A stretch of 64,000 nucleotides of DNA from Kappaphycus alvarezii (lineage: Eukaryota > Rhodophyta > Florideophyceae > Gigartinales > Solieriaceae), in contig NADL03000458.1 of NCBI GenBank assembly GCA_002205965.3, forward strand, positions 310,001-374,000, written 5' to 3'. Numbering within the stretch: position 1 is the first letter of the stretch; the number at the start of each line of letters is the position of its first letter. Positions 1 through 64,000 of the stretch are shown here, piece after piece. A model generated the notes under the pieces. That model did not search any database, was not told the origin of the DNA, and saw only the letters and a list, made by a program, of their open reading frames with translations. Made by a program: the position numbers and the translations under genes.

Positions 1-197
1 AAATCTACGCTGCTGTTTGCTCATCGGCTTACCCGTCTCTCGATCCTCCCCCCCTCCCCTCCCATTCTCATCCCTCACAACTCTTGTTCTTGTCTTCCTT
101 GCTACTACTTGCCCGCATTTGTGCCCTTGGTGTCTTTAATTCTGCTTTTTGGCTCGCTGATTGTTGACTTTTGAAAATAGACTTGTTTGTGTGAAAC
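1..197 (+). promoter_or_regulatory. Upstream region of the TPR/Tic22-like gene
   Basis: Non-coding DNA before the inferred start codon at 198. It contains a pyrimidine-rich tract (about 41-80, mostly C and T) and further CT-rich stretches, as is common near compact algal promoters. No clear TATA box is visible. It probably holds the 5' UTR and core promoter, inferred from position only. Confidence 0.35.
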
Positions 198-2429
198 ATG
201 GCTGTAAGTGGTTTGCCCTGTTTGCTGCTTTGCCATGTGCCCCTCGCATTGCTCCTCGCATTGCCCTGCTTGGTGTTTCACAGTCGCACTGACATGCCTC
301 TCTCAATTCCACCTTGTTCTTTGCGCGATACTCAATGTGTTTGGCTAATGTTTGCATCATGTGGCACCACCAGGGAATGTCAGGACGTGGCGGGAAGAAT
401 TCCAAGGCCGTCCGTGAGTTCAAGGCTGCCGGAAACAAGGCTATGCAGGCCGGTGCCTTTCAAAAGGCCATGCGCTATTACAATCGCGCCTTGGAAGTCG
501 ATGCTGGCAATCCAATTCTCTACAGCAATAGAAGTGCCGCCCATTTCAATCTTCGCCAGTTTGCAGAATCGCTTGATGATGCTGAGAGTGCCATTCTTTG
601 TGATTCAACTTGGTGGAAGGCTTACAAGAGGAAGGGCCTCGCCTTGATTCACATGCAAAGGTATGAAGAGGCTATCATCGCTCTCGAGGAAGGACTGGCT
701 ATCGTCAAGAAGAATGCAGAGATGGAGAAAAACTTGGAGTTTGCACGCGCCTGCCAGGAGCAGGCTCAGAACCTCTACATTTTGCCGGAACCCCACATGA
801 TGCAGAGATTGGAGAGTGTCCGGTTTTCATTGTTACCGATAATGTGGGGCAGCCCTTCTTTGTTACTTACGACGATGGACAGCAGGTCTGTACCTTTTAT
901 TTTGATCAGGATGATGCCAATGCCACCCTGGATTGGATCAAATCAGAAAACCCTGGATTGGGTGACACTGCCCGTGTCATTCATATCACCTTGCATCAGG
1001 CCTTTAATTTGGCGCAAGAGACTCAGAAGCAGTATTATGAGGAGACGACCCGTGCAGCTGCCGCGGAGGATCGCGCAGCGGCCGCGGCTGCCGCTTTGAA
1101 AGGTATGAACGGTAGAAAAGTCTTGGTCGACGTTGATGGGGATGATGAGGAAGGCGACGATAGCTCAGGCAACTCTGGAGACGGCAAGGTCACTGCTGGA
1201 TCTGAAGAGTCTATGGACGCTCCTAAAATGGAATCCGTCGGGGGAGACGGTACAGATGAAACAAACGTCGCCGATCAGGGAAATGACAAAGACACCACGA
1301 GTGTCACGGATAGCAAACAAGCTGCAGGTGTAACAGATGCCTCCAATGGCAATGTAGCCAAGGACGCCATGAATGACAAGGAAGGCACAGGCGCTACCAA
1401 CGGCAAGAAAGAAGAAGATACAAAGGACAAGCAGGATGGAAAGGAAGAACAGCCAAAGGATGAGGTAGCCATTGATGAAAACGCACCGCTTTCATTCCAG
1501 TTCCGCCCCGAGTTGCGCCAGGTTAAGATAGCAGTTGAGCTACTCAATAAGCATCCGAACCCGCCAGTTAAACCCATCCTTCGAGATCCTCCCTCCGTTC
1601 GGAAAGCGAAGGCTGAAGCTGCAGCTGCGGCGGCGGCGGCGGCTGAGAATGAAAACTCTGAGAAAGGCCTTGATGACTCCGGTAAAGCGCCTAAAAAGAG
1701 GAAAACGTACAGGAAGCTCCCGCTACAGCAGACGAGAACGTGGATTCCGGAGATGCGGCCAAAGGCAAAGCTGGAAATGATGTAGCCAATGAGCTGGAGA
1801 AGGGTGTGGGAAAGAAGGGTACTGGTGGTGGAGATGAGGAAGATGAGGTGCTCACGGTTGATAACTTCAACGGGATTCCTATTTTCCAGGCAAAAGGCCT
1901 GACACTGCTTCAAAAGGACAAGCAACTCATTCCTCTCTTCTTTTCAAAGTGGGATTTGGAGGACGCTTGGAAGCAGTTGAAGGAGTCTAATGCCATGGAT
2001 GTGCCTGGGGAATGTGAAGTTGATGTTGGTACCTTGGAAGATGTTCTTAGGAGAATGTCAGAGAGCAAAACAGATGAGTTTCAGAATGTATTTTTCGTTC
2101 CATCACGAGAATCTATGAAAGTGATCAATGTGAAGTTTCCGCTGGATGAGCTGGCGGCGTCCAATGTTGCAGGTTCTCGTGGGATACGAGGGCGGCCTGC
2201 TGTGAAGAAGGCCAACTTTTCGAAGGCCAAGCAAATTGCAGCACGTGGAGGAACCAAAGATGAGATTCGTGCAGCTATTCGAGAGGATTTGGAGAAGCAT
2301 GCCGAGAGGCAGCGAATGGCTGAAATCATTGCGCAAATTGAACAGGCGGGCCGAACTGGAAGCGTGGGCGGGCTTGGGCGAATGGCTGGGAGTAGCGCGA
2401 CTGCTGGGGCTAGCGGGACTAGCTCGTAG
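198..2429 (+). CDS. TPR-domain protein with split Tic22-like domain (intron-containing; two apparent 1-base frameshifts)
   Basis: The inferred product is about 687 residues. Exon 1 encodes only ATG GCT (198-203); intron 204-373; the frame resumes at 374 and continues as MSGRGGKNSK. Residues ~13-130 form three tetratricopeptide repeats of the Hop/STI1 type. The dicarboxylate-clamp positions that bind the C-terminal EEVD of Hsp70/Hsp90 look conserved: K and N in FKAAGN, N in YSNRSA, K and R in KAYKRKG. Residues ~150-230 (PVFIVTDN, FYFDQDDA, ARVIHITLHQAF) and ~497-590 (FNGIPIFQA, LIPLFFSKWDLEDAW) match the two halves of a Tic22-like plastid-import domain. They are separated by an acidic, low-complexity, Ala-rich insert of roughly 250 residues. 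The frame slips at ~819-821 (C run) and 1693-1697 (A run); each needs one extra base, and homology resumes at once. That suggests assembly error more than a dead gene. No signal or transit peptide is visible, so a cytosolic or envelope-docked chaperone adaptor is the best inference. Confidence 0.8.
204..373 (+). other. Spliceosomal intron, 170 nt, phase 0, after codon 2
   Basis: The 5' splice site reads GCT|GTAAGT and the 3' site CACCACCAG|GGA, with a branch-like CTAAT at 345-349, about 24 nt before the acceptor. Removing it joins ATG GCT to GGA ATG TCA in the frame of the TPR domain. An intron at the extreme 5' end fits intron-poor red algal genes. The alternative is no intron and a start at the ATG at 377, which would cost only three residues. 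Confidence 0.65.
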
Positions 2430-4094
2430 CTAAGTTGCGGGTATTGTGTTGGATTTGAGGTCGTTGGATTGGTCTGAGGTTTGAGGGGGGAGGTGGAGGG
2501 CGAATGCGGCTGAGGCGTTTACAACTTGGTAGTAGAGTTGCCATGTAAGTGAGGACAAATTTTTTTGATACTTGTCTTGATGAATGTGTGGGGGAGGCCT
2601 TTAGATGCTTGGGAATCGTAGCCAGGGCAAATGAATGTGGTCGGAAGCATTTTGAGGGCCTCGTTTTGCTGTATCGTGTGGAGAGATCAAACAGACGAAG
2701 TCGAAATGCCATGAAGACCAAAGGTTTCGGTTTCAAGTAAGAAGAGAGAGTATGGTTGAGGCGCGGCTAGGTGCGCTACTACTTTTGCTGTTTAGTAGTC
2801 TTTACTACTTGTAGATTGCGAGGACATGCCCAGATGGGTATGGCGCGGGTGAGAAGGATGCAGATTGATAGTATCTTTTGTGATGAGCTAATTGCGGCAA
2901 GAATGGATCCACTCAGTGGTCATTTATGGCAACTGACCAGAAATGCCTGCAGGGAGCTGTTGCGGAATTCGATTGCCATCCTGTCTGCGTAATGATGGGA
3001 CTGGTGTAAGGTATAGAGTTGAGGGTAAAGAAACGATTTCACGTCTCATTTGATACAAGAACTCTGCTTTGGTTGGGCGCAGTCTAGTTGTAAGGTGGCA
3101 TGCATAATCCAATTGGCCTCGCGTTGCGAGATGACGCACGAATTGTGAATGACTTGAGGCGATGGAAGACGTATTGGTTGCATAACTACCACAATTGGAT
3201 GAATAATATTCACGGCACTAAGTTAGCAGCAGTACTTTGCAATCGAAAGTTGTGTAGGAGAGTTCCATGACAACGGGAGATATGAGGGAGACCTGAACCA
3301 GAATTTTCCAAAGTGAGAGCATGCTGAAATGGAAATTCCGGCCAGTGGATATCAAAGTTGTTTGTAAACCCCAAAGAACGCACAGTTTTTATTGAAGTAC
3401 TTCGGTGACAAGGACGATGATGAACACAATTTGAGAGTGGGTGGCTGGGCTCAGAGCTAGTGCCAATTGCAACAAGTACGTAATTCTCTGGCGTTTCGTC
3501 GTCTTTCCAAAGAGGTTCCTGTGTTGGAGACCATTGGAGGGTGATGTCCCCAGAACAGTTGTGCTCATGTTACTGCAGTAATGTGCAATGACATGCAAGC
3601 ATGGGTGTAGCATCAATTCCCGTCATGAGAGAGAGAGAGACAGAGAGTCCTGCAATAGATCTCTTCATGAAATACAGGCTGATCAAGCAAAGACTGGGCC
3701 GCAGATCTAAGGCCCTGACCATGCTCAAAGATCCGCAACCTCCTAACGCGAAATGCAGTAAGATGGGCTCAAAAAATTATTCGACCAGCCCATTTACCAG
3801 TATAGAGTCTGGTTTAGCAATTTTCCCTGCACCCCACTGCATGTGGCCGACGTGGAACGTCCGGTTAGATCTTAGCCAAGTCGTCGCACAAGTCAGTGCG
3901 CAGCACAGCCACAGCTTTTAAGTAAAGATGTTATCGCACGGTGCAGGTTTCCAACGCATAAGACATTTCCCCCTACACGGAGCGAATAGCGCCGAATTTA
4001 GTAGTGCACTGACCTGCGATAGCGCATCCATTACACGGATGGCACAATTTTGCTGACAAATTCACGAATTACTGCAGTGACAGTTGATGACGGT
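2430..4094. other. No gene recognised (3' flank of host gene)
   Basis: About 1.66 kb with only short overlapping open frames of biased composition and no recognisable motif. The first part (to ~2.75 kb, G/T-rich) is probably 3' UTR. A short (GA)n run occurs at ~3629-3650. I see no tRNA, transposon terminus or conserved domain here. Confidence 0.5.
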
Positions 4095-4615
4095 GAATTA
4101 AACAAATGAGAAACACAAACACTTTAATCAAACTACAATATCTATCGATCACCACAATCTGTCTATTCTACATGGTGTACTAAGAGTACCCCGCGTTCCC
4201 GTCGCGTACACCGTCAGTAGCTATTCCCAGGTAACTGGTTGAGTGGCGAAGCTAAGAGGGTTCTTATTAGGAAACAGACGACATTCATGTGTTGGTTGAG
4301 CGGGTAACACCCGCATGTTTTGATGAGGTGTCGTCATTGATCACGAGTTGTCAGAGTGTCTGAGGTACCGGCTTCTTTCGGGGAGTCGGCCTCCGGAAGT
4401 GCTCGCGCGCTTTCGGAGTTACTTGTCGCGGACCATTCGGTCCGTCCCTGTAACATGAAATTAATGCTTAAGCCTTCTCGTGGCAATTTCGTTCAGGGAA
4501 CCGTGACGCGGTTGACAGCTAATTAAGCAAACCTCGAAATAGACTTCTGTCTTGCGAAAGAGCGAACAAACCATGTTGGAGTGACGACTGTGTGGTGCAT
4601 CCATGCAAAATGTCA

Positions 4616-4720
4616 TATCAAAGAGAGAGAAAACCCAAATCAAAGAGAGGGAGAAACTCATAAGAGAGAAACCCAAATCAAAGAGAGAGAGAAACTCATA
4701 TCAAAGAAAGGAGAAAAAAG
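4616..4720. repeat. GA-rich imperfect tandem repeat in DIRS-1 3' region
   Basis: Four to five imperfect units of about 20-25 nt built on 'atcaaagagagagaaa' followed by 'ctcat' or 'ccc'. The tract is purine-rich on the + strand. The corresponding place in DIRS-2 does not show this array, so it probably expanded in this copy. Confidence 0.75.
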
Positions 4721-4869
4721 GGAACAAAAGACTGCTTGTGATTGGGCCATGTTTGAGGTAAAAATGGAGGGCGGGAGGCGGGAGAACAAGCGACGACTTG
4801 GAGAGCAGAGACAGCAGCGATGGCGACCAAAGTCGAAGGTTACATAGCCCTGTTGAACCGGTTTTGATC

Positions 4870-4960
4870 GTACCGCAAGTCATCCTTGCGCAAGGGTAGG
4901 TCAACGGTAAGTCGTCCACGTTGCCTTAATTGGAGGGCAACGGTAAGTCGTCCTCGTTGC
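4870..4960. repeat. Tandem hairpin-forming repeats in DIRS-1 3' region
   Basis: Two near-identical 23-nt units start at 4902 and 4938 (caacggtaagtcgtcc, then [a/t]cgttgc), with a weaker third at ~4870. Each has inverted CAACG/CGTTG arms able to fold into a short hairpin. They lie in the non-coding 3' region after the recombinase, where DIRS elements carry their terminal or internal complementary sequences. Function is not shown. Confidence 0.6.
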
Positions 4961-5141
4961 TTTCGCCCGGAGTGCTTACAGTCCGGCCGGCGGATGCAGC
5001 CGTGACAGCGTGACTTGCTGAGAGTTGGAGATCAAAGCCACGTCCAACCCCCTTATCATATTCACCCATCATTTTCCAATCATTCCACCGAATTAAACAA
5101 ATGAGAAAACCAAAAGACCGAAGGGATATTCGAGAGTGAGG

Positions 5142-6190
5142 TTACAACAAGTGACCGAAGAAAAAGAGCGAATCCTCCGTAGACAGAACGCGACCATCCA
5201 AATACGATTCACGAAACGTGCGGCTTGCCGTCCAGTCACCCCAAATTAAAATGCGGTACTCTTGCACCCCTATGGCGGCACATTCGGAAGCCGCCCCCAT
5301 GCGTAGCGAGTGCGAGGACCATGTAACCTGCGGTGGCGGGGCCACGTTGAGTTCTTCCAGACACGACCGAAGCCAAACTGTAATTGTGCGTGCGCTTGTG
5401 GACAGTTTGGTGCCCGGAATGGCCCAGTAGTACTTGCTGGATGTGCGATTACCCCTGCGAATAGCGTCATAGCGTGCGACGAGGTCAATCAAACTCTTCT
5501 CGAACTCAGGATTTCGGCGATACGAGAGAGTGTGAGCCACTCGTTGCTGATTTTTACGTAGCGCGATAGCGATGTCCACTGAATCATGCGAGACGGAAAT
5601 GTTGCTGAGTAATAACGACAAACCAGCTTCACCTCTTTCAAAGAACACGTAGCTAACCAAGACAGCGGTTGCGTTCCGGAGGAACACGGTGTCGGTAGCG
5701 GCAAGCGCAGCTGTAAAGATTCGGCGGGCCACGGAGCTGGGTAGAGCGCGACGTTCTGAGGCCAACGTTGGATCACTTAGTAATTTCCTTTCACGATCAG
5801 CCTGTTGGTATGCGGAGATAGCGAGCTGGATCAAAGGTGTATGGGCAAGCGGCCGTCCAATGCGAGTGTGAGCGGTTACCACATTCGAGAGGTAGTTACG
5901 AACGGACGAAGCACTGACCTTATTTTGATTGAATAGCCAGCCGAGATAGCGAAGAAGAGAACTTTCAGAGCCTGCGAAGGGGTCAATTTTGTCTTCCGTA
6001 CAGAATTGGAGCCACGTTTTCCACAAGATTTCGTTAGAACGCCATGTGTTCGGAGCCCGAGCCTTGTGCATTAACTGCGCGATCGTAGTTCCACCCGATG
6101 TGTGACCCATACCTGCTGCAGCCAAAACGGATTGCTGTAAGGTGACAGATAGCGGCATCGAGGCTGCTTCTTCTGCTAGATTTTCCATAC
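5142..6190 (-). CDS. DIRS-1 tyrosine recombinase
   Basis: About 349 residues from the ATG at 6188-6190; the frame is open much further upstream, but that part shadows the RNase H frame. An N-terminal SAM-like core-binding region (WLQFCTEDKIDPF, LLRYLGWLF, VRNYLSNV) is followed by the catalytic domain. Visible active-site elements are an Arg/Glu block (FFERGEAGLSLLL), the HSLRMGAASECAA motif giving His and Arg, Trp in WGDWT, and the Tyr nucleophile in FRESYLDG. The enzyme would integrate the circular DIRS DNA. Its start overlaps the RNase H frame (which ends at 6176) by a few codons, as in other DIRS elements. It appears intact over its whole length, although the element lacks its 5' end. A second, mutated copy of the same protein is split around copia-2. 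Confidence 0.88.
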
Positions 6191-7929
6191 GGCGAGTTTC
6201 CACGGTGGCGACGGCATTTGCGGCGGAGCCCAGATTGGTGGTAGGTAGAGATCTTCTGCGACGAAAACCTGCGGTCGTACCAAATGGAGCAATTGAGTAA
6301 ACCACTGGTGCGCGGGCCAATATGGCGTGACCAGAATACCCTTGGCGTGTTCTTGACCGATTTTCTTGACGACAAGTGGCAGTAATTTGAGCGGCGGATT
6401 CCAGAAGTTGATGTCCGTACTCCAATCCTGACTGAGTGCGTTGATCCCGAGGGAGCCAGGCGATGCGAACTCGCTTTTGAACCGGCTGCAGATCTTGTTG
6501 GAACTGTCGGCGAAGCGGTCGATGGTTGGTGGTAGTGAATCGAGAAGGGGCTTGATGGGCTTCGTGTTGATTCTCCAATCGTCGAGCGTGTGGAGCCGAG
6601 AGAGCCTGTCTGCGAACTGATTCACGGCGGACGGGAGATAGTGAGACTCGATTGAGATTCCAAGTCGGTCGAGCAAGCGGTGCAGCACTCGGAGTTCTTT
6701 CATGAGAGGTCGTGACTTGGTGGTCATGGCGTTCAAGATTGCCACGACCGCTTGGTTGTCCTCCCAGATCTTGAGATGTGTTCCTGAGCGTAGCATTGTT
6801 GCAAAGGACCGAATGTTGTCCGTGACTGCGCGCAATTCCAGAAACGTGATCGGTTTTACGCGGAGTGCCGGGTCCCACAACCCCCGAGCTTCCCAGGTCC
6901 CCTGAGCCCCTGGTCGAAGATCCGACCCGAGTGTCCCCCCCTGACCGATCGATGTGGACGCGTCGGAGTGGAGAGCCATAGTAGGGGATGGAGTAGACAT
7001 TGGCCGTTCGGGTGGGTGTGAGGTGAGATCCCGCCAGAACTTCAGATCCCTCATTCCAGCGTGGAGCAGTCGAACCCTTTTTCCTGACTTCATCGTTCGG
7101 TTTTTCATGGAGTCGTACAGTGACCGAGTGTAGAACCGGGCGAGCGGCATAGCGAGCGAGCACGAAATCGCTACCCCGTGAAGTGGCGTAACAGCTGGAC
7201 GTCGACTAGACGTTTGTTCCGGCGGCTTTGGCGCAACAGTTGCTGTGCAATACCGCGGAGTTTTTCCATGCGTCGAGCCGTAATCCCAAAAACCATTCGA
7301 GAAGTGTCGATTACGAACCCCAGATGCTCGATTCTGCGGGTTCCCGTCCAATTTCCCTTGTCTTCTTTGCGCAACAACCCACAGGCGTGTAGCAACTGGT
7401 CTAGCTGTTGTTTGGCCTTTCGTAGACGAGATCGACTTCTTACAGCGACGAGGAAGTCGTCCATGTACGGGTGAATGCGTAGGCGAAGATGATTTCGGAT
7501 GTAGCGAACCATGGGGCGCATAAACTTGACGAAATAGGCGGGAGAAAGCTTCCAGCCAAAAGGGAGAGCGATGCACCGAAAGTAACGATTGTCGACCTTG
7601 AATAAAAACCAATTCCGTATCTTGGGATGTAGACGGAAGTGATGGTATCCCTTGGCGATATCGAGCGAGAACATGAGATCTGCCTGTTTGAGCTCGAGAG
7701 CAAATCCATCGAGTGTTTCCATTTTCACCGGCATGTCCCGGAACAGCGTGGACTGAAGAGACAGGTTGACTACCAATCGCTGTTTTTCCCCTGAGACTGC
7801 TACGAACGCGTTCGAAATCGGGTAGCCTTCGCGATGTAGCTTGCGTGCGGTGTCGGCTGGAATCTCCTCGTAGGTTCTCCGATGCAGTGCGTCGCATAAC
7901 ACACTTTTGCGAGAGTTTTCAGTACGCAC
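6176..7929 (-). pseudogene. DIRS-1 reverse transcriptase-RNase H, one frameshift
   Basis: The RT runs from 7929 to ~7171 with FSLDIAKGYHHF (first catalytic Asp), FGWKLSPAYF and the YMDD box (YMDDFL at 7450-7467). The frame then slips at a C4 run on the + strand (7174-7177): one more base would continue directly into VAISCSLAMPLARF and the RNase H domain. The RNase H (HSDAS, FLELRAV, WEDNQAV, NQFADRLSRL) ends at 6176 after a long C-terminal extension. The Asp residues at HSDAS and EDNQ look intact. The start is uncertain because the sequence before 7929 is lost at the hAT junction. A single homopolymer loss in an otherwise clean frame could be an assembly error. Confidence 0.82.
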
Positions 7930-7930
7930 A

Positions 7931-8287
7931 CTGTCATGTTCACCTTCGTCCAGTGCCGTTGAAAGAAGCTTCAGTGCTCAGAAGCTTATACATTCAAAAG
8001 TTCGAAACCCTCTGAAAAATGAAAAGGTAGCAAAACTTCTGTTTTATTACTGGAACGTGAGGGAAAAACTCAAGGCGGGTACTGTTGACAGGATGGCTCA
8101 CTGGGACCATTTGGTTGGGAGGAAGAGAAGGCATAGTAGCTGGGATAGTTATAGCAACGGTAGTCAAGGCTCGAGTGGAAGACTAAGTTGGAGTGCTGGT
8201 AACCAGCTGTCTATGGAAAGCAGTGATATACTGGAAGAAGAATATTTTGACTTTGAACTTGCGTTGGAGGAAGAGATTCTGCGTTAG
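7931..8287 (+). pseudogene. hAT transposase C-terminal dimerisation domain (relic)
   Basis: About 115 residues in the + frame ending at the stop at 8287. The motif SSSAVERSFSAQKLIHSKVR followed by NEKVAKLLFYYWNVRE is the diagnostic hAT C-terminal dimerisation signature. The downstream tail is Ser-rich and acidic and ends EEEILR. The catalytic RNase-H-like part is missing: the sequence is cut at ~7930 and joined head-on to DIRS-1. No further hAT sequence is recognised on the left side of DIRS-1, so this is a rearranged or truncated fragment rather than a simple insertion. Confidence 0.8.
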
Positions 8288-9591
8288 TATCTATCCAAAC
8301 AGTGATTATAAGATATGGGTTGAATGTGTGTAGCTGGACATTGCGGAGTTGTAATACCTCTGATAGAACCGCGAGATGTTTATTGACTGCATTTATTGAA
8401 GGAAGTAGTGTAGGATAACGTATCTGTCTACTTTAAGAATACCTACACTCATGTTCAGACAATTTATTATCCCGCTCGGTTGAAGTTTGTTTTGTAAATG
8501 TTTCTTTTATTGTTCGCGATTTTGCATCCTTCATTGAAAATAGTTTTACGCATTTCAAAACGATGGCTGAGGCCATGAACGGCAATAGAATTGTCTTCAT
8601 GTTAATGGGGCTACAATCAAAGGTAACCACAGAGGTTTCTGTGGGTCCATCATGAACATCAAAACTGTCTGAATATGTGAAGATGGACAAAGCTTCTGGG
8701 CCCTCGGATACCAGCCTCGCCGCTACAAATTAACATTCTGTTTCCCCATCTTTCATTCTCAAAATGAGTGCCTCCAGAACTGCCGCCTTGACAACGTCTC
8801 CTTCAGCCGCACATCCGGACAGTGCCCACCCTGTAATTGTCAATCGCTGCAAAGCCGCACTTGCCGTTAACGACACTACTTAGTGCTGCAATTCCTGATC
8901 CCGCCCGCTCTCCTTATTCCTTTGCTTCATATAACATCATCTTCTTTCTACCTCACCTCATCGTTCCCCTTTCCTCACCACACCCCCTCAACCCCCCAGC
9001 TATCTTACTAACTTCCCCATTACTGGGCAATTATCAATGGAATACACGAGGCTTTTCAAATTTAATTTGACAGTTGCAACCACTTCATTGTCTTACGAAA
9101 GTGTAAGTCAGATCCATGCAATATTACATGTAGGTGACGTTGTACGGCTCCATGATCCAATAGTAACCAGGGAGTGCAGACAGATGGTCCAATGACCATC
9201 TCGGCTCATGAGCATTGATTGAATGGCTCGTGAGAATAGTCATGAGAAATTCGCGACTACACAGAGCTTTGGGAGATGTAATTGTTAAGGTATGGCTACT
9301 ATCCAGCTCCACGTGCAACAAATCCGGATGCGGCGGCCATCGAACTTCTGTGAATGAAAGCAATTGTATTTTCTGGGACCTTGAGGTGGCAATTGAAGGG
9401 GGATATTTGGGTTACTTTATATCGAGGATGTGGTCGGTCGGTGCAGATGAATCTGAGGATTAGCTGCATGAGCTGCAGGAAAAAGTTCCGTTGTCCACGC
9501 TGCATCATTTGGAAGAATTGAAACGTGTTGCCTGCTAAAGCTGTGTAGACTCTGCTCTAATTCGTTCAACGTGTGCTTGTCAAGCCTTGTG
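8288..9591. other. No gene recognised
   Basis: 1.3 kb between the hAT relic and gypsy-1. A 39-residue open frame at 8764-8883 (MSASRTAALTTSPSAAHP...) follows a pyrimidine-rich leader and could be the truncated N-terminus of a gene, but nothing identifies it. 8.9-9.05 kb is C/T-rich. Other open frames are short and without motifs. Confidence 0.4.
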
Positions 9592-9833
9592 TGCGCAGCT
9601 GCGGCGCGAAGGTTGTGAATCCAGAAGCGTCTGAAAGTCCGATGACTCTCATCTTTACTGAGAGGATTATTCTACCTTTAATACTGTTCTATGTTTCCTA
9701 AAAAAGGAAACGGAAAAGTGTTTCCCAGAAAAAGTGTTTCCTAGTCGGTAACTGTTACCCACGATGTCGCAATCGTAGGTTGCATGGAGCTTTGGATAGC
9801 AACTTACCGGTCATGTGGATGTGCCACCCACTA
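9592..9833 (-). repeat. gypsy-1 3' LTR
   Basis: About 242 bp, matching 14642-14881. Shared ends read tgcgcag on the left and acccacta on the right of the + strand; the exact termini are uncertain by a few bases. It lies directly after the chromodomain ORF on the - strand. Confidence 0.82.
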
Positions 9834-9848
9834 CACTCTCCTTCTTCA
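9834..9848 (-). promoter_or_regulatory. gypsy-1 polypurine tract
   Basis: On the - strand the sequence immediately before the 3' LTR is purine-rich (gaagaaggagagtg). That is the expected place for plus-strand priming, and it supports the LTR boundary. Confidence 0.6.
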
Positions 9849-10387
9849 AAGACCAAACTCTTTCTTCGCTTTGGTAGCCATTTCTGATGGCGTGTTCTTA
9901 CGGCGTAAAAACCTTGTAACCATACCGGGAACATCATCGTAGATGCGTGCAAGTGGTTCGAGAGTGTCCTCAGATTTTTCTAATCCTTTCCAAAGCACGT
10001 GGAAAAAAAGCTTACCATTTTCCTCCACTAGTTTGAGCAATCTGGCTACCGGCACACTACCTTCGGAAGAAAGGACATGCGTCATGATAGCGGCTTGGTC
10101 CACGAGGCGTCGTGGTAGAACTTCAGACGGGTTCCATGCACATTTTCAACGGTTCCATTTCGCAAATCTTCAACCTGAAAGACATAATCAGAGAGCGATT
10201 GGACAATACGAAGCGGAAAACGACAGCGTAAAACCAACTTTTCTCCAGCCGTAAAGTGTTCACATGCTACTAAAACAAAATCCCCTGCGGACAAATTTGG
10301 CAGTGTGCACTTTGAAGCACGGTGTCGAGATTGTTCTCGATGATTCTGTAACACGTTGTTCACTACAGGATGCAAGTCCACAATCAA
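9846..10387 (-). pseudogene. gypsy-1 integrase C-terminus and chromodomain
   Basis: Two overlapping open frames. The first (10387 to 10082) carries the integrase C-terminal region (SAGDFVLVACEHF, KLVLRCRFPLRIV). The second (10103 to 9846) carries a chromodomain-like fold (VARLLKLVEENGK, FFHVLWKGLEKSEDTLEPL). A frame change joins them. The chromodomain probably directed integration to marked chromatin. Its aromatic cage cannot be judged reliably. Confidence 0.72.
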
Positions 10388-10595
10388 TGACTTCTACTTA
10401 TCCACATTGAGGCAGGGTTCCAGTTGAAAATAGGTGATGTCGACAGGTGTGACAGTAACAGAGCATAAAAAGGTAGCAATTGGTGGAGTGGGTTCCATGC
10501 CGAGAAAATCAGTAACTGGCGCGATGTTGTTGCGTAATGGAAAAGGAGCTTTGTTCAGAGCACTCTGAATGATCGGAAGGAGATCGGGCTACTAC

Positions 10596-11078
10596 TTAAA
10601 ATCCATTTGAAGCTCGGAAACCAGCGCGCGAAAATTTACGCAAAACTTCCTTACCAAGAAGTTCGACTGCACCATTACTCCACGGTGTATAGGGCAAGGT
10701 GAGGTGAGGGACCCGTAAACCTTTGGTGACTCTTCGTACTGTGTCTTTCTTGAAGTAGGTTGGCCCGTCGGACATTAAACCCTTGGGAATGATGAAGGCT
10801 GCGCACCAGTCGATTGGGGCGAGCGCGGCGTTCTCGGCAGCAGTGAATGGCGTGGAAAAGAAACACTTGTAGTATGAGTTATCGTCTCGAAGCATGAGAA
10901 CGTACTTTTGTCCTTTGCAACTGGGACCAATTTCGAGATAGTCGAACTGTAACAGGTCGTTCGGATGAGGAGCATGAACGGCGGGTCTGAAAGGGCGCGG
11001 CACCTTCTCACCCCCTAACGTAGAGATGAAGTGAATACATGCCTTCACATATTTTTGTATGTCAGCAGGCAGCGTGCT
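10596..11078 (-). pseudogene. gypsy-1 integrase core
   Basis: Continues the RT frame after a stop at 11079-11081 that replaces the Trp expected after RRYY. The core has the D,D-35-E pattern: Asp in LLQFDYLEIG, Asp in LMSDGPTYF, Glu in NGAVELLGKEVL. The second Cys of the HHCC zinc motif appears replaced (CIHF). The frame ends at 10596. Confidence 0.78.
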
Positions 11079-13169
11079 TCAGTAATATCTCCTGCTCAAT
11101 GTTTGCAGCGTTCCCTGGCGACCACGATGACCTGTGGGACCTGTGTGGGCAATGATGCAGAGATAGAGTTGGATCTCGATTGCACTGTCTGGAATCCAAA
11201 TGGAACCATTTGAAACTAACCATAGCCTGTCTACGAGGCGAGAGCCATCCGGTCGGTTCGTGAGGTTGTCGTTCTGAGCTTTCTTTATTTCTTCCGATGA
11301 TGGCCAACAAAAGGTGTCGGATATTGCAGAAGGCAAAACAGGCACCTGCACCAGGCGACGTACTACGTTGGGCGCGGACCATCTTGTGAGCATGTATGCC
11401 CAAACATTCTCTAGTCCGCTGATGTGAAAGCACGTGTATGAGAGCGCGCTCAGAAGTACAGCCCAATGAAGTACCTTTCGTGTCGACGATTGGCTAAGAT
11501 CAGGAACAAGGGAGAGTGGATCGGAAAGAAAGATAAGGTTGTTATGGTCGGTGTACAGTTCAAAACCTGCTACTGTCGCTGCGAGCCAGTGCATGCGTTC
11601 CACAGTGGCCATGATGGAAAAACCTTCTTTCTCAAGTGCAGACCAACCAAGATGCGTGACGTTAAATCTCCCTGAGCAGAAAGCCAGAGGGCTCTGGCGC
11701 TGCTTCTCGTAATGCTTGGATAAGTCATCGTACGGGACCTGAGTGACAATCACCGACCAGACGATGTCAGAAGCGTCTGTGTAAATGCAAAGCCGTTGCT
11801 CTCCATCGCGATTCGCGAGAGTCACGAGTTCGGCTAACGCCTTCTTGCAGCGTTTGAACGTCAACATTTCGTTGTAACCCCATACCAAGCTCTTCAGATC
11901 AACAGACGCGACAGCTCGCTTAGTTATCTTCCCTGCTTGCGCATAAACCTGTTCCATGAATTTCTGTAAAGGAAATATGAGGTTCGAGAAGTAGGGGATC
12001 CCTGTCTTTACACATTGGAGGGCAGAGATGAATTGTTGCCGGTGATACCCAGAAGTGGGAAGTTCTATGTTAAGCAGGCCGTCCAGTTGTCGTGGATCGT
12101 AGAGGACGCCATCAGCGTACACCACCCGACCGCACCAAAGGATGGAGGTAGCGAACAAGATACATTTTTTGGGGCGCAACCGGATGGAAAACTGTGCACA
12201 TGTGTGAAATAGGTGGCGAATTTCTTCTAGCAGGCCCCTGACTGTTGGGTTACGTAAAAGCATGTCGTCAAGCCAATACAGGAGTTGGATGAGGAAGTCT
12301 TTCGGGAGGATGTCAGCCAAGAGGGACTGCAAATGAGTGGTTGCATTTGTGGTACCATGTAACGCTCGCGTGGGCGAGAAAACGCCATCCGGAGTGATCA
12401 ACGACTGCAACGCCTGTGGATCCTTATCCAAAGGAAATTTCTTGTATCCGTGAGACAAGTCAAATGCAGCAAAGAACCTAGAACCCGCTAGCTTCAATAA
12501 TTCTTGTTCTATGTTCGACATAGGGTACTGATGCTTCACAGTGTACCTATTTATAGGCCGAAGATCAACTGTGAATCGGAATCGAGCTGGCCCCGGCTTC
12601 GGGTTAATGAGCGGTGCTGAAGCCTATGGGAATGCTGGATTAGGATATACCATACCAGTTCTCACTAGCTCCGAGAAAAAACTGTCTAGAAACCTTCTGT
12701 GGTCCTGAGAGTATTTGCGTGGGCGCACACGCACAGGAGTGGCATCTGGCGTAACAGTGATTTTCGGAGGCTTGACTTGTGCAGGCGGTCCCGAAGGCAG
12801 AGATGTGCGAAAGATGTCGATATGAGCGTCCACAATGTTTTGTAGTTCTTTGGCGTGTTCCTCTCCCAGACCATTTTGGACTGCTGCTGCAACCATAGCA
12901 TTTACTGCTGGTATAATGTACTCGTGTTGATCTTCATTGACGGAATCCGGGAGTGCAGGGACAGGGAATGGATCAGAATTTTGGCGTGCCGTGTGGTAAT
13001 TCACCCTTCGACGGTCTTCTGCTAAGGCTTTTGGTTCCAATGTGTTGGAGGAACCATGCAGTCGGGCGATCATCAGACGGCTGGCATACCCGTTGGCGGA
13101 CATGAATATTGGATTTCCAACGTCTGAGCTGTCGGCACAGTTAAGAGCGAATCTTTTGTTATCCAACAA
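11079..13169 (-). pseudogene. gypsy-1 reverse transcriptase-RNase H
   Basis: One frame interrupted by a TAG at 12624-12626 where Trp is expected (NPAFP*ASAPL). The upstream part is the protease-RT linker (IFRTSLPSGPP, TPVRVRPRKYS, GMVYPNP). The RT core follows with FFAAFDLSHGYKKF, TNATTHLQSLL and YWLDDML (catalytic box at ~12264-12278). The RNase H follows with IYTDASD, WSALEKEGFSIM and YTDHNNLIFL. The end of the frame carries part of the integrase zinc region (HTGPTGHRGRQGTL). Confidence 0.82.
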
Positions 13170-13556
13170 AGTGTAGGTGTCTACTCAAAGGTGTTTCAAA
13201 ACGGGCCTGCCGATGAGAAGGTTGTCGCAGGCAAGGTCGTCGTCTCCCACCAGGAATGATACGTTCATCAATGCAAGATTACCAGAGGCGAGATAAAGTA
13301 TGATTCATGGTGAAGTACACATCCTTGAGAATGTAAACTTCTGTGCAGTGTTGGCCTTCTATCTTTTCAAAGCAACGGACAGCGTTAATTTTTCAATGGC
13401 CACCACCTCTCCAATTCCTTTGGCAGCTGCGGTTTCGGCAAGCCATGGTGAGACGATGCTGTCATCAGTCCTGTCGTCACAAAGTCCACTCGAGTCCAGA
13501 CAGGCCGTGCAGGTTGTCGAGGTAACGGAGAATTCGGTATCGTGAGATGGGCGCAA
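13170..13556 (-). pseudogene. gypsy-1 aspartic protease
   Basis: Minus-strand sequence with an active-site-like ACLDSSGLCDDRTDDS, then AKGIGEVVAIEKL and, after frame changes, LACDNLLIGRPVLKH. The last matches the flap and C-terminal part of retropepsins in this gypsy lineage. The catalytic triplet reads DSSG instead of DSG, an extra Ser, so activity is doubtful. The frame differs from Gag, as expected for a Gag-Pol shift. Confidence 0.6.
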
Positions 13557-13561
13557 AGCTC

Positions 13562-14590
13562 CTACTTTTCCAGAGCTTCCTTGATTCTGTCTGTTCTTCT
13601 GTGAGCGTGTAGAGCGCGACGGTCCACCTGCCCCCTTCTTGGAAGCAATACTGGCTTTGAGAGCTTCCTTTTATTGATCACTGGCTGACGGGTAGTTTTC
13701 AATCCACTGTCGTTCTTCGGCTTTCTTGCAAGGCGGGTAAGGCCGAAGGGAGGCGGTCTCCGGGATGTGCTCTTCCGTGGGACAGGTTTCGTGGAGAGGA
13801 AAGAATCAGAGTGCTCCTTTTCGACAGGATTCGCTGGCGGCTGGTGTTGTGAGGGTTTTGACGAGCTACGCGTTTTCTTTGTTCTCGATTTGGTCGGTGG
13901 ATCATTGTCAATGATCTGAAAAGCTTCGGCGACATTCATTGCATGTTTCATGAAACCTTTGAAGTCGCTGTTGATCGAAGCGTGAACCAACTCCAGATAT
14001 GTTTGCAGCCTTTGCTGTAGAGCTTTTGGCTTGATCGTGTAAACCAGATGGCCTACAGACAGGTTCGGGTGTTCTTTAATTACCTATGTGAGCCCATTGC
14101 GGTTTAAGGCAGAGACATAATTCGTAAAAAAGTGCTTCATGCGTGAACGTGAGGATGTGTCTGTCATGTCTACGCTTTTTTCACGTCTGATGATTGTCTC
14201 GATTGCTGCTATGGTCATCACATATTTGTCTTCTTCTGGCTCCGACTCAAGATACGCGCGAAGTTTTTCGTCGGTCAATTCGTCAAGTTCGTTAACCCCA
14301 TAGATGTAATCCAAGTCAGTCGAAGATTGTAGCCACTCACTGTCGACAAAGTAAGCCAAATTAACGGGGCCCACAGGTTCCATGGTAATGTCATCCGGTA
14401 CCGTAAGCTGAATGGCCCAGGATGTCACTTCTTTGAAATATTGATCATACTGACGCAGAAGTACTCGAATCGCCCTCGATGATGTAGAAAGCAAACGCGG
14501 GTGGTTTACCGAGAAAGCGACAGAAAACGGTGGTTGAGGGATGTAATGTTCATTTTCATTTTCGCACGAAGGCGTCGATGCAGACGCCAT
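13562..14590 (-). pseudogene. gypsy-1 Gag, one internal stop
   Basis: Starts at the ATG at 14588-14590, about 50 nt inside the 5' LTR. About 168 residues, a TAG at 14084-14086, then the same frame stays open to 13562, giving about 343 codons in all. The second part is basic and Ser/Lys/Arg-rich (DPPTKSRTKKTRSSSKPS), typical of a nucleic-acid-binding Gag tail. No CCHC knuckle is visible. Assignment rests mainly on position between the 5' LTR and protease. Confidence 0.62.
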
Positions 14591-14641
14591 AGTGTTGATC
14601 GAACGGAATACTGTTGAAGCGCAGTATCGCAGTGATCACTT

Positions 14642-14881
14642 TGCGCAGTTGCGGCGCGAAGGTTGTGAATCCAGAAGCGTCTGAAATTCCGATGACTCTC
14701 ATCTTTACTGAGAGGAATATTCTACTTTTAGTACTGTTGTGTGTTTCCGAAAAGGAAACGGACATGTATTTCCTAGAACAAGTGTTTCGTAATCGGTAAC
14801 TGTTACCCACGATGACGCAATCGTGGTTTTCATGGAGCTTTGGATAGCAACTTATCGGTCATGTAGGTGTGTTACCCACTA
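14642..14881 (-). repeat. gypsy-1 5' LTR
   Basis: About 240 bp, direct repeat of 9592-9833 at roughly 90% identity. On the - strand it precedes Gag. No convincing tRNA primer site is seen between it and the Gag start. Confidence 0.82.
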
Positions 14882-16730
14882 AACATTGGTTTCGTTTCCG
14901 CGAAAGAGAAGCTAAAGGTTGGTAGACAAAGCCTGATAACGGAGCAATTTTATGGACGATAGGGGCTACGAAATGAAGTAGTGCAAGATTTAAATTAGCG
15001 CAGTGATTTTTCTCAACTTCGGTCTCAAGAGGCACTATATCGCGATCTGCCTGAACAGTAATCAAATAGTCACTGACATATGATAAAAAAAGTATCACAT
15101 ATGCAAATATTAGACTTTGTACCAATTATTTGATGCGCTTTGGAAAATCATTAATTTTAAAAAACACCCCAAATATCCCCCCCAATGTTAAACTTGTGCT
15201 GCCGTCTGTAAGTTTCAGAAGCATGAAATTGCATGCCAGTCCCAGCCCTCTTGCGCTCCATGCAGCGCTGCTGTGTCAATCGTCACACGTGGGGTGAACC
15301 TGGTATATAAGAGAGGCGGAAAGTGTAAATAAAGTATAAAAGGAGAGGGTCGGAAAAAGGGTATGAAAGGAGACACCAACCTTAACGAAGTAATAAAAAA
15401 GTAAATAAAGAGAGGGGCAGAAAGTAAAAATAAAAGAAAATAAAGAATAAACAAGTTGGAATGGTAGAAGGGAGCGTGACGCCGAAAGTACAAGTAGGAT
15501 TGCACCGCAACGTCTGAAGTCACGCCAAATCTGCTGGAACCGGGACAAAAGTGCCAGACGGAAGCACATCAAATTGATGTACAAAAAAATGGTGCAACGC
15601 TGCATCCGTACCCACATTATTGAAGCAAGGGACGCATAGGAGCTGTGCAGTTGGTGAGAAGTCCATTGTTTCTGACCAAAGGGCTTCCTTCCACCCGCAA
15701 ACTTCACAGAACAGAATGTAAAAGTACCAGAGTCTGCTAACAAAGCGCTATGTTTCAGGTTTAGAGACAGATTTTTCTTTTCAGGGACAATTGATGGGTA
15801 TTTTTGTAGCATCTGATGGTTTACCGCGCAGTATTCAGATATTCGATTTTGTCATGCCAGTAACACAAGTTCTGCAAAAAAAATGAGGTATATGCATGTA
15901 AAATTTGTTCAGAATAGTATAAATCAGTAATTACTGTCCACAGAAAAGTAAAAAGCCAATGAGATTACTAAGCCGTGCCAAGTGGAAAATGTTTGAGGTA
16001 AAAAAATAGCTGCTTTTTGTACCTTAAAACATGGTAGAGGCAGCAAAAGGCCCTTCTCCGCCTTATAGGCGGAATTCCGCCCCTTCTGAACGGCTATTTT
16101 TTCTTTACCAGTTGCTATGAAGTTATTGATGTTTATTGTTTTTTGCTGTTCCAAGACTTCTCAAGATACAAAATACATCTACTGCAGTGGTATTAATACT
16201 ACAAACTACTTATTATAAGTGTGTCCGGGTGATTGAGACATGAGTGACTCAAAGATATGTAACCGGCAGAACAAAACGTTGCGAAAACGAACCAGTTTGA
16301 CTTGAAATAAGAAACATAACTGGTAACATAACCGTAATGGTATGGGGGTTGGAAATGGGTTTCTATAACTTAAATAGTTGATTAATAAGAGATATGTCCA
16401 GAAAAGGTGAGTCAAGGAGTTACCCAGAATGATTGGCCAGACTTTATATTACAGTTACAAAGAAGTAGTCATTGGACGTAAGAAGCGGAGATATTAGAAG
16501 TACCAGTCAGCGACAGTAAATTCTAAACATCATTAAAGCATCCAAGTAGATTCAATAAAATCCCAAACAGCAGTAGTTTTCGGCCGAAAACAAGCTCATG
16601 ACATCATTCCACTTTTGCACTGGACGTTATTGTCTCAAATGTCAATCGGTATATGAGAAGCATGGGAAAGTCATGCATGTAGAATGAAAAGATCTGATCG
16701 AAATGGAGAAGGAAATTTGACGACTAAAAA
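14882..16730. other. No gene recognised; purine-rich tract and palindrome
   Basis: AT-rich. 15308-15480 is strongly purine-rich on the + strand with imperfect 'aaagtaaataaagagagggg' units; its complement gives a hydrophobic open frame that I do not believe. A 14-nt perfect palindrome ggcggaattccgcc lies at 16068-16081, next to another ccgcc arm. The inverted-repeat motif at 15117-15143 is listed separately. Confidence 0.4.
15117..15143 (+). repeat. Left copy of a dispersed inverted repeat (candidate element terminus)
   Basis: Begins TTGTACCAATTATTTGATGC and continues CTTTGG. It matches the reverse complement of 36078-36104 at about 23 of 25 positions. Both copies lead inward to an AT stretch and then a caccccaa run with poly-C. 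This could be the left end of the 21-kb composite block. Confidence 0.55.
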
Positions 16731-18514
16731 GTGATAATGCAAGCACGTGGTACATGTGTGAACATAGGAGAGACGCTTGAGACGGTGGTTACAGAGTTTT
16801 CCGACATTGGGAAACTGAAAATAGCGATTTGCATTAAAACCGAAGCACCAGATGGGGAAAAAAATATTTTCATAGTTATGGAGGATGTAGGAACTTCAAA
16901 TGGTATGCGTATAACGAAATCATTTACGGGAAATGACTGGATGAACAACATTGAAGTTGACAATTTACCAAGTGTTATCGATCGTCCAGTTTCGAGGGAA
17001 TATAATTGGGAATATTTGGAACTGGAAACTATGCAAGGATCAAAAAGACTGCCCATTATGCCTGCAACAAAAATAATGATGAAACAAGCTGTATGGAGAC
17101 AGAAAAGTTACGAAGTCGACGCGATCGTATCGTGTCAGTGGAACCCAATGGAGAAAGTATGGAACTGGGACAGACACAAGGACTGATGAGACTGCCGACT
17201 GAACCAAGGGTTGCAGTTGCACATGTGAACAACCGGCCTCAAATCGAAGAGGTACTTGAAAAAAGCCCAAAAAACCAGTTCACCTCATTTCTGACGATGT
17301 GGTAGCTCGTGGTCAGTCTCTTCTGCGAGATGCATGCAGTATTTCGGCACACTCAAGAATGATGAGATACTATGATACTGAAGCTCTGAGTGTGAGTCTT
17401 GTTGCTGAGATTTTTACGCAATTCTTTAAGATATACAAAAGAACTAGGGTGGAGTCCGGTAGTAAGATACATGGCTTACAATATATAAGTCTTGTTCTAA
17501 ATAGATTGAGAGACAAGACTGTCTCCAAGTCAAAAATTGTTATGAGGAGAACTGGGTCGAGACCTTACGAAGTCATTGGGAGACGTCACTGTGTCATGAA
17601 GATCGGAAAATGAAGTAAAAATCCAAAAAAGTACATATCGCTTTGATCCTTGCTCTTCTAGAGAGCGATCCTCCTAGGATAAAAGTGGAAGAACTATTAA
17701 GAGAGTATGCCTTGAAGGGATATGGCCACATGACGTGCGTATATCTCAAACGTGAGGACCACACTTCCTGTTGTAGCCCACGAGAATCTAGTGTTTTGAA
17801 GAATGGAAATGGAGAATTTCTCGAAAAAGTAACTGTTGATCAATTTCCAACATTCATCATGGGTGAGGAAATACAAAACGGAGAAATCGTAGTATTGTTC
17901 TAGTCATTTGAGAAGGAAGAAAGTAGTGTTGTTCGACTAACTAGCAAAGACCTTTTGAAAGACCAGCTGCCCTACTAAAGCAATGGGTTTCTCGCGTCAA
18001 TCTGAAAGTGGAATATGGTATAATTCTAGGGTCGGCTATACTTGTGGAGGGCAAAATTTTCCGTTCTCTACAGACACCTTCGCGACCACTTCCCATGGAT
18101 ATTTGCCACTGCAGCTTACATTGTGATTTCAAAAGTACTTACAAGCAGGACTACGGTGACCCAAGAGATGTTGGGAAACGTGAGTATCCAGTATCTGAAT
18201 GTTATAATCACAAGATTGCATCAAAGTACAAGAAGATGAATTTCAACGGAGGAGTGCCAAAGTATATCTCGGACCTTGAAGCAGCAACAGAATTTTTCCG
18301 GCATTTCGAACATATACCGATCTCTGACCATTCAGAAGCGTCCCTTATATCTGTGAAATGGAAACCAATAAGAGCAGGTGATAAAATATGTTACAATAGA
18401 ATAAATAATCCCAGGCACATGAGGGAGCACGGAGAATTTGGAATTCGAAATCAGCGTAGTTTCTTGATGAAGAACTGGGAAGCTCTCCGACATCATGAAG
18501 TGGACAGTAAGTAG
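16731..18514 (+). pseudogene. Unrecognised degenerate protein A
   Basis: Coding-like sequence spread over several + strand frames: 16731-17186, 17006-17305, 17299-17613, 17643-17903, 18008-18514. The pieces join in order into a product of roughly 550-600 residues with balanced composition (for example LVAEIFTQFFKIYKRTRVES, IKVEELLREYALKGYGHMTC). I find no domain I can name. It is on the same strand as, and upstream of, the KDZ transposase, and may be an accessory gene of the same element or an unrelated relic. Confidence 0.4.
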
Positions 18515-20919
18515 CCAGATGATATATGCTCTCTATCCTCCCATCAAGTACACTACAAAACAGCTAACAGGAGTAGGTAAAGTTGAGAAATAGTCATGAT
18601 CGATGACTCAGAGTCACAGTAGATGGTGGGGACGGTAATTTCCCAAGCGTTATAAGCAAAATATGCTCACCTGAGGAACCCCTGTGAATAGAAGATTGTG
18701 GAGCAAGAAACTGATGGGGCACAAATATCGCCAACTCTACGCTTATGATTTCAATGTATCCAGGACTAAATGTCACAATAGATAAAATGTGAAGTAAGAT
18801 AGACGGAATATTAAGATTCCACAGAAATGTGTTTAGAGTAATTGAAGATGCTCCTGGCGGAATCCTTTCAACATGGAAGGAGAACTGGAAAAGTACATAG
18901 ACTAAGCCCGAGGCTCTTTGCACATTACTGAAGAGTACTGAGGTAATAGAAGAGTGATAGATAATATAATGGAGTTCCAGTGAAGTCAGTATTCGGTATT
19001 CAGACTATACAGTTTTCTCAACCATTTATACACAATCAATGTAGTGACAGAAAGGTACATAGAATATATAAAACAGACATACTGTGTGACCTTGAGACTA
19101 TAAGAACAGCTATATAACGTACTATAAAGAAGAGAATTAAATTGAATATTAGATTCAATTATCTGACTTTACGTTTTTGACTGTATGGTTCAGCTATGTC
19201 ATAATATTCAAAGGTTATTCAAATTTGTGCAGGCACCATCTAATTCAAACTACGTGGCATCATTTGTGAACAATAATATAGGAATATATGACGAAGTCAA
19301 CCAATGACTTTGATATTCCAATCATTCTGACAGGTTCGATTAACATCTCTGAAGATTACGAGAATTCTTTTTCATTGAAACCTTCCATTTAGGTTCACCT
19401 GACTCACTTGATTCCTAGACGGAAACCGTCGGAATTCTTCAGCGGACATTCCGAGCAAACGTAGTTGAGCTTCTGGTTCGTGGCGCGAGCACCTTCTCTA
19501 CAACGGTCAAAATACGGAACTATACAAAAAAAAATCAAGGATACAGTATGTTTGCAGCTGGGGCTAGTATCAAATATATAATATATAAATGAAAAAGTAT
19601 TGCATACTATACAGTACTACTGTGTAATGCTTGAAACTTTTCTTTATTCTTTCCTTCTTGCCTAGGCCAAGCGGAAACTTTTTCTCCCCTTTTTCCCACG
19701 TTCGCTCGACACGGTACAGCATATATACTGTACTGTGACGGGTATACAGTACAGTACCTAACCCTGGATTAGCTGGGGGAGATACAATACAGTATCTCCC
19801 CAGCTCAGTAAGTGAGCTCGCACAGCATACATACTGCATATCATCAGTTATGTATGCAGAGGGACTTTTGAATTCATTGATACTGCTACATGTGGTGGGC
19901 AATGCTGCGAATGGATGATAAAATCCATGCATTCATTCAGTGTTTCCTTGACTGTCCTCCCTGGACAAAGCTGTCGACGCGAACAAAATGTGGTCGAAAG
20001 CGGGAATGAAACATGAAAATGTATCGGAGGCTTTCAGAGTACTCAATAAGCCCGAAAATGAATGCACAAAACACGCCTATTTCATTGATAGGGGTACTAT
20101 TCAATATACGGGGCGAGAAATAGACTGTTGAGGAGGGGACATTAATGGCTCGAGTGACGAGATTTTTGCCATCGAAGCGCAGAAACCTCAATCTCTTTCG
20201 TTCCGTCCTGAATAAATGGGCATGGTCAGAAGATTTTCGATTCGGGTTACGTCTGATAAGAAATTTGGACCAGAAGAGGAGAGTATTGGAGAGGTCGTTA
20301 ATGGAAGCTACACAGGAATAAGAAGAAATGTGGGAAGGCTAGATCCATGCATTCAAAACCGAGTTGGAGCCCGACATGGAAGAGGTGGAAAAAAGTGTGG
20401 ATCTAATAACTTACAATGTCGCCTGGAAATACCGAAATGGGTGAAGAAGATGTCTACTGTTGCTCTTCTAAGCAATTAAGGAGGAATTTTAGACAGTTTC
20501 ATGACCAGGATGAAGCAATTGGATAGAGAATTTCACGACTGTGCGTTACGAGAAGGAAATGCGTGGGTTTGCGACGATGAAGGGGAAGTTTGAAGATTTT
20601 CTGTCTGACCGACCTATTCATAACGCAAGGAAGCTATTCGAATTGATTCCAAACATTCCTTATCTTTGCTTGGTAACGAAATTGAACTTCTCCCAAGTTG
20701 GCTCGAATGGTTACGAAATGGATAAACACGTCGTCGTGTTTTGATTAGGTGGGGATGGAAAATCTCGATGCTCCTCTTTGGGAAGGACGAAGTACATGAT
20801 TATGGAATCTGAAATTAAATTTATCCATACGAGAATGCTGAATGAAATAAGGTGATATTTGATTTTTATTATCACTATCACTTGAGCAAGTCGGTAAAAT
20901 TTTAAGTCATGCTTACCGC
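18515..20919. other. No gene recognised; AT-rich with short open frames
   Basis: AT-rich DNA between protein A and the KDZ gene. 19.73-19.80 kb has several TACTGTA/TACAGTA-type motifs. The + strand open frames 20216-20479 and 20541-20744 may be the decayed N-terminus of the KDZ gene (basic, Gly/Arg-rich), but no motif proves it. Confidence 0.35.
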
Positions 20920-22515
20920 TTGGGCCGCGAAGTATCTATTAAACAATTCGAAGAAAGGTGTCCAGCGACGGTGAAGATCCACGAAGATTCGATCGTAGTA
21001 TTGTCATTGATTCGCAAGTGTGAGGTGCAGAACAGCATATGCTTCATTTCGATCCGGATTATTCGGAAAAGTGGGACATTCGTATGTTCTTTCTGCGATA
21101 CAGGGAGTAGTGGAGAATGGGAGCCCATCGTGTATCTAAGAGGAGACGACAAGACGTGGAAAGTAGTTTCCTGCCAACAGAAACCACAGAAACGGTACAG
21201 GACCCTTTGCCAGCCCAAAATGGGGACGTGGAAGGCAGTGAAGATTATGAACATAAACAGGAAACTATTGTCCTGAACTGTATTAAAGATGATATTAAAG
21301 GAAACAGTGATCCAAACATCCGTGTTGACAGTAAGACATTAGGGAAAAATCCTTCCTGTCCTTTTCTCCAGTCAGTTGCTTCAGATCCATTGATGTTGAC
21401 TCAGCCGTATGTGGAAGTTCTTGTAACAAGCATCAATACAGAATATATGCCTCCTCTGTGTGTCCAGTTTGTGGAAATGACCAGAGTCATACGATAAAGG
21501 GAGTTACTGAATATGGGGTACTTCTGTGCAGCTTGCGTCCTTGTAATATGCAAATTGAAAACTACACATGTTCTAACTGTTAAATGTTCATAGAACCAGA
21601 GGGCAGGGAACAGTGTATACTATTTCTATCATCAAAAAGTGCAGTAACCCACGTTATGTGGAGATATCAGTTGACAGGAGTTGTTCTCGGGAACGGGACA
21701 GTATCTGGTAGACTGAAGGAAGATCACTCCCAAACCGTGTCTCTCTAATACAATTTGAGGTTCTACCGAGGTGCCCTTCGTGCAGGTCTGTGAAAATCAT
21801 GCACCAGATGTTTAGTCTGATGCTGAAATTAATGACGAAACAACCTGATGCTGAATTGCTCAACTGTCTCAAATGCACTTCTGGGAAAAGAATGGTCGCA
21901 ATTTGTGTTGTTGGTATCCAGCAGGGATATCTGAAGAAGTACTATAAAGGCTTCTATACGCTTTCGCAATGTTGTACTCAATCTACGCAGAGAATACAGT
22001 GTTACTTTGGCAGTACATACCGTCCGAACACGATAGTGCTTAGGAGGGGAAAAACTGGCTTAATGTTTGGGAAAATTGTAGGTGGGAAAAATCTGTCTGA
22101 AAGTCGAAAGAACGTCAGAGACTTCTCCGCTTGCCTCACGTTGATTCAATCTACGAATGGTCCTGATCATTTTTGCCCTGGATCAGTGTGTGGCCGTACT
22201 CCAGGTGATTCTATGAATGATTTGGGGAAAAACAGCTACCTTCGTGTGCTAGATGGCTTATTTACATCATTTTTTGACAAAGAATCCATTGAAAGTAGGA
22301 TCCTGCATCCTCTTCATCGCTTTGTAGCCAGTCTATCTGTCAACGATACCTCATATCTTGAAGAAATGTGTGGGAAAAGTTATCCACCATGCCAATCAAT
22401 CAATGCAGCAATACTCAATGGAATTAGAAAGCTGCGAAAGCAATCTTCAAGGATCATTGAAGATGGTGTGTGTTGGAATTCAATTATTAGAAATTCATTG
22501 CCTCATAATTCATGA
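20920..22515 (+). pseudogene. KDZ-type transposase, N-terminal and CXXC-rich part
   Basis: Several + frames joined by single-base shifts. Cysteine pairs appear in order: CSFC, CPVCG at 21461-21475, YTCSNC at ~21563-21580, CPSC at ~21772-21783 and CLKC. They resemble the CxC zinc clusters that precede the catalytic part of Kyakuja-Dileera-Zisupton (KDZ) transposases. The 241-residue frame 21790-22515 follows, with no motif of its own. The catalytic C-terminus resumes at ~27.5 kb, so the gene is split by the 22.9-27.4 kb insertion. The name rests mainly on the C-terminal half. Confidence 0.55.
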
Positions 22516-24417
22516 CAAGAACTTCTCGAGTTTCTGATAATTTTTATCCAGGGACCAATCACTTATTTCATTCGGAAAACAGAAATTGCTTCATTAAGTT
22601 GTTTGGGAGACATATGCAAGAAGAAAGATAAGGGAAATCAGTGTCTCGTTGAAGTTATCTGAAACACAGAATTGTTATCAGCATCCTTCAAATATGGGCA
22701 AACAAATCTGCAGTTAAGTTCTCGCGCCATTCATGTGGCATTGTATGAAATTGTGGAAATCGAAAGGGGAAACATAAAAGTTGGGGAGAATATCAGGAAA
22801 AATGTTGGCAGCCTGTTCGTGGTAAATGCATCATTCGTTTCGTCTTTCTATGCATATTATGATGCCCACTGCGAATGAGCTCAGTTATATCATATTTCGT
22901 TGTTTGGAAAAGCATGCACTACGGAACTCTGATACAACTCATAAGAGCAAAGTAAGGGCCGAAAGTATCGTGCATAAGTGAAGTGTAGTGCAATGACCGG
23001 TACAGTCTTTAGATGGGACGAATGATCCATTTTACTTGTCGAATTTCGACACTGTGTCTACAGTAGATCATTCTGTCAGGATGAGATAGCAACGACCTCC
23101 AGTCGGGGCTTGCCATGGATCGGTATGGGTCCTGATATTTATTTTAGCTTACAGTAGGTATTAGTCTAACACGTGCCCTAACTACGGCGGCAGCTAGCAC
23201 TTCCACTAAGTCTAACTTAGTATTTATTACCGGGCATCTTGTAGCGCCCCAAGTAACAGCTACCAAAGGTTTGGCTCTGGAAGCACCTCCCAACTTCGCG
23301 TCCCCGCCTACCTTTGCGTGGAACTCACATATCTGCGGCTATAGCTACCTCTATACCCTTTGGTCCCCATTTGTAGCCTGTGGCCCGATCACCCGTGGAG
23401 CTTCGCCCCTTTTATTCTTCATCCCTCTGTTGTTCCATGCGCGTGGGCGCCCGTTAGTCCACATCGGCGGACTGTAGCCGAAACCCGTGACGCCTCGCGT
23501 CGTCCCCTGCGGGAGGATACAAATCCCCTTTAGAGCCTCGCTCGCCCGTCTTAGCGCTACGCGCGACACCTTCGCTCGGCCTCGGCCGCTCCTCTCTGTC
23601 CATTCTTTTTGTTTCCTTCGCCCTGTTAGTCTTCCGGGCTACCGTTTCCTTAGGTGGCGTCGCCATCTATCCTATTTCTGTTAAATACCCGTTGTTTCCA
23701 TTACATTGTCGATGTGCCATTGTTCTAGACACTCCTGTGTCCTACTCTCACTCTATGAGTCTTTCCACCTCTGACTTGCCAAGTCTCTACCTGTCAGGCA
23801 CTGAGCTACTGCCCTTCACGGGGCTCAAAGGGAAAGCGGGTCTGCCGGACGCCTGGTAGTTGCACAAACATCATCTCATACCCCTCTTATGGCCGTATGC
23901 ATTTTCCGTTGTTTCACTTTCAGGGCTGGTTATGTGCGTTGCACTAAATGAAGAACTGGAAAGAGCCATGCAGACGGAAACTTACTTCCCAGGACGTCCT
24001 CAGGTTCGACCACCACCATTTGACATGAACGAAGTTATTAGACCCTCTCTCATACATGAGGGACACTCCGAATGAGCCAATGTATTCCTGGCAACGAGGG
24101 TTGCCCGTGAAATACTGTTGATCATTTCGCAATGATCCATAAAAAAACAAAAGAAAAATTAAGTAGAGTATGACAATAATATCGTACAGTGACTAAAAGA
24201 GAAACTTACAATCAAGTCAACTAGAAATGAGAGCAAAATTTAAGAGCAAGCCCGCTCTTTTTGTAAACGACCTAGTCATTGACATAAAACTCCATCTCTT
24301 CACACTGTACTTCACAAATACGCGCATAAAATACCTTCAATCTTAGAAACACCGTTCAGTCCTCTTGCAGTACCATCTGGTTGCCCCTCCCCTTCCTTCC
24401 CCGACCTCTCAACTAAA
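22516..24417. other. Left part of the insertion in the KDZ gene; GC-rich block of unknown origin
   Basis: A short + frame at 22672-22878 may still be KDZ sequence. 23220-23870 is clearly more GC-rich than its surroundings. On the - strand it encodes MATPPKETVARKTNRAKETK and onward (ATG at 23664-23666, open to 23454), a basic Gag-like or nucleic-acid-binding N-terminus. Just upstream on that strand (23760-23826) lies a tRNA-D-arm-like sequence (gtagctcagt then ggtagag). A truncated retroelement leader plus start of Gag is possible but unproven. Confidence 0.35.
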
Positions 24418-25727
24418 ATGCTCTCCACACAGCAAGCAGCAATTCCCGAAACACTCCCTCTTATCCCTACCGAGCAACAAGCAGCGAATGCGCTGCATAT
24501 TCTCGCAGACGCCGCGGTAGAGCGAGAAGCGGAGCTACAGCAGTTTGATGGCAGCGACAGCGAAATTTCTACTGACGATGAAACTTCATCCCCTTCCCAG
24601 TGTTCGATATCTTTTATGAAGTGGGTGGCGGGAAAGCAGTGCATGACATGACCAACTTCGATGCTTCAGAGTTTAGCACTATTTGGGGAAGTGTAGAGCC
24701 AATTATCAGTGAGCGCTACAACGTAGGGCCTGGTAGAAAGGGGAATTATGGGGGTAAGGATATGTTGTTTATGCTTTTAACGACATTGAAAGTAGGAGGG
24801 CAGTGGGAAATTCTAGCGAAAATATTCAGCCTGAAAGGTCCAACGTTCGAGAAAATGATGACGAAATTCATGGAATTGCTTAGTGACCCTCTTTACGAAG
24901 CAGTCGTAGAACGTAATGGTACCCTTTTCCCTTTTGGCCAGATGCTTCAAGACGGCAATAAGTTTAAGTACTATCCTACCGCTAGGTACGCTACTGATGT
25001 AACTTTTCAACAAGCGAATAGGCCCAGTGGAAATATGCAGGAAGGGAAGGTTTATTTTAGCGGGAAACATAAGCTTTATGGGTTTAAGGTCGAAGTTTCG
25101 GTTCTACCAAATGGACAGGCTCTGAATTGCTCGACGCACTACCCTGGATCGGTGGCCGATTTGGAAATCTTTCAGCGGAATATTGACTTCCACAGGGGCG
25201 CCCTCAAGAAGAAAATTTCCGAGAGAGAAATTGCCGACATGGGTCCCCTCTGTGGCGAGTTCCCAAACTATTGGAGTGTCTTATTGGATAAAGGGTACCA
25301 AGGAGCGATAGAATTGACCAGGGCATTGATTCCGAAAAAGAAGCCGCGTAATGGAAATTTAAATCGTGAAGAGGAGACCGCAAACAAAAAAATGTCGTCT
25401 GATCGTATTATCGTGGAAAATTTTTTCGGGCGGTTGTGCTCACTGTGGGCGGTAGTTGGGAGTAAGTGGCGCTGAAAAGAAGACCGCTATGATTGCGTTT
25501 TTCGTCTTTGTACAGCGCTGTCAAATATTCACATTCAGATGCATCCTCTGCGCTTCGAAGACAGCACTCAGCAAAAGCGGTTTAAAAAGAGGCTGTATTC
25601 CATTGGCGAGGATATTGCCACTAGGCGCCGCAACGTTCAGGAGCGCTATCGCAACAAGCGGCGCAGGCGGATTGAATTGCAGTTTCGTAATGTAGAGTTT
25701 CACGGTAGAGAGTTTGAGTCTGATTAA
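24418..25727 (+). pseudogene. PIF/Harbinger-type DDE transposase (one frameshift, one stop)
   Basis: About 436 codons. The acidic N-terminus (24418 to ~24600) is in one frame and the catalytic part in the next (24600-25475); a single missing base near 24575-24600 explains the shift. Catalytic triad of the DDE_Tnp_4 type: Asp in YATDVTFQQANRPSG, Asp in VLLDKGYQGA, Glu in SDRIIVENFFGRL. A TGA at 25473-25475 sits where Trp is expected (WR*KEDRYD); the same frame then stays open to 25727 with a basic tail (RKRLYS..RYRNKRRRRIE). Terminal inverted repeats were not found. The right end is only ~13 bp from the non-LTR fragment. Confidence 0.83.
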
Positions 25728-25739
25728 AGAGGTTAATGA

Positions 25740-27260
25740 ACTTTATTGTTTTTGGAATCGGCCTTCGCAAATGCGAAAGGATACGGAGCGGGAGGAGGTA
25801 GAAAAGATCCGCGAGTTTTGACACCACAGAGCTGGAGGCAAGGAAAGCAGCCGCACTGACAGAGGTGGCGGACGTTAATCCGGCGCCGGGGGTACAACGA
25901 CGACAGCAACAGGGGAAGCGGGGGCATCCCTTGAAGACAGAATGAAAACGAGTAACGAAATTCCGCACCGTGAGTGTGGGGGAAGGAGCGCGGTGGCTGG
26001 CAGCGAAAGATGTAAGAAGGCGGAAATTTTTAGGACCACTCTCTCCTAGCGTCCCATAAATATCGATTCCGACAGGCACCAGTAAGACATCATTGGAGTT
26101 ACAGTAGGCGCCGTATCGCAAGACCTCGGCGTGCTCGGCGAGAGACGCAGCGGCCCATAGAGAGGAGGTGCTGTGCGAAAGGCGCTAGGGGACGACAGGG
26201 TGGGCCACAGTACCATCCAATGCGATATCCCTGGCGGCTTGAGCGTAGGTGGCAGGCATGGACAGGCCCATGCGTAAGGAATGCATGGGGTGGGAGGGGT
26301 TAGACGGGAGCGGGTGTTCAACGAGCGCAGTGATGCCGAGTTCTTTGCAGTAGCGATGGAGGGCATTGTGAAACGCATTGTGACGCCGGGTTTGCCCGTC
26401 ATCAAACTCGCGGGTCAGAGCGTGTTTGCCCATCGGGTCCAGAACTGGAGCAACGTCGGAGGAACGGCGATAGCAGACCGAGAACCACGATTGGCACGGG
26501 AAAAGTGGAATACCGAGACGACGGGCAACAGCAATTTTCTAAGCATGGTATGCCAAATAAGTGTCGAGGGCGGGTGGGGAAGAGCAGTGAAAAGAGAACA
26601 GGAGGATTTGGTTTCACCCAGAGGGGACGAGCCCGCTCCGCGGCGTAAGCGCGGAAAAACATGTGATCACAGGCCGAAGCGTGGAGGTCAGGCACCTACA
26701 TCTCGGACCGCAATTACAAGACGTGGTTGCAGTTCCAATGCAGGGTACCACTGTTTCCTCCTGCTTAAAACTGCTGTAAGAGGGGGATGCACAACGCCCG
26801 TGGATGAGTTCAGCGACCACGCGTTATGCCGTGCCTATGGCTCCACACACGGGTGGCGGTATGACTTGCAAATACTTCTGTTTGCTGCAGATCTCTCCAA
26901 CGCTGCCCAACATCCTGTCCTTGAGCCGCCACAACGCGGCCATGCAGTTCGCCCGGACATAAATGAGCTTGGAGAGAACGGGGCCACAGACTACCACGAC
27001 GGAACCGTCATCCACTCCTTGACCCCGCTCTTCTCCCTTCCCTGGCACAGAAGTGATGTAAGCGAGAGGATATCTGGGCATCCTCGGTTGTCTGAAGTGC
27101 GGTGAAAATGCGATCGAACGAGTCAATAACATAGGAGTCGGAGGCAATGTCGGACCCAAGAACCTTGAAGCCAGACGGAGCAGAAAAGGGGCAAGGGAGA
27201 CGGAGGGGCGGAAGAGGCGAAGATATAGCGTATGCGTGAGTCTTGCTCAGGCTGTGCGTG
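25740..27260 (-). pseudogene. Non-LTR retrotransposon C-terminal region (relic)
   Basis: Reading from right to left: LGIPLFPC, then a zinc-knuckle-like and His-rich motif (LDPMGKHALTRE, QTRRHNAFHNALHRYC). An endonuclease-like stretch follows (IALDGTVAHPVV), then a conserved tail (RYGAYCNSNDVLLVPVGI, YGTLGE). This order (CCHC/RHN motif, restriction-like endonuclease, tail) is typical of the part after the RT in a family of algal and protist non-LTR elements. At least three frames are used. An AATAAA on the - strand at ~25745 could be its polyadenylation signal. Confidence 0.6.
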
Positions 27261-27531
27261 AATTGGCCAGTTCAAAAGTCAGAAAACCCCACCGGCGTCG
27301 GATGTGTCCAGGTTATGAACGTTGCAGAGTTAACGTCTGACTAATTATTTTATTAAATTTTAATGATGTGCTTATTCTGAAATGGCCACATATTATTTAA
27401 TGGCTGGCGGTGTACTATAAGAGGATACAGTAATTTCCGCGAGGTACCATATCAATCCCCATGGATTCGATGATATATATTCACTGTAAGTCAATCATCA
27501 TTTATCAAATGATTGAGATATCACCCAGTCT

Positions 27532-28145
27532 TTGGTGGAGAGACCTATTGATAAGGAGAGTACTGAACTTGGACCATGTTCAAAAAGCTATTCTCATAAA
27601 CTGATTTCTTTCACTCCTGGTGCGTTGACTGTCAGTTGTTCTTGCTCCAATCCGATGTGTTTGGGTTTCAATGTTCTTTTTCGAAAGGAGGGCCCAAGAG
27701 CTGTCATGAACAGGCTGATATCGGTTTTTCCAGAGCTTTCTCAATACATTATATACGACTTCGCGTGTGGTATATATGCCTCAAGTATTAATAGTTTGTG
27801 GTGGGCTTTGAGTAAGAGTATTGTTGTTCTGATCGTTTCCATATGTGCAACCATAGTTTTTGTTCTCCAACCTTTAAGCCCGCAGCGCATGTTGATTTGG
27901 ACAAGAGAAATACAATTGGACATGAGCAGCGTAATAGAGGAATTAAGTTACTCTGTCGTTCACTTCGGAACTGTGGGTTAGAACTATATATTAAACTATT
28001 AGTCTATCACACAGTAGTTGGGAACATAATGGCCAAGGCGAAAGGAACAGAAATTTTCGCCAACAACAAGGATTCCCATTTCGAGTATGATTTGAAATGG
28101 TGTTTTTTAACTGCCTCTGGAAAATATGCTGCTGCTTTTAATTGA
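27532..28145 (+). pseudogene. KDZ-type transposase, catalytic C-terminal part
   Basis: Two overlapping + frames. The first reads FTPGALTVSCSCSNPMCLGF, then RKEGPRAVMNRL and IIYDFACGIYASS. The second continues CNHSFCSPTF and IGHEQRNRGIK. The order PG..C...GF, E.PR, YD.AC, H..C, EQ.N is the KDZ signature, including the catalytic Asp in YDFAC and the Glu in EQ. The frame change is at ~27840. It would cut and paste the host element. Its N-terminal half is at 20.9-22.5 kb. Confidence 0.72.
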
Positions 28146-28499
28146 TGGCTTTACCGTAGTATTCCGTATTCTGAAATATGAAGAGTACGAAAATACGATA
28201 ACCATATAATCGGGACATTAGTGACTCTATTTTTTCTTATATAATATATTATCCAGATACTATCAAATTGCAGTAAACAAATTACAGAAGAAATGGCGGG
28301 GAAGAGCGAAATAATACATTCAATAGAGATGAAACAGCCTCGAAATGTGATATTCGCCCTAATTGCAAAAACATGGATTTGAATTTGAATTCTCACTTTC
28401 GTTACACTAGCTATAAGTGAATTGAGGGTTTTATAAAAGGGGGTAGGTTAACAATATCCGAATAATCAGGTGTCATATTAGATAGTAAACTTGCAACCG
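28146..28499. other. AT-rich spacer between KDZ and PIF1 genes
   Basis: About 350 bp, AT-rich, no open frame of note and no terminator or splice signal that I can support. Confidence 0.4.
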
Positions 28500-29790
28500 C
28501 GGATATGGCACCAGAATTAACAGCAGGTGTCGCAGCAGGAGACGATATAACTGAACAGAAGGCTGTGTCTTTGGCTTCGAGCGGGAGATCCGTAGCAATT
28601 TTCGATGGGTCGGGCACTGGAAAAAACATGTATTGAAAAAAATATTATGTCATACGCGCGGAAAGTTTGGCAAGGGTTCGGTTGCAGCCTGTGCGCTCTC
28701 ACACTCAGCAGCAGAAAGAACTGAGGTGCAGACGATTCATTCATTATTTGGAGGACCACTACACTGGAAAATCTCAAAAGAGGTTATTCCCGATCACATG
28801 CAAAGACAAGACGCGATTGTCTCATCTTCGGAAAATGAAGTTTCTGGCAATAGACGAAGGTACTTTTCTGACTTCTGGTATATTGGAATCTATCGACTGG
28901 AATCTTCGAAAGCTTGCAGTATCGGATCGGTATGCTGTCCTATCTTTCGGTGGAAGACAAATTGTATGCACAGGTGATCCATTTCAACTTGAAGCCATTC
29001 AACAAAGGGATGCACTACCAGAGCAAAATCGCCAGCTCTTTTCTGCGAAGGCATGTTACTTGACATTTGGTAGTTTTGGAAGTGGAGTGGCCGTGACTCT
29101 GGCTACCATCTATCGACAAAAAGGTGAAACTCAATTTTTTCGGATTTTGAAACGGTTTCGTCTTGGTTCTATAACCGAAAATGATATAAGAATTTTGAAT
29201 AATACTAGCTTGAAAACCCAAGATCCTTTCTAGCAGTCCACCATGCTTTTTCTATATCGTGAAGATGTGCGACGTACGAACGAAAAATTCATATAAAAAC
29301 TTCCTGGAGTTCTCCACAAGTGCTTTGCTCACGATGAAATCAATAGATCATCACAGTCGCTTAGATGGAGGCTCGACCAGGTCTCTGAAAAATACATCAC
29401 AGTCAAAGTTGGATCATTCATTCTTCTCACTAGAGAGATTGGGAAGAACTCTCCAGGAACCCAATGCGTAGTCAAGGGCGTTATTATTCAACATCGGATG
29501 CCGATTTCTGTCATGGTTCTGGCTGTGACTGACGGTGGATGTGAAAGAAATTTACAATTATCCCCATTCACACATTCGCTTAGAAATCGCAATGCAGAAG
29601 TGATCGCCAGACGGATACAATTTCTGTTTATAAGTGGGTACGCAAAAACCATTCAAAAATGCCATGGCTTGACATTGGCAAGAATTGCAATCTATTTCTC
29701 AATGGTAGCCTTTTGGAGGCCGCCAGGTATGGTTTATGTGGTACTATCGCGGTGTACATCATTTTCGGGCCTATGGGTCTAGGGACTTCG
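28500..29790 (+). pseudogene. PIF1-family DNA helicase (several frameshifts)
   Basis: Helicase motifs in order across frames: Walker A-like FDGSGTGKN (~28600-28625, Ser/Thr after Lys lost); motif Ia ACALSHSAAE and TIHSLFGG (~28690-28755); Walker B FLAIDEGTF (~28845); FGGRQIVCTGDPFQLE (~28950-28990); TIYRQ (~29105). Near the end come SGYAKTIQKCHGLTLARI and YVVLSRCTSFSGL (29640-29780), the PIF1 motifs V-VI. The normal lengths between motifs are kept. It follows the KDZ gene on the same strand by ~350 bp. It could belong to the same element or be the helicase half of a decayed Helitron, but no HUH Rep motif was seen nearby. Confidence 0.78.
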
Positions 29791-29962
29791 GAGAGATCAT
29801 GTTTCGGTGAGTCCCAATGCGTTTCAATTGTTGAAAAGAATCAGCAGATGGCAGGAAGTAACTACACGTAGAGTTGTTGGTAAGCGAGTTCTGTTAGAGA
29901 GCAACTCAAATTCTCAGGAAGCTAGTCAATCGAACCGTTAGTGCCAACGACAATACTCATGG

Positions 29963-31824
29963 TTAAGACACTAATGTCCCACTCACCTTACTGAAATTGT
30001 AATAGACAGGCATGGATAGTAGTTGGATACTCAGATAATTACGTGAATCGAGCGAAATGATTCTTTTTAAACACTGTCTATACCAGGTCTGTAGAAAAGT
30101 ATCTTTTTCCATAGTAATAACCCGGGGGTAACCTGTCATATGAATCAATTTCCCGGGTGCAACAGTATTGCATGAAACAGAAGAAATAATAAGTGCTGTA
30201 TATAAGCTTTTTATTGAATTAGGAAAGTTTGTTCTGGTCGGGGCAGTAGTGTCCCAAACTGCAAAAACATGAAGATATGCAATCAAAGTGTGATTTAATC
30301 GTGATACTTTTATTGATTCAGACAAAGAGCGACTACCATTACTATTGTTCATCGTCCGAGTCCGGGATGATAATGAAGTCATCCGATCGGATCTTTTTGC
30401 ACGGTGGATGACGTGCGCTTCCACCAGAATCTTCCGAAGGTTTCTCTGATTCAGAATCTTCCCTTCTAGGTACGAGAAGCATGGTGACATCGTAATTAAA
30501 TACCTGATCTGTCACAGGCACTTATCCTTCCCAGAACTGAGGAGTCGCAATGTCAACTATATTATCGCGCATGTCAACCATAGTGGGAATTTCAGAAGTT
30601 TGATAAACCTTCGGAGTTACTTTTTTTTGAGTTCCCACTTTGTCTCATCAGCAGAGAGGTCGGTAGCCAGTGAACCTAAACGCTTAACTTCTTGTTCGTA
30701 GAAATTAAAGGCTTTTGGATCAGTTGCAGCAAAACATTGCACTGATTATACCGCTTCAAGAGATTCTTCAGGTATAGAAACAAAAGGAAATTTCCTCGCT
30801 AAGCTCGATTCATGATACACAGACCATAACAGAATTCTTGCTTCCGGGAATCGAATCAAAAGGCAGGTTGACAGTAAAGCAACTATCTCCTTTGAAAATG
30901 AGAACATCTCCGACAATCATTCGGTAACTGCGTTCCCCTCATAATATAATTTTTACAACTTCAAACATTGTAGCGGACCATTTTGGACATTTTTTAATAT
31001 ATGCAAATCATGATTACCGGCAACAGAGATTCAGGCATAGTGGAACTCACATTTATACCTACCAGAACTACTATTTGCGGAACCCAGATACATGAATACC
31101 TTGAATGAGGCTCGCGCCTTTTCACGGAAGTAAGATTTGGAAAACCCGTATTGTCCACCTAGGAACAACTGCGGGAAAAACGTACGATAGGCCTGACTAT
31201 TTGCTTGACCCAGCAGCTCAATGATCGTACCCATAAAATGGGAAATGCAGTTCTCTCCGGCGGAATAGACTTCAGTCTTACAAGAGGGGCATCTTTCTTC
31301 AACTCCAATTGTGAGTAGAATTACTAATCGTAGGCAAGAGTCAGGTTGACAGCATTAGTCCAATCATCGAGAACAAAATATCAAGCAAATCCTTTCTTTC
31401 TGCTCGAAAAAAGCTTCAATTCCACGCATCGTAGTCCAACCACACCCTCCTGTATCAACTCATTTACCCATTGTGTTTTCGAGCATGACGAATATACCTT
31501 GAACCCTACATTGCTTCTTTTTTCGACTCCCAACGATCGTAACTCACACCGGAAAACTGACACAGTCATTAACAGACCAAATTCCAGCGAGTTGATGTAC
31601 GACGTAGTTGAATGAAACAGGTTGCAAGACGACAAGACTCAGGCTACAGAGGCCGTTTCTGGAGTACTTATGTCGTGTTCTTCGATACTGTATGTCAGAG
31701 GGCGAATAATTTGGCAGAATAAGTGATGAGTCTCTAATGTCCCGACCGCAATGAATAAGAGGTTCGACGGGTAAACATAGTGTTGAAATTGCAGTTGAAA
31801 ATTTCGTAAGAATCTAGCTGACAA
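29963..31824 (-). pseudogene. Unrecognised degenerate protein B
   Basis: Minus-strand coding-like sequence in several frames (31824-31639, 31635-31381, a stretch with CPSCKTEVYSAGENC, 31234-31031, then 30490-29963). The pieces are protein-like (LLFIAVGTLETHHLFCQIIR, FFPQLFLGGQYGFSKSYFRE). The CPSC...C could be one half of a RING-like zinc site. No family recognised. It is convergent with the PIF1 helicase gene and could be another accessory gene of the KDZ element. Confidence 0.4.
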
Positions 31825-32640
31825 TGGAAGTTTAGATTCTTTTTTGAATTCTAATACTGATTGAATAAATTAACCCAAGCATCAGACTTATGATAAGTTA
31901 TGTTTTTACAATAACTTCACTAGAAAAAATAGTAATTATTGGTTATTTTCAAAGTTTCAGTAACGTTTTGGAATTTTGAATTCCGTTACCCGACAGAGGT
32001 ACCTTTGCACAAAGTCCAAAATACACCGCGTAAGCGTTACCAATTCTTGCCATTACTGAAGATTTCAATAACCAGCACTTGAATCCAAAAAATACTCTGC
32101 CCACTTCGGCACAAATCGACTTCAAATTTTATGTTGTACAGGCGTTAGAGGGGTTCCTAAACATATACAATCCATGATGAAAATTTTCTGGCCTGTAACA
32201 CACCTCAACATAAATTTTTATGTTCAAATAGTAGCACATACAGTAGTACTTAGTTTCAATAAATCGTTGTGCCTGGCGTCTTTCACCATTCTGTCTCCAA
32301 ATCTATCAAGACCATCTACCGTCGTCAACATACCTTCACCACAACACCACGCCTTAATCTAAATCCTGCAAATACCAATATTGGATCTCCCCCCTACAAA
32401 AAAGAGGACGCTCGTGTCCTTTTTCCGATTCTAGGTCATAAGGCCTCCCCACAACCCGAATAATATCAAGTCCTTCCGAATAACATACCCGCTACTGAAA
32501 GTGAGACATGTGTGTCCTATTCCTCTTTACATCTTAGTCGTAGCCTACCGTCCATGTTCACTTCCCAAGATATCGATCCACCACTGTCTTTAGGTCATTC
32601 ATGTCTCGTGGCCCGTGTTGTCAAAAATGCAACTTAGGAT
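31825..32640. other. No gene recognised
   Basis: Short + frames only (32174-32362, 32269-32463). No motif. The last part may include the lost upstream half of the tyrosine recombinase that follows. Confidence 0.35.
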
Positions 32641-33077
32641 AAATTGGCTTCAGCGTAGGTTAAGACGTCTCAGATGTGGATATATCCATTTGTGCCCTCT
32701 CGGCGCTGTAAAGGTGGTTTTGTGTGCTTCAGGCGCACAGTGTTTATCAGGGAAACCTCTTTTTACAGAATGTGTCGAACAAGCTGCAAGGTGGAATGTC
32801 TTTCGACGGCCTCTCGTATAGAAGGACGCTAGGAGAGATTGGTGCGGTATGTGGAATTAACGGCCTTTCCGGGCACAGTGCCAGGCGAGTAAGTATAGGG
32901 TATCAATACTTTGTGCTACGCAGAGACCTGTACTATCTCTACAGAGGATTCTCGTGGGACAGTCTTGCGGAGCTGTTACGGTATATTGGAATAGAGGATG
33001 AAAAAAACTCCTACGCACCCCTCGGGTTCTCCTCGCGCGGCATGAATGAGCCCTCGGTTGGGATGCTTCATTCGTGA
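32641..33077 (+). pseudogene. Tyrosine recombinase C-terminal fragment (Crypton- or DIRS-like)
   Basis: Main frame 32724-33077 with preceding homology in the same frame after stops. Motifs: ICALSAL then RWF (the 'CP-AL-W' block before the catalytic core), GNLFLQ, INGLSGHSARRVS (HxxR-type box) and FSWDSLAELLRYIG (Trp and the Tyr-nucleophile position). The N-terminus and the first catalytic Arg are missing. Unlike DIRS-1 there is no RT beside it, so a Crypton-type DNA transposon is slightly favoured. Confidence 0.5.
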
Positions 33078-33399
33078 TTTTACGGCTCGGGACAGAACGG
33101 AAATCGCTATGGACAACCCAATGATTTCGCTGGGGCGTTAGTGGATCCGTCGGCGAACCGTACCGGTGCCCGAAAAGCAGCGGCGGGTGATTGAGGGGAT
33201 AAATTAATGAATGAGGCGAGTAGTGGCAGTCGATGGGGTTCCCGGAGTGTGGATGGGCTTACGACAGTGTAGGCAGAGGACCGGCGGGGATTCGAGCTAG
33301 GCCGTGGGGACTTTGTAGCTTACAAACCATTTTCTGTCAGGGACTCGATAAGGGAGGGAGGTATGGGTATCGAAGAAAGCGGTAGCAGGGCTGTGGCGG

Positions 33400-35236
33400 A
33401 AGGCGCGGCCCCGGATGCGGAGCCAGATATCCTTTCCGCTGTGCTAGGAACGGGAAGTTTTGGCCTCCCAGTCCGCGTCACGCCATTGGAGAAGGGCGCG
33501 GGCGTCTTGATGCACCCTTGTTGGTTTGCCTTGGGTGTTTTGGGGGGATACAGCAAGCGCAATGGGGTCAAGATCTCTCAGGGAGACAGGATCGGGTGGC
33601 CGGCGATACGGAGGGCGAAGGCATTAAGGAGCGGGCGGGCTTGACTCAGAAAAAACGCAGGTCTCCAAGGCACAACGATTGCAGGAGGTCCGCAGGCCGG
33701 GGGGGAAGTATCGGGCGGTGCATTCAGGGGCAGGGGCAGCGTCTATGATACTGGCAGCGGCGATGCTGGGGAGGAGGGGGCCGATTTCGAAAAAGCCATG
33801 TATATCAAGTTTGATCTGGAGGCAGGTTTGGGTCCAGGCCGGGCAAGTGAGGGGGAAGTCTTTGAGTTTCTTGTAGAACTCCCGTCACAGATAGTCAAAA
33901 ACGGTCGCAGGATCCAATCTGTGGTGGGGGTACGAGAAGCGGAATTCGTGTAGCATCTGGAAAGGGAAAGCATGGAGGCGATGCATCTGAAAGCGGGCTG
34001 GTGGGTCTCGGACAAGGTGGAGCTCCTCAAGGGTCTAACGGCAGGACGCGATCTTCGTGCGGAGGAACTCTTGTGTGTCTTCGGAGTTGCCGATCGGGGC
34101 ACCAAGGAGGTTGAAACTATGGGGTGACCATTGCTGCATTAGGAAGTGTGAGAGAACCTCCTCGCGTGTGAGGGGTGTGTGGGGCCAGTAGGTGCGCTTC
34201 TTGCACATGTTGAGGTGGAGCCAAGGGGAGGGCCGTGTGGCAAAAGTCTGGTGAGGGCTCGGCGGAGGGCGCGAAGTGTGCCGACGAGTGTGCCATCGTC
34301 TGCATACCATTGATTGAGCATGAGGTCCGGGTCCTCCGCAAGCTTCAGTTAAAAGGAATGGCTGGTGAGGGAAGACATGAGCATCTGGCCTGATCACCTT
34401 GTTCGGTGCCCCGCACTCTTAGAATCATGGTACGCTCACGGTTTGGGACGGAAAACCGGGGGTGCCCCGCACTCTTAGAATCATGGTCCGCTCACGGTTT
34501 GGGACGGAAAACCGGGGGCTGCGAGCGGACATAGACCATATTGATGAACCGCGCAAGCGTGGGCGTGCGGGTAGGTAAGAGGTTGAGCAGCGACTGCCTT
34601 TCCAAGCAGTTGAACGAGGCAGAGTTATCAATAAGGACGATGGCGGCCTCGGGGGCGCGGAAATGGCGGAGATTCCGCGTATCGTGCACAACGGCATCCA
34701 TGCCGGGATCCCGGCAGTATTCCCATTTTCCGTCTCTTAGGGTGCTAGGAAGTCTCTTGCGTCATCAATGGCGTGAGGAAGGAGAGTTTTTGTAACCATG
34801 TGGTGAAGAACAGTCCCGAAAGCTAGGTACGGTTCCTTCCAGAGCTGCATGGGGGCAAGTGTAACGACAGCGACTAGGGGGAGGACTTCGTTGGGGAGAT
34901 AATCGCGGGAGGTGCGATTGTCGAGTTGGGTGAGCGTGCGAGGCCGGTGACACTTGCATCGGGAGTGATCTTGGTCTTGAACAATACGTGAAAGCAGCGG
35001 AAGGGCTTGTGGTCCAGCCCGACACTGCTGTCACGAAAGAATCCTCGTGCGACGCAGGCGACGGCCTCCTCATTAGCATAAGGAGGGGGCGGGAGGGAAG
35101 ACTCACGGAGCGGGGCCATGAGCTGGGAAGGGGTTGGGTGGGGGGAGCGCAGAGCTTGAATGGTTTCGCGCTGTTCATTCATGTGCGAGTAGGGCGCAGT
35201 GTCGGGAACGCGTAGCCTTACTGTTACGTCCATCAC
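33400..35236 (-). pseudogene. Non-LTR retrotransposon reverse transcriptase (relic)
   Basis: Minus strand, at least four frames. In order: finger region (PYLAFGTVLHHMVTK); palm motif A region (APEAAIVLIDNSASFN, LARFINMVYVRSQP); GTEQGD; then QWYADDGTLVG with the YADD box at ~34305. Thumb: FNLLGAPIGN. After it comes sequence ending near 33.4 kb. It is related in type to the C-terminal fragment at 25.7-27.2 kb but has no recognisable endonuclease part. A 56-bp tandem duplication (34405-34516) breaks the frame between motif A and GTEQGD. Confidence 0.7.
34405..34516. repeat. 56-bp tandem duplication within the non-LTR RT
   Basis: Two adjacent 56-bp copies starting ggtgccccgcactcttag (34405 and 34461), differing at one base (tacg against tccg). 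56 is not divisible by three, so the duplication shifts the RT frame. The near identity shows it is recent relative to the decay around it, or an assembly artefact. Confidence 0.85.
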
Positions 35237-36010
35237 TTCTTGGTAGGAGACAATCGTGTACCTCTACACTGGAAATGAGTAATGAGTAAATCTACAGTGC
35301 TTCACAGACTTCCATGCTCAACGTGAAAAATTTCAGGTATTTCAAGGCCTGAATGAAGCCTGATCAAACGCAATCTGAACATCATCATTTCAGGTTCTGG
35401 ATCTTTCAAGAAACTTCCGTGAACATACAGCTCAAATAGAACTTATATATTGTAAGCCTCTGAAAGCAAGCAGTGCAAAGCTCAAACTGACAACGCTTGA
35501 ACTTCCATTCTTTCATTCGTCGCTAGCGGTAACTTGTCCAATTAATTTTGCCCAATTGTTTATCTGCGTAGTAATTTCGAATAAAGTTAGCACTGTGCTG
35601 GGTTACAGTGCTTGTTCCTTGAGTTTTGGCAGGATGTGTTCTCGGCACATCTTTGCCATCTTATGAGCTCCTCCAAGCACATCCTACTTCACATCCTAGA
35701 ACCTCAAAAGTATTATTTTCATTGGATGGGATCTTATTTACACTGCAGGGCTAAATCTTTTGCCCTTTTTATATTTTGTCCTAGATTCACAATGCTTTTT
35801 GTCCCCGGACCGAAGTGTGTCCCCCACATCTGAGATGCAAGAATCCGCATCTCTTATTTCACCTATTGTGGGAGTTAATCAACCCGATTTCATGCGTCCG
35901 TGAGCAATACAGTACAGTACATCTTTGAATCATATATTTTCAGTTGATAGGCCGTGAAATGCATATTTAATTAAAAGAAAAGTAAATATGAAGTATTGCA
36001 CTTACAGGGG
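35237..36010. other. No gene recognised
   Basis: AT-rich DNA with only short frames. A tacagtacagtac run occurs at ~35911-35922. Nothing identifiable. Confidence 0.4.
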
Positions 36011-36052
36011 GAAAAATTGGGGTGTTTTAATGAAAAATTGGGGTGTTTAAAT
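36011..36052. repeat. 21-bp tandem repeat, two copies
   Basis: gaaaaattggggtgtttt followed by aat or aaat, twice in a row (36011-36031 and 36032-36052). Its complement (caccccaattttt) resembles the caccccaa run inside the left inverted repeat at ~15.17 kb, so it may be part of the same element end. Confidence 0.7.
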
Positions 36053-36077
36053 GATTTAAAATAGGTTAGCCTATGTT

Positions 36078-36104
36078 TCAAAGAGCATCAAATAATTTGT
36101 ACAA
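36078..36104 (-). repeat. Right copy of the dispersed inverted repeat (candidate element terminus)
   Basis: Reverse complement reads TTGTACAAATTATTTGATGC then CTTTGAAAC and matches 15117-15143. It lies between the 21-bp tandem repeat and the Harbinger relic, whose 3' end it appears to truncate. Confidence 0.55.
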
Positions 36105-36135
36105 GTGGTCGGTATGGGGTAAGCAAGAAACAGAA

Positions 36136-36741
36136 TTAATCAGGTTCAAAGTGTCTAGAAGGCTGGCTTGATTCCAGCCAGCAGGCAAACCGCATTGGAC
36201 GGTTACATGCGGCAAATCTATTCGTCAGAATGCAGAACTCTACATTATAGCTGTGCAGTTTGTGTTTCGCATAAAATGTTGTTGGCTTCCTGCAGATAGC
36301 CACTGGGACGATACGACTGCTGAAAAGCCACATCGGTGGCATGCTGGGCGCAACTCAACCTCTGAAAAATAATCTCTCTTTTAAAAAGGTCCTCCGTCGT
36401 AAATATCCTTCTATAGTTTTCAACAGTTCCAGTGGAGATTGTTTCTGAATTGATCTTCTCGAACATATTCATGAATACTTCAAACGAGGACCATCTTTGG
36501 CCGAAGCTATTTCCGAGAAAGTCCAAGACCCCGCTATTTTTCAGAAATACAAAGCATCATAACCAGTGCAAATCTTCCGCATATCGGAAACTATCTGCCT
36601 CGTCCTAAGTTGTAGTTGAATGTTATTAATGTTCTGAACATATCGTATGAGTTCTGCGGATATGCAAGATAAAACTTGGTAAGATGATTTATAGCTTTGG
36701 AACCTCCATCTTCGTAGCATCTGCCCAACTGGAGGTTCCAC
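36136..36741 (-). pseudogene. Second Harbinger-type transposase relic
   Basis: Minus strand, three frames. VGQML near 36730; then HATDVAFQQSYRPSGYLQEA (~36310-36370), which parallels ATDVTFQQANRPSGNMQE in the 24.6-kb copy, keeping the first catalytic Asp; then KHKLHSYNVEF, parallel to KHKLYGFKVEV. It ends shortly after (~36140), before the second Asp and the Glu. Clearly diverged from the 24.6-kb copy, so an independent, older insertion. Confidence 0.72.
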
Positions 36742-37476
36742 TTCCTCTCTACTTAGTTTTCTGAAGTTATTGATTCGGTTGCCTCTTAGTTTGCAATTTA
36801 GTTTTGATGCTCAGCTTAAATATCTGCAAGCTTGAGGATTTTTCGGCGTGTTTCCCTGCAGCATTGTTCCTGCGGTGGCTCGATAGAGTTGGTTTCAACT
36901 GTATCGCTTCGGTTAGAGATTAGAGCTGTTGCGAGAAAGCCATCACTGTCGGGCATAACATTGATAGGTGACAAGTTAAATTGATCTAGAGTTGCGGATC
37001 AGTTGAAAATATGTGTTGAAAATTACAACTCCATTCACTGTTGACTGCAATGCTAAGGTAACAATGAAAAATGATGTTGCAAGAAGTTTGGGTCATTATG
37101 ACTAGTAGAGCGTTATGTGTTGGCTTTAAATTGCTCTCGTAAGCAAGGAGTGTAGAATTATATCTCGGCAATATTTCATCTATAGTAGTTATTGTATGGG
37201 CGTTTAAATTCTCGAAATGGTCCCTACAATAGTTACCATTTGTCAAGGCTATAAAATACAGATTTAAATGGGGTTTACTGTGATTTTCCTGATTTTGAAG
37301 CATATAAATGAAGGTCAATGTGCTATTCCCCACGATAGAAAGATATGAAAAAAAGGAGCATCTTTACAGCCATTTCTGCCCACTTCCCAACGATACGGAT
37401 GTACGGGGAATAAAAAGACACTATTTTATTATCTCATATAGATTCATACTGACAAAAAGGCGTAAAATATTCAGTA
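36742..37476. other. No gene recognised
   Basis: Upstream flank of copia-1. AT-rich, short frames only; may include unrecognised N-terminal remains of the Harbinger relic. Confidence 0.35.
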
Positions 37477-37900
37477 TGTTAAGTATAAAAAACCTACCCA
37501 TATGTGTCTTGCGTGCATATTACAGTATACTGTATTTCTCTCCCCTGCAACCTTTTATGAGAGTGTAATTCTTCTCTATCTATACAGTAGATATTCCGTT
37601 TTATATTTCTATCTTTGTCAAGGCAATGTAGGCCAAAAAATCTATAGATATTTACTAGAGTAGATATTTGTGGATAATATAGAAAGATTTTTATCCTAGT
37701 AGACACAACTTCCCGCACATGCTAGGGCTAGTCGACAGTGCCGGGTTTGTGTATCAGCAGTGCAACTGCGGCACTCCGGTGAGTAAAGTGAGCAACCAAT
37801 TCATCGATCTTTAACTGTCATACCCAGCTAGCAAAAACACTCCTGTTTTTTTTTAGAGTCGCTTACAAGCGCCACTCTGCTTTTTTTACTCTGAAATTCA
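37477..37900 (+). repeat. copia-1 5' LTR
   Basis: About 424 bp, TG...CA ends (tgttaagt...aattca). Shares long blocks with 43904-44320, for example catatta-cagtata, aaccttttatgag and atctatacagtagatattcc. A primer-site-like TGGTTTCAGGGG at 37921-37932 resembles the tRNA-iMet 3'-end complement (9 of 12) but lies 20 bp from the LTR end. Confidence 0.82.
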
Positions 37901-39182
37901 CGATGTCCCGGATACATTCGTGGTTTCAGGGGTTTCAAGAGTAGCTTCCTGCACTATCCAGTGAGACTAATCCTATCGGTTACGGTTTACAGCGTTGTTT
38001 ATAGCTAAGTTTAAGTCTGCAAATTCTAACCATACGATTGCCTCTTGTATTCTCTGAACACTTGAGAGTGACAGATCATCAACCGGAAAGCGCCGAAGTG
38101 CCCCGTCTAGTGCCAAAACTGTCACAAATTGCGTCTAGATCCAGACCTTTCCGAGTAATTAGCGTTCAGTTGTCCGTAGCCCCCTCTGTGAATGGTTGTG
38201 GGCTGTCAACGGCAACAACTGCGCCAAGGTGACCGTCACGCTCCCATCCAGCTCCTTGAACTCTTCTTACCCTCCTCAGCTGCCTCGTGTCCATAAACTG
38301 GCCAATCAGACAGCAGCTGAGACCAATTCAAAACTGGCGAGTGGAACCCTGAAAATCTCCAATTAAACCAATATTTCGACACGTATGCGATCTTCGACCA
38401 CACAAAAAGCTCTATTTGCACCAATAACAACTCAGGTGTCACTAGATGAGGAAAGAGACACGGAAAAAGCAACAAATGGAACCCGAAACCCCCCCAATTT
38501 GAATCAAGTTCCAGACGCCAACTAGGAGCTTCCACGTGTACCGCGTGTACATCGTATCGTACGTCACTGAACGAGTTCAAGAGAGTATTGGCCGCAAAAA
38601 AGGGACTTCGACCGATTCGAGAGCGCCGTAAGCAAGACCGCCGCCTTGTTGAACGGGTCGGGGTTTCCAACAAGACTCCATCACGAGGACCTAACGCGAA
38701 GAGGTAATGTAAACAGTTAGACGTCACGTGCAAAAGTCAGAAGACGTTTTTCGACCACCGACTTAGCCGTAGGCACTTGATGCCGCGCTATCAAAGAGGG
38801 CCAACCGCACTGTAGGACTTGGTCCAAGAGCTTCGAAAGCCACTCTCACTTACAGCGCCACCTTAATGGAAAGGCCCATAAAACCTAAGTAGCACATACT
38901 CTTTGTTGTAAGTCTACCTTCGAGACTTGATCAAGTACAGTAAAATTGGAATTGATTTCAACAAAAATCCTTTCTCGAAAAAATTGGAAAAATTGAAAAT
39001 TTGAAAAAATCCCAGAGTATAGTACACTGCGCTTGAAGGCAAAAAATTTACCCCCCAAAAGAAAAAAAGGTTTTAAGCCGGAAGGCACATGCGTAGCAAA
39101 AAACCAGACAAAATTAACTCAAAAACAAAGAAAAGATGTAAAAGGAGGGAATTAAGTTCACTTTTCCCATATATGGAACAGA
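37901..39182 (+). other. copia-1 leader with coding-like segment
   Basis: 1.3 kb between the 5' LTR and recognisable Gag. 38190-38870 reads like decayed coding sequence on the + strand (KLASGTLKISN, RMRSSTTQKALFAPITTQVS, SREYWPQKRDFDRFESAVSK) with several stops. It may be a Gag N-terminus or a separate leader ORF. No family recognised. Confidence 0.4.
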
Positions 39183-40644
39183 ATGCCGTTTGGACAAGGT
39201 ATCGGCCAATATAATGACGCTCACCGCGGATTCGCGGAGCGTGTTCGTGACTATGAGGCAGCTACCACTCTGACCGATGCAGTCCTCAAGTATATCATCT
39301 CGGCCGACTATCCACACTCTTTGGTCCATCCGTGCTCTCTAATAAGTCACTATTGCGCAGGTCTTTGGACTTTCTTACGGAAAAGAGAATCAACGAAGTG
39401 TCACATGAGTCGGAGATATTCTTCAAAACAGTTGAGTCCACTATGTATTCCAACGGTGATACTTTGACAGCCCTGAGATGCATTGATTACCGTTTAGCTC
39501 TAGGTATTACAAAGCCTATAGGAATTAGGTCGGATCAGAGGGTGCCAAGTGGCAGTTGTACTGGCTAAGGTAACCTATCTGAGTACAAAATATCCCATTA
39601 GATGTCTCAGAGATTCAGAGATGAAAGCAAGAAGGGCTCTGGGGCCCTAGGTGAACGTTGGGATGAGTATCTCCAGAGTACTTGTACGCGTGCCAGAACT
39701 ATTCTTCCACGCCGGCGCAATGCACTAAATATCTACATCACCTCCTTATTGGCAACGCAAAACGTTTCTGCACTCGACACGTGGAGGGAACTTTCCAAGA
39801 TGTCCGTCAGGCCATCAAAGTTATACACGAAGAGTATAACGGCATCTTTCCAGAACGGCAAAGCCACCTACGACCGAAAACTGAGATTTTGCCGGTTCAT
39901 TACGCCGGACTACACGGTAAGTGAGGCCATTGAAAAGTTTCATGAAGAGATATCGAAACTTACACCTCAGGCCTCAAAACACGCGAGATCTGAGAGGCGC
40001 AAAGTGGAGTACCATAAATCTGCTGTTATTGGATGCTCCTGGGTTAAGTATGCTTGCATTTAGGCAAACACAGTTAATCCCTATTGTCAAGCCCTCTACA
40101 GCCAGCTGATCGCCGCCGTGCAGTTCGAACAGGAAAAGAAATTGGGAAGAATGAGGGATCAGAGAAGTCTTCGTCTTTCTTCGGTAAATGAGATGGATCC
40201 AGTACTGTGCGGTGGAGTTTCTGAGGCTCTCTTTCATGGACAGGGACGCAATGCTCGAGATCCCAAAATATCCATAGGAGCCATAGATATGAAACGCATG
40301 GCAAGTCAACGACGCTACACAAGCAAAGGTCGAACTCCGATAGGCGCGCTATGGAGGGATCAGTGGAAACCAGAAAAATTAGCTGCTGGGTATGTGGTTG
40401 TCCCGCGCACAAAGTCTCTTATTGCCCCGAGTCCCTCTCGCAAAATTTTACTCGTAAGGTACAGTATTACCAAAAAAGGTTCTCGAACAATTCTGCAAAG
40501 GCCTCGAAACAGGTTCTCTTTGAGCTTTTCACAGATTTAGAGGAAAAAATATGGTTGAAGATCACACTACTGATGATGATTCGGAAAGTAATGGATCCCA
40601 GTCCGCTGAAGATATTTTTGCAACATTATGGAAAGCGATGTTGA
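39183..40644 (+). pseudogene. copia-1 Gag with CCHC zinc knuckle
   Basis: Overlapping + frames (39183-39467, 39332-39568, 39602-40063, 40351-40644). Gag-like helical sequence (LNIYITSLLATQNVSALDTW) precedes a CX2CX4HX4C knuckle, CWVCGCPAHKVSYC, at ~40384-40425. That identifies nucleocapsid. Multiple frame changes. Confidence 0.65.
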
Positions 40645-41079
40645 CTCAAACGAACTTGACGGAAATATGTCAAAAGATGATTTACACGAAGAATTCAATA
40701 AATTACATGAGCAATTTTTCTCACGATTCTCCCGTTCTGGACCCCCAGATCCCTCCCTATCGAATGTTCTGGAGAGTTTTCGTAGAGGAGTACTCAAATA
40801 GGCCGACGTACTCTTAAGAAACGGCGAACAGTCTTGCGCCCCTTGACTCGAAAGATGGGAAGGGGTCAGAAAAATCACGAAACCTCCTGCTGAGATCCAA
40901 ACGTTTACAAGATACTAATTTTAACCACCGACGGGAGCAGAATTGGGAGTCGCGCGGAGAGATTTCTCTGAATTTGCCCGATGCCGGGGCTCAAAAAATC
41001 CGTTATTAAGAAAGCTCAAACTAATGCTTACTGTATATCTGTGGGAATAGTATTCCAACGAAAACAGCAGAACACTCAC

Positions 41080-42000
41080 TTCAAATTTGGGGGTGACGTT
41101 TTTCAAGAATATTGATAAACTACACATAAGGATACTGACCCCATATGGTGGCGTCATATGCAACAAGGTTGATGTGGTTGATGCAAATGTACCGTTATTG
41201 ATCGGACTAGAGATACTCGACTCTCAAGGCTGATTGTTGATAACGTCGACAACGTACTGTTATCGAAGCCAGCAAATTGAAAAATGCCTATTGTGCGAAA
41301 AGGAGGACAGTCGTACCTTGAATAGGACTTTAGTGAGATACTGTTGACAAGGACTCAGCTCAAACGTCTCCACCTTCACTTCTTCAGTCCATCGGCGAGG
41401 AAATTATTTAATCTGGTATCAAGGACCCAGTCAGAGCAGGCAACACCCGAGACTCGCAAATTAACTGAGGAGGTCATCGAGTCCTGCAAAACATGCCAGC
41501 GCTTTAAGCCAAGGCCGAAATCGTTTCAGGTTACTATACCGAGCGGCATGGTTTTCAATCAGAATACTTCCTTGGATATCATATACCTCGATAATTTACC
41601 TGTACTGCATGTAATCGACAAGCTTACTTCTAGAATGCAATATTCCTGCACAATCTGTCAACACAGGTTGTATGGAACGCATTCAATGAGTGTCGGTCAA
41701 CGATATACACAGACAACCCTGATCGGATCCGCGTTAACCAAGGAAGTCAGTTCGTATCAATGTTAAGGAAGGAACTTATGAAGGAAAGAGGAATTAATAT
41801 CTCCCTATCAGGCGTTGAGAGCCAAAACTCTATTCGACCCGGGAAACTATATCATAGTTCTCTGCGCCGAGTTTATCGGAAGATCTTATATTCAGAGCCA
41901 TCAGTTTAGCCTGATTCGCCTTAACGCTAAGTATGAAATCGTATGAAAGATACAATGAACCCAGAAGGATTAGTTCCGTCCCTCCTTGTCTTCGAAACTA
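41080..42000 (+). pseudogene. copia-1 protease C-terminus and integrase
   Basis: VDVVDANVPLLIGLEILDSQG (41165-41230) is the C-terminal motif of the protease in this copia lineage. The integrase follows from 41344: RLHLHFFSPSARKL with the HHCC zinc part (CKTCQRF), then LDIIYLDNLPVLHVID with Asp residues of the core. The distal catalytic Glu region is too decayed to place. Confidence 0.68.
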
Positions 42001-42439
42001 TGCTAAGATTACCCGCTATTAATAGCCAGCTCCCAAACCAGGCTGAAAGAATGGGAGCACTACAGATGGACCGGGTGGAAATGGAAATGATAAAATCTAA
42101 ATTAAGGGTCTAGACTGCAAGACCCCCAGGTACCAAATTCCTCCAAACATAAGTCAAATTAGGGACAGAAAGTACTTGTGTATCTCGAGACCGCTAAACA
42201 ATCCAAGTGGACGGGACCATACGAGAGAACCCGTATTGAAGGTAAGCAGTTATTTGTCGGTCGTAATGGATCAGAGATTGAACAATCTAGGGCACATGTA
42301 AAGCATTACTTTGATGATACATCTGGGGACTTGATTGGAACCCAAGTTACCAAGTAACCGAGGTACTCCATTCCAAGATTCCCAAGTGCTACTATCAAGC
42401 CTTTAGGGAAGCCAAAGATATAGAGATATAGGGGATAAT

Positions 42440-43350
42440 TATGAAAAGAACTTGGAGGAAAGTACTGAAAAAGGATGTAACAGCAGACTTCAATAAATTG
42501 ACTGGAAGATTCTTGCTCTCTATGAAGAATATGGATACCGCAGAGGAATAAATGAAAGCTAGGTTTATGGTTCAGGATTATAAGGACAAAAGAAGAGATT
42601 TCTAGTCCTCGATGCCACTCTTATGAGGCAAAGTTCAACGAGAACTCTAGAAGTGGTAGCAGCGATACTTGGATTCGACTTCTGGTCGCAAGGCGTCAAG
42701 CAAGCGTACTTGCAGTCCAAGGGAAATATTTTGCGAAAGTTTTACTTGAAAATTCCTGAGGAGCCGGATATATCTGAGAGATATCTACTTGAGCTAATAA
42801 AGCCCTCGTAAGGACTCTCAGGCTGCGGAGAGTACCGGAACAGGACTATGAGTCTTCAATTAAGGCAGAACCTAGGGATTAAGCCTAACAATGTTCATAT
42901 TTCGGTGTTTACCAAACATGAAAGTTCTAAGCTGATACGAATGATACGGACGTACATAAATGACTCCTTGGCCTGTGGGAATGATCATTTTAAGAAAATA
43001 ACCAAGAAAACGCTTCGAAATTTTATATAGAGAAAGAAAGATTACGATAATACCATATTTGCGGGTATAAGAGTCCAAAGAAACGATCAGGGCTTCGATC
43101 TCAGTCAACAACAGTATTCAAAGAGTCTCAAGATACTTCCATCTGATGGAATCTTCTCGAATTTTAGGTCATTAGGACACAAACTGGGTTGCTTACGTAC
43201 ACAAGGTTGAAGATATGTTGCGCAGTCAACATGGACGCTCAAGAAGCTGAGAGTAGGTTCCCTTAAGACTACATCAATCCCATCAAAAAAAGTCGCCCTA
43301 CACGTGAAGAAGGACCCATTTATACATTTCAAGTACTATAAACCTGACCT
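42440..43350 (+). pseudogene. copia-1 reverse transcriptase
   Basis: Starts with TADFNKLTGRFLLSMKN and MKARFMVQDYKD, then STRTLEVVAAILGFDFWSQG and VKQAYLQSKGNILRKFYL (42623-42810). The catalytic box reads YINDSLACGN at 42953-42982 where YVDDTL is expected, so the first Asp is Asn. Several stops. The Asp of VTQAYLQS (motif A) is also lost (SQGVKQAY). Confidence 0.75.
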
Positions 43351-43369
43351 CGACACACTGAGGTTAAAA

Positions 43370-43861
43370 GTATACGCGGAGTCTTCCTTCTCGAATAGTA
43401 CTGACAATACATCGCAACTGGGATACACTCTGCTCCTTACGGACGAATCCAACAGGTGAAATTTACCGACATAATCAAGTCAAAAAAGCAGAATAGTCAC
43501 ACATTATGTCCTAAGTGCTGAATTTTACGCCTTCGCTGACCTTTTCGATGCCGCTTACATAGTCAAGCACGATCTAGATTCAATCCTGAAAACACAGATA
43601 CCCTTATCAATGTTCACGTACTCTAAAAGCCTATTCCATGTGATCAAAAAGTGCTCTTCAGCCCTGTAGAAACGACTGATGATAGACGTAAGCGTTGAAA
43701 GCCAAGCGTACTGGAGGAATGAGATATGCCATGTCGACTTTGTGCGAGCTTCGAACAATCCAGCTGATGGGTTTACGAAGGTTGGGAAATGTGAAGCACT
43801 CATCAAAGTCCTATTCCAAAACAGATGTGATTTACCAGTTCAACAATGTATCCAACGATAA
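43370..43861 (+). pseudogene. copia-1 RNase H
   Basis: VYAESSFSNSTDNTSQLGYT (Asp of 'ADASF' changed to Glu), then VLSAEFYAFADLFDAAYIV (catalytic Glu) and FTYSKSLFHVIKK (TDSK changed to TYSK). It ends KRLMIDVSVESQAYWRNE and NNPADGFTK to the final IQR at 43861. Order and spacing match the RNase H of this copia lineage. Confidence 0.76.
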
Positions 43862-43880
43862 GATGTATAATAGGGAAATA

Positions 43881-43903
43881 ATATGGGCGGGAGAGAGGGA
43901 GCA
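43881..43903 (+). promoter_or_regulatory. copia-1 polypurine tract
   Basis: gggcgggagagagggag lies directly before the 3' LTR, the expected plus-strand primer position. Confidence 0.65.
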
Positions 43904-44320
43904 TGGAAAAAAATCCACGCATATGCTTCCTGCGCACATATTACAGTATACTGTTGTCCTCGCTCCTGTAACCTTTTATGAGGGTTTAATTCTACTCTAT
44001 CTATACAGTAGATATTCCATTTGGTATTTCTATTTGTTTCAGGTCTATGTAGGCCACAGAATCTATAGGTATTTACTACAGTAGATATTTGTGGATACTA
44101 TAGAAATATTTCTATCCTAGTGGACACAACTTCTCGCGCATTCTAGGACTATTCGAAGGTGCCGAGATTGTGAATCAGTAGTGCAGGTGTCGCATTCCGG
44201 TGAGTAAAAGGAGGAAATAATTCATCGATCTTCAACTCAGACCAAGTTAGCAAAAACACTTCTGTTTTTTTCAGAGTCACCCACAATCGCCATTCTGCTT
44301 TTTTTTATTTTGGAATTCTA
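43904..44320 (+). repeat. copia-1 3' LTR
   Basis: About 417 bp, direct repeat of 37477-37900. It begins tggaaaaaaatcc after the polypurine tract; the 3' end (ggaattcta) has lost the terminal CA. Confidence 0.8.
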
Positions 44321-47300
44321 GACTCTAAGCGGACCTTATTTCCGTTTGAAATTCATCCGCAGATTAATCTGTGACACTTCCGGTACTATTTATCAAAATT
44401 TTAATTTCTTTTCTCATTTTTCATACTATTAATAGATCTCATAAATAATTTTGAATGTTTTGGCTCCTTCTTTTGAGCCTGCATAACAAGACAAAGCCTT
44501 TTGTCATCATCAACGTATCCTCGAGGCTGCCGCATGGCAATTTTCCCTGAACACCAACTCCTGATTCAAGGTCTCAAGTTTCGCCAAACAGCCTCCCGGG
44601 AATAACGCCCTACACACGAGAATGACTTTGTCCCTCGGAAGCTCACAGCCTCTGATTCAACTGTATAGCTTTCGTTTAGGTGCGGGCCACTGATAGTGCA
44701 GGCTGTATAACAGTTCCCGCTGATTACAGTTGGTCTCCAGAAGCATTAACTCAATACAAATTTTAGCGGAGGTACTGTACGTGGAACTGCAAATTCTGAC
44801 TGGTTTAAATACCCTGAATTTGAACCGATAGGTGCACATTAGCAATCACAACTAGATTTAAAGTCCCTACATTAATCCCGTGTTGCAGCTAGGATTTTTT
44901 TTGCGAACAGATACCGTGAGTTATCGGTTTGATTTGCTGCTTAACAACTCTACTTGATACAAAAATTCTCTAGCTACCTTCTTCCGTGAGTGATCCATAA
45001 TTTTCCAGTGACAGATCATACAAAGGTAGAATTCGGTAACTAATCTGTTATATATTATACAGTAGAGATTTACACATAAGTTCTATATTACTTCTTCAAG
45101 CAAGAGTAATGTTCCTTTTTGACGTAGAGGGAAGTTTGTTACTCCATATTCTAGTAAATCCCAGAGTTGAGAAGCATTTTAGCTCCTACTTTAGGAAACA
45201 GCAGAGGTATTATTGGTGTCTTTGATATAGAACCTATCGAATATGCAGTAAAATACTAATTAAACCCCAAATTGAATCTGCAAAGCACAGACCAGAACCA
45301 ATATTGACATAATCATTGATGAATACCTGGTCACGGAGATGAAGTTAGATTCACTTTGTAAATGGAAGGAAGGGGCTACAAAATCGCTGATGCCTCCTTT
45401 TTGTCCTGAGGTCTAAGTCAGAGGTGCTTTATTTGTGCAATAGTGAAGCATTGAATGAAGTCCTTATAAGCTACTGCAAGTAGAAAACTGTACGCGTTAC
45501 TGCACTAAATTGACGCAACACAGGAGTACTTTATGTATGAAATGAGACGCAACATTTGATTTTAGCGCAATTATTGCGTAAAAATCAATAAAGTCAACAT
45601 TTTTAAAAATATTATCAAAAATCTTCAAAAGGTTATATTTCTCGATTTGATGTCGTGTTTGTTAACAGAACTTCGGAATGTTTGATTACGACTACTCCTA
45701 GCCTATTTTTCGATTCGTTTTTAGTACTCTTTTCCTACCTCTACTGAGCTATTATCCAGCGCTTCAACACCCAGAATTACCTCGTTTGTGAACTACCCCT
45801 TTGACGTGTACTTCATATTTCTAACAAAAGACCTGCTAATACTACTACCTTTGATGCAGTTTATCTCAAATTTTTTTCTTGTGCTTTAAAAGCACCCTTT
45901 CTATCCTTCCGGTCTTGTTCACAGTGAGGTCGACTGACTCAAGAACTTCACAGGCTTCTACTTATTCATCTTTCATTCTGGTTTCTCAGCCTGCTTCACT
46001 TTTTCTCCCAGGCGAAAATATAGTAATCAAATTCCTCTAACGGTGAAAACGCCTCTTCACGAAGTTACAAGAGATGTAATTATTAATATATTGGAGCTTA
46101 AAATGGAAAATGCAAAACACGAACAAAGTCTTATGTTAAAACAACGGGTGATATATTTCTGATCAAAGGAAAGTTGCCAACGGCACTTGTTTAGAAGGCG
46201 GAGGAGCTTCTAGGACAAACTAGATAATTTACTGATAGGAGAGTTCTGAAAATTTTACTGCACTCAACCAATAGTACAAGCGTATCTAAAATGTAAGAAT
46301 AAAAAACCCACAGCACTGTATTGTATTACTTTCAAAATATGTTCCTTTTGAATTGTTCTGATATATTAAGAAGCATTGGATTGAATCTAGATAAGCCATG
46401 ATCTAATATTCGACAAATTATCCATCTATTTTTATCAGATACGCCTGAACAATCAAAGTACCCCGATATGATCATTATTCTTCGCTAGTAAACTATCTGA
46501 CTCCGACAGCTAAAGACAATTTTGAGTAACTCAGTACAGACTTTAGTTTTCTGTGCTTTTAATTAGGTGAATATTTTATTTCATGATTAAATCTGTAATC
46601 GTGGCTTTTTCGGCAAATTGGGTGCTGAAATGATCTTTTATATTTTAAAACTGTATTTCGGAGTGTGAATCTACAGAATAAATATTTCATAAATTTCATA
46701 CACTTTCATGCATTGGTGACTTTCTATGGAACTAGCTCAAAAATAGGGTTTTCATTTGCTACTTGGTCTCTTGAATCATCATTTATCTTTCATAACTCTG
46801 AGAGGGACCTCCGTATGTCAAAAAGGCAAGAAGAGATAATTTCTACTGGATGCGAATAAACATATTAGCATCACTGCGGAGCCAGGGGCGTCATTTATTC
46901 TATGGTTTATTGCGCAGAGAGAAGAAAGTTTGGTTATTTCTAAAATTTTTGAACATCTTGTTGCATTTAATCAGGTTCAATAAAAGACAAATATCCGTGA
47001 TAATTCGGGCTTTCAATGGTACTCTGATGCCCTGGTGTTATTTTTTGCAGACTCCATGTGCCTTGCTAAGGTTGTCCGCTCTTTCCCTTCCCTTTACTTC
47101 TTTTGGAGCCTGTGCAGTGGTTAAACAAATTTCTTCCCAAAAAAAAACCTGATCTTTCGCACTGAAAAAACTTTCTAATCAAAAATTGTCCGCTGAGACT
47201 TCTGGTAATTTTAATCGATTCCCTGGACAGCCCTAATGTGCTTATTACTGTCTGAAAACTGTGTGCATTTCCATTGTTTATCTTAAACTGTTTATATCAC

Positions 47301-49099
47301 GACTCTCCTATAATCGTCGAACCCGGATAAGGTTGGAACAACGGATTCCTTACGATTTCCTTCCAACTTTCAAGAAGGCAGCGCAAGTAACAATCCCTAG
47401 CTACCTGCACTTTAATCGCGAGCTAATTGCAAAAAAAATCTAGGGCGGCAAACGGCCTCAAATTCTTGATGCCCACCTGCATTAAGTAACATTCTTCCAA
47501 CTTTTTACACTTTCAGTAATCCGAATACATCGTTTACGGCTATTTTTGGTCATGGAGGAGGGATTTATCTTTCTTGGGCTCTATCCCTTCGGATCCGCTA
47601 TTGACTGGGCCGCGAAACGATCCTGAACCAATACTCCTGGGGTACCTGATAGCTGAAATTGAGCTCATTAATAGTTCAAGGAGGGCCATGAACCGTTTGT
47701 CTGCGATTCTAGCAGTAATGGGGGAAAAAAGGGAAGAACTAAGGCTCGAAAAGTTGGAATGGATTTGAGAAGTGGGCGAGTAAATTATGCAACGCTCCAT
47801 AGTTTAGTAGTGCAACGAAGTATTCCCCATGCTTATTTTGACGGTAGGAACCGTTGGGTGATTGATGAGGTGATACCTGCGGCGGCAGGCACCAAAAAGT
47901 AAGCCATCATGATGCAGCCCAAGTTTTAGAGAATTGGACCTCCACATTCCATAGTCTCGCGCCGTAGTTACTCCTTGTACATTGGAGGAATGGATATTTG
48001 GTTGATATTGAAAGCCGCTCTCACAGGGGGTTGCTTCTCCTGTTGGATGACCTTTACGTTTTACTTGAAAACAATCACTTTTGTATTCATACTTATGTCT
48101 ACTTATACCAATACTTAAATTTTATCTGAGGATGTAATAACACTACTGCGGATTTGGCGGGCCCTGTGTTAAGAATTTCTCACTTAGCTGTCTTAACGGT
48201 ACACGAAGCTCTACCATCCGTCTCCTTCTAGTGAGAATAGGTAGGTTACAACTTTCTATCTCAGGCAAACTTCATGAATGCATATGAATCAGTATTCTTA
48301 CAACCCAGGGCTCCAATGCAAAGGCCATTCACGACTTCATTTTTGGTGGTTCCTGAGAGAGTATTTGCATGTGCAGTAATAATGAAACCCACAGTACGAG
48401 GAATTACTGTTGTATATTGGTAAGACAAGTATAGATGATTTCATGCGCCAAAATACAGCCTGCAAAATGGCATGTATCGTTTTTGATAGCACTAATTGAA
48501 ATCAGTTTCCATTAGAAAACAAACGTAATCACCGTTGATCTTCAAGTATGGATTGAACATCCCTTTGATGCTTCATCACATCTATGAAAACACTACTGAT
48601 ACCAAATTCCAATAGTAGTCATCTTTCGGACACGGATAGTTCTAGAAACAGAAAAGTGGAAACAAAGCCACGGCAATCCCTCGGTAAGAAGCCAACGAAG
48701 ACGTGTGCTGAAATCAAATTTCTGTTGGATATTCACTGATCCTATTTTTCCAGTGGTAATCGTCGATCTTGGTGCTCAAGAATTTTCCCTGGCTTACAGC
48801 GGTTTCGAACTCCTCAGAGGGAACTTCTCTTCGACATAGTATAGCTTCTTTGTTCTTTAGCCTATCGGCCAAGTGTTTGGATACTTTGGGGAAACTACGT
48901 GGATTCAGATCTATGTAGATATACGTAGAGTGTGGGAGGATTGGAAGTGGCCTGAGGGCCAGCGGTGACTTCTTCAAGAACCCAACGCGAGGGCTTGTTC
49001 TGTAGCGATGTCATAATATTTTGAATAATTTACGGGCTTATGATAGTAGAGAGTAGCGCACACTTCTTATAAGCCTTTGGAAATTTTCAATACTTCGAT
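44321..49099. other. 4.8 kb AT-rich DNA without a convincing gene
   Basis: Only short frames. Weak coding-like pieces: 46665-47152 (+), 47574-47768 (+, PEPILLGYLIAEIELINSSR then a coiled-coil-like tail) and 48714-48977 (-, LKNKEAILCRREVPSEEFET). None has a recognisable motif. Part may be the decayed RT-RNase H of DIRS-2, which should lie upstream of its recombinase, but I could not confirm it. Confidence 0.4.
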
Positions 49100-49119
49100 C
49101 TCATTATTCGTATCGACAT

Positions 49120-49836
49120 GGAGAAATCATTGATGAATAATAGTGCTGCAGAGAATCCATTCTTTCTTAGCAGTACCATCGTGTATTTTTTAGCCAAAGG
49201 TTACTCCGAGGGTTAAATCGGCGAAGTACAAGAGGTCGTTGAGAATCGGAACGGAGAGAGGCAATCAATTAGATTGAGCCTGAAGCCCGCGATAATTTTG
49301 ACTCTCTTAACAAGATTAGTTCAGATTCACAGGGAGAACGGGAAACACTTGTTGTACAACGTGAGGGTACGCTGAAAGAAATGAAAGAGCGTTAACTGTA
49401 AGTTTTGTGCGAAAACTGGATCTGGGAATCCGGTAATTTTACTCGGACTAATATGGTTAGATGAAATGTTCGCTTCTCGGAAGATTCGTTCCTATCTTTT
49501 TTCTTGCTTTCCTTCTTCTAGACCATAGGGTATGGATGACTTCTGCGTAACGCCTGCAGTGTTCTAGTCAGCTTTATACCTCTTCGAACTCGAGGAAGCT
49601 GGGGGGTCTTTGTTGCTGACCAACGTTACGGTCACTCCGATTTCAATCAACATCGCCACCGTACTGTGCAATAATCGTAATTAAGTTGTTATTAATCTTG
49701 CTTACCGCCAAATTCTCGCTTTGAAACCATATTTATCTACCTGGTCTCTCGATATGACGCTCTACGCCACTCGAATTGATCTGGAATCAAGTACTAGTGA
49801 CCTTTACCTGGAACTTATCTTTCTGCTAGCGCAAGA
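49120..49836 (+). pseudogene. DIRS-2 tyrosine recombinase, 5' part
   Basis: Compared with DIRS-1: LLRNACSVLVSF parallels FLRNATAVLVSY; EEAGGSLLLTNVTV parallels GEAGLSLLLSNISV; RYDALRHSN parallels RYDAIRRGN. The last codons before copia-2, GTYLSASAR, parallel GTKLSTSAR. Frames change at least three times, and two adjacent stops (TAG TGA) replace the Tyr-Trp of KYYW. The reading continues after copia-2 at 57145. Confidence 0.75.
49832..49836. repeat. Target site duplication of copia-2 (left), CAAGA
   Basis: CAAGA immediately before the TGTTAG start of the 5' LTR and again at 57140-57144 immediately after the 3' LTR. Five bases is the usual duplication for Ty1/copia elements. Confidence 0.88.
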
Positions 49837-50273
49837 TGTTAGTGTAATTAATCTCTTTCGCCTCTGCTGACATCTTACAGCTAGCAAAGAGGCTTACAGA
49901 CTTCTGTTATTGTAGTTTACTGTACAACCTAGAACTTGACCGTTACGATTTTGCACTGTACTGTGCTGTAAGCTTGAGCTGATCATCTTTAGATCAGCTC
50001 AAGTCGGTTTAGGTTTAGCGTCTCACCGTCGTCTACATGGCTTCTGGAAACTTTCTTCGATTGTCCGGAAGCACCAGTCGACTCCCCTTAAGGTCTATAT
50101 AAGCCCTGATATCCCTCTATGTTCTGTCTGAGTAAATTCCCTTACCACCTTCTCTCCCCTCAACTCTCTTTCTTGGTCCCTCACTGTTTCCCTCTCACAC
50201 TCTCTCCTTCACCCTATTTTTCTCGTTCCTTCCTTCTCTCTCTCCTTCGCTCCATCTCCTCCCCCCTCTATCA
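49837..50273 (+). repeat. copia-2 5' LTR
   Basis: Starts TGTTAGTGTA, ends CTCTATCA. Contains a TATA box (tctatataag at ~50094-50103) and a pyrimidine-rich 3' third. In the 3' LTR the TATA box reads caacataag, so the promoter has decayed there. Confidence 0.9.
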
Positions 50274-50287
50274 GGTTATGGGCCCAG
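50274..50287 (+). promoter_or_regulatory. copia-2 primer binding site (initiator tRNA-Met anticodon arm)
   Basis: GGTTATGGGCCCAG directly follows the 5' LTR. It is complementary to the anticodon stem-loop of eukaryotic initiator tRNA-Met (around CAU), not its 3' end. Known copia-type elements use this half-tRNA priming. Confidence 0.82.
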
Positions 50288-52491
50288 GCCGCTACTGCTG
50301 CTCAACGAATTACCTCTTCGGCCTCACTCTCTTCGTCACCGACCACCGAGGGGCTACCGTACACTCGTTGCAGGGGAAGAAGACACACTTCACGCACGCT
50401 AAATACAAAAAATCTGCTGTTGGTTAGAGTGTGATCTTTATCTCGTTTCTACATTATCTACTCAATTCTGTCTTGTGAGCTATATAACTTTTGTCATCTC
50501 TGCACTACCTACTTCGGTTGTATTTGCAGTCCGTTTTCATTCTACGTCTCTGCATCACAGAACACAGTTTATCTTGCAGCCCGACTTCTTCCCGTAGCTA
50601 CCTGTCTCGTCTCTGTTCTACATACCTAGGTTTGTTTCATGGCCCGTGGCTCGTTTCAGCAGTAAGTCCAAACACCAGACGATCCGGTCGTTCGCAAGCT
50701 CTTCTTCGACTCACAAGAATACCCCCGCCCCAAGTGTCGCTTCATCGGCGACTCAGCCATCGAGTCGGTCGGCGAGGGTGGTGACGCCCCTCCTACCGCT
50801 ACCACTCCAGACTTAATTGTTATCCCTCTTTCTCCTACTCCAAAGAAGGACTTCCTTCGACATATACTTGCCCTAGGAAATAAGAAGGCTGCTGCCGGAA
50901 ATTCGTGGAAGAAGCCCATAGAACTTCGCCCGAATCTGTAGTGCAATGCGCGGTGCGCAGTTCTTCTCGTCTAGGAACGGAATGCCGTCAGACAATGAGA
51001 AACACAACACACATACGAACACCTACAGGGTGTTCGCTGTCCCTCTTTCTTTTTAAGAACTCTGCGATGCAGTAGCACAGCTCGCGGACGGCGAGGAGAA
51101 ATGTAGTTGGAAGAGCGGGGGTAATTCCTTGGTCGGCTGGACGGTATACTTATCCTCCGGGTGATAAGGCCGGTCCGCGGTCCGCGGAATGCTAGAAATT
51201 TGTTATGGTTCGATTCCAAAGAATTGTAGACACTAGGGGTGTAATACTGGACAAAGAAGATGTAGTATTGGGTCAGCTATGCTGAATATCTCCTTTGGAG
51301 ATAAGGATGTTGTCACCAACGACAACCTTGAAGTTACTATTTGTATATAGACGCCAGAGGCCGGGGCGCCAAGTGTGAGTAAATATCACAAACAAACAAC
51401 AAAAGGGTTATTGTAATATTGGATAGAAAGGGGGACCCGGGCGGATAAACGTGGCTATAACCAAAGTTGCCGTTGGCAAGGTTTCTGCAAGGGCGGAAGT
51501 TGGGAGTCAAGTTCAGAGCCAACACCGGGGTGGCTGTTTAATCTGGGGCCCTAGTGGCCAGGTAGGTATAAATACTATTTAATTAGGTTAGAGTTATCTA
51601 CGACGGCGGGGTGAGTGAAGTTATGGTCAGCCAAGCTAGAGATAAGTAAATTCGACACTTGGCCCAATAGGTGCCTTTCACCTGCGAAAATATCAGGTCC
51701 AATTTGGGGGCCAAGTGGTCCAGATTGCAAGCACTCAAGCCCCATCGGGTGAGTATACAGTACCAGAAATAATATTCGGCGACAAAAGGAAATTGCCCTT
51801 ACTGTACAGTACAGTGCCTGCTAGTTAGCAGTGAATCAGATCAAAAAAAGATCACCGAAATCAGCTCTGCCGATGGCAGTACAGTGTGAGTGCCAATTGC
51901 ACTACAGAATCCCCTTCTTTTGTTATCTACTCGCATCAAGAAGGCCGACATAGGACGTCGGAACACCAAGCCTGCTGCTTCCGTCAAAGTTTTTTCTTTG
52001 ATTTCTTGGCCTCCGTCTCCCGCTCCTGCTCCTCATACTCCAGTTCAGCCGACTACGTCTCTAAGTACTCTTTCTCAGTATCCTCTGTCGCCTACAGCTC
52101 CCCTTCTTGCATCTGTTCCTCCACCTGCAAGGTTTCCGACTCCTCTCTCCGTCGAACCTATCTCTCCGGCTCCTCTTCCCCTCGCTCCTATTTCTCGATC
52201 TCCATTCCCTGTCCCGGCCTCCAAGCCGAAGAATTCCTTCCTTTTGCGATCTTTTCTAGCTATGGTTATCCGGACTAAAGCAGTCTGAGCAGCACAGAGA
52301 AGGTAAGAAGTGTCGTAACCGCGCCGCGAAGAGAACATTCATTACTCATTTTGTCTGCTGCAAGCGCCTGTTCCAGAAAAGGGACGACTGAGACAAACAC
52401 ATCAAGCGTAGAATTAAGTAAACTGCATCTGGGATCACTGTGCATCTTCGTTGCTCAATCACAGTTTCCAATCACTGTACTGCATTAAATC
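50288..52491 (+). other. copia-2 long leader with possible ORF remnants
   Basis: 2.2 kb between the primer site and Gag. One coding-like stretch is 50640-50942 (after ATG GCC CGT GGC: VVRKLFFDSQEYPRPKCRF, then PTPKKDFLRHILALGNKK). A second is 51886-52431, first Pro/Ser-rich (PTTSLSTLSQYPLSPTAP), then basic with a zinc-finger-like end (TFITHFVCCKRLFQKRDD*DKHIKR). Frames are interrupted; one stop sits where Trp would fit. No family recognised. Confidence 0.45.
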
Positions 52492-53283
52492 ATGGATTCC
52501 TCTGGAGTTCGTATCAACAGTCTCGAGAAGCTCCGCGATGACAATTTTCACACCTAGAAGTCCCGAATGCAGCTATTACTCTCATTAAGAGGAGTTGACA
52601 ACCACCTCACTGAGGACCCTCCAGAGAATTCTTCAGCAGCATAGTCCTTATGGAAGAAAGCAGATTATAAGGCACGCTCCTTTATCGGACTGGTGAATCT
52701 CTCTGATACACATCTCGAGCAGATACAACATGCCAACACCGCCAAAGTCATGTGGTCTCTCACTTGTGACATCTTTGAGAAACACACTCTTTTAAAAAAT
52801 TTAGCTTCAAGGCGTCGCTTTTACACTGCAACGATGAAAGAAAACGAGAAAATACTTCCGTTTGCAGCTATAATTCGTCATCTTGCAGCCACTCTTAAGG
52901 TAATGTCGGTCAAAGTCGAGAGTATTGAGATTTCCACGGCTTTTCTAATTGGACTCCCTCATGATGTTGACAGTTCCGTCTCCGAACTTGATGCTGCTCA
53001 CATTGATGACGAAAACTTTTCGTTCTAATTCGTCCAGAGTCGATACCATGAGGAGGAACAACGTCATGCTCAAAGTGATTATCATGCACTGAAATCCTCG
53101 GAGTCTGCAGCACTTTTAGTCAAAAAACGTCCAGAATTCAAGCAAGATCCATCTACAAAAACGTGCATACACTGCGGAAAACATCTTGACAGCAGTCGCT
53201 GTTTCGAAAAGTGCCCATATCTCGCTCTTGTCTGCCATCCTGCTGGAGCTCGTCTAGACAAGGCCCTTGTTGGCGGAAAGTGA
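52492..53283 (+). pseudogene. copia-2 Gag
   Basis: Begins MDSSGVRINSLEKLRDDNFH. TAG codons fall at two Trp-like positions (HT*KS, SAA*SLWKK). It continues LNLSDTHLEQIQHANTAKV-type UBN2 Gag sequence and a zinc-knuckle-like CIHCGKHLDSSRCFEKC (~53161-53211). A TAA at ~53026 and a TGA at ~53281 are further breaks. Confidence 0.8.
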
Positions 53284-53489
53284 CTTATAGCATCACAGAA
53301 AAGTTTTATTGACGAAGAAACCAAGGAAGTTGTATGTCTACTGAGCATCTCTGAAGATCCAAATTTGGCTCACTCGAATAATCCTCGTTACACTAAAACA
53401 GGATCTATTTCAGGTGGCAGTGGTATCGAGAGTTTCAGCTGTCTGGTCAATCACTCAGAACAGATGAATGTTGCACTGCAGAACATTTT

Positions 53490-53640
53490 CAAATCTATCT
53501 CACTTGCGGATGATTGTGTTACTGATTCGCGATGCACTTCGCATGTGACGCATAATCGCTCAGCCTTCTCTTCGTACAATCCCTCTTAATTCCTTTTAGC
53601 ACTGGATCTGGGACTGGCTCATTAGCGCCAGAAGGATCGA
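53490..53640 (+). pseudogene. copia-2 protease
   Basis: DDCVTDSRCTSHVTHNRSAF is the copia protease start; the catalytic triplet Asp-Ser-Gly reads Asp-Ser-Arg, so it is inactive. The remainder is short and frameshifted. Confidence 0.65.
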
Positions 53641-53829
53641 AGGATCCTTCAAAGGGTCAGGAGATGTAATTATAACTCTTCACCGGAATGGCGCGAGAGT
53701 CAGATGCATATCTTCGACGGCAGGTCAAGGCATCAACTCTCATTTCGATTGCAAGGGATTTTCTCTCGTCAGTGGTACAAACTTCTCTACTCCTGCCACC
53801 GGAACACTTTTTAAAGGTTTATATACACT

Positions 53830-54662
53830 GGATATGGCCCAGGAATCATCAATTCCTGCTGCTTCAGGGGTTTCTTTGCTTACTTCCCTTTCAATATGGC
53901 TCGAACGACTTGCACACGTCAATACCAGTGCTATTAAGTTAATTGTTAGAAATAAGGCCGTGCAGGGCATTAAGCTCAAAGACTCAAACGAGAATGAATC
54001 TTGCGTTCGTTGTATCCCCGGCAAGTAGTGTCGTGCCCCGATTCCTAAGACAATGCATGGTCGCTCTACAAAGCTCCCCTAGTTAATTCACTCAGATGTT
54101 TTGGGACCTGTTGAGACTCCTTCGCTTTGCGGGGCTAGGTTTTTTTGTATCATTTATTGACGACTACTCCAAATGGACGACCGTCTACACTTTGACGCAC
54201 AAGTCAAAAGTTCTGTAATGTTTCAAAAAGTACAAGGCACTCACAGAAAAACATACTGGTCTATCTCTAGGGGAACTTCACGTTCATGAATTTCATAGCA
54301 AAAATCACGCTCCGGAAGAAGACAATCTCCTCCTCAAAGCTTTGCGATCTGACAATGACGGGGTTTATCTATCTTCCGCTTTCAAGGATTTCCTCGACTC
54401 AGAAGTTATTCAACATCAGCTCACCGTATCAAACACTCCTCAGCAAAATGTTGTTGCTGAACGAATGAATCGTACACTTTTCAACCTGGTCCAATCGATT
54501 TTACATCATAAAAGTCTTCCCAAACACTTCTGGGCAGAGGCTCTCTACCGCTGTTTATCTTCTAAAAGCTCTACAGACATCTCTTCCAAATTTTTATTTG
54601 GAACGCGACAGTTCCAAATATATTGCATCTGTGAGTATTCGGATCACAATGTTGGTATTTAG
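53830..54662 (+). pseudogene. copia-2 integrase
   Basis: GAG-pre-integrase zinc region (SIWLERLAHVNTSAIKL, SCVRCIPGK; first His lost), then IHSDVLGPVETPSLCG with the first core Asp. Next are LRSDNDGVYLSSAFKDF (second Asp) and TPQQNVVAERMNRTLFNLVQ (catalytic Glu). At least three frames used. Confidence 0.8.
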
Positions 54663-54699
54663 TTCCTAGAAGAGACCTTAAAAGGCTGCATCGAGGTCA

Positions 54700-55900
54700 A
54701 GAGAGGCCTTTATGATGTGTCTATCCTTGAAAAGTAAAGGTTACAAGCCATGTGATATCGAGGCAGAGAAAACAGTTGTATCTCGAGAAGTAATATTCAA
54801 TCAGTCTGTAAATTCAGAATTTCAATGTACTGCAGAATATCTCGAAGAGTATTCCGAACAACACCATTTCCCAGTTGAAGACAAGTCCTCAGTGGGAAAC
54901 ATTTCCACAGAGTTCCCTGCAGCGCAAGATACTGAAGAGGTAGACGTGTCCCCGGAACACGGCAATCATTCTTCACTTCAGAATGACTCCTGCGCAGTCA
55001 TCCCCGTCGCTCCTCTAGAGTACCCAAGAAGCCAAATAGGTGGGGGTTTCCAGCCCGACAGAAAAATTTTCTCCTATTTCTGATACTGCATCGACCTCAG
55101 TCTGCATCCCTGCTTCGTACGAAGACCCTACTTCTCCCGCGAATATCGACTTCTTGATCCCTGAAATCAAGAAGGAAGAAGACTCCATTCGAGAAAATGG
55201 AACTCTCAAACTCGTCCCACGGAAACCAGGAATAAACATAATTCCTTGTCGCCACGTTTTCCTCGTGAAAACGGAAGTTGACCCGAAATTCCGCATTTTC
55301 GCAAAGGGATTTAGGCAGGTCCCTAGAGTGGAGTACAACAACGCGTATGCTGCCGTGGTTTCTCTGTAAGTTTTCCACATTTTTTTTGTTTAATAAATCT
55401 TCTCGACCACTAATGTGGATCAGAAGGACGTTGTGACCACAGTACTTAACGAGTATTTGGGGGAGGAGATACATAAGGAAGTTCCATCCTGTTTTCGTGA
55501 TGCAAACAACCCTGACTAAGTTTGAGTACTTTTATTAGCCTTGTACGGACTGAACCAGGCCCCACGTTAATGATATGCCAAAATATATGAGTTTTTAACC
55601 TCGAATCTTCGATTCGAAAGAAACCCACATGAGCCATTCCTTTATGTGTCTAGGCATGGTAACTCAGTTTCAATAACTGTGCTGTACGTCGATTATATCT
55701 TTATTGCAGGATCAAATAGAGCTGGATTGGAAAGAATCATAACTGAGTTGAAGAGCCGCTTTAAGATGAATAATCTTGGCCCTGTCAAAGAGTTTCTGGG
55801 AACATTAGTTGTCTGTCAGCATCCAAAAAGGACATTGCACTTTTTTCATGCATCTTATACGGTGAAGTAACCCGAAAGGTTCAAAATTAGTGACTCAAAG
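54700..55900 (+). pseudogene. copia-2 reverse transcriptase
   Basis: Linker from 54712, then NGTLKLVPRKPGINIIPCRH, FRIFAKGFRQVPRVEYNNAY, ALYGLNQAPR and LYVDYIFIAGSN (55682-55717). The catalytic YVDD box reads YVDY, removing the second Asp. The end matches KSRFKMNNLGPVKEFLG. Multiple stops. Confidence 0.8.
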
Positions 55901-55959
55901 CCCGTAGACATCTCTATGGTCTTTCAGATGGCGACAAAACCGAGGAAAAGGACAGTGAA

Positions 55960-56640
55960 CTTCATTCCCCGGCACTGTATCGCTCCGTAATTGGAAGTCT
56001 CATGTATTTAATGACATGTACTCGTCCAGACATTTTTTTTCCGTTGGAAAACTTTCGCAGCACTGCGGAAGGCCTGGGTCAAGTTACTGGAAAGCATTGA
56101 AGCGATTTTATCGCTGCCCCAAGGGAACCATGAATCTTGGTATTTGTTACGGAACCTCTTCCAATGCTAGAATTATCGGTGACAGCGACTCCGATTGGGC
56201 AGGCTGTCGCTCAACTCTCAAATTAACCGAACTTTTTGTCTTCAGGATGTCCGGAGGGCCTATCTCATGGCGCTGTGTCGCCATGTCTTCCTGTGGAGTA
56301 GAATATATTTCGCTCTACACTGCTTCTAAGTAAGCCATTTGGCTTTCCAATCTCCTCTGCGAGATAATGGGTGGAAAACATCCCACACCGATATGAATCA
56401 TCACCGAAAACTCAGGATCGATTAGCTCTGCCAAGAAACAGTCCATCAACGAGCGAAACAAGCATGTTGATATTCGGTACCACTTCGTTCGTGAGACATT
56501 AGCAGGAAAGCAGATCCGGATATCTCATTTCCGAACCGAAGATCAAGTTTCCGATATTCTGACAAAGCCTTTGCTTTGAGTCAAGTTTGTGAAGTTTCGA
56601 CGTGAGTTGGGGATCGTTCGTACTATCTTTCCCAATTAAT
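55960..56640 (+). pseudogene. copia-2 RNase H
   Basis: WKALKRFYRCPKGTMNLGIC, then GDSDSDWAGCRSTLKLT, SSCGVEYISLYTASK, SINERNKHVDIRYHFVRE and VSDILTKPL: the standard copia RNase H and C-terminal order. Stops occur after TASK and in the C-terminal tail. Confidence 0.8.
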
Positions 56641-56685
56641 TTTGTATTGTTTCATCAGATTGAGGAGGCGCCATTGTGATCAGTT

Positions 56686-56701
56686 CTAGTTTGAAGGGGC
56701 G
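56686..56701 (+). promoter_or_regulatory. copia-2 polypurine tract
   Basis: gtttgaaggggcg immediately precedes the 3' LTR, marking the plus-strand primer site. Confidence 0.7.
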
Positions 56702-57139
56702 TATTAGTGTAGTTATTTTCTTTCGCCTCTGCTGACAGCTTACAGCTAGCAAAGAGGCTTACAGACTTCTGTTAGTGTAGTTTACTGTACAACCTAGAAC
56801 TTGACCGTTACGATTTTGCACTGTACTGTTCTGTAAGCTTGAGCTGATCATCTTTAGATCAGCTCAAGCCGGTTTAGGTTTAGCGTCTCACCGTCGTCTA
56901 CATGGCTTCTGGAAACTTCCTTCGATTGTCCGGAAGCACCAGTCGACTCCCCTTGAGGTCAACATAAGCCACGGTCTCCCTCTATGTTCTGTCTGAGTAG
57001 AGTCCCTCACCACCTTCTCTCCTCTCAACTCTCTTTCTTGGTCCCTCACTGCTTCTCTCTCTCACTCTCTCTTTCACTCTACTTTTCTCATTCCTTCCAT
57101 CTCTCTCTCCCTCGCTCCATCTTCTCCTCCCCTCCATCA
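56702..57139 (+). repeat. copia-2 3' LTR
   Basis: 438 bp, starts TATTAGTGTA (TG changed to TA) and ends CTCCATCA, followed by the CAAGA duplication at 57140-57144. Confidence 0.9.
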
Positions 57140-57144
57140 CAAGA

Positions 57145-57440
57145 AATATAATTTTTTGATTTAAGTTTTGTCTCTCCCGCGCTCAAGTCACACCTCTGCC
57201 TAAAGTAGTCTGGTCCTCGGATTCGCTACAGATGGGTGCTACATCGGAATGTGCGGCGATTGCGTTTCAATAATATCATATTCTAATATGAAGGAATTGG
57301 TCCACTGAGCGCACATTTTGCGGGTCCTATCTGGATGCAAGGGGTAATGCAATGTGTTGTTTTGTTCATTTTCTTCAATCATGTGCTCTGAACTCACTTT
57401 CGAACGAACTCCTTCTATTCATTTTATTTTCTGTATTGTT
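57145..57440 (+). pseudogene. DIRS-2 tyrosine recombinase, 3' part
   Basis: Continues directly from 49836: FKFCLSRAQV, VVWSSDSLQMGATSECAAI, NWSTERTFCGSYLDARG. Compared with DIRS-1, HSLRMG is DSLQMG, so the catalytic His and Arg are both gone. The Tyr of SYLD is kept. A TGA replaces a Trp just after the junction. Confidence 0.8.
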
Positions 57441-58080
57441 TAATTCGGTGGAATGATTGGAACTTTATGGGCTATTATGATAAGGGGGGTTGAAAGTGGC
57501 TGAGAGTTACAAATAATCTAAGTCTAGTTGTCACGGCTGTATCTATGTAAGTATGTATGTAAGAAACTCTGATGTATGCCACGTATACAAATTATCGCTC
57601 GCGTAAAGAGACATAGAGTACGATCACAACCAATTTAACAGGGATATATGACCGTCAACTTGGAAATCTCTGCCTCAACTTCTGTTTCCTCAAGTTTCGC
57701 TCGCTCTCTCGCCTCCCTTCCTCCATTCATCCTTCATCAGTCACAAATCGTCGCTGTTCCTTGTTTCAATTCATTTATATTATTGAGATATTTTTCCTTT
57801 ACATGTGTAATATCATCCTTTTGTGTCCCTTGCTCTCTCGTCGCATTTTTACCATACCGCTTGCGAGCATGTTAATACTTACACTGCATTGACCTTAAGA
57901 TTTTGTTGCATCCACAAGACAGCTTGTCAAGTTTGCGGTTGCTAAATTGGCTGCCAACCGATCTCTCAGTCCTCTGAACAAAAATGCCAGAAGAAGGCTT
58001 TAGCAATCATTTCATGTTACAGAAACGGACTAAACGGCCTGTAACTGTTCAGAAGCACATATGCGCCCCCGATACAGCTC
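57441..58080 (+). other. DIRS-2 3' non-coding region
   Basis: Follows the DIRS-1 3' region in order but diverged, without the GA-rich array of DIRS-1. Landmarks: tttaattcggtggaatgatt, gtcacggctg, gtacgatcac, aacaggg, agaaggcttt, catttcatgttacag. Confidence 0.65.
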
Positions 58081-58779
58081 TCTCTGGGAAGAGTGGACTC
58101 CGAAATGCTAACGAAACTTGTGAAAATTGGAGATATCTCATTTTTTAGCGTGATTTGGATTGTGATGCTAGCACCCTAACCATCTCATGTTAATAGTCTG
58201 TTCCGTTTTTTGACTCTCGTGACCCTCTTGGCTTCTTAATCTATTTCGAGGCGGCTACTGACGTTGTATAGGAACGGGAACGCGGGGTCTGTTATACCGT
58301 ACGCCATATTTTAGTAAGCATTATCTTTAGTGTTTGATCAATTGTACTTCTGTTTCTCTATTCTTTAGTTCATGCAATTAAATACTTTTTCGGACAACAC
58401 AAAAATTCGTTTTCGACGGAGATGTAGTGTCGTACTACTGTAATTATCTACGGATAGAGAATGAATTTTTTCAGAGTAACTATCACGGTAGAATCTTAAT
58501 GATTACTTGGGGAACCATTTCGTATTATTGATGAAGTAATATTGGAAGACTCCGGATATCACAAATCATAATTTACTACGTATTATTTTTTTAATTAAAG
58601 CACGCCACTGCGCGCTTTTGCTACGTAGCAAATGGTCTCTAGCTCTCAAAGGGGGCTTGGAAGCAAGGATCAAGTCGTAGCAAATCCTGACTTCTAGCAA
58701 TTTTGCCACAAAATCAGACCATTTTTCGCAGGAGTGGAATGGAATGTTGTGTAAGACCGTTGTTCAGACCTATCTACCA
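58081..58779. other. No gene recognised
   Basis: AT-rich. A 16-nt perfect palindrome TTTGCTACGTAGCAAA at 58617-58632. No other structure that I can support. Confidence 0.4.
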
Positions 58780-59410
58780 GACACGATTCGCCCTCGATCC
58801 CATCCCCCATCCGCTGCACCCACATCCATCCACGAGCGTGCACCCACCTCCGTCTCCAATCTACTGCATGCACCTCTATCCGTAGTCGTACAACCACTTC
58901 CGTCCCTACTCGTGAGCCCACCTCCATTCGCAATCGTGCACGAACATCTATCCCCAATCAACTGCACGCACCTCAATTCGCAATCGTGAACGTACCTCCA
59001 TTCGCAATCTAACGCAAGCACCTGTGTCCCTAGTCCTGCACTACTCCCATCCCGAATCGGGCACCCACATTCATCCTCAATCAACTTCGTTCACCTCCAT
59101 CCCTAATCAGTGCACTTGCATCCATCCCCAGTCGTGCACCCACCTCCACCAGCGCTTTCGAATCAACATTCATCCGCAATCGTGCACCCACCTCCATCCG
59201 CACATACCTGCTTCCCCAATCCACTGCATCAACCTCCTCCCACACTCGTGAACCCGCACCCATCCCCAATACACTGCAACCACCTCCACCGGCACTTTTG
59301 AACCCACATCCATCCCTCCGTGTGAACCCACATCCATCCGCACTCGTGAACCCACATCCATCCTCAATCGTGCACCTACCTCCATCCTCAATCCACTGCA
59401 CCCATCTCTG
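58780..59410. repeat. Degenerate minisatellite, ~24-bp unit
   Basis: About 25 imperfect copies of a unit close to cacccacctccatccgcaatcgtg, with hybrid units (ccccaatcaactg, ctcgtgaac). All frames stay fairly open through it because the unit length is a multiple of three, so the Arg/Gly/Asp-rich and Pro/His-rich open frames here are repeat artefacts. Confidence 0.85.
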
Positions 59411-59806
59411 TTACTACTTCAATCTTGCTTCTCTGTTCTCGTCCTTGACGTGGATGAAGGAAATACTACCACCAATAATGGACTGCAACCAGCTGCTGGT
59501 GAGTTTGCACTACAAGACGTTGGACAAAACTAACAAGCGGTGGGGAAGTAAGATGCAAGTCCTTTACATGTCTGGTATCTACACGAAGATGACGACTTGG
59601 ATAATTGCCCCCTTCTACTGCGGCAACTTGCATCAGCTGCAGTCACTCCAACTGATGTTGTAAAACAAAATATAAGCGGCAAATCGCTGTTGCTATTCCC
59701 TGTTGAAGGAAGAATAGGTGTATCCAGATATTAAAACCACTCCAGCCTAGCATTGAATGCATCACTGCCCAGCAGAAATAAATTGCCTATTTAGGGCGGT
59801 ACTGTC
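59411..59806. other. No gene recognised
   Basis: Flank between the minisatellite and the coding-like region. The frame of the minisatellite runs on to 59663 without motif. Confidence 0.35.
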
Positions 59807-60720
59807 TTGCGAAAAAAAGGAGGCCGCAGTGCGTTGCAAAGGGGGAACGGAGGGAGGCATGGTAATGGTTTTTTTTTCGCAGCGAACCTGAAAGCCTACT
59901 TGAGCTTTTACGTGACCACCTTCCCCTGGCCAAAGACGAATTTGAAAAGGTGGCAAGGCTACAAGAGACAGGATACCCAGCACAAGGTCGCAACTCAACT
60001 CCCTGCGAAGAAAATTTTCTGCGCTTTGTCGGACAACGCCGCCAATTGGAGATCCCAGTATACCTCCCGAGATTCTGAAAGTCAAAGAAGTTCGGAATCA
60101 GATGACAGAACGGGTAGATATTAGGGATAGAGGAGACTCAGGTAAGGAGTATACTGATGACTTTATTGAAGAAAAGGCGCGGTTTCCGTCGATTCCTACC
60201 TAGTTGCAACCACTGTCCGAGGGTGGCGGAGGAATTATTTTACCAGATATTGAAGATCAGCAATCTGGTGGGAATTACACGGCAAGCAATGAAGAGAAAT
60301 GCCATACGGATATGACTACACAACGTCTTACGTCATACCGTCCGCTAATTCGGAAGAGAAATACGATAATTAACCGGAAATTTTCTAGTTGGTTGGAATA
60401 ATTGATGCAACTCAAGCCTCAATCGTGCAGTTAAATATGCACATAGATCATGAATACAGGCAAAGGAGTATTGATCAAGATGATGATCGTAGAAAGAGAG
60501 AAGAGGAGCGCAGGGAAGGGTAGGAAAGGCGGGCCGAAGAACTTGAAATAAGAGCGGAGGAGAGGCAACATAGTGAGAGATTTATACAAGTCATGATGAT
60601 TACTTTACTCAGTCCGCGTGCTAGGGGCATGTAAACTGATCCAGACCAAAGTAGGGAGTTCTGAGCTCCACAGGTTGAGCAGAAAATGATTCGCCTCTGC
60701 ACTCATACGCGGCATGTAGC
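59807..60720 (+). pseudogene. Unclassified coding-like region with charged coiled-coil
   Basis: Plus-strand pieces 59807-60124 and 60204-60401. From ~60410 comes a strongly charged helix (DDDRRKREEERREG, one stop, ERRAEELEIRAEERQHSERF) typical of a coiled-coil near the C-terminus of transposon-encoded Gag-like or Myb/SANT-like proteins. No defining domain. It may belong to an older element cut by the gypsy-2 LTR. Confidence 0.35.
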
Positions 60721-60749
60721 TATGTAGTATCTGATTGATACCAACTATT

Positions 60750-61183
60750 TGCGAACGAAGTTTGTACAACAGCACCATGCACAACAGAACTCCTTTCCTC
60801 TCTCTTCTCTCTTCTTATACAAATCCATCTTTGATTCCAGGAAGAGCCCTGAAACGCCCTCATTCCTCACTCCGTGAAACGAAAGAGTAGTTGGGGCAAA
60901 GGAAGACAGTTGAAATAAACTCAGATGTTGACTTTGATCGATGTTGAAAAATGTTTGTTGGTTGTTCCTGCCGCTACTCGGCATCTACGACCTCTTATAT
61001 AGTGCTTTGTACCCCCCTCAATGGGTGTAAAAACACACATTACAAATAATCCGAAACGTCTAGATGCATTACAGCAATGCATAATAAAATTCTACACGCA
61101 AAATAAAAATGCCACGCTAAATAGCATTGCTGGCATATCTCAAGAGGCGTCCATAACATTCTAGTAAACACTAGATTGTTACA
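60750..61183 (-). repeat. gypsy-2 3' LTR (putative)
   Basis: On the - strand it begins TGTAACAATCTAG directly after a polypurine tract and contains a TATA box (actatataagagg, ~60990-61005 in + coordinates). It probably ends ...gttcgCA at 60750. The second LTR is outside the window, so length (~434 bp) and ends are inferred. Confidence 0.62.
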
Positions 61184-61203
61184 CTATTCCCACCTCCTCT
61201 CTA
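61184..61203 (-). promoter_or_regulatory. gypsy-2 polypurine tract
   Basis: agagaggaggtgggaatag on the - strand lies between the Pol stop (61216) and the LTR start, as expected for plus-strand priming. Confidence 0.75.
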
Positions 61204-61215
61204 TTGACGTCCTCG

Positions 61216-61638
61216 TCAATGATATTCTGGAAGTATGCCATTTTCCACGATATACTTGTGCCAAACTTCCGTAACCGTACCGTCTCGGTCCACAAAATCT
61301 CTTTTCGGCTGCCACTCAGCTTCATGAGTTGGCGCTCCTTTCATTAGAGTGAGGAATTGATATCCTCTTCCTCTCTTCCTATGCTTCAATATTCGGTCAA
61401 CGACTTGTTCTTCTCCTCCAGGCATCGGTATTGGATCGGGTCGCTCAGGCATAGGCAGCGCAATATCAGCAGGCTGGTCCTTATATGGAGTTGTGTGAAT
61501 TACATGAACAACAGGATGGATCTTGAGATGATTAGGTAGATCCAACCTCAAAGCGTTCTTTCCAATTAACTCCTTCACCATGAATGGACCATATCTTCTA
61601 GCCGTCAGCTTCTGCGTTGCCTGCGATCTGGAATACAA
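61216..61638 (-). CDS. gypsy-2 integrase C-terminus and chromodomain
   Basis: About 140 residues: LTARRYGPFMVKELIGKNAL, IHPVVHVIHTTPYKD (GPY/F module), then a chromodomain EEQVVDRILKHRKRGRGYQF, HEAEWQPKRDFVD, VTEVWHKYI. It is joined to the upstream integrase frame by a 1-base shift at ~61640-61655. The chromodomain probably targets integration to histone-marked chromatin. Separate from the main frame only because of that shift. Confidence 0.82.
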   Translation of the reverse strand: MYSRSQATQKLTARRYGPFMVKELIGKNALRLDLPNHLKIHPVVHVIHTTPYKDQPADIALPMPERPDPIPMPGGEEQVVDRILKHRKRGRGYQFLTLMKGAPTHEAEWQPKRDFVDRDGTVTEVWHKYIVENGILPEYH

Positions 61639-63629
61639 ATCCGTAAACAGAGACTATTTAACCATACTTTCGATCCAACTTGATATTGAGGAGCTTGATA
61701 CCGTTGAGAAGAGACTGCAGATTGCCTAGCTTTAGAAACTCTGTACGAGAACTTAGCATCTTCCAAGGAGTTTCGCAGTCGTGCCTTAAATTCTTCAACG
61801 CTTTCAATTGGTGTCTCTGCTCCTGAAATCATATCAAGAGGTGCCTTTGGATTATATCCCAAGTCCATTTCGAACGGCGACATTCCCAAGTCTTCAGTCA
61901 CAGAAGAGTTGTATGCAAACTCAGCAGCAGGTAACAATTCATCCCAATCATTCTGATGATACGAGCAATAACATCGTAAGTAGTTCTCAACCATACGATT
62001 CATAATCTCAGACGCACCATCTGTCTGTGGGTGACGACTGGTGGACATCTTCAACTTAACTCCGCAAAGCTTCATAACATTTTCCCAGAACTTCGAAGTA
62101 AACTTCGGGTCCCTGTCGGAAACAATATTATCGGGTAAACCATGGAGCTTGAAGATGTTGCTAAAGAACGAATTAGCGACGTCCACTGCTGTTTCATTCA
62201 CATTACAAGGAATGAAATGAACTCTTCTTGTAAGACGATCAACCCATGTCGTAACTGCATCTTTTCCATTCTTAGTCCTTGGAAGGTGAACAATGAAGTC
62301 AGTAGCCAAAGATCCCCATCTTCTCTCAGGCATCTCTAGAGATGTGGGAACTGTCATTTTCTTCTGATTCGAATCTTTTGCTTGCTGACATCGAAGACAT
62401 CCCTGAACGTAGTTTCGAACATCACGTGTCTTATGTCTCCAGTGATAGTTTGAGAGTCTCGATAACGTCTTAGCAAAAGCAAAATGTCCACTTATCTTCG
62501 AATCGTGTGCTAACTGCAATATATCCGAAACACTCTTCCTTGGAATACAAAGCTTCCTACCATACATTAGTCGTTTTCCCTCTCGCCTAAACATATGAAT
62601 TATCTTTTCAAGCTGTACTTTCTTAGTCTCATCAGAAGGCCAATTTCCATCCAAGGCTCTAACAATAGGTCCAAAGAACTGATCATCATCATAACTACTA
62701 AGGATATCGTCAAGATCAATAGATAACACTTCCACCTCATTAATGGAAGGGTTATCCATATCCTTAGAGCTAATTACATGAGGAGCTCTTGATAAAGCAT
62801 CACCAAGCACATGAATCTTTCCTTGCTTCAAGGTAATTGGAAATATTCCAAAGTTACCAAGCGTTTCGATATACCTTGCCTCTTTTCGACTCAATTTAGG
62901 CTTATTGAATAGATGCTTAAGGACTTGATTGTCAGTAATAATCTCAAATGATGAACCTTCCAAATAACATCTGAACCTTTGAAGAAAAGATATCAAACCG
63001 AGAAGCTCCCTATCATTTGCGGAATAATATCTTTCAGTAGGAGACAACTTTTTGGAATAGTATGCAATAACACGATCCTTTCCGTTTCCATCTAGTTGCG
63101 TTAAAGTTCCTCCAACCGCAAATTGTGAGGCATCCACATGTCCTCTAAAACTCTTGTTCCAATCCGGGGCAACAAGAATAGGGGCTTGGGTGATGGCTTC
63201 TTTCAACTTCTGGAATGCAACATCACACTTGTCATTCCATTTACCAACACCGATATCTTTCTTCGTCAGATCTGTCAACGGAGCCGCTATTTCCGAAAAC
63301 TTCGGAATAAACCTGCGGAAGAACTGGAGTAAGCCAATAAAACTCCTTATCTCTGTCACCGTTTTAGGCTTCGGCCATGTCTTCAAAACCTCAACTTTCT
63401 CTGGGTTAACACGAAGACCATCTTTACCGACTATGAAGCCCAAGAACTCAATCTCCGTTTTCAGAAAGTCACATTTCTTTGGAGAAACATAAAGCTCATG
63501 TTCTTGCAGGCGACTTAGCACTATTTCCAGATGCTTGAGATGGCTTTCTTCGTCCATGCTGAATATGAGAAGATCATCGATGTACACAACCATGAAGACA
63601 TCAATACAGTCATAGAAGATACGGTTCAT
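61605..63629 (-). CDS. gypsy-2 RT (C-terminal part), RNase H and integrase
   Basis: 674 residues open. RT palm VYIDDLLIFS (YIDD at 63573-63584), FLGFIVGKDGLRVNPEKV, IRSFIGLLQFFRRFIP. RNase H: GHVDASQFAVGGTL, YSANDRELLGLI, HVLGDALSRAPH. Integrase: HHCC zinc site (ISGHFAFAKTLSRL, GCLRCQQAK) and core DFIVHLPRTK, NIVSDRDPKFTSKFW, HPQTDGASEIMNRMVENYL, so all three D,D,E residues are present. The last ~20 residues are out of frame after the shift near 61650. Confidence 0.9.
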   Translation of the reverse strand: MNRIFYDCIDVFMVVYIDDLLIFSMDEESHLKHLEIVLSRLQEHELYVSPKKCDFLKTEIEFLGFIVGKDGLRVNPEKVEVLKTWPKPKTVTEIRSFIGLLQFFRRFIPKFSEIAAPLTDLTKKDIGVGKWNDKCDVAFQKLKEAITQAPILVAPDWNKSFRGHVDASQFAVGGTLTQLDGNGKDRVIAYYSKKLSPTERYYSANDRELLGLISFLQRFRCYLEGSSFEIITDNQVLKHLFNKPKLSRKEARYIETLGNFGIFPITLKQGKIHVLGDALSRAPHVISSKDMDNPSINEVEVLSIDLDDILSSYDDDQFFGPIVRALDGNWPSDETKKVQLEKIIHMFRREGKRLMYGRKLCIPRKSVSDILQLAHDSKISGHFAFAKTLSRLSNYHWRHKTRDVRNYVQGCLRCQQAKDSNQKKMTVPTSLEMPERRWGSLATDFIVHLPRTKNGKDAVTTWVDRLTRRVHFIPCNVNETAVDVANSFFSNIFKLHGLPDNIVSDRDPKFTSKFWENVMKLCGVKLKMSTSRHPQTDGASEIMNRMVENYLRCYCSYHQNDWDELLPAAEFAYNSSVTEDLGMSPFEMDLGYNPKAPLDMISGAETPIESVEEFKARLRNSLEDAKFSYRVSKARQSAVSSQRYQAPQYQVGSKVWLNSLCLRICIPDRRQRRS

Positions 63630-63997
63630 CAGTGACTGAAAAGTAGCAGGAGCATTGCATAGCCCATTGGCATTACAAGATACTCAAACTGTCCGTACTT
63701 CGTATTGAACGCAGTCTTTTCAATGTCCTCAGGCTTCACCCGTATCTGATGGAAACCGGTCTTCAAGTCCAACTTTGAGAAGACTCTTGCGTCACCAAGT
63801 CTGTCAAACATCTCATCTGACCTAGGCAAGGGCGCATTATTTCTTTTTGTGATTCGATTAAGTGCTCTATAATCGACCACACCTCTCAATTTGTCTTTCT
63901 CTTGGACGAAGAATAACGGTGACCCATACGGTGACTTACTTGGCCTGATCTTCTTATTTCTCAGCAAATCTTCCACATATTCTTTTGCAGCTTTCAA
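63629..63997 (-). CDS. gypsy-2 RT, N-terminal part (incomplete at window edge)
   Basis: KKIRPSKSPYGSPLFFVQEK, LRGVVDYRALNRITKR, VFSKLDLKTGFHQIRV (first catalytic Asp), FEYLVMPMG. The frame then slips at ~63663: one more base after the ggg gives the expected continuation into the next frame. The upstream part lies outside the window; 63997 is not a real start. Confidence 0.88.
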   Translation of the reverse strand: MKAAKEYVEDLLRNKKIRPSKSPYGSPLFFVQEKDKLRGVVDYRALNRITKRNNAPLPRSDEMFDRLGDARVFSKLDLKTGFHQIRVKPEDIEKTAFNTKYGQFEYLVMPMGYAMLLLLFSH

Positions 63998-64000
63998 TTC

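Follow-up and report, generated by a model that had tools for sequence, protein, structure and literature searches.

A probable large, decayed DNA-transposon-like element encoding a KDZ-like transposase and a PIF1-type helicase in the red alga Kappaphycus alvarezii

The window analysed here is a stretch of 64,000 nucleotides of the Kappaphycus alvarezii genome (contig NADL03000458.1, positions 310,001 to 374,000 of the forward strand, assembly GCA_002205965.3); all coordinates below are window positions. Two inverted copies of a short motif enclose a group of broken genes (Table 1). These comprise protein A, a transposase-like gene in two separated parts, a PIF1-type helicase gene and, on the opposite strand, protein B. 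All five coding regions (counting the two transposase parts separately) carry stops or frameshifts. The transposase-like matches of the catalytic part lie at 27661-27822 and 27822-28115, with about 0.43 kb between the end of the gene and the helicase gene downstream; the first bases of the corresponding open reading frame derive from a nested insertion. A Tic22 gene was also seen and fits a plastid-bearing host, and searches of the window with Rfam and ARAGORN found nothing.

Table 1. Positions of the genes, borders and repeats described in the text
Feature	Position	Strand	Remarks
Dispersed-repeat copy, 5'-truncated, with retroelement-type 3' end	15114-15185	+	Outside the transposon; earlier taken as left inverted repeat
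Left terminus, TGAACCTGGTA... (TGAACC)	15295-15305	+	Other copies start here
Protein A, broken ORFs	16728-18511	+	No Pfam match; homologues next to the transposase at 7 of the 20 loci
KDZ-like transposase, N-terminal part, decayed	20514-22512	+	Cysteine-rich; proposed first catalytic Asp
Nested 0.97-kb insertion	22984-23948		Short inverted ends TGTAGTGCAA / TTGCACTAAA; apparent TGAAG duplication; absent in C645
Nested 3.5-kb insertion, possibly itself composite	24040-27545	+	Apparent TAT/TATT duplication; absent in C645
KDZ-like transposase, catalytic C-terminal part	27517-28142	+	YDFACG ... HEQRN; frameshift near 27820
PIF1-type helicase, decayed	28544-29881	+	Pfam, profile and homologue match
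Protein B, two broken ORFs	29966-31354	-	No Pfam match above cut-off; homologues in 5 of 20 loci
Right end of homology	32672-32673		Break of the window copy, not an element terminus
Tyrosine-recombinase-like ORF	32712-33074		Outside the element; motif seen by eye
Dispersed-repeat copy 2, opposite orientation	36011-36261	-	Outside the transposon; earlier taken as right inverted repeat

A preliminary description of this DNA had interpreted the segment from 15117 to 36104 as a composite transposon of about 21 kb, bounded by the inverted 26-bp motifs. The motif copies do exist: those at 15117-15143 and 36078-36104 are identical at 24 of 27 positions, and a self-BLAST of the whole 64 kb aligned 15117-15148 with 36104-36073 at 87.5% (28/32; E 0.002), which is above chance. 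As described, the inner side of each copy runs into an identical CACCCCAA/poly-C tail, and it is this symmetry that speaks for the composite model. Searches of the alga's own genome (336 Mb, 884 contigs) gave a different picture of the motif. The left motif, for which 40 of 58 candidates were scored, had at least 41 matches; 37 of the 41 begin at window position 15114-15117, and 30 of those listed span only 31-38 bases. A query from the right end returned 855 first-look candidates, indicating an abundant repeat; 40 of them were scored and, leaving aside the window's own copy, the remaining 39 were 89-93% identical to the query across about 80 bases. When 20 of these 39 were compared over about 1.5 kb on either side, every copy was found to have the same 3' end, with minor variation around the consensus ...AAACACCCCAATTTTTCCCCC, followed by unrelated sequence, and the 5' starts of homology were scattered between about -2 and about -700, or still farther out. 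Flanks are common within the pairs L009/L010, L021/L022 and L024/L028, so that the 20 copies represent 17 distinct sites.

A common 3' end combined with variable 5' truncation, found here across the 17 distinct sites, is the pattern of 5'-truncated retroelements of the LINE or SINE type. The class of the repeat is read solely from this pattern, since no reverse transcriptase was present within about 1.45 kb upstream in the three long copies L015, L026 and L027, which share only about 0.7 kb of upstream sequence. The two presumed terminal inverted repeats are thus independent, unrelated insertions, probably of a truncated retroelement. The preliminary description had itself allowed that the motif might belong to some small, unrelated repeat, and this is what was found, against any role of the motif as a terminus. 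Moreover, the closest copy elsewhere in the genome (C645, made up of L049 plus L032) contains the homology from 15295 to 32672 but not the motifs outside it, and among the motif matches listed (40 of 58 candidates scored) none lies near its ends. The 26-bp motif was therefore ruled out as a terminal inverted repeat, and, judging by the copies read, a 21-kb element bounded by it is almost certainly not what this locus contains. The case shows that two unrelated retroelement tails can pass for plausible inverted repeats of one element.

The extent of the element's homology was obtained instead from comparison with its relatives. C645 is colinear with the window from 15295 to 32672 at 86-89% identity, and these limits replace the extent first proposed. 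A query from the left end gave three other matches, one in C645 and two in C511, all beginning at 15295-15296. The left flanks of the window, C645 and C511 copies are unrelated. One flank is common to the two C511 copies, which are probably products of a duplication, making three insertion sites in all; a single start at three sites with unrelated flanks gives good support to the left terminus. At the other end, a query returned the same three copies, beginning exactly at 32672. Because window and C645 diverge there, this point had been considered as the right terminus; the proposal was dropped, as C645 and C511 continue past it, with 40 bases in common, and C645 goes on to encode a Ulp1-like protease. 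Nothing in the window matches the 1 kb of C645 that follows this point. The end at 32672 is thus a break in the window copy, whose relatives continue toward the protease gene. One consequence is that the tyrosine-recombinase fragment, formerly counted among the genes of the element, falls outside the homology; its identification is a by-eye motif assignment, with no Pfam model matching. In the subfamily of L029 and L031 the right end reads ...GGTTCA (two copies), the complement of TGAACC, which suggests that the element has short terminal inverted repeats, the two ends having been read in different subfamilies. The ends compared in the window, C645 and C511 showed no convincing target site duplication.

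The distance between the points corresponding to 15295 and 32672 is 12.77 kb in C645 and 6.08 kb in the C511 copies. The latter have no match to the KDZ-like gene, which is the pattern to be expected if they are internal-deletion derivatives mobilised in trans. By comparison with C645, the transposase gene of the window is split by insertions of 0.97 and 3.5 kb, with sharp junctions and short duplications. C645 lacks both, which bears out the proposal that smaller elements invaded the locus later. The larger insertion encodes a PIF/Harbinger-type transposase (DDE_Tnp_4, 24999-25526; Pfam E 7.9e-20), which lies inside the KDZ-like gene and was missing from the earlier list of genes; the segment 24037-25892 matches L036 and L045 at 84%. 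Nested elements are abundant throughout the region.

The association of the transposase with the helicase was surveyed across the genome. The query was P0002, a 191-aa database relative (a fragment) of the catalytic part of the transposase, and its 45 matches were grouped by hand into about 30 loci including the window. Neighbourhoods of about 10 kb were examined for the best-scoring 20 of the 29 loci outside the window. A PIF1 gene was present within about 10 kb in 14 of the 20. It lies 366-470 bp downstream on the same strand in eight (L032, L033, L034, L038, L040, L043, L044 and L046), about 3 kb downstream in four (L030, L039, L041 and L042) and upstream in divergent orientation in two (L029 and L031); gene order varies in L029, L031 and L040. 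Homologues of protein A were found in seven loci and of protein B in five. Sequences are about 76-95% identical within subfamilies and far more diverged between them; the eight close-spaced loci belong to four subfamilies and the 14 PIF1-bearing loci to about eight. The recurrence of the gene set in other copies thus supports the proposal that a single type of element carries the transposase, the PIF1 helicase and the accessory proteins A and B.

Could these genes adjoin merely through the nesting of transposons in a repeat-rich genome? The region is indeed full of nested elements, and six of the 20 KDZ-like loci (L035, L036, L037, L045, L047 and L048) have no PIF1 gene within about 10 kb. Against this, spacing and orientation are nearly constant in eight of the 20 loci, spanning four subfamilies. 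In 27 control loci (83 kb) no match to KDZ, PIF1, A or B was found, and five were found to a reverse-transcriptase-like fragment included in the query set; this is a rough control, the loci having been chosen non-randomly, for the retroelement repeat, and being shorter (about 3 kb each) than the test loci. Outside this genome, an NCBI contig of 9,277 bp is the source of P0002, and one of equal length, presumably the same contig, is that of the 502-aa PIF1 homologue P0004. Taken with the 14 loci, in which KDZ-like and PIF1 genes do not stand in the unrelated contexts that the preliminary description had allowed for, these observations make chance nesting very improbable. Within subfamilies, dN/dS was 0.6-1.2 in 23 of 29 comparisons (range 0.39-2.04), so that selection after the divergence of those copies has left little trace; these values speak neither for nor against function at the time of spread.

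Four of the loci (L032, L033, L034 and L044) also have Ulp1-like sequence downstream. The Peptidase_C48 model matched in L034 (E 5.8e-9) and, under the cut-off, in L032, which is part of C645 (E 0.014); the open reading frame in the Ulp1 region of L033 had no Peptidase_C48 match. No Ulp1-type gene was found in the window copy.

PIF1 proteins form a family of 5'-3' helicases, and the assignment of the plus-strand gene to this family, made in the preliminary description, stands. The window sequence matches the Pfam PIF1 model with an E of 1.1e-5 (0.3 bit under the curated cut-off) and is 36.5% identical to P0004 across residues 4-453 of that homologue; a profile of three sequences including the window's matched solved PIF1 structures with E values down to 1.7e-50. 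We regard the predicted PIF1 identity as secure. Among the mobile elements of eukaryotes, it is chiefly Helitrons that are known to carry PIF1 helicases. One alternative is that the element is a Helitron or other rolling-circle element, with PIF1 as the active helicase and the KDZ-like gene as a passenger. The PIF1 profile does match the Helraiser helicase (7lcc, E 5.5e-21), but the match to cellular PIF1 (E 1.7e-50) is the better one. Helitrons carry their PIF1-family helicase fused to a Rep nuclease, whereas in this element the helicase has a gene of its own, next to a D-D-E-like one. No Rep/HUH domain was detected in the three plus frames of 15000-30399 or in the minus frames of 25500-29699 and 32673-36000. 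Finding the transposase at every locus says nothing on the matter, because the loci were selected for it. On balance, we give a rolling-circle element very little credence.

The affiliation of the transposase is less straightforward. Conserved across copies are a cysteine-rich N-terminus and the blocks VCVDGIQ, YDFACG and HEQRN, in an order that appears to resemble that of KDZ-type transposases. No Pfam model matched the transposase pieces of the window (E up to 10), including the N-terminal part at 20863-22512, or six transposase ORFs taken from better copies (E up to 1); in L044, the N-terminal part came no closer than 0.099 to RYYR-CCHC. A profile search with eight catalytic-domain sequences at E 0.1 returned nothing, under a length rule that shut out even P0001-P0003, and these three are the only database relatives within the searched length range. 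Scans of viral and genome contigs with an alignment of the KDZ-like sequences yielded no relative, and a fold prediction was uninformative (pLDDT 39). The protein is therefore termed KDZ-like here and is not assigned to KDZ itself; that a transposase-like gene lies upstream of PIF1, as had been claimed, is confirmed. The absence of Pfam matches and the scarcity of relatives would suit a separate, undescribed D-D-E lineage that resembles KDZ in motifs only; the cysteine-rich N-terminus and the three blocks in apparent KDZ order point the other way, and we consider such a lineage a possible though less likely alternative.

Overall, the observations of the preliminary description were partly confirmed and its interpretation partly supported. 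Most probably, the segment 15295-32672 represents a large DNA-transposon-like element in a pseudogenised copy that is truncated on the right. The element would encode, in this order, protein A (+), a KDZ-like transposase (+), a PIF1 helicase (+), protein B (-) and an Ulp1-type protease (+), the last missing here. We postulate that the KDZ-like protein acts as a D-D-E transposase that recognises the TGAACC ends and that it would have moved the element by cut and paste. The PIF1 helicase would aid the processing or replication of the long excised DNA, or the repair of the donor site, and SUMO marks on host factors may be the target of the Ulp1 protease. A transposase-PIF1-Ulp1 set recurring in several divergent subfamilies would mean a giant D-D-E-type element with its own DNA-processing helper. 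A bolder proposal is that D-D-E transposase, own PIF1 and Ulp1 form a fixed partner set defining a lineage of its own, at superfamily level, among the DNA transposons of eukaryotes, with a helicase-driven transposition step. Such a step is not known for cut-and-paste elements, and we consider this proposal speculative and rather improbable.

Several described systems invite comparison. Giant EnSpm elements of red algae, which PMC12477816 mentions in a passage citing Petroll et al. 2025, are likewise large DNA transposons with several accessory genes, but EnSpm termini are given in a section of PMC12730594 as 5'-CAC..GTG-3', unlike the TGAACC left end found here. Relatives may also be catalogued in Repbase, where Chondrus crispus had 1,181 entries in 2015, by a count quoted in PMC4455052. 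Among open-licence PMC papers, 'Kyakuja' and 'PIF1' do not occur together, nor do 'Zisupton' and 'Ulp1', and PIF1 is absent from PMC12477816 as far as its main text goes. For Zisupton and Dileera, a passage of PMC12730594 gives a target site duplication of 8 bp. Parts of PMC12477816 describe KDZ elements of up to 30.3 kb in Ectocarpus, cite an active 31.7-kb KDZ element in Chlamydomonas and note that giant elements have nested insertions and often pseudogenised transposases. The present element differs from KDZ transposons in the absence of a profile-level match. It resembles them in its giant size (12.8 kb in C645 up to the common point, with Ulp1-like sequence following), in its accessory genes and complex transposase, and in having nested insertions and pseudogenised copies.

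Gene order is rearranged at three of the fetched K. alvarezii loci that match the KDZ-like transposase (L029, L031 and L040). The protein A gene lies downstream of the KDZ-like gene and convergent with it in all three, and PIF1 is upstream and divergent in L029 and L031. At two other loci, L048 (C586:620009) and C691:284508, the KDZ-like matches span an identical range of the query, with equal identity and reading frames of equal length; the two are perhaps a recent duplicate pair.

Within the window, a fragment akin to the Harbinger transposase of the nested insertion occupies 36284-36544 on the minus strand, just beyond the second retroelement tail (36011-36261); the two transposase sequences share 32% identity across 87 residues. 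The sole host-like gene noticed consists of pieces at 293-2426 (plus strand) carrying TPR repeats and Tic22 domains, the latter associated with plastid import. Long inverted similarity (68-77%) links 4440-5321 to 57211-58030, about 52 kb apart, and these segments are possibly two copies of one element. A tandem-repeat array with units of 24-50 bp lies at 58800-59411.

A DIRS-like element at 5145-7977 (minus strand) encodes a reverse transcriptase, matched at E 1.8e-21; its match to Dam methyltransferase is weak and falls under that model's cut-off. Three direct-repeat pairs look like LTRs, and a 692 aa ORF at 61608-63683 (minus strand) combines Gypsy-type reverse transcriptase, RNase H and integrase.

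LTR-like direct-repeat pairs in the window
Coordinates	Identity of repeats	Enclosed coding sequence
9592-14884	89%	RT/RNase H, minus strand
37487-44318	82%	
49839-57139	93%
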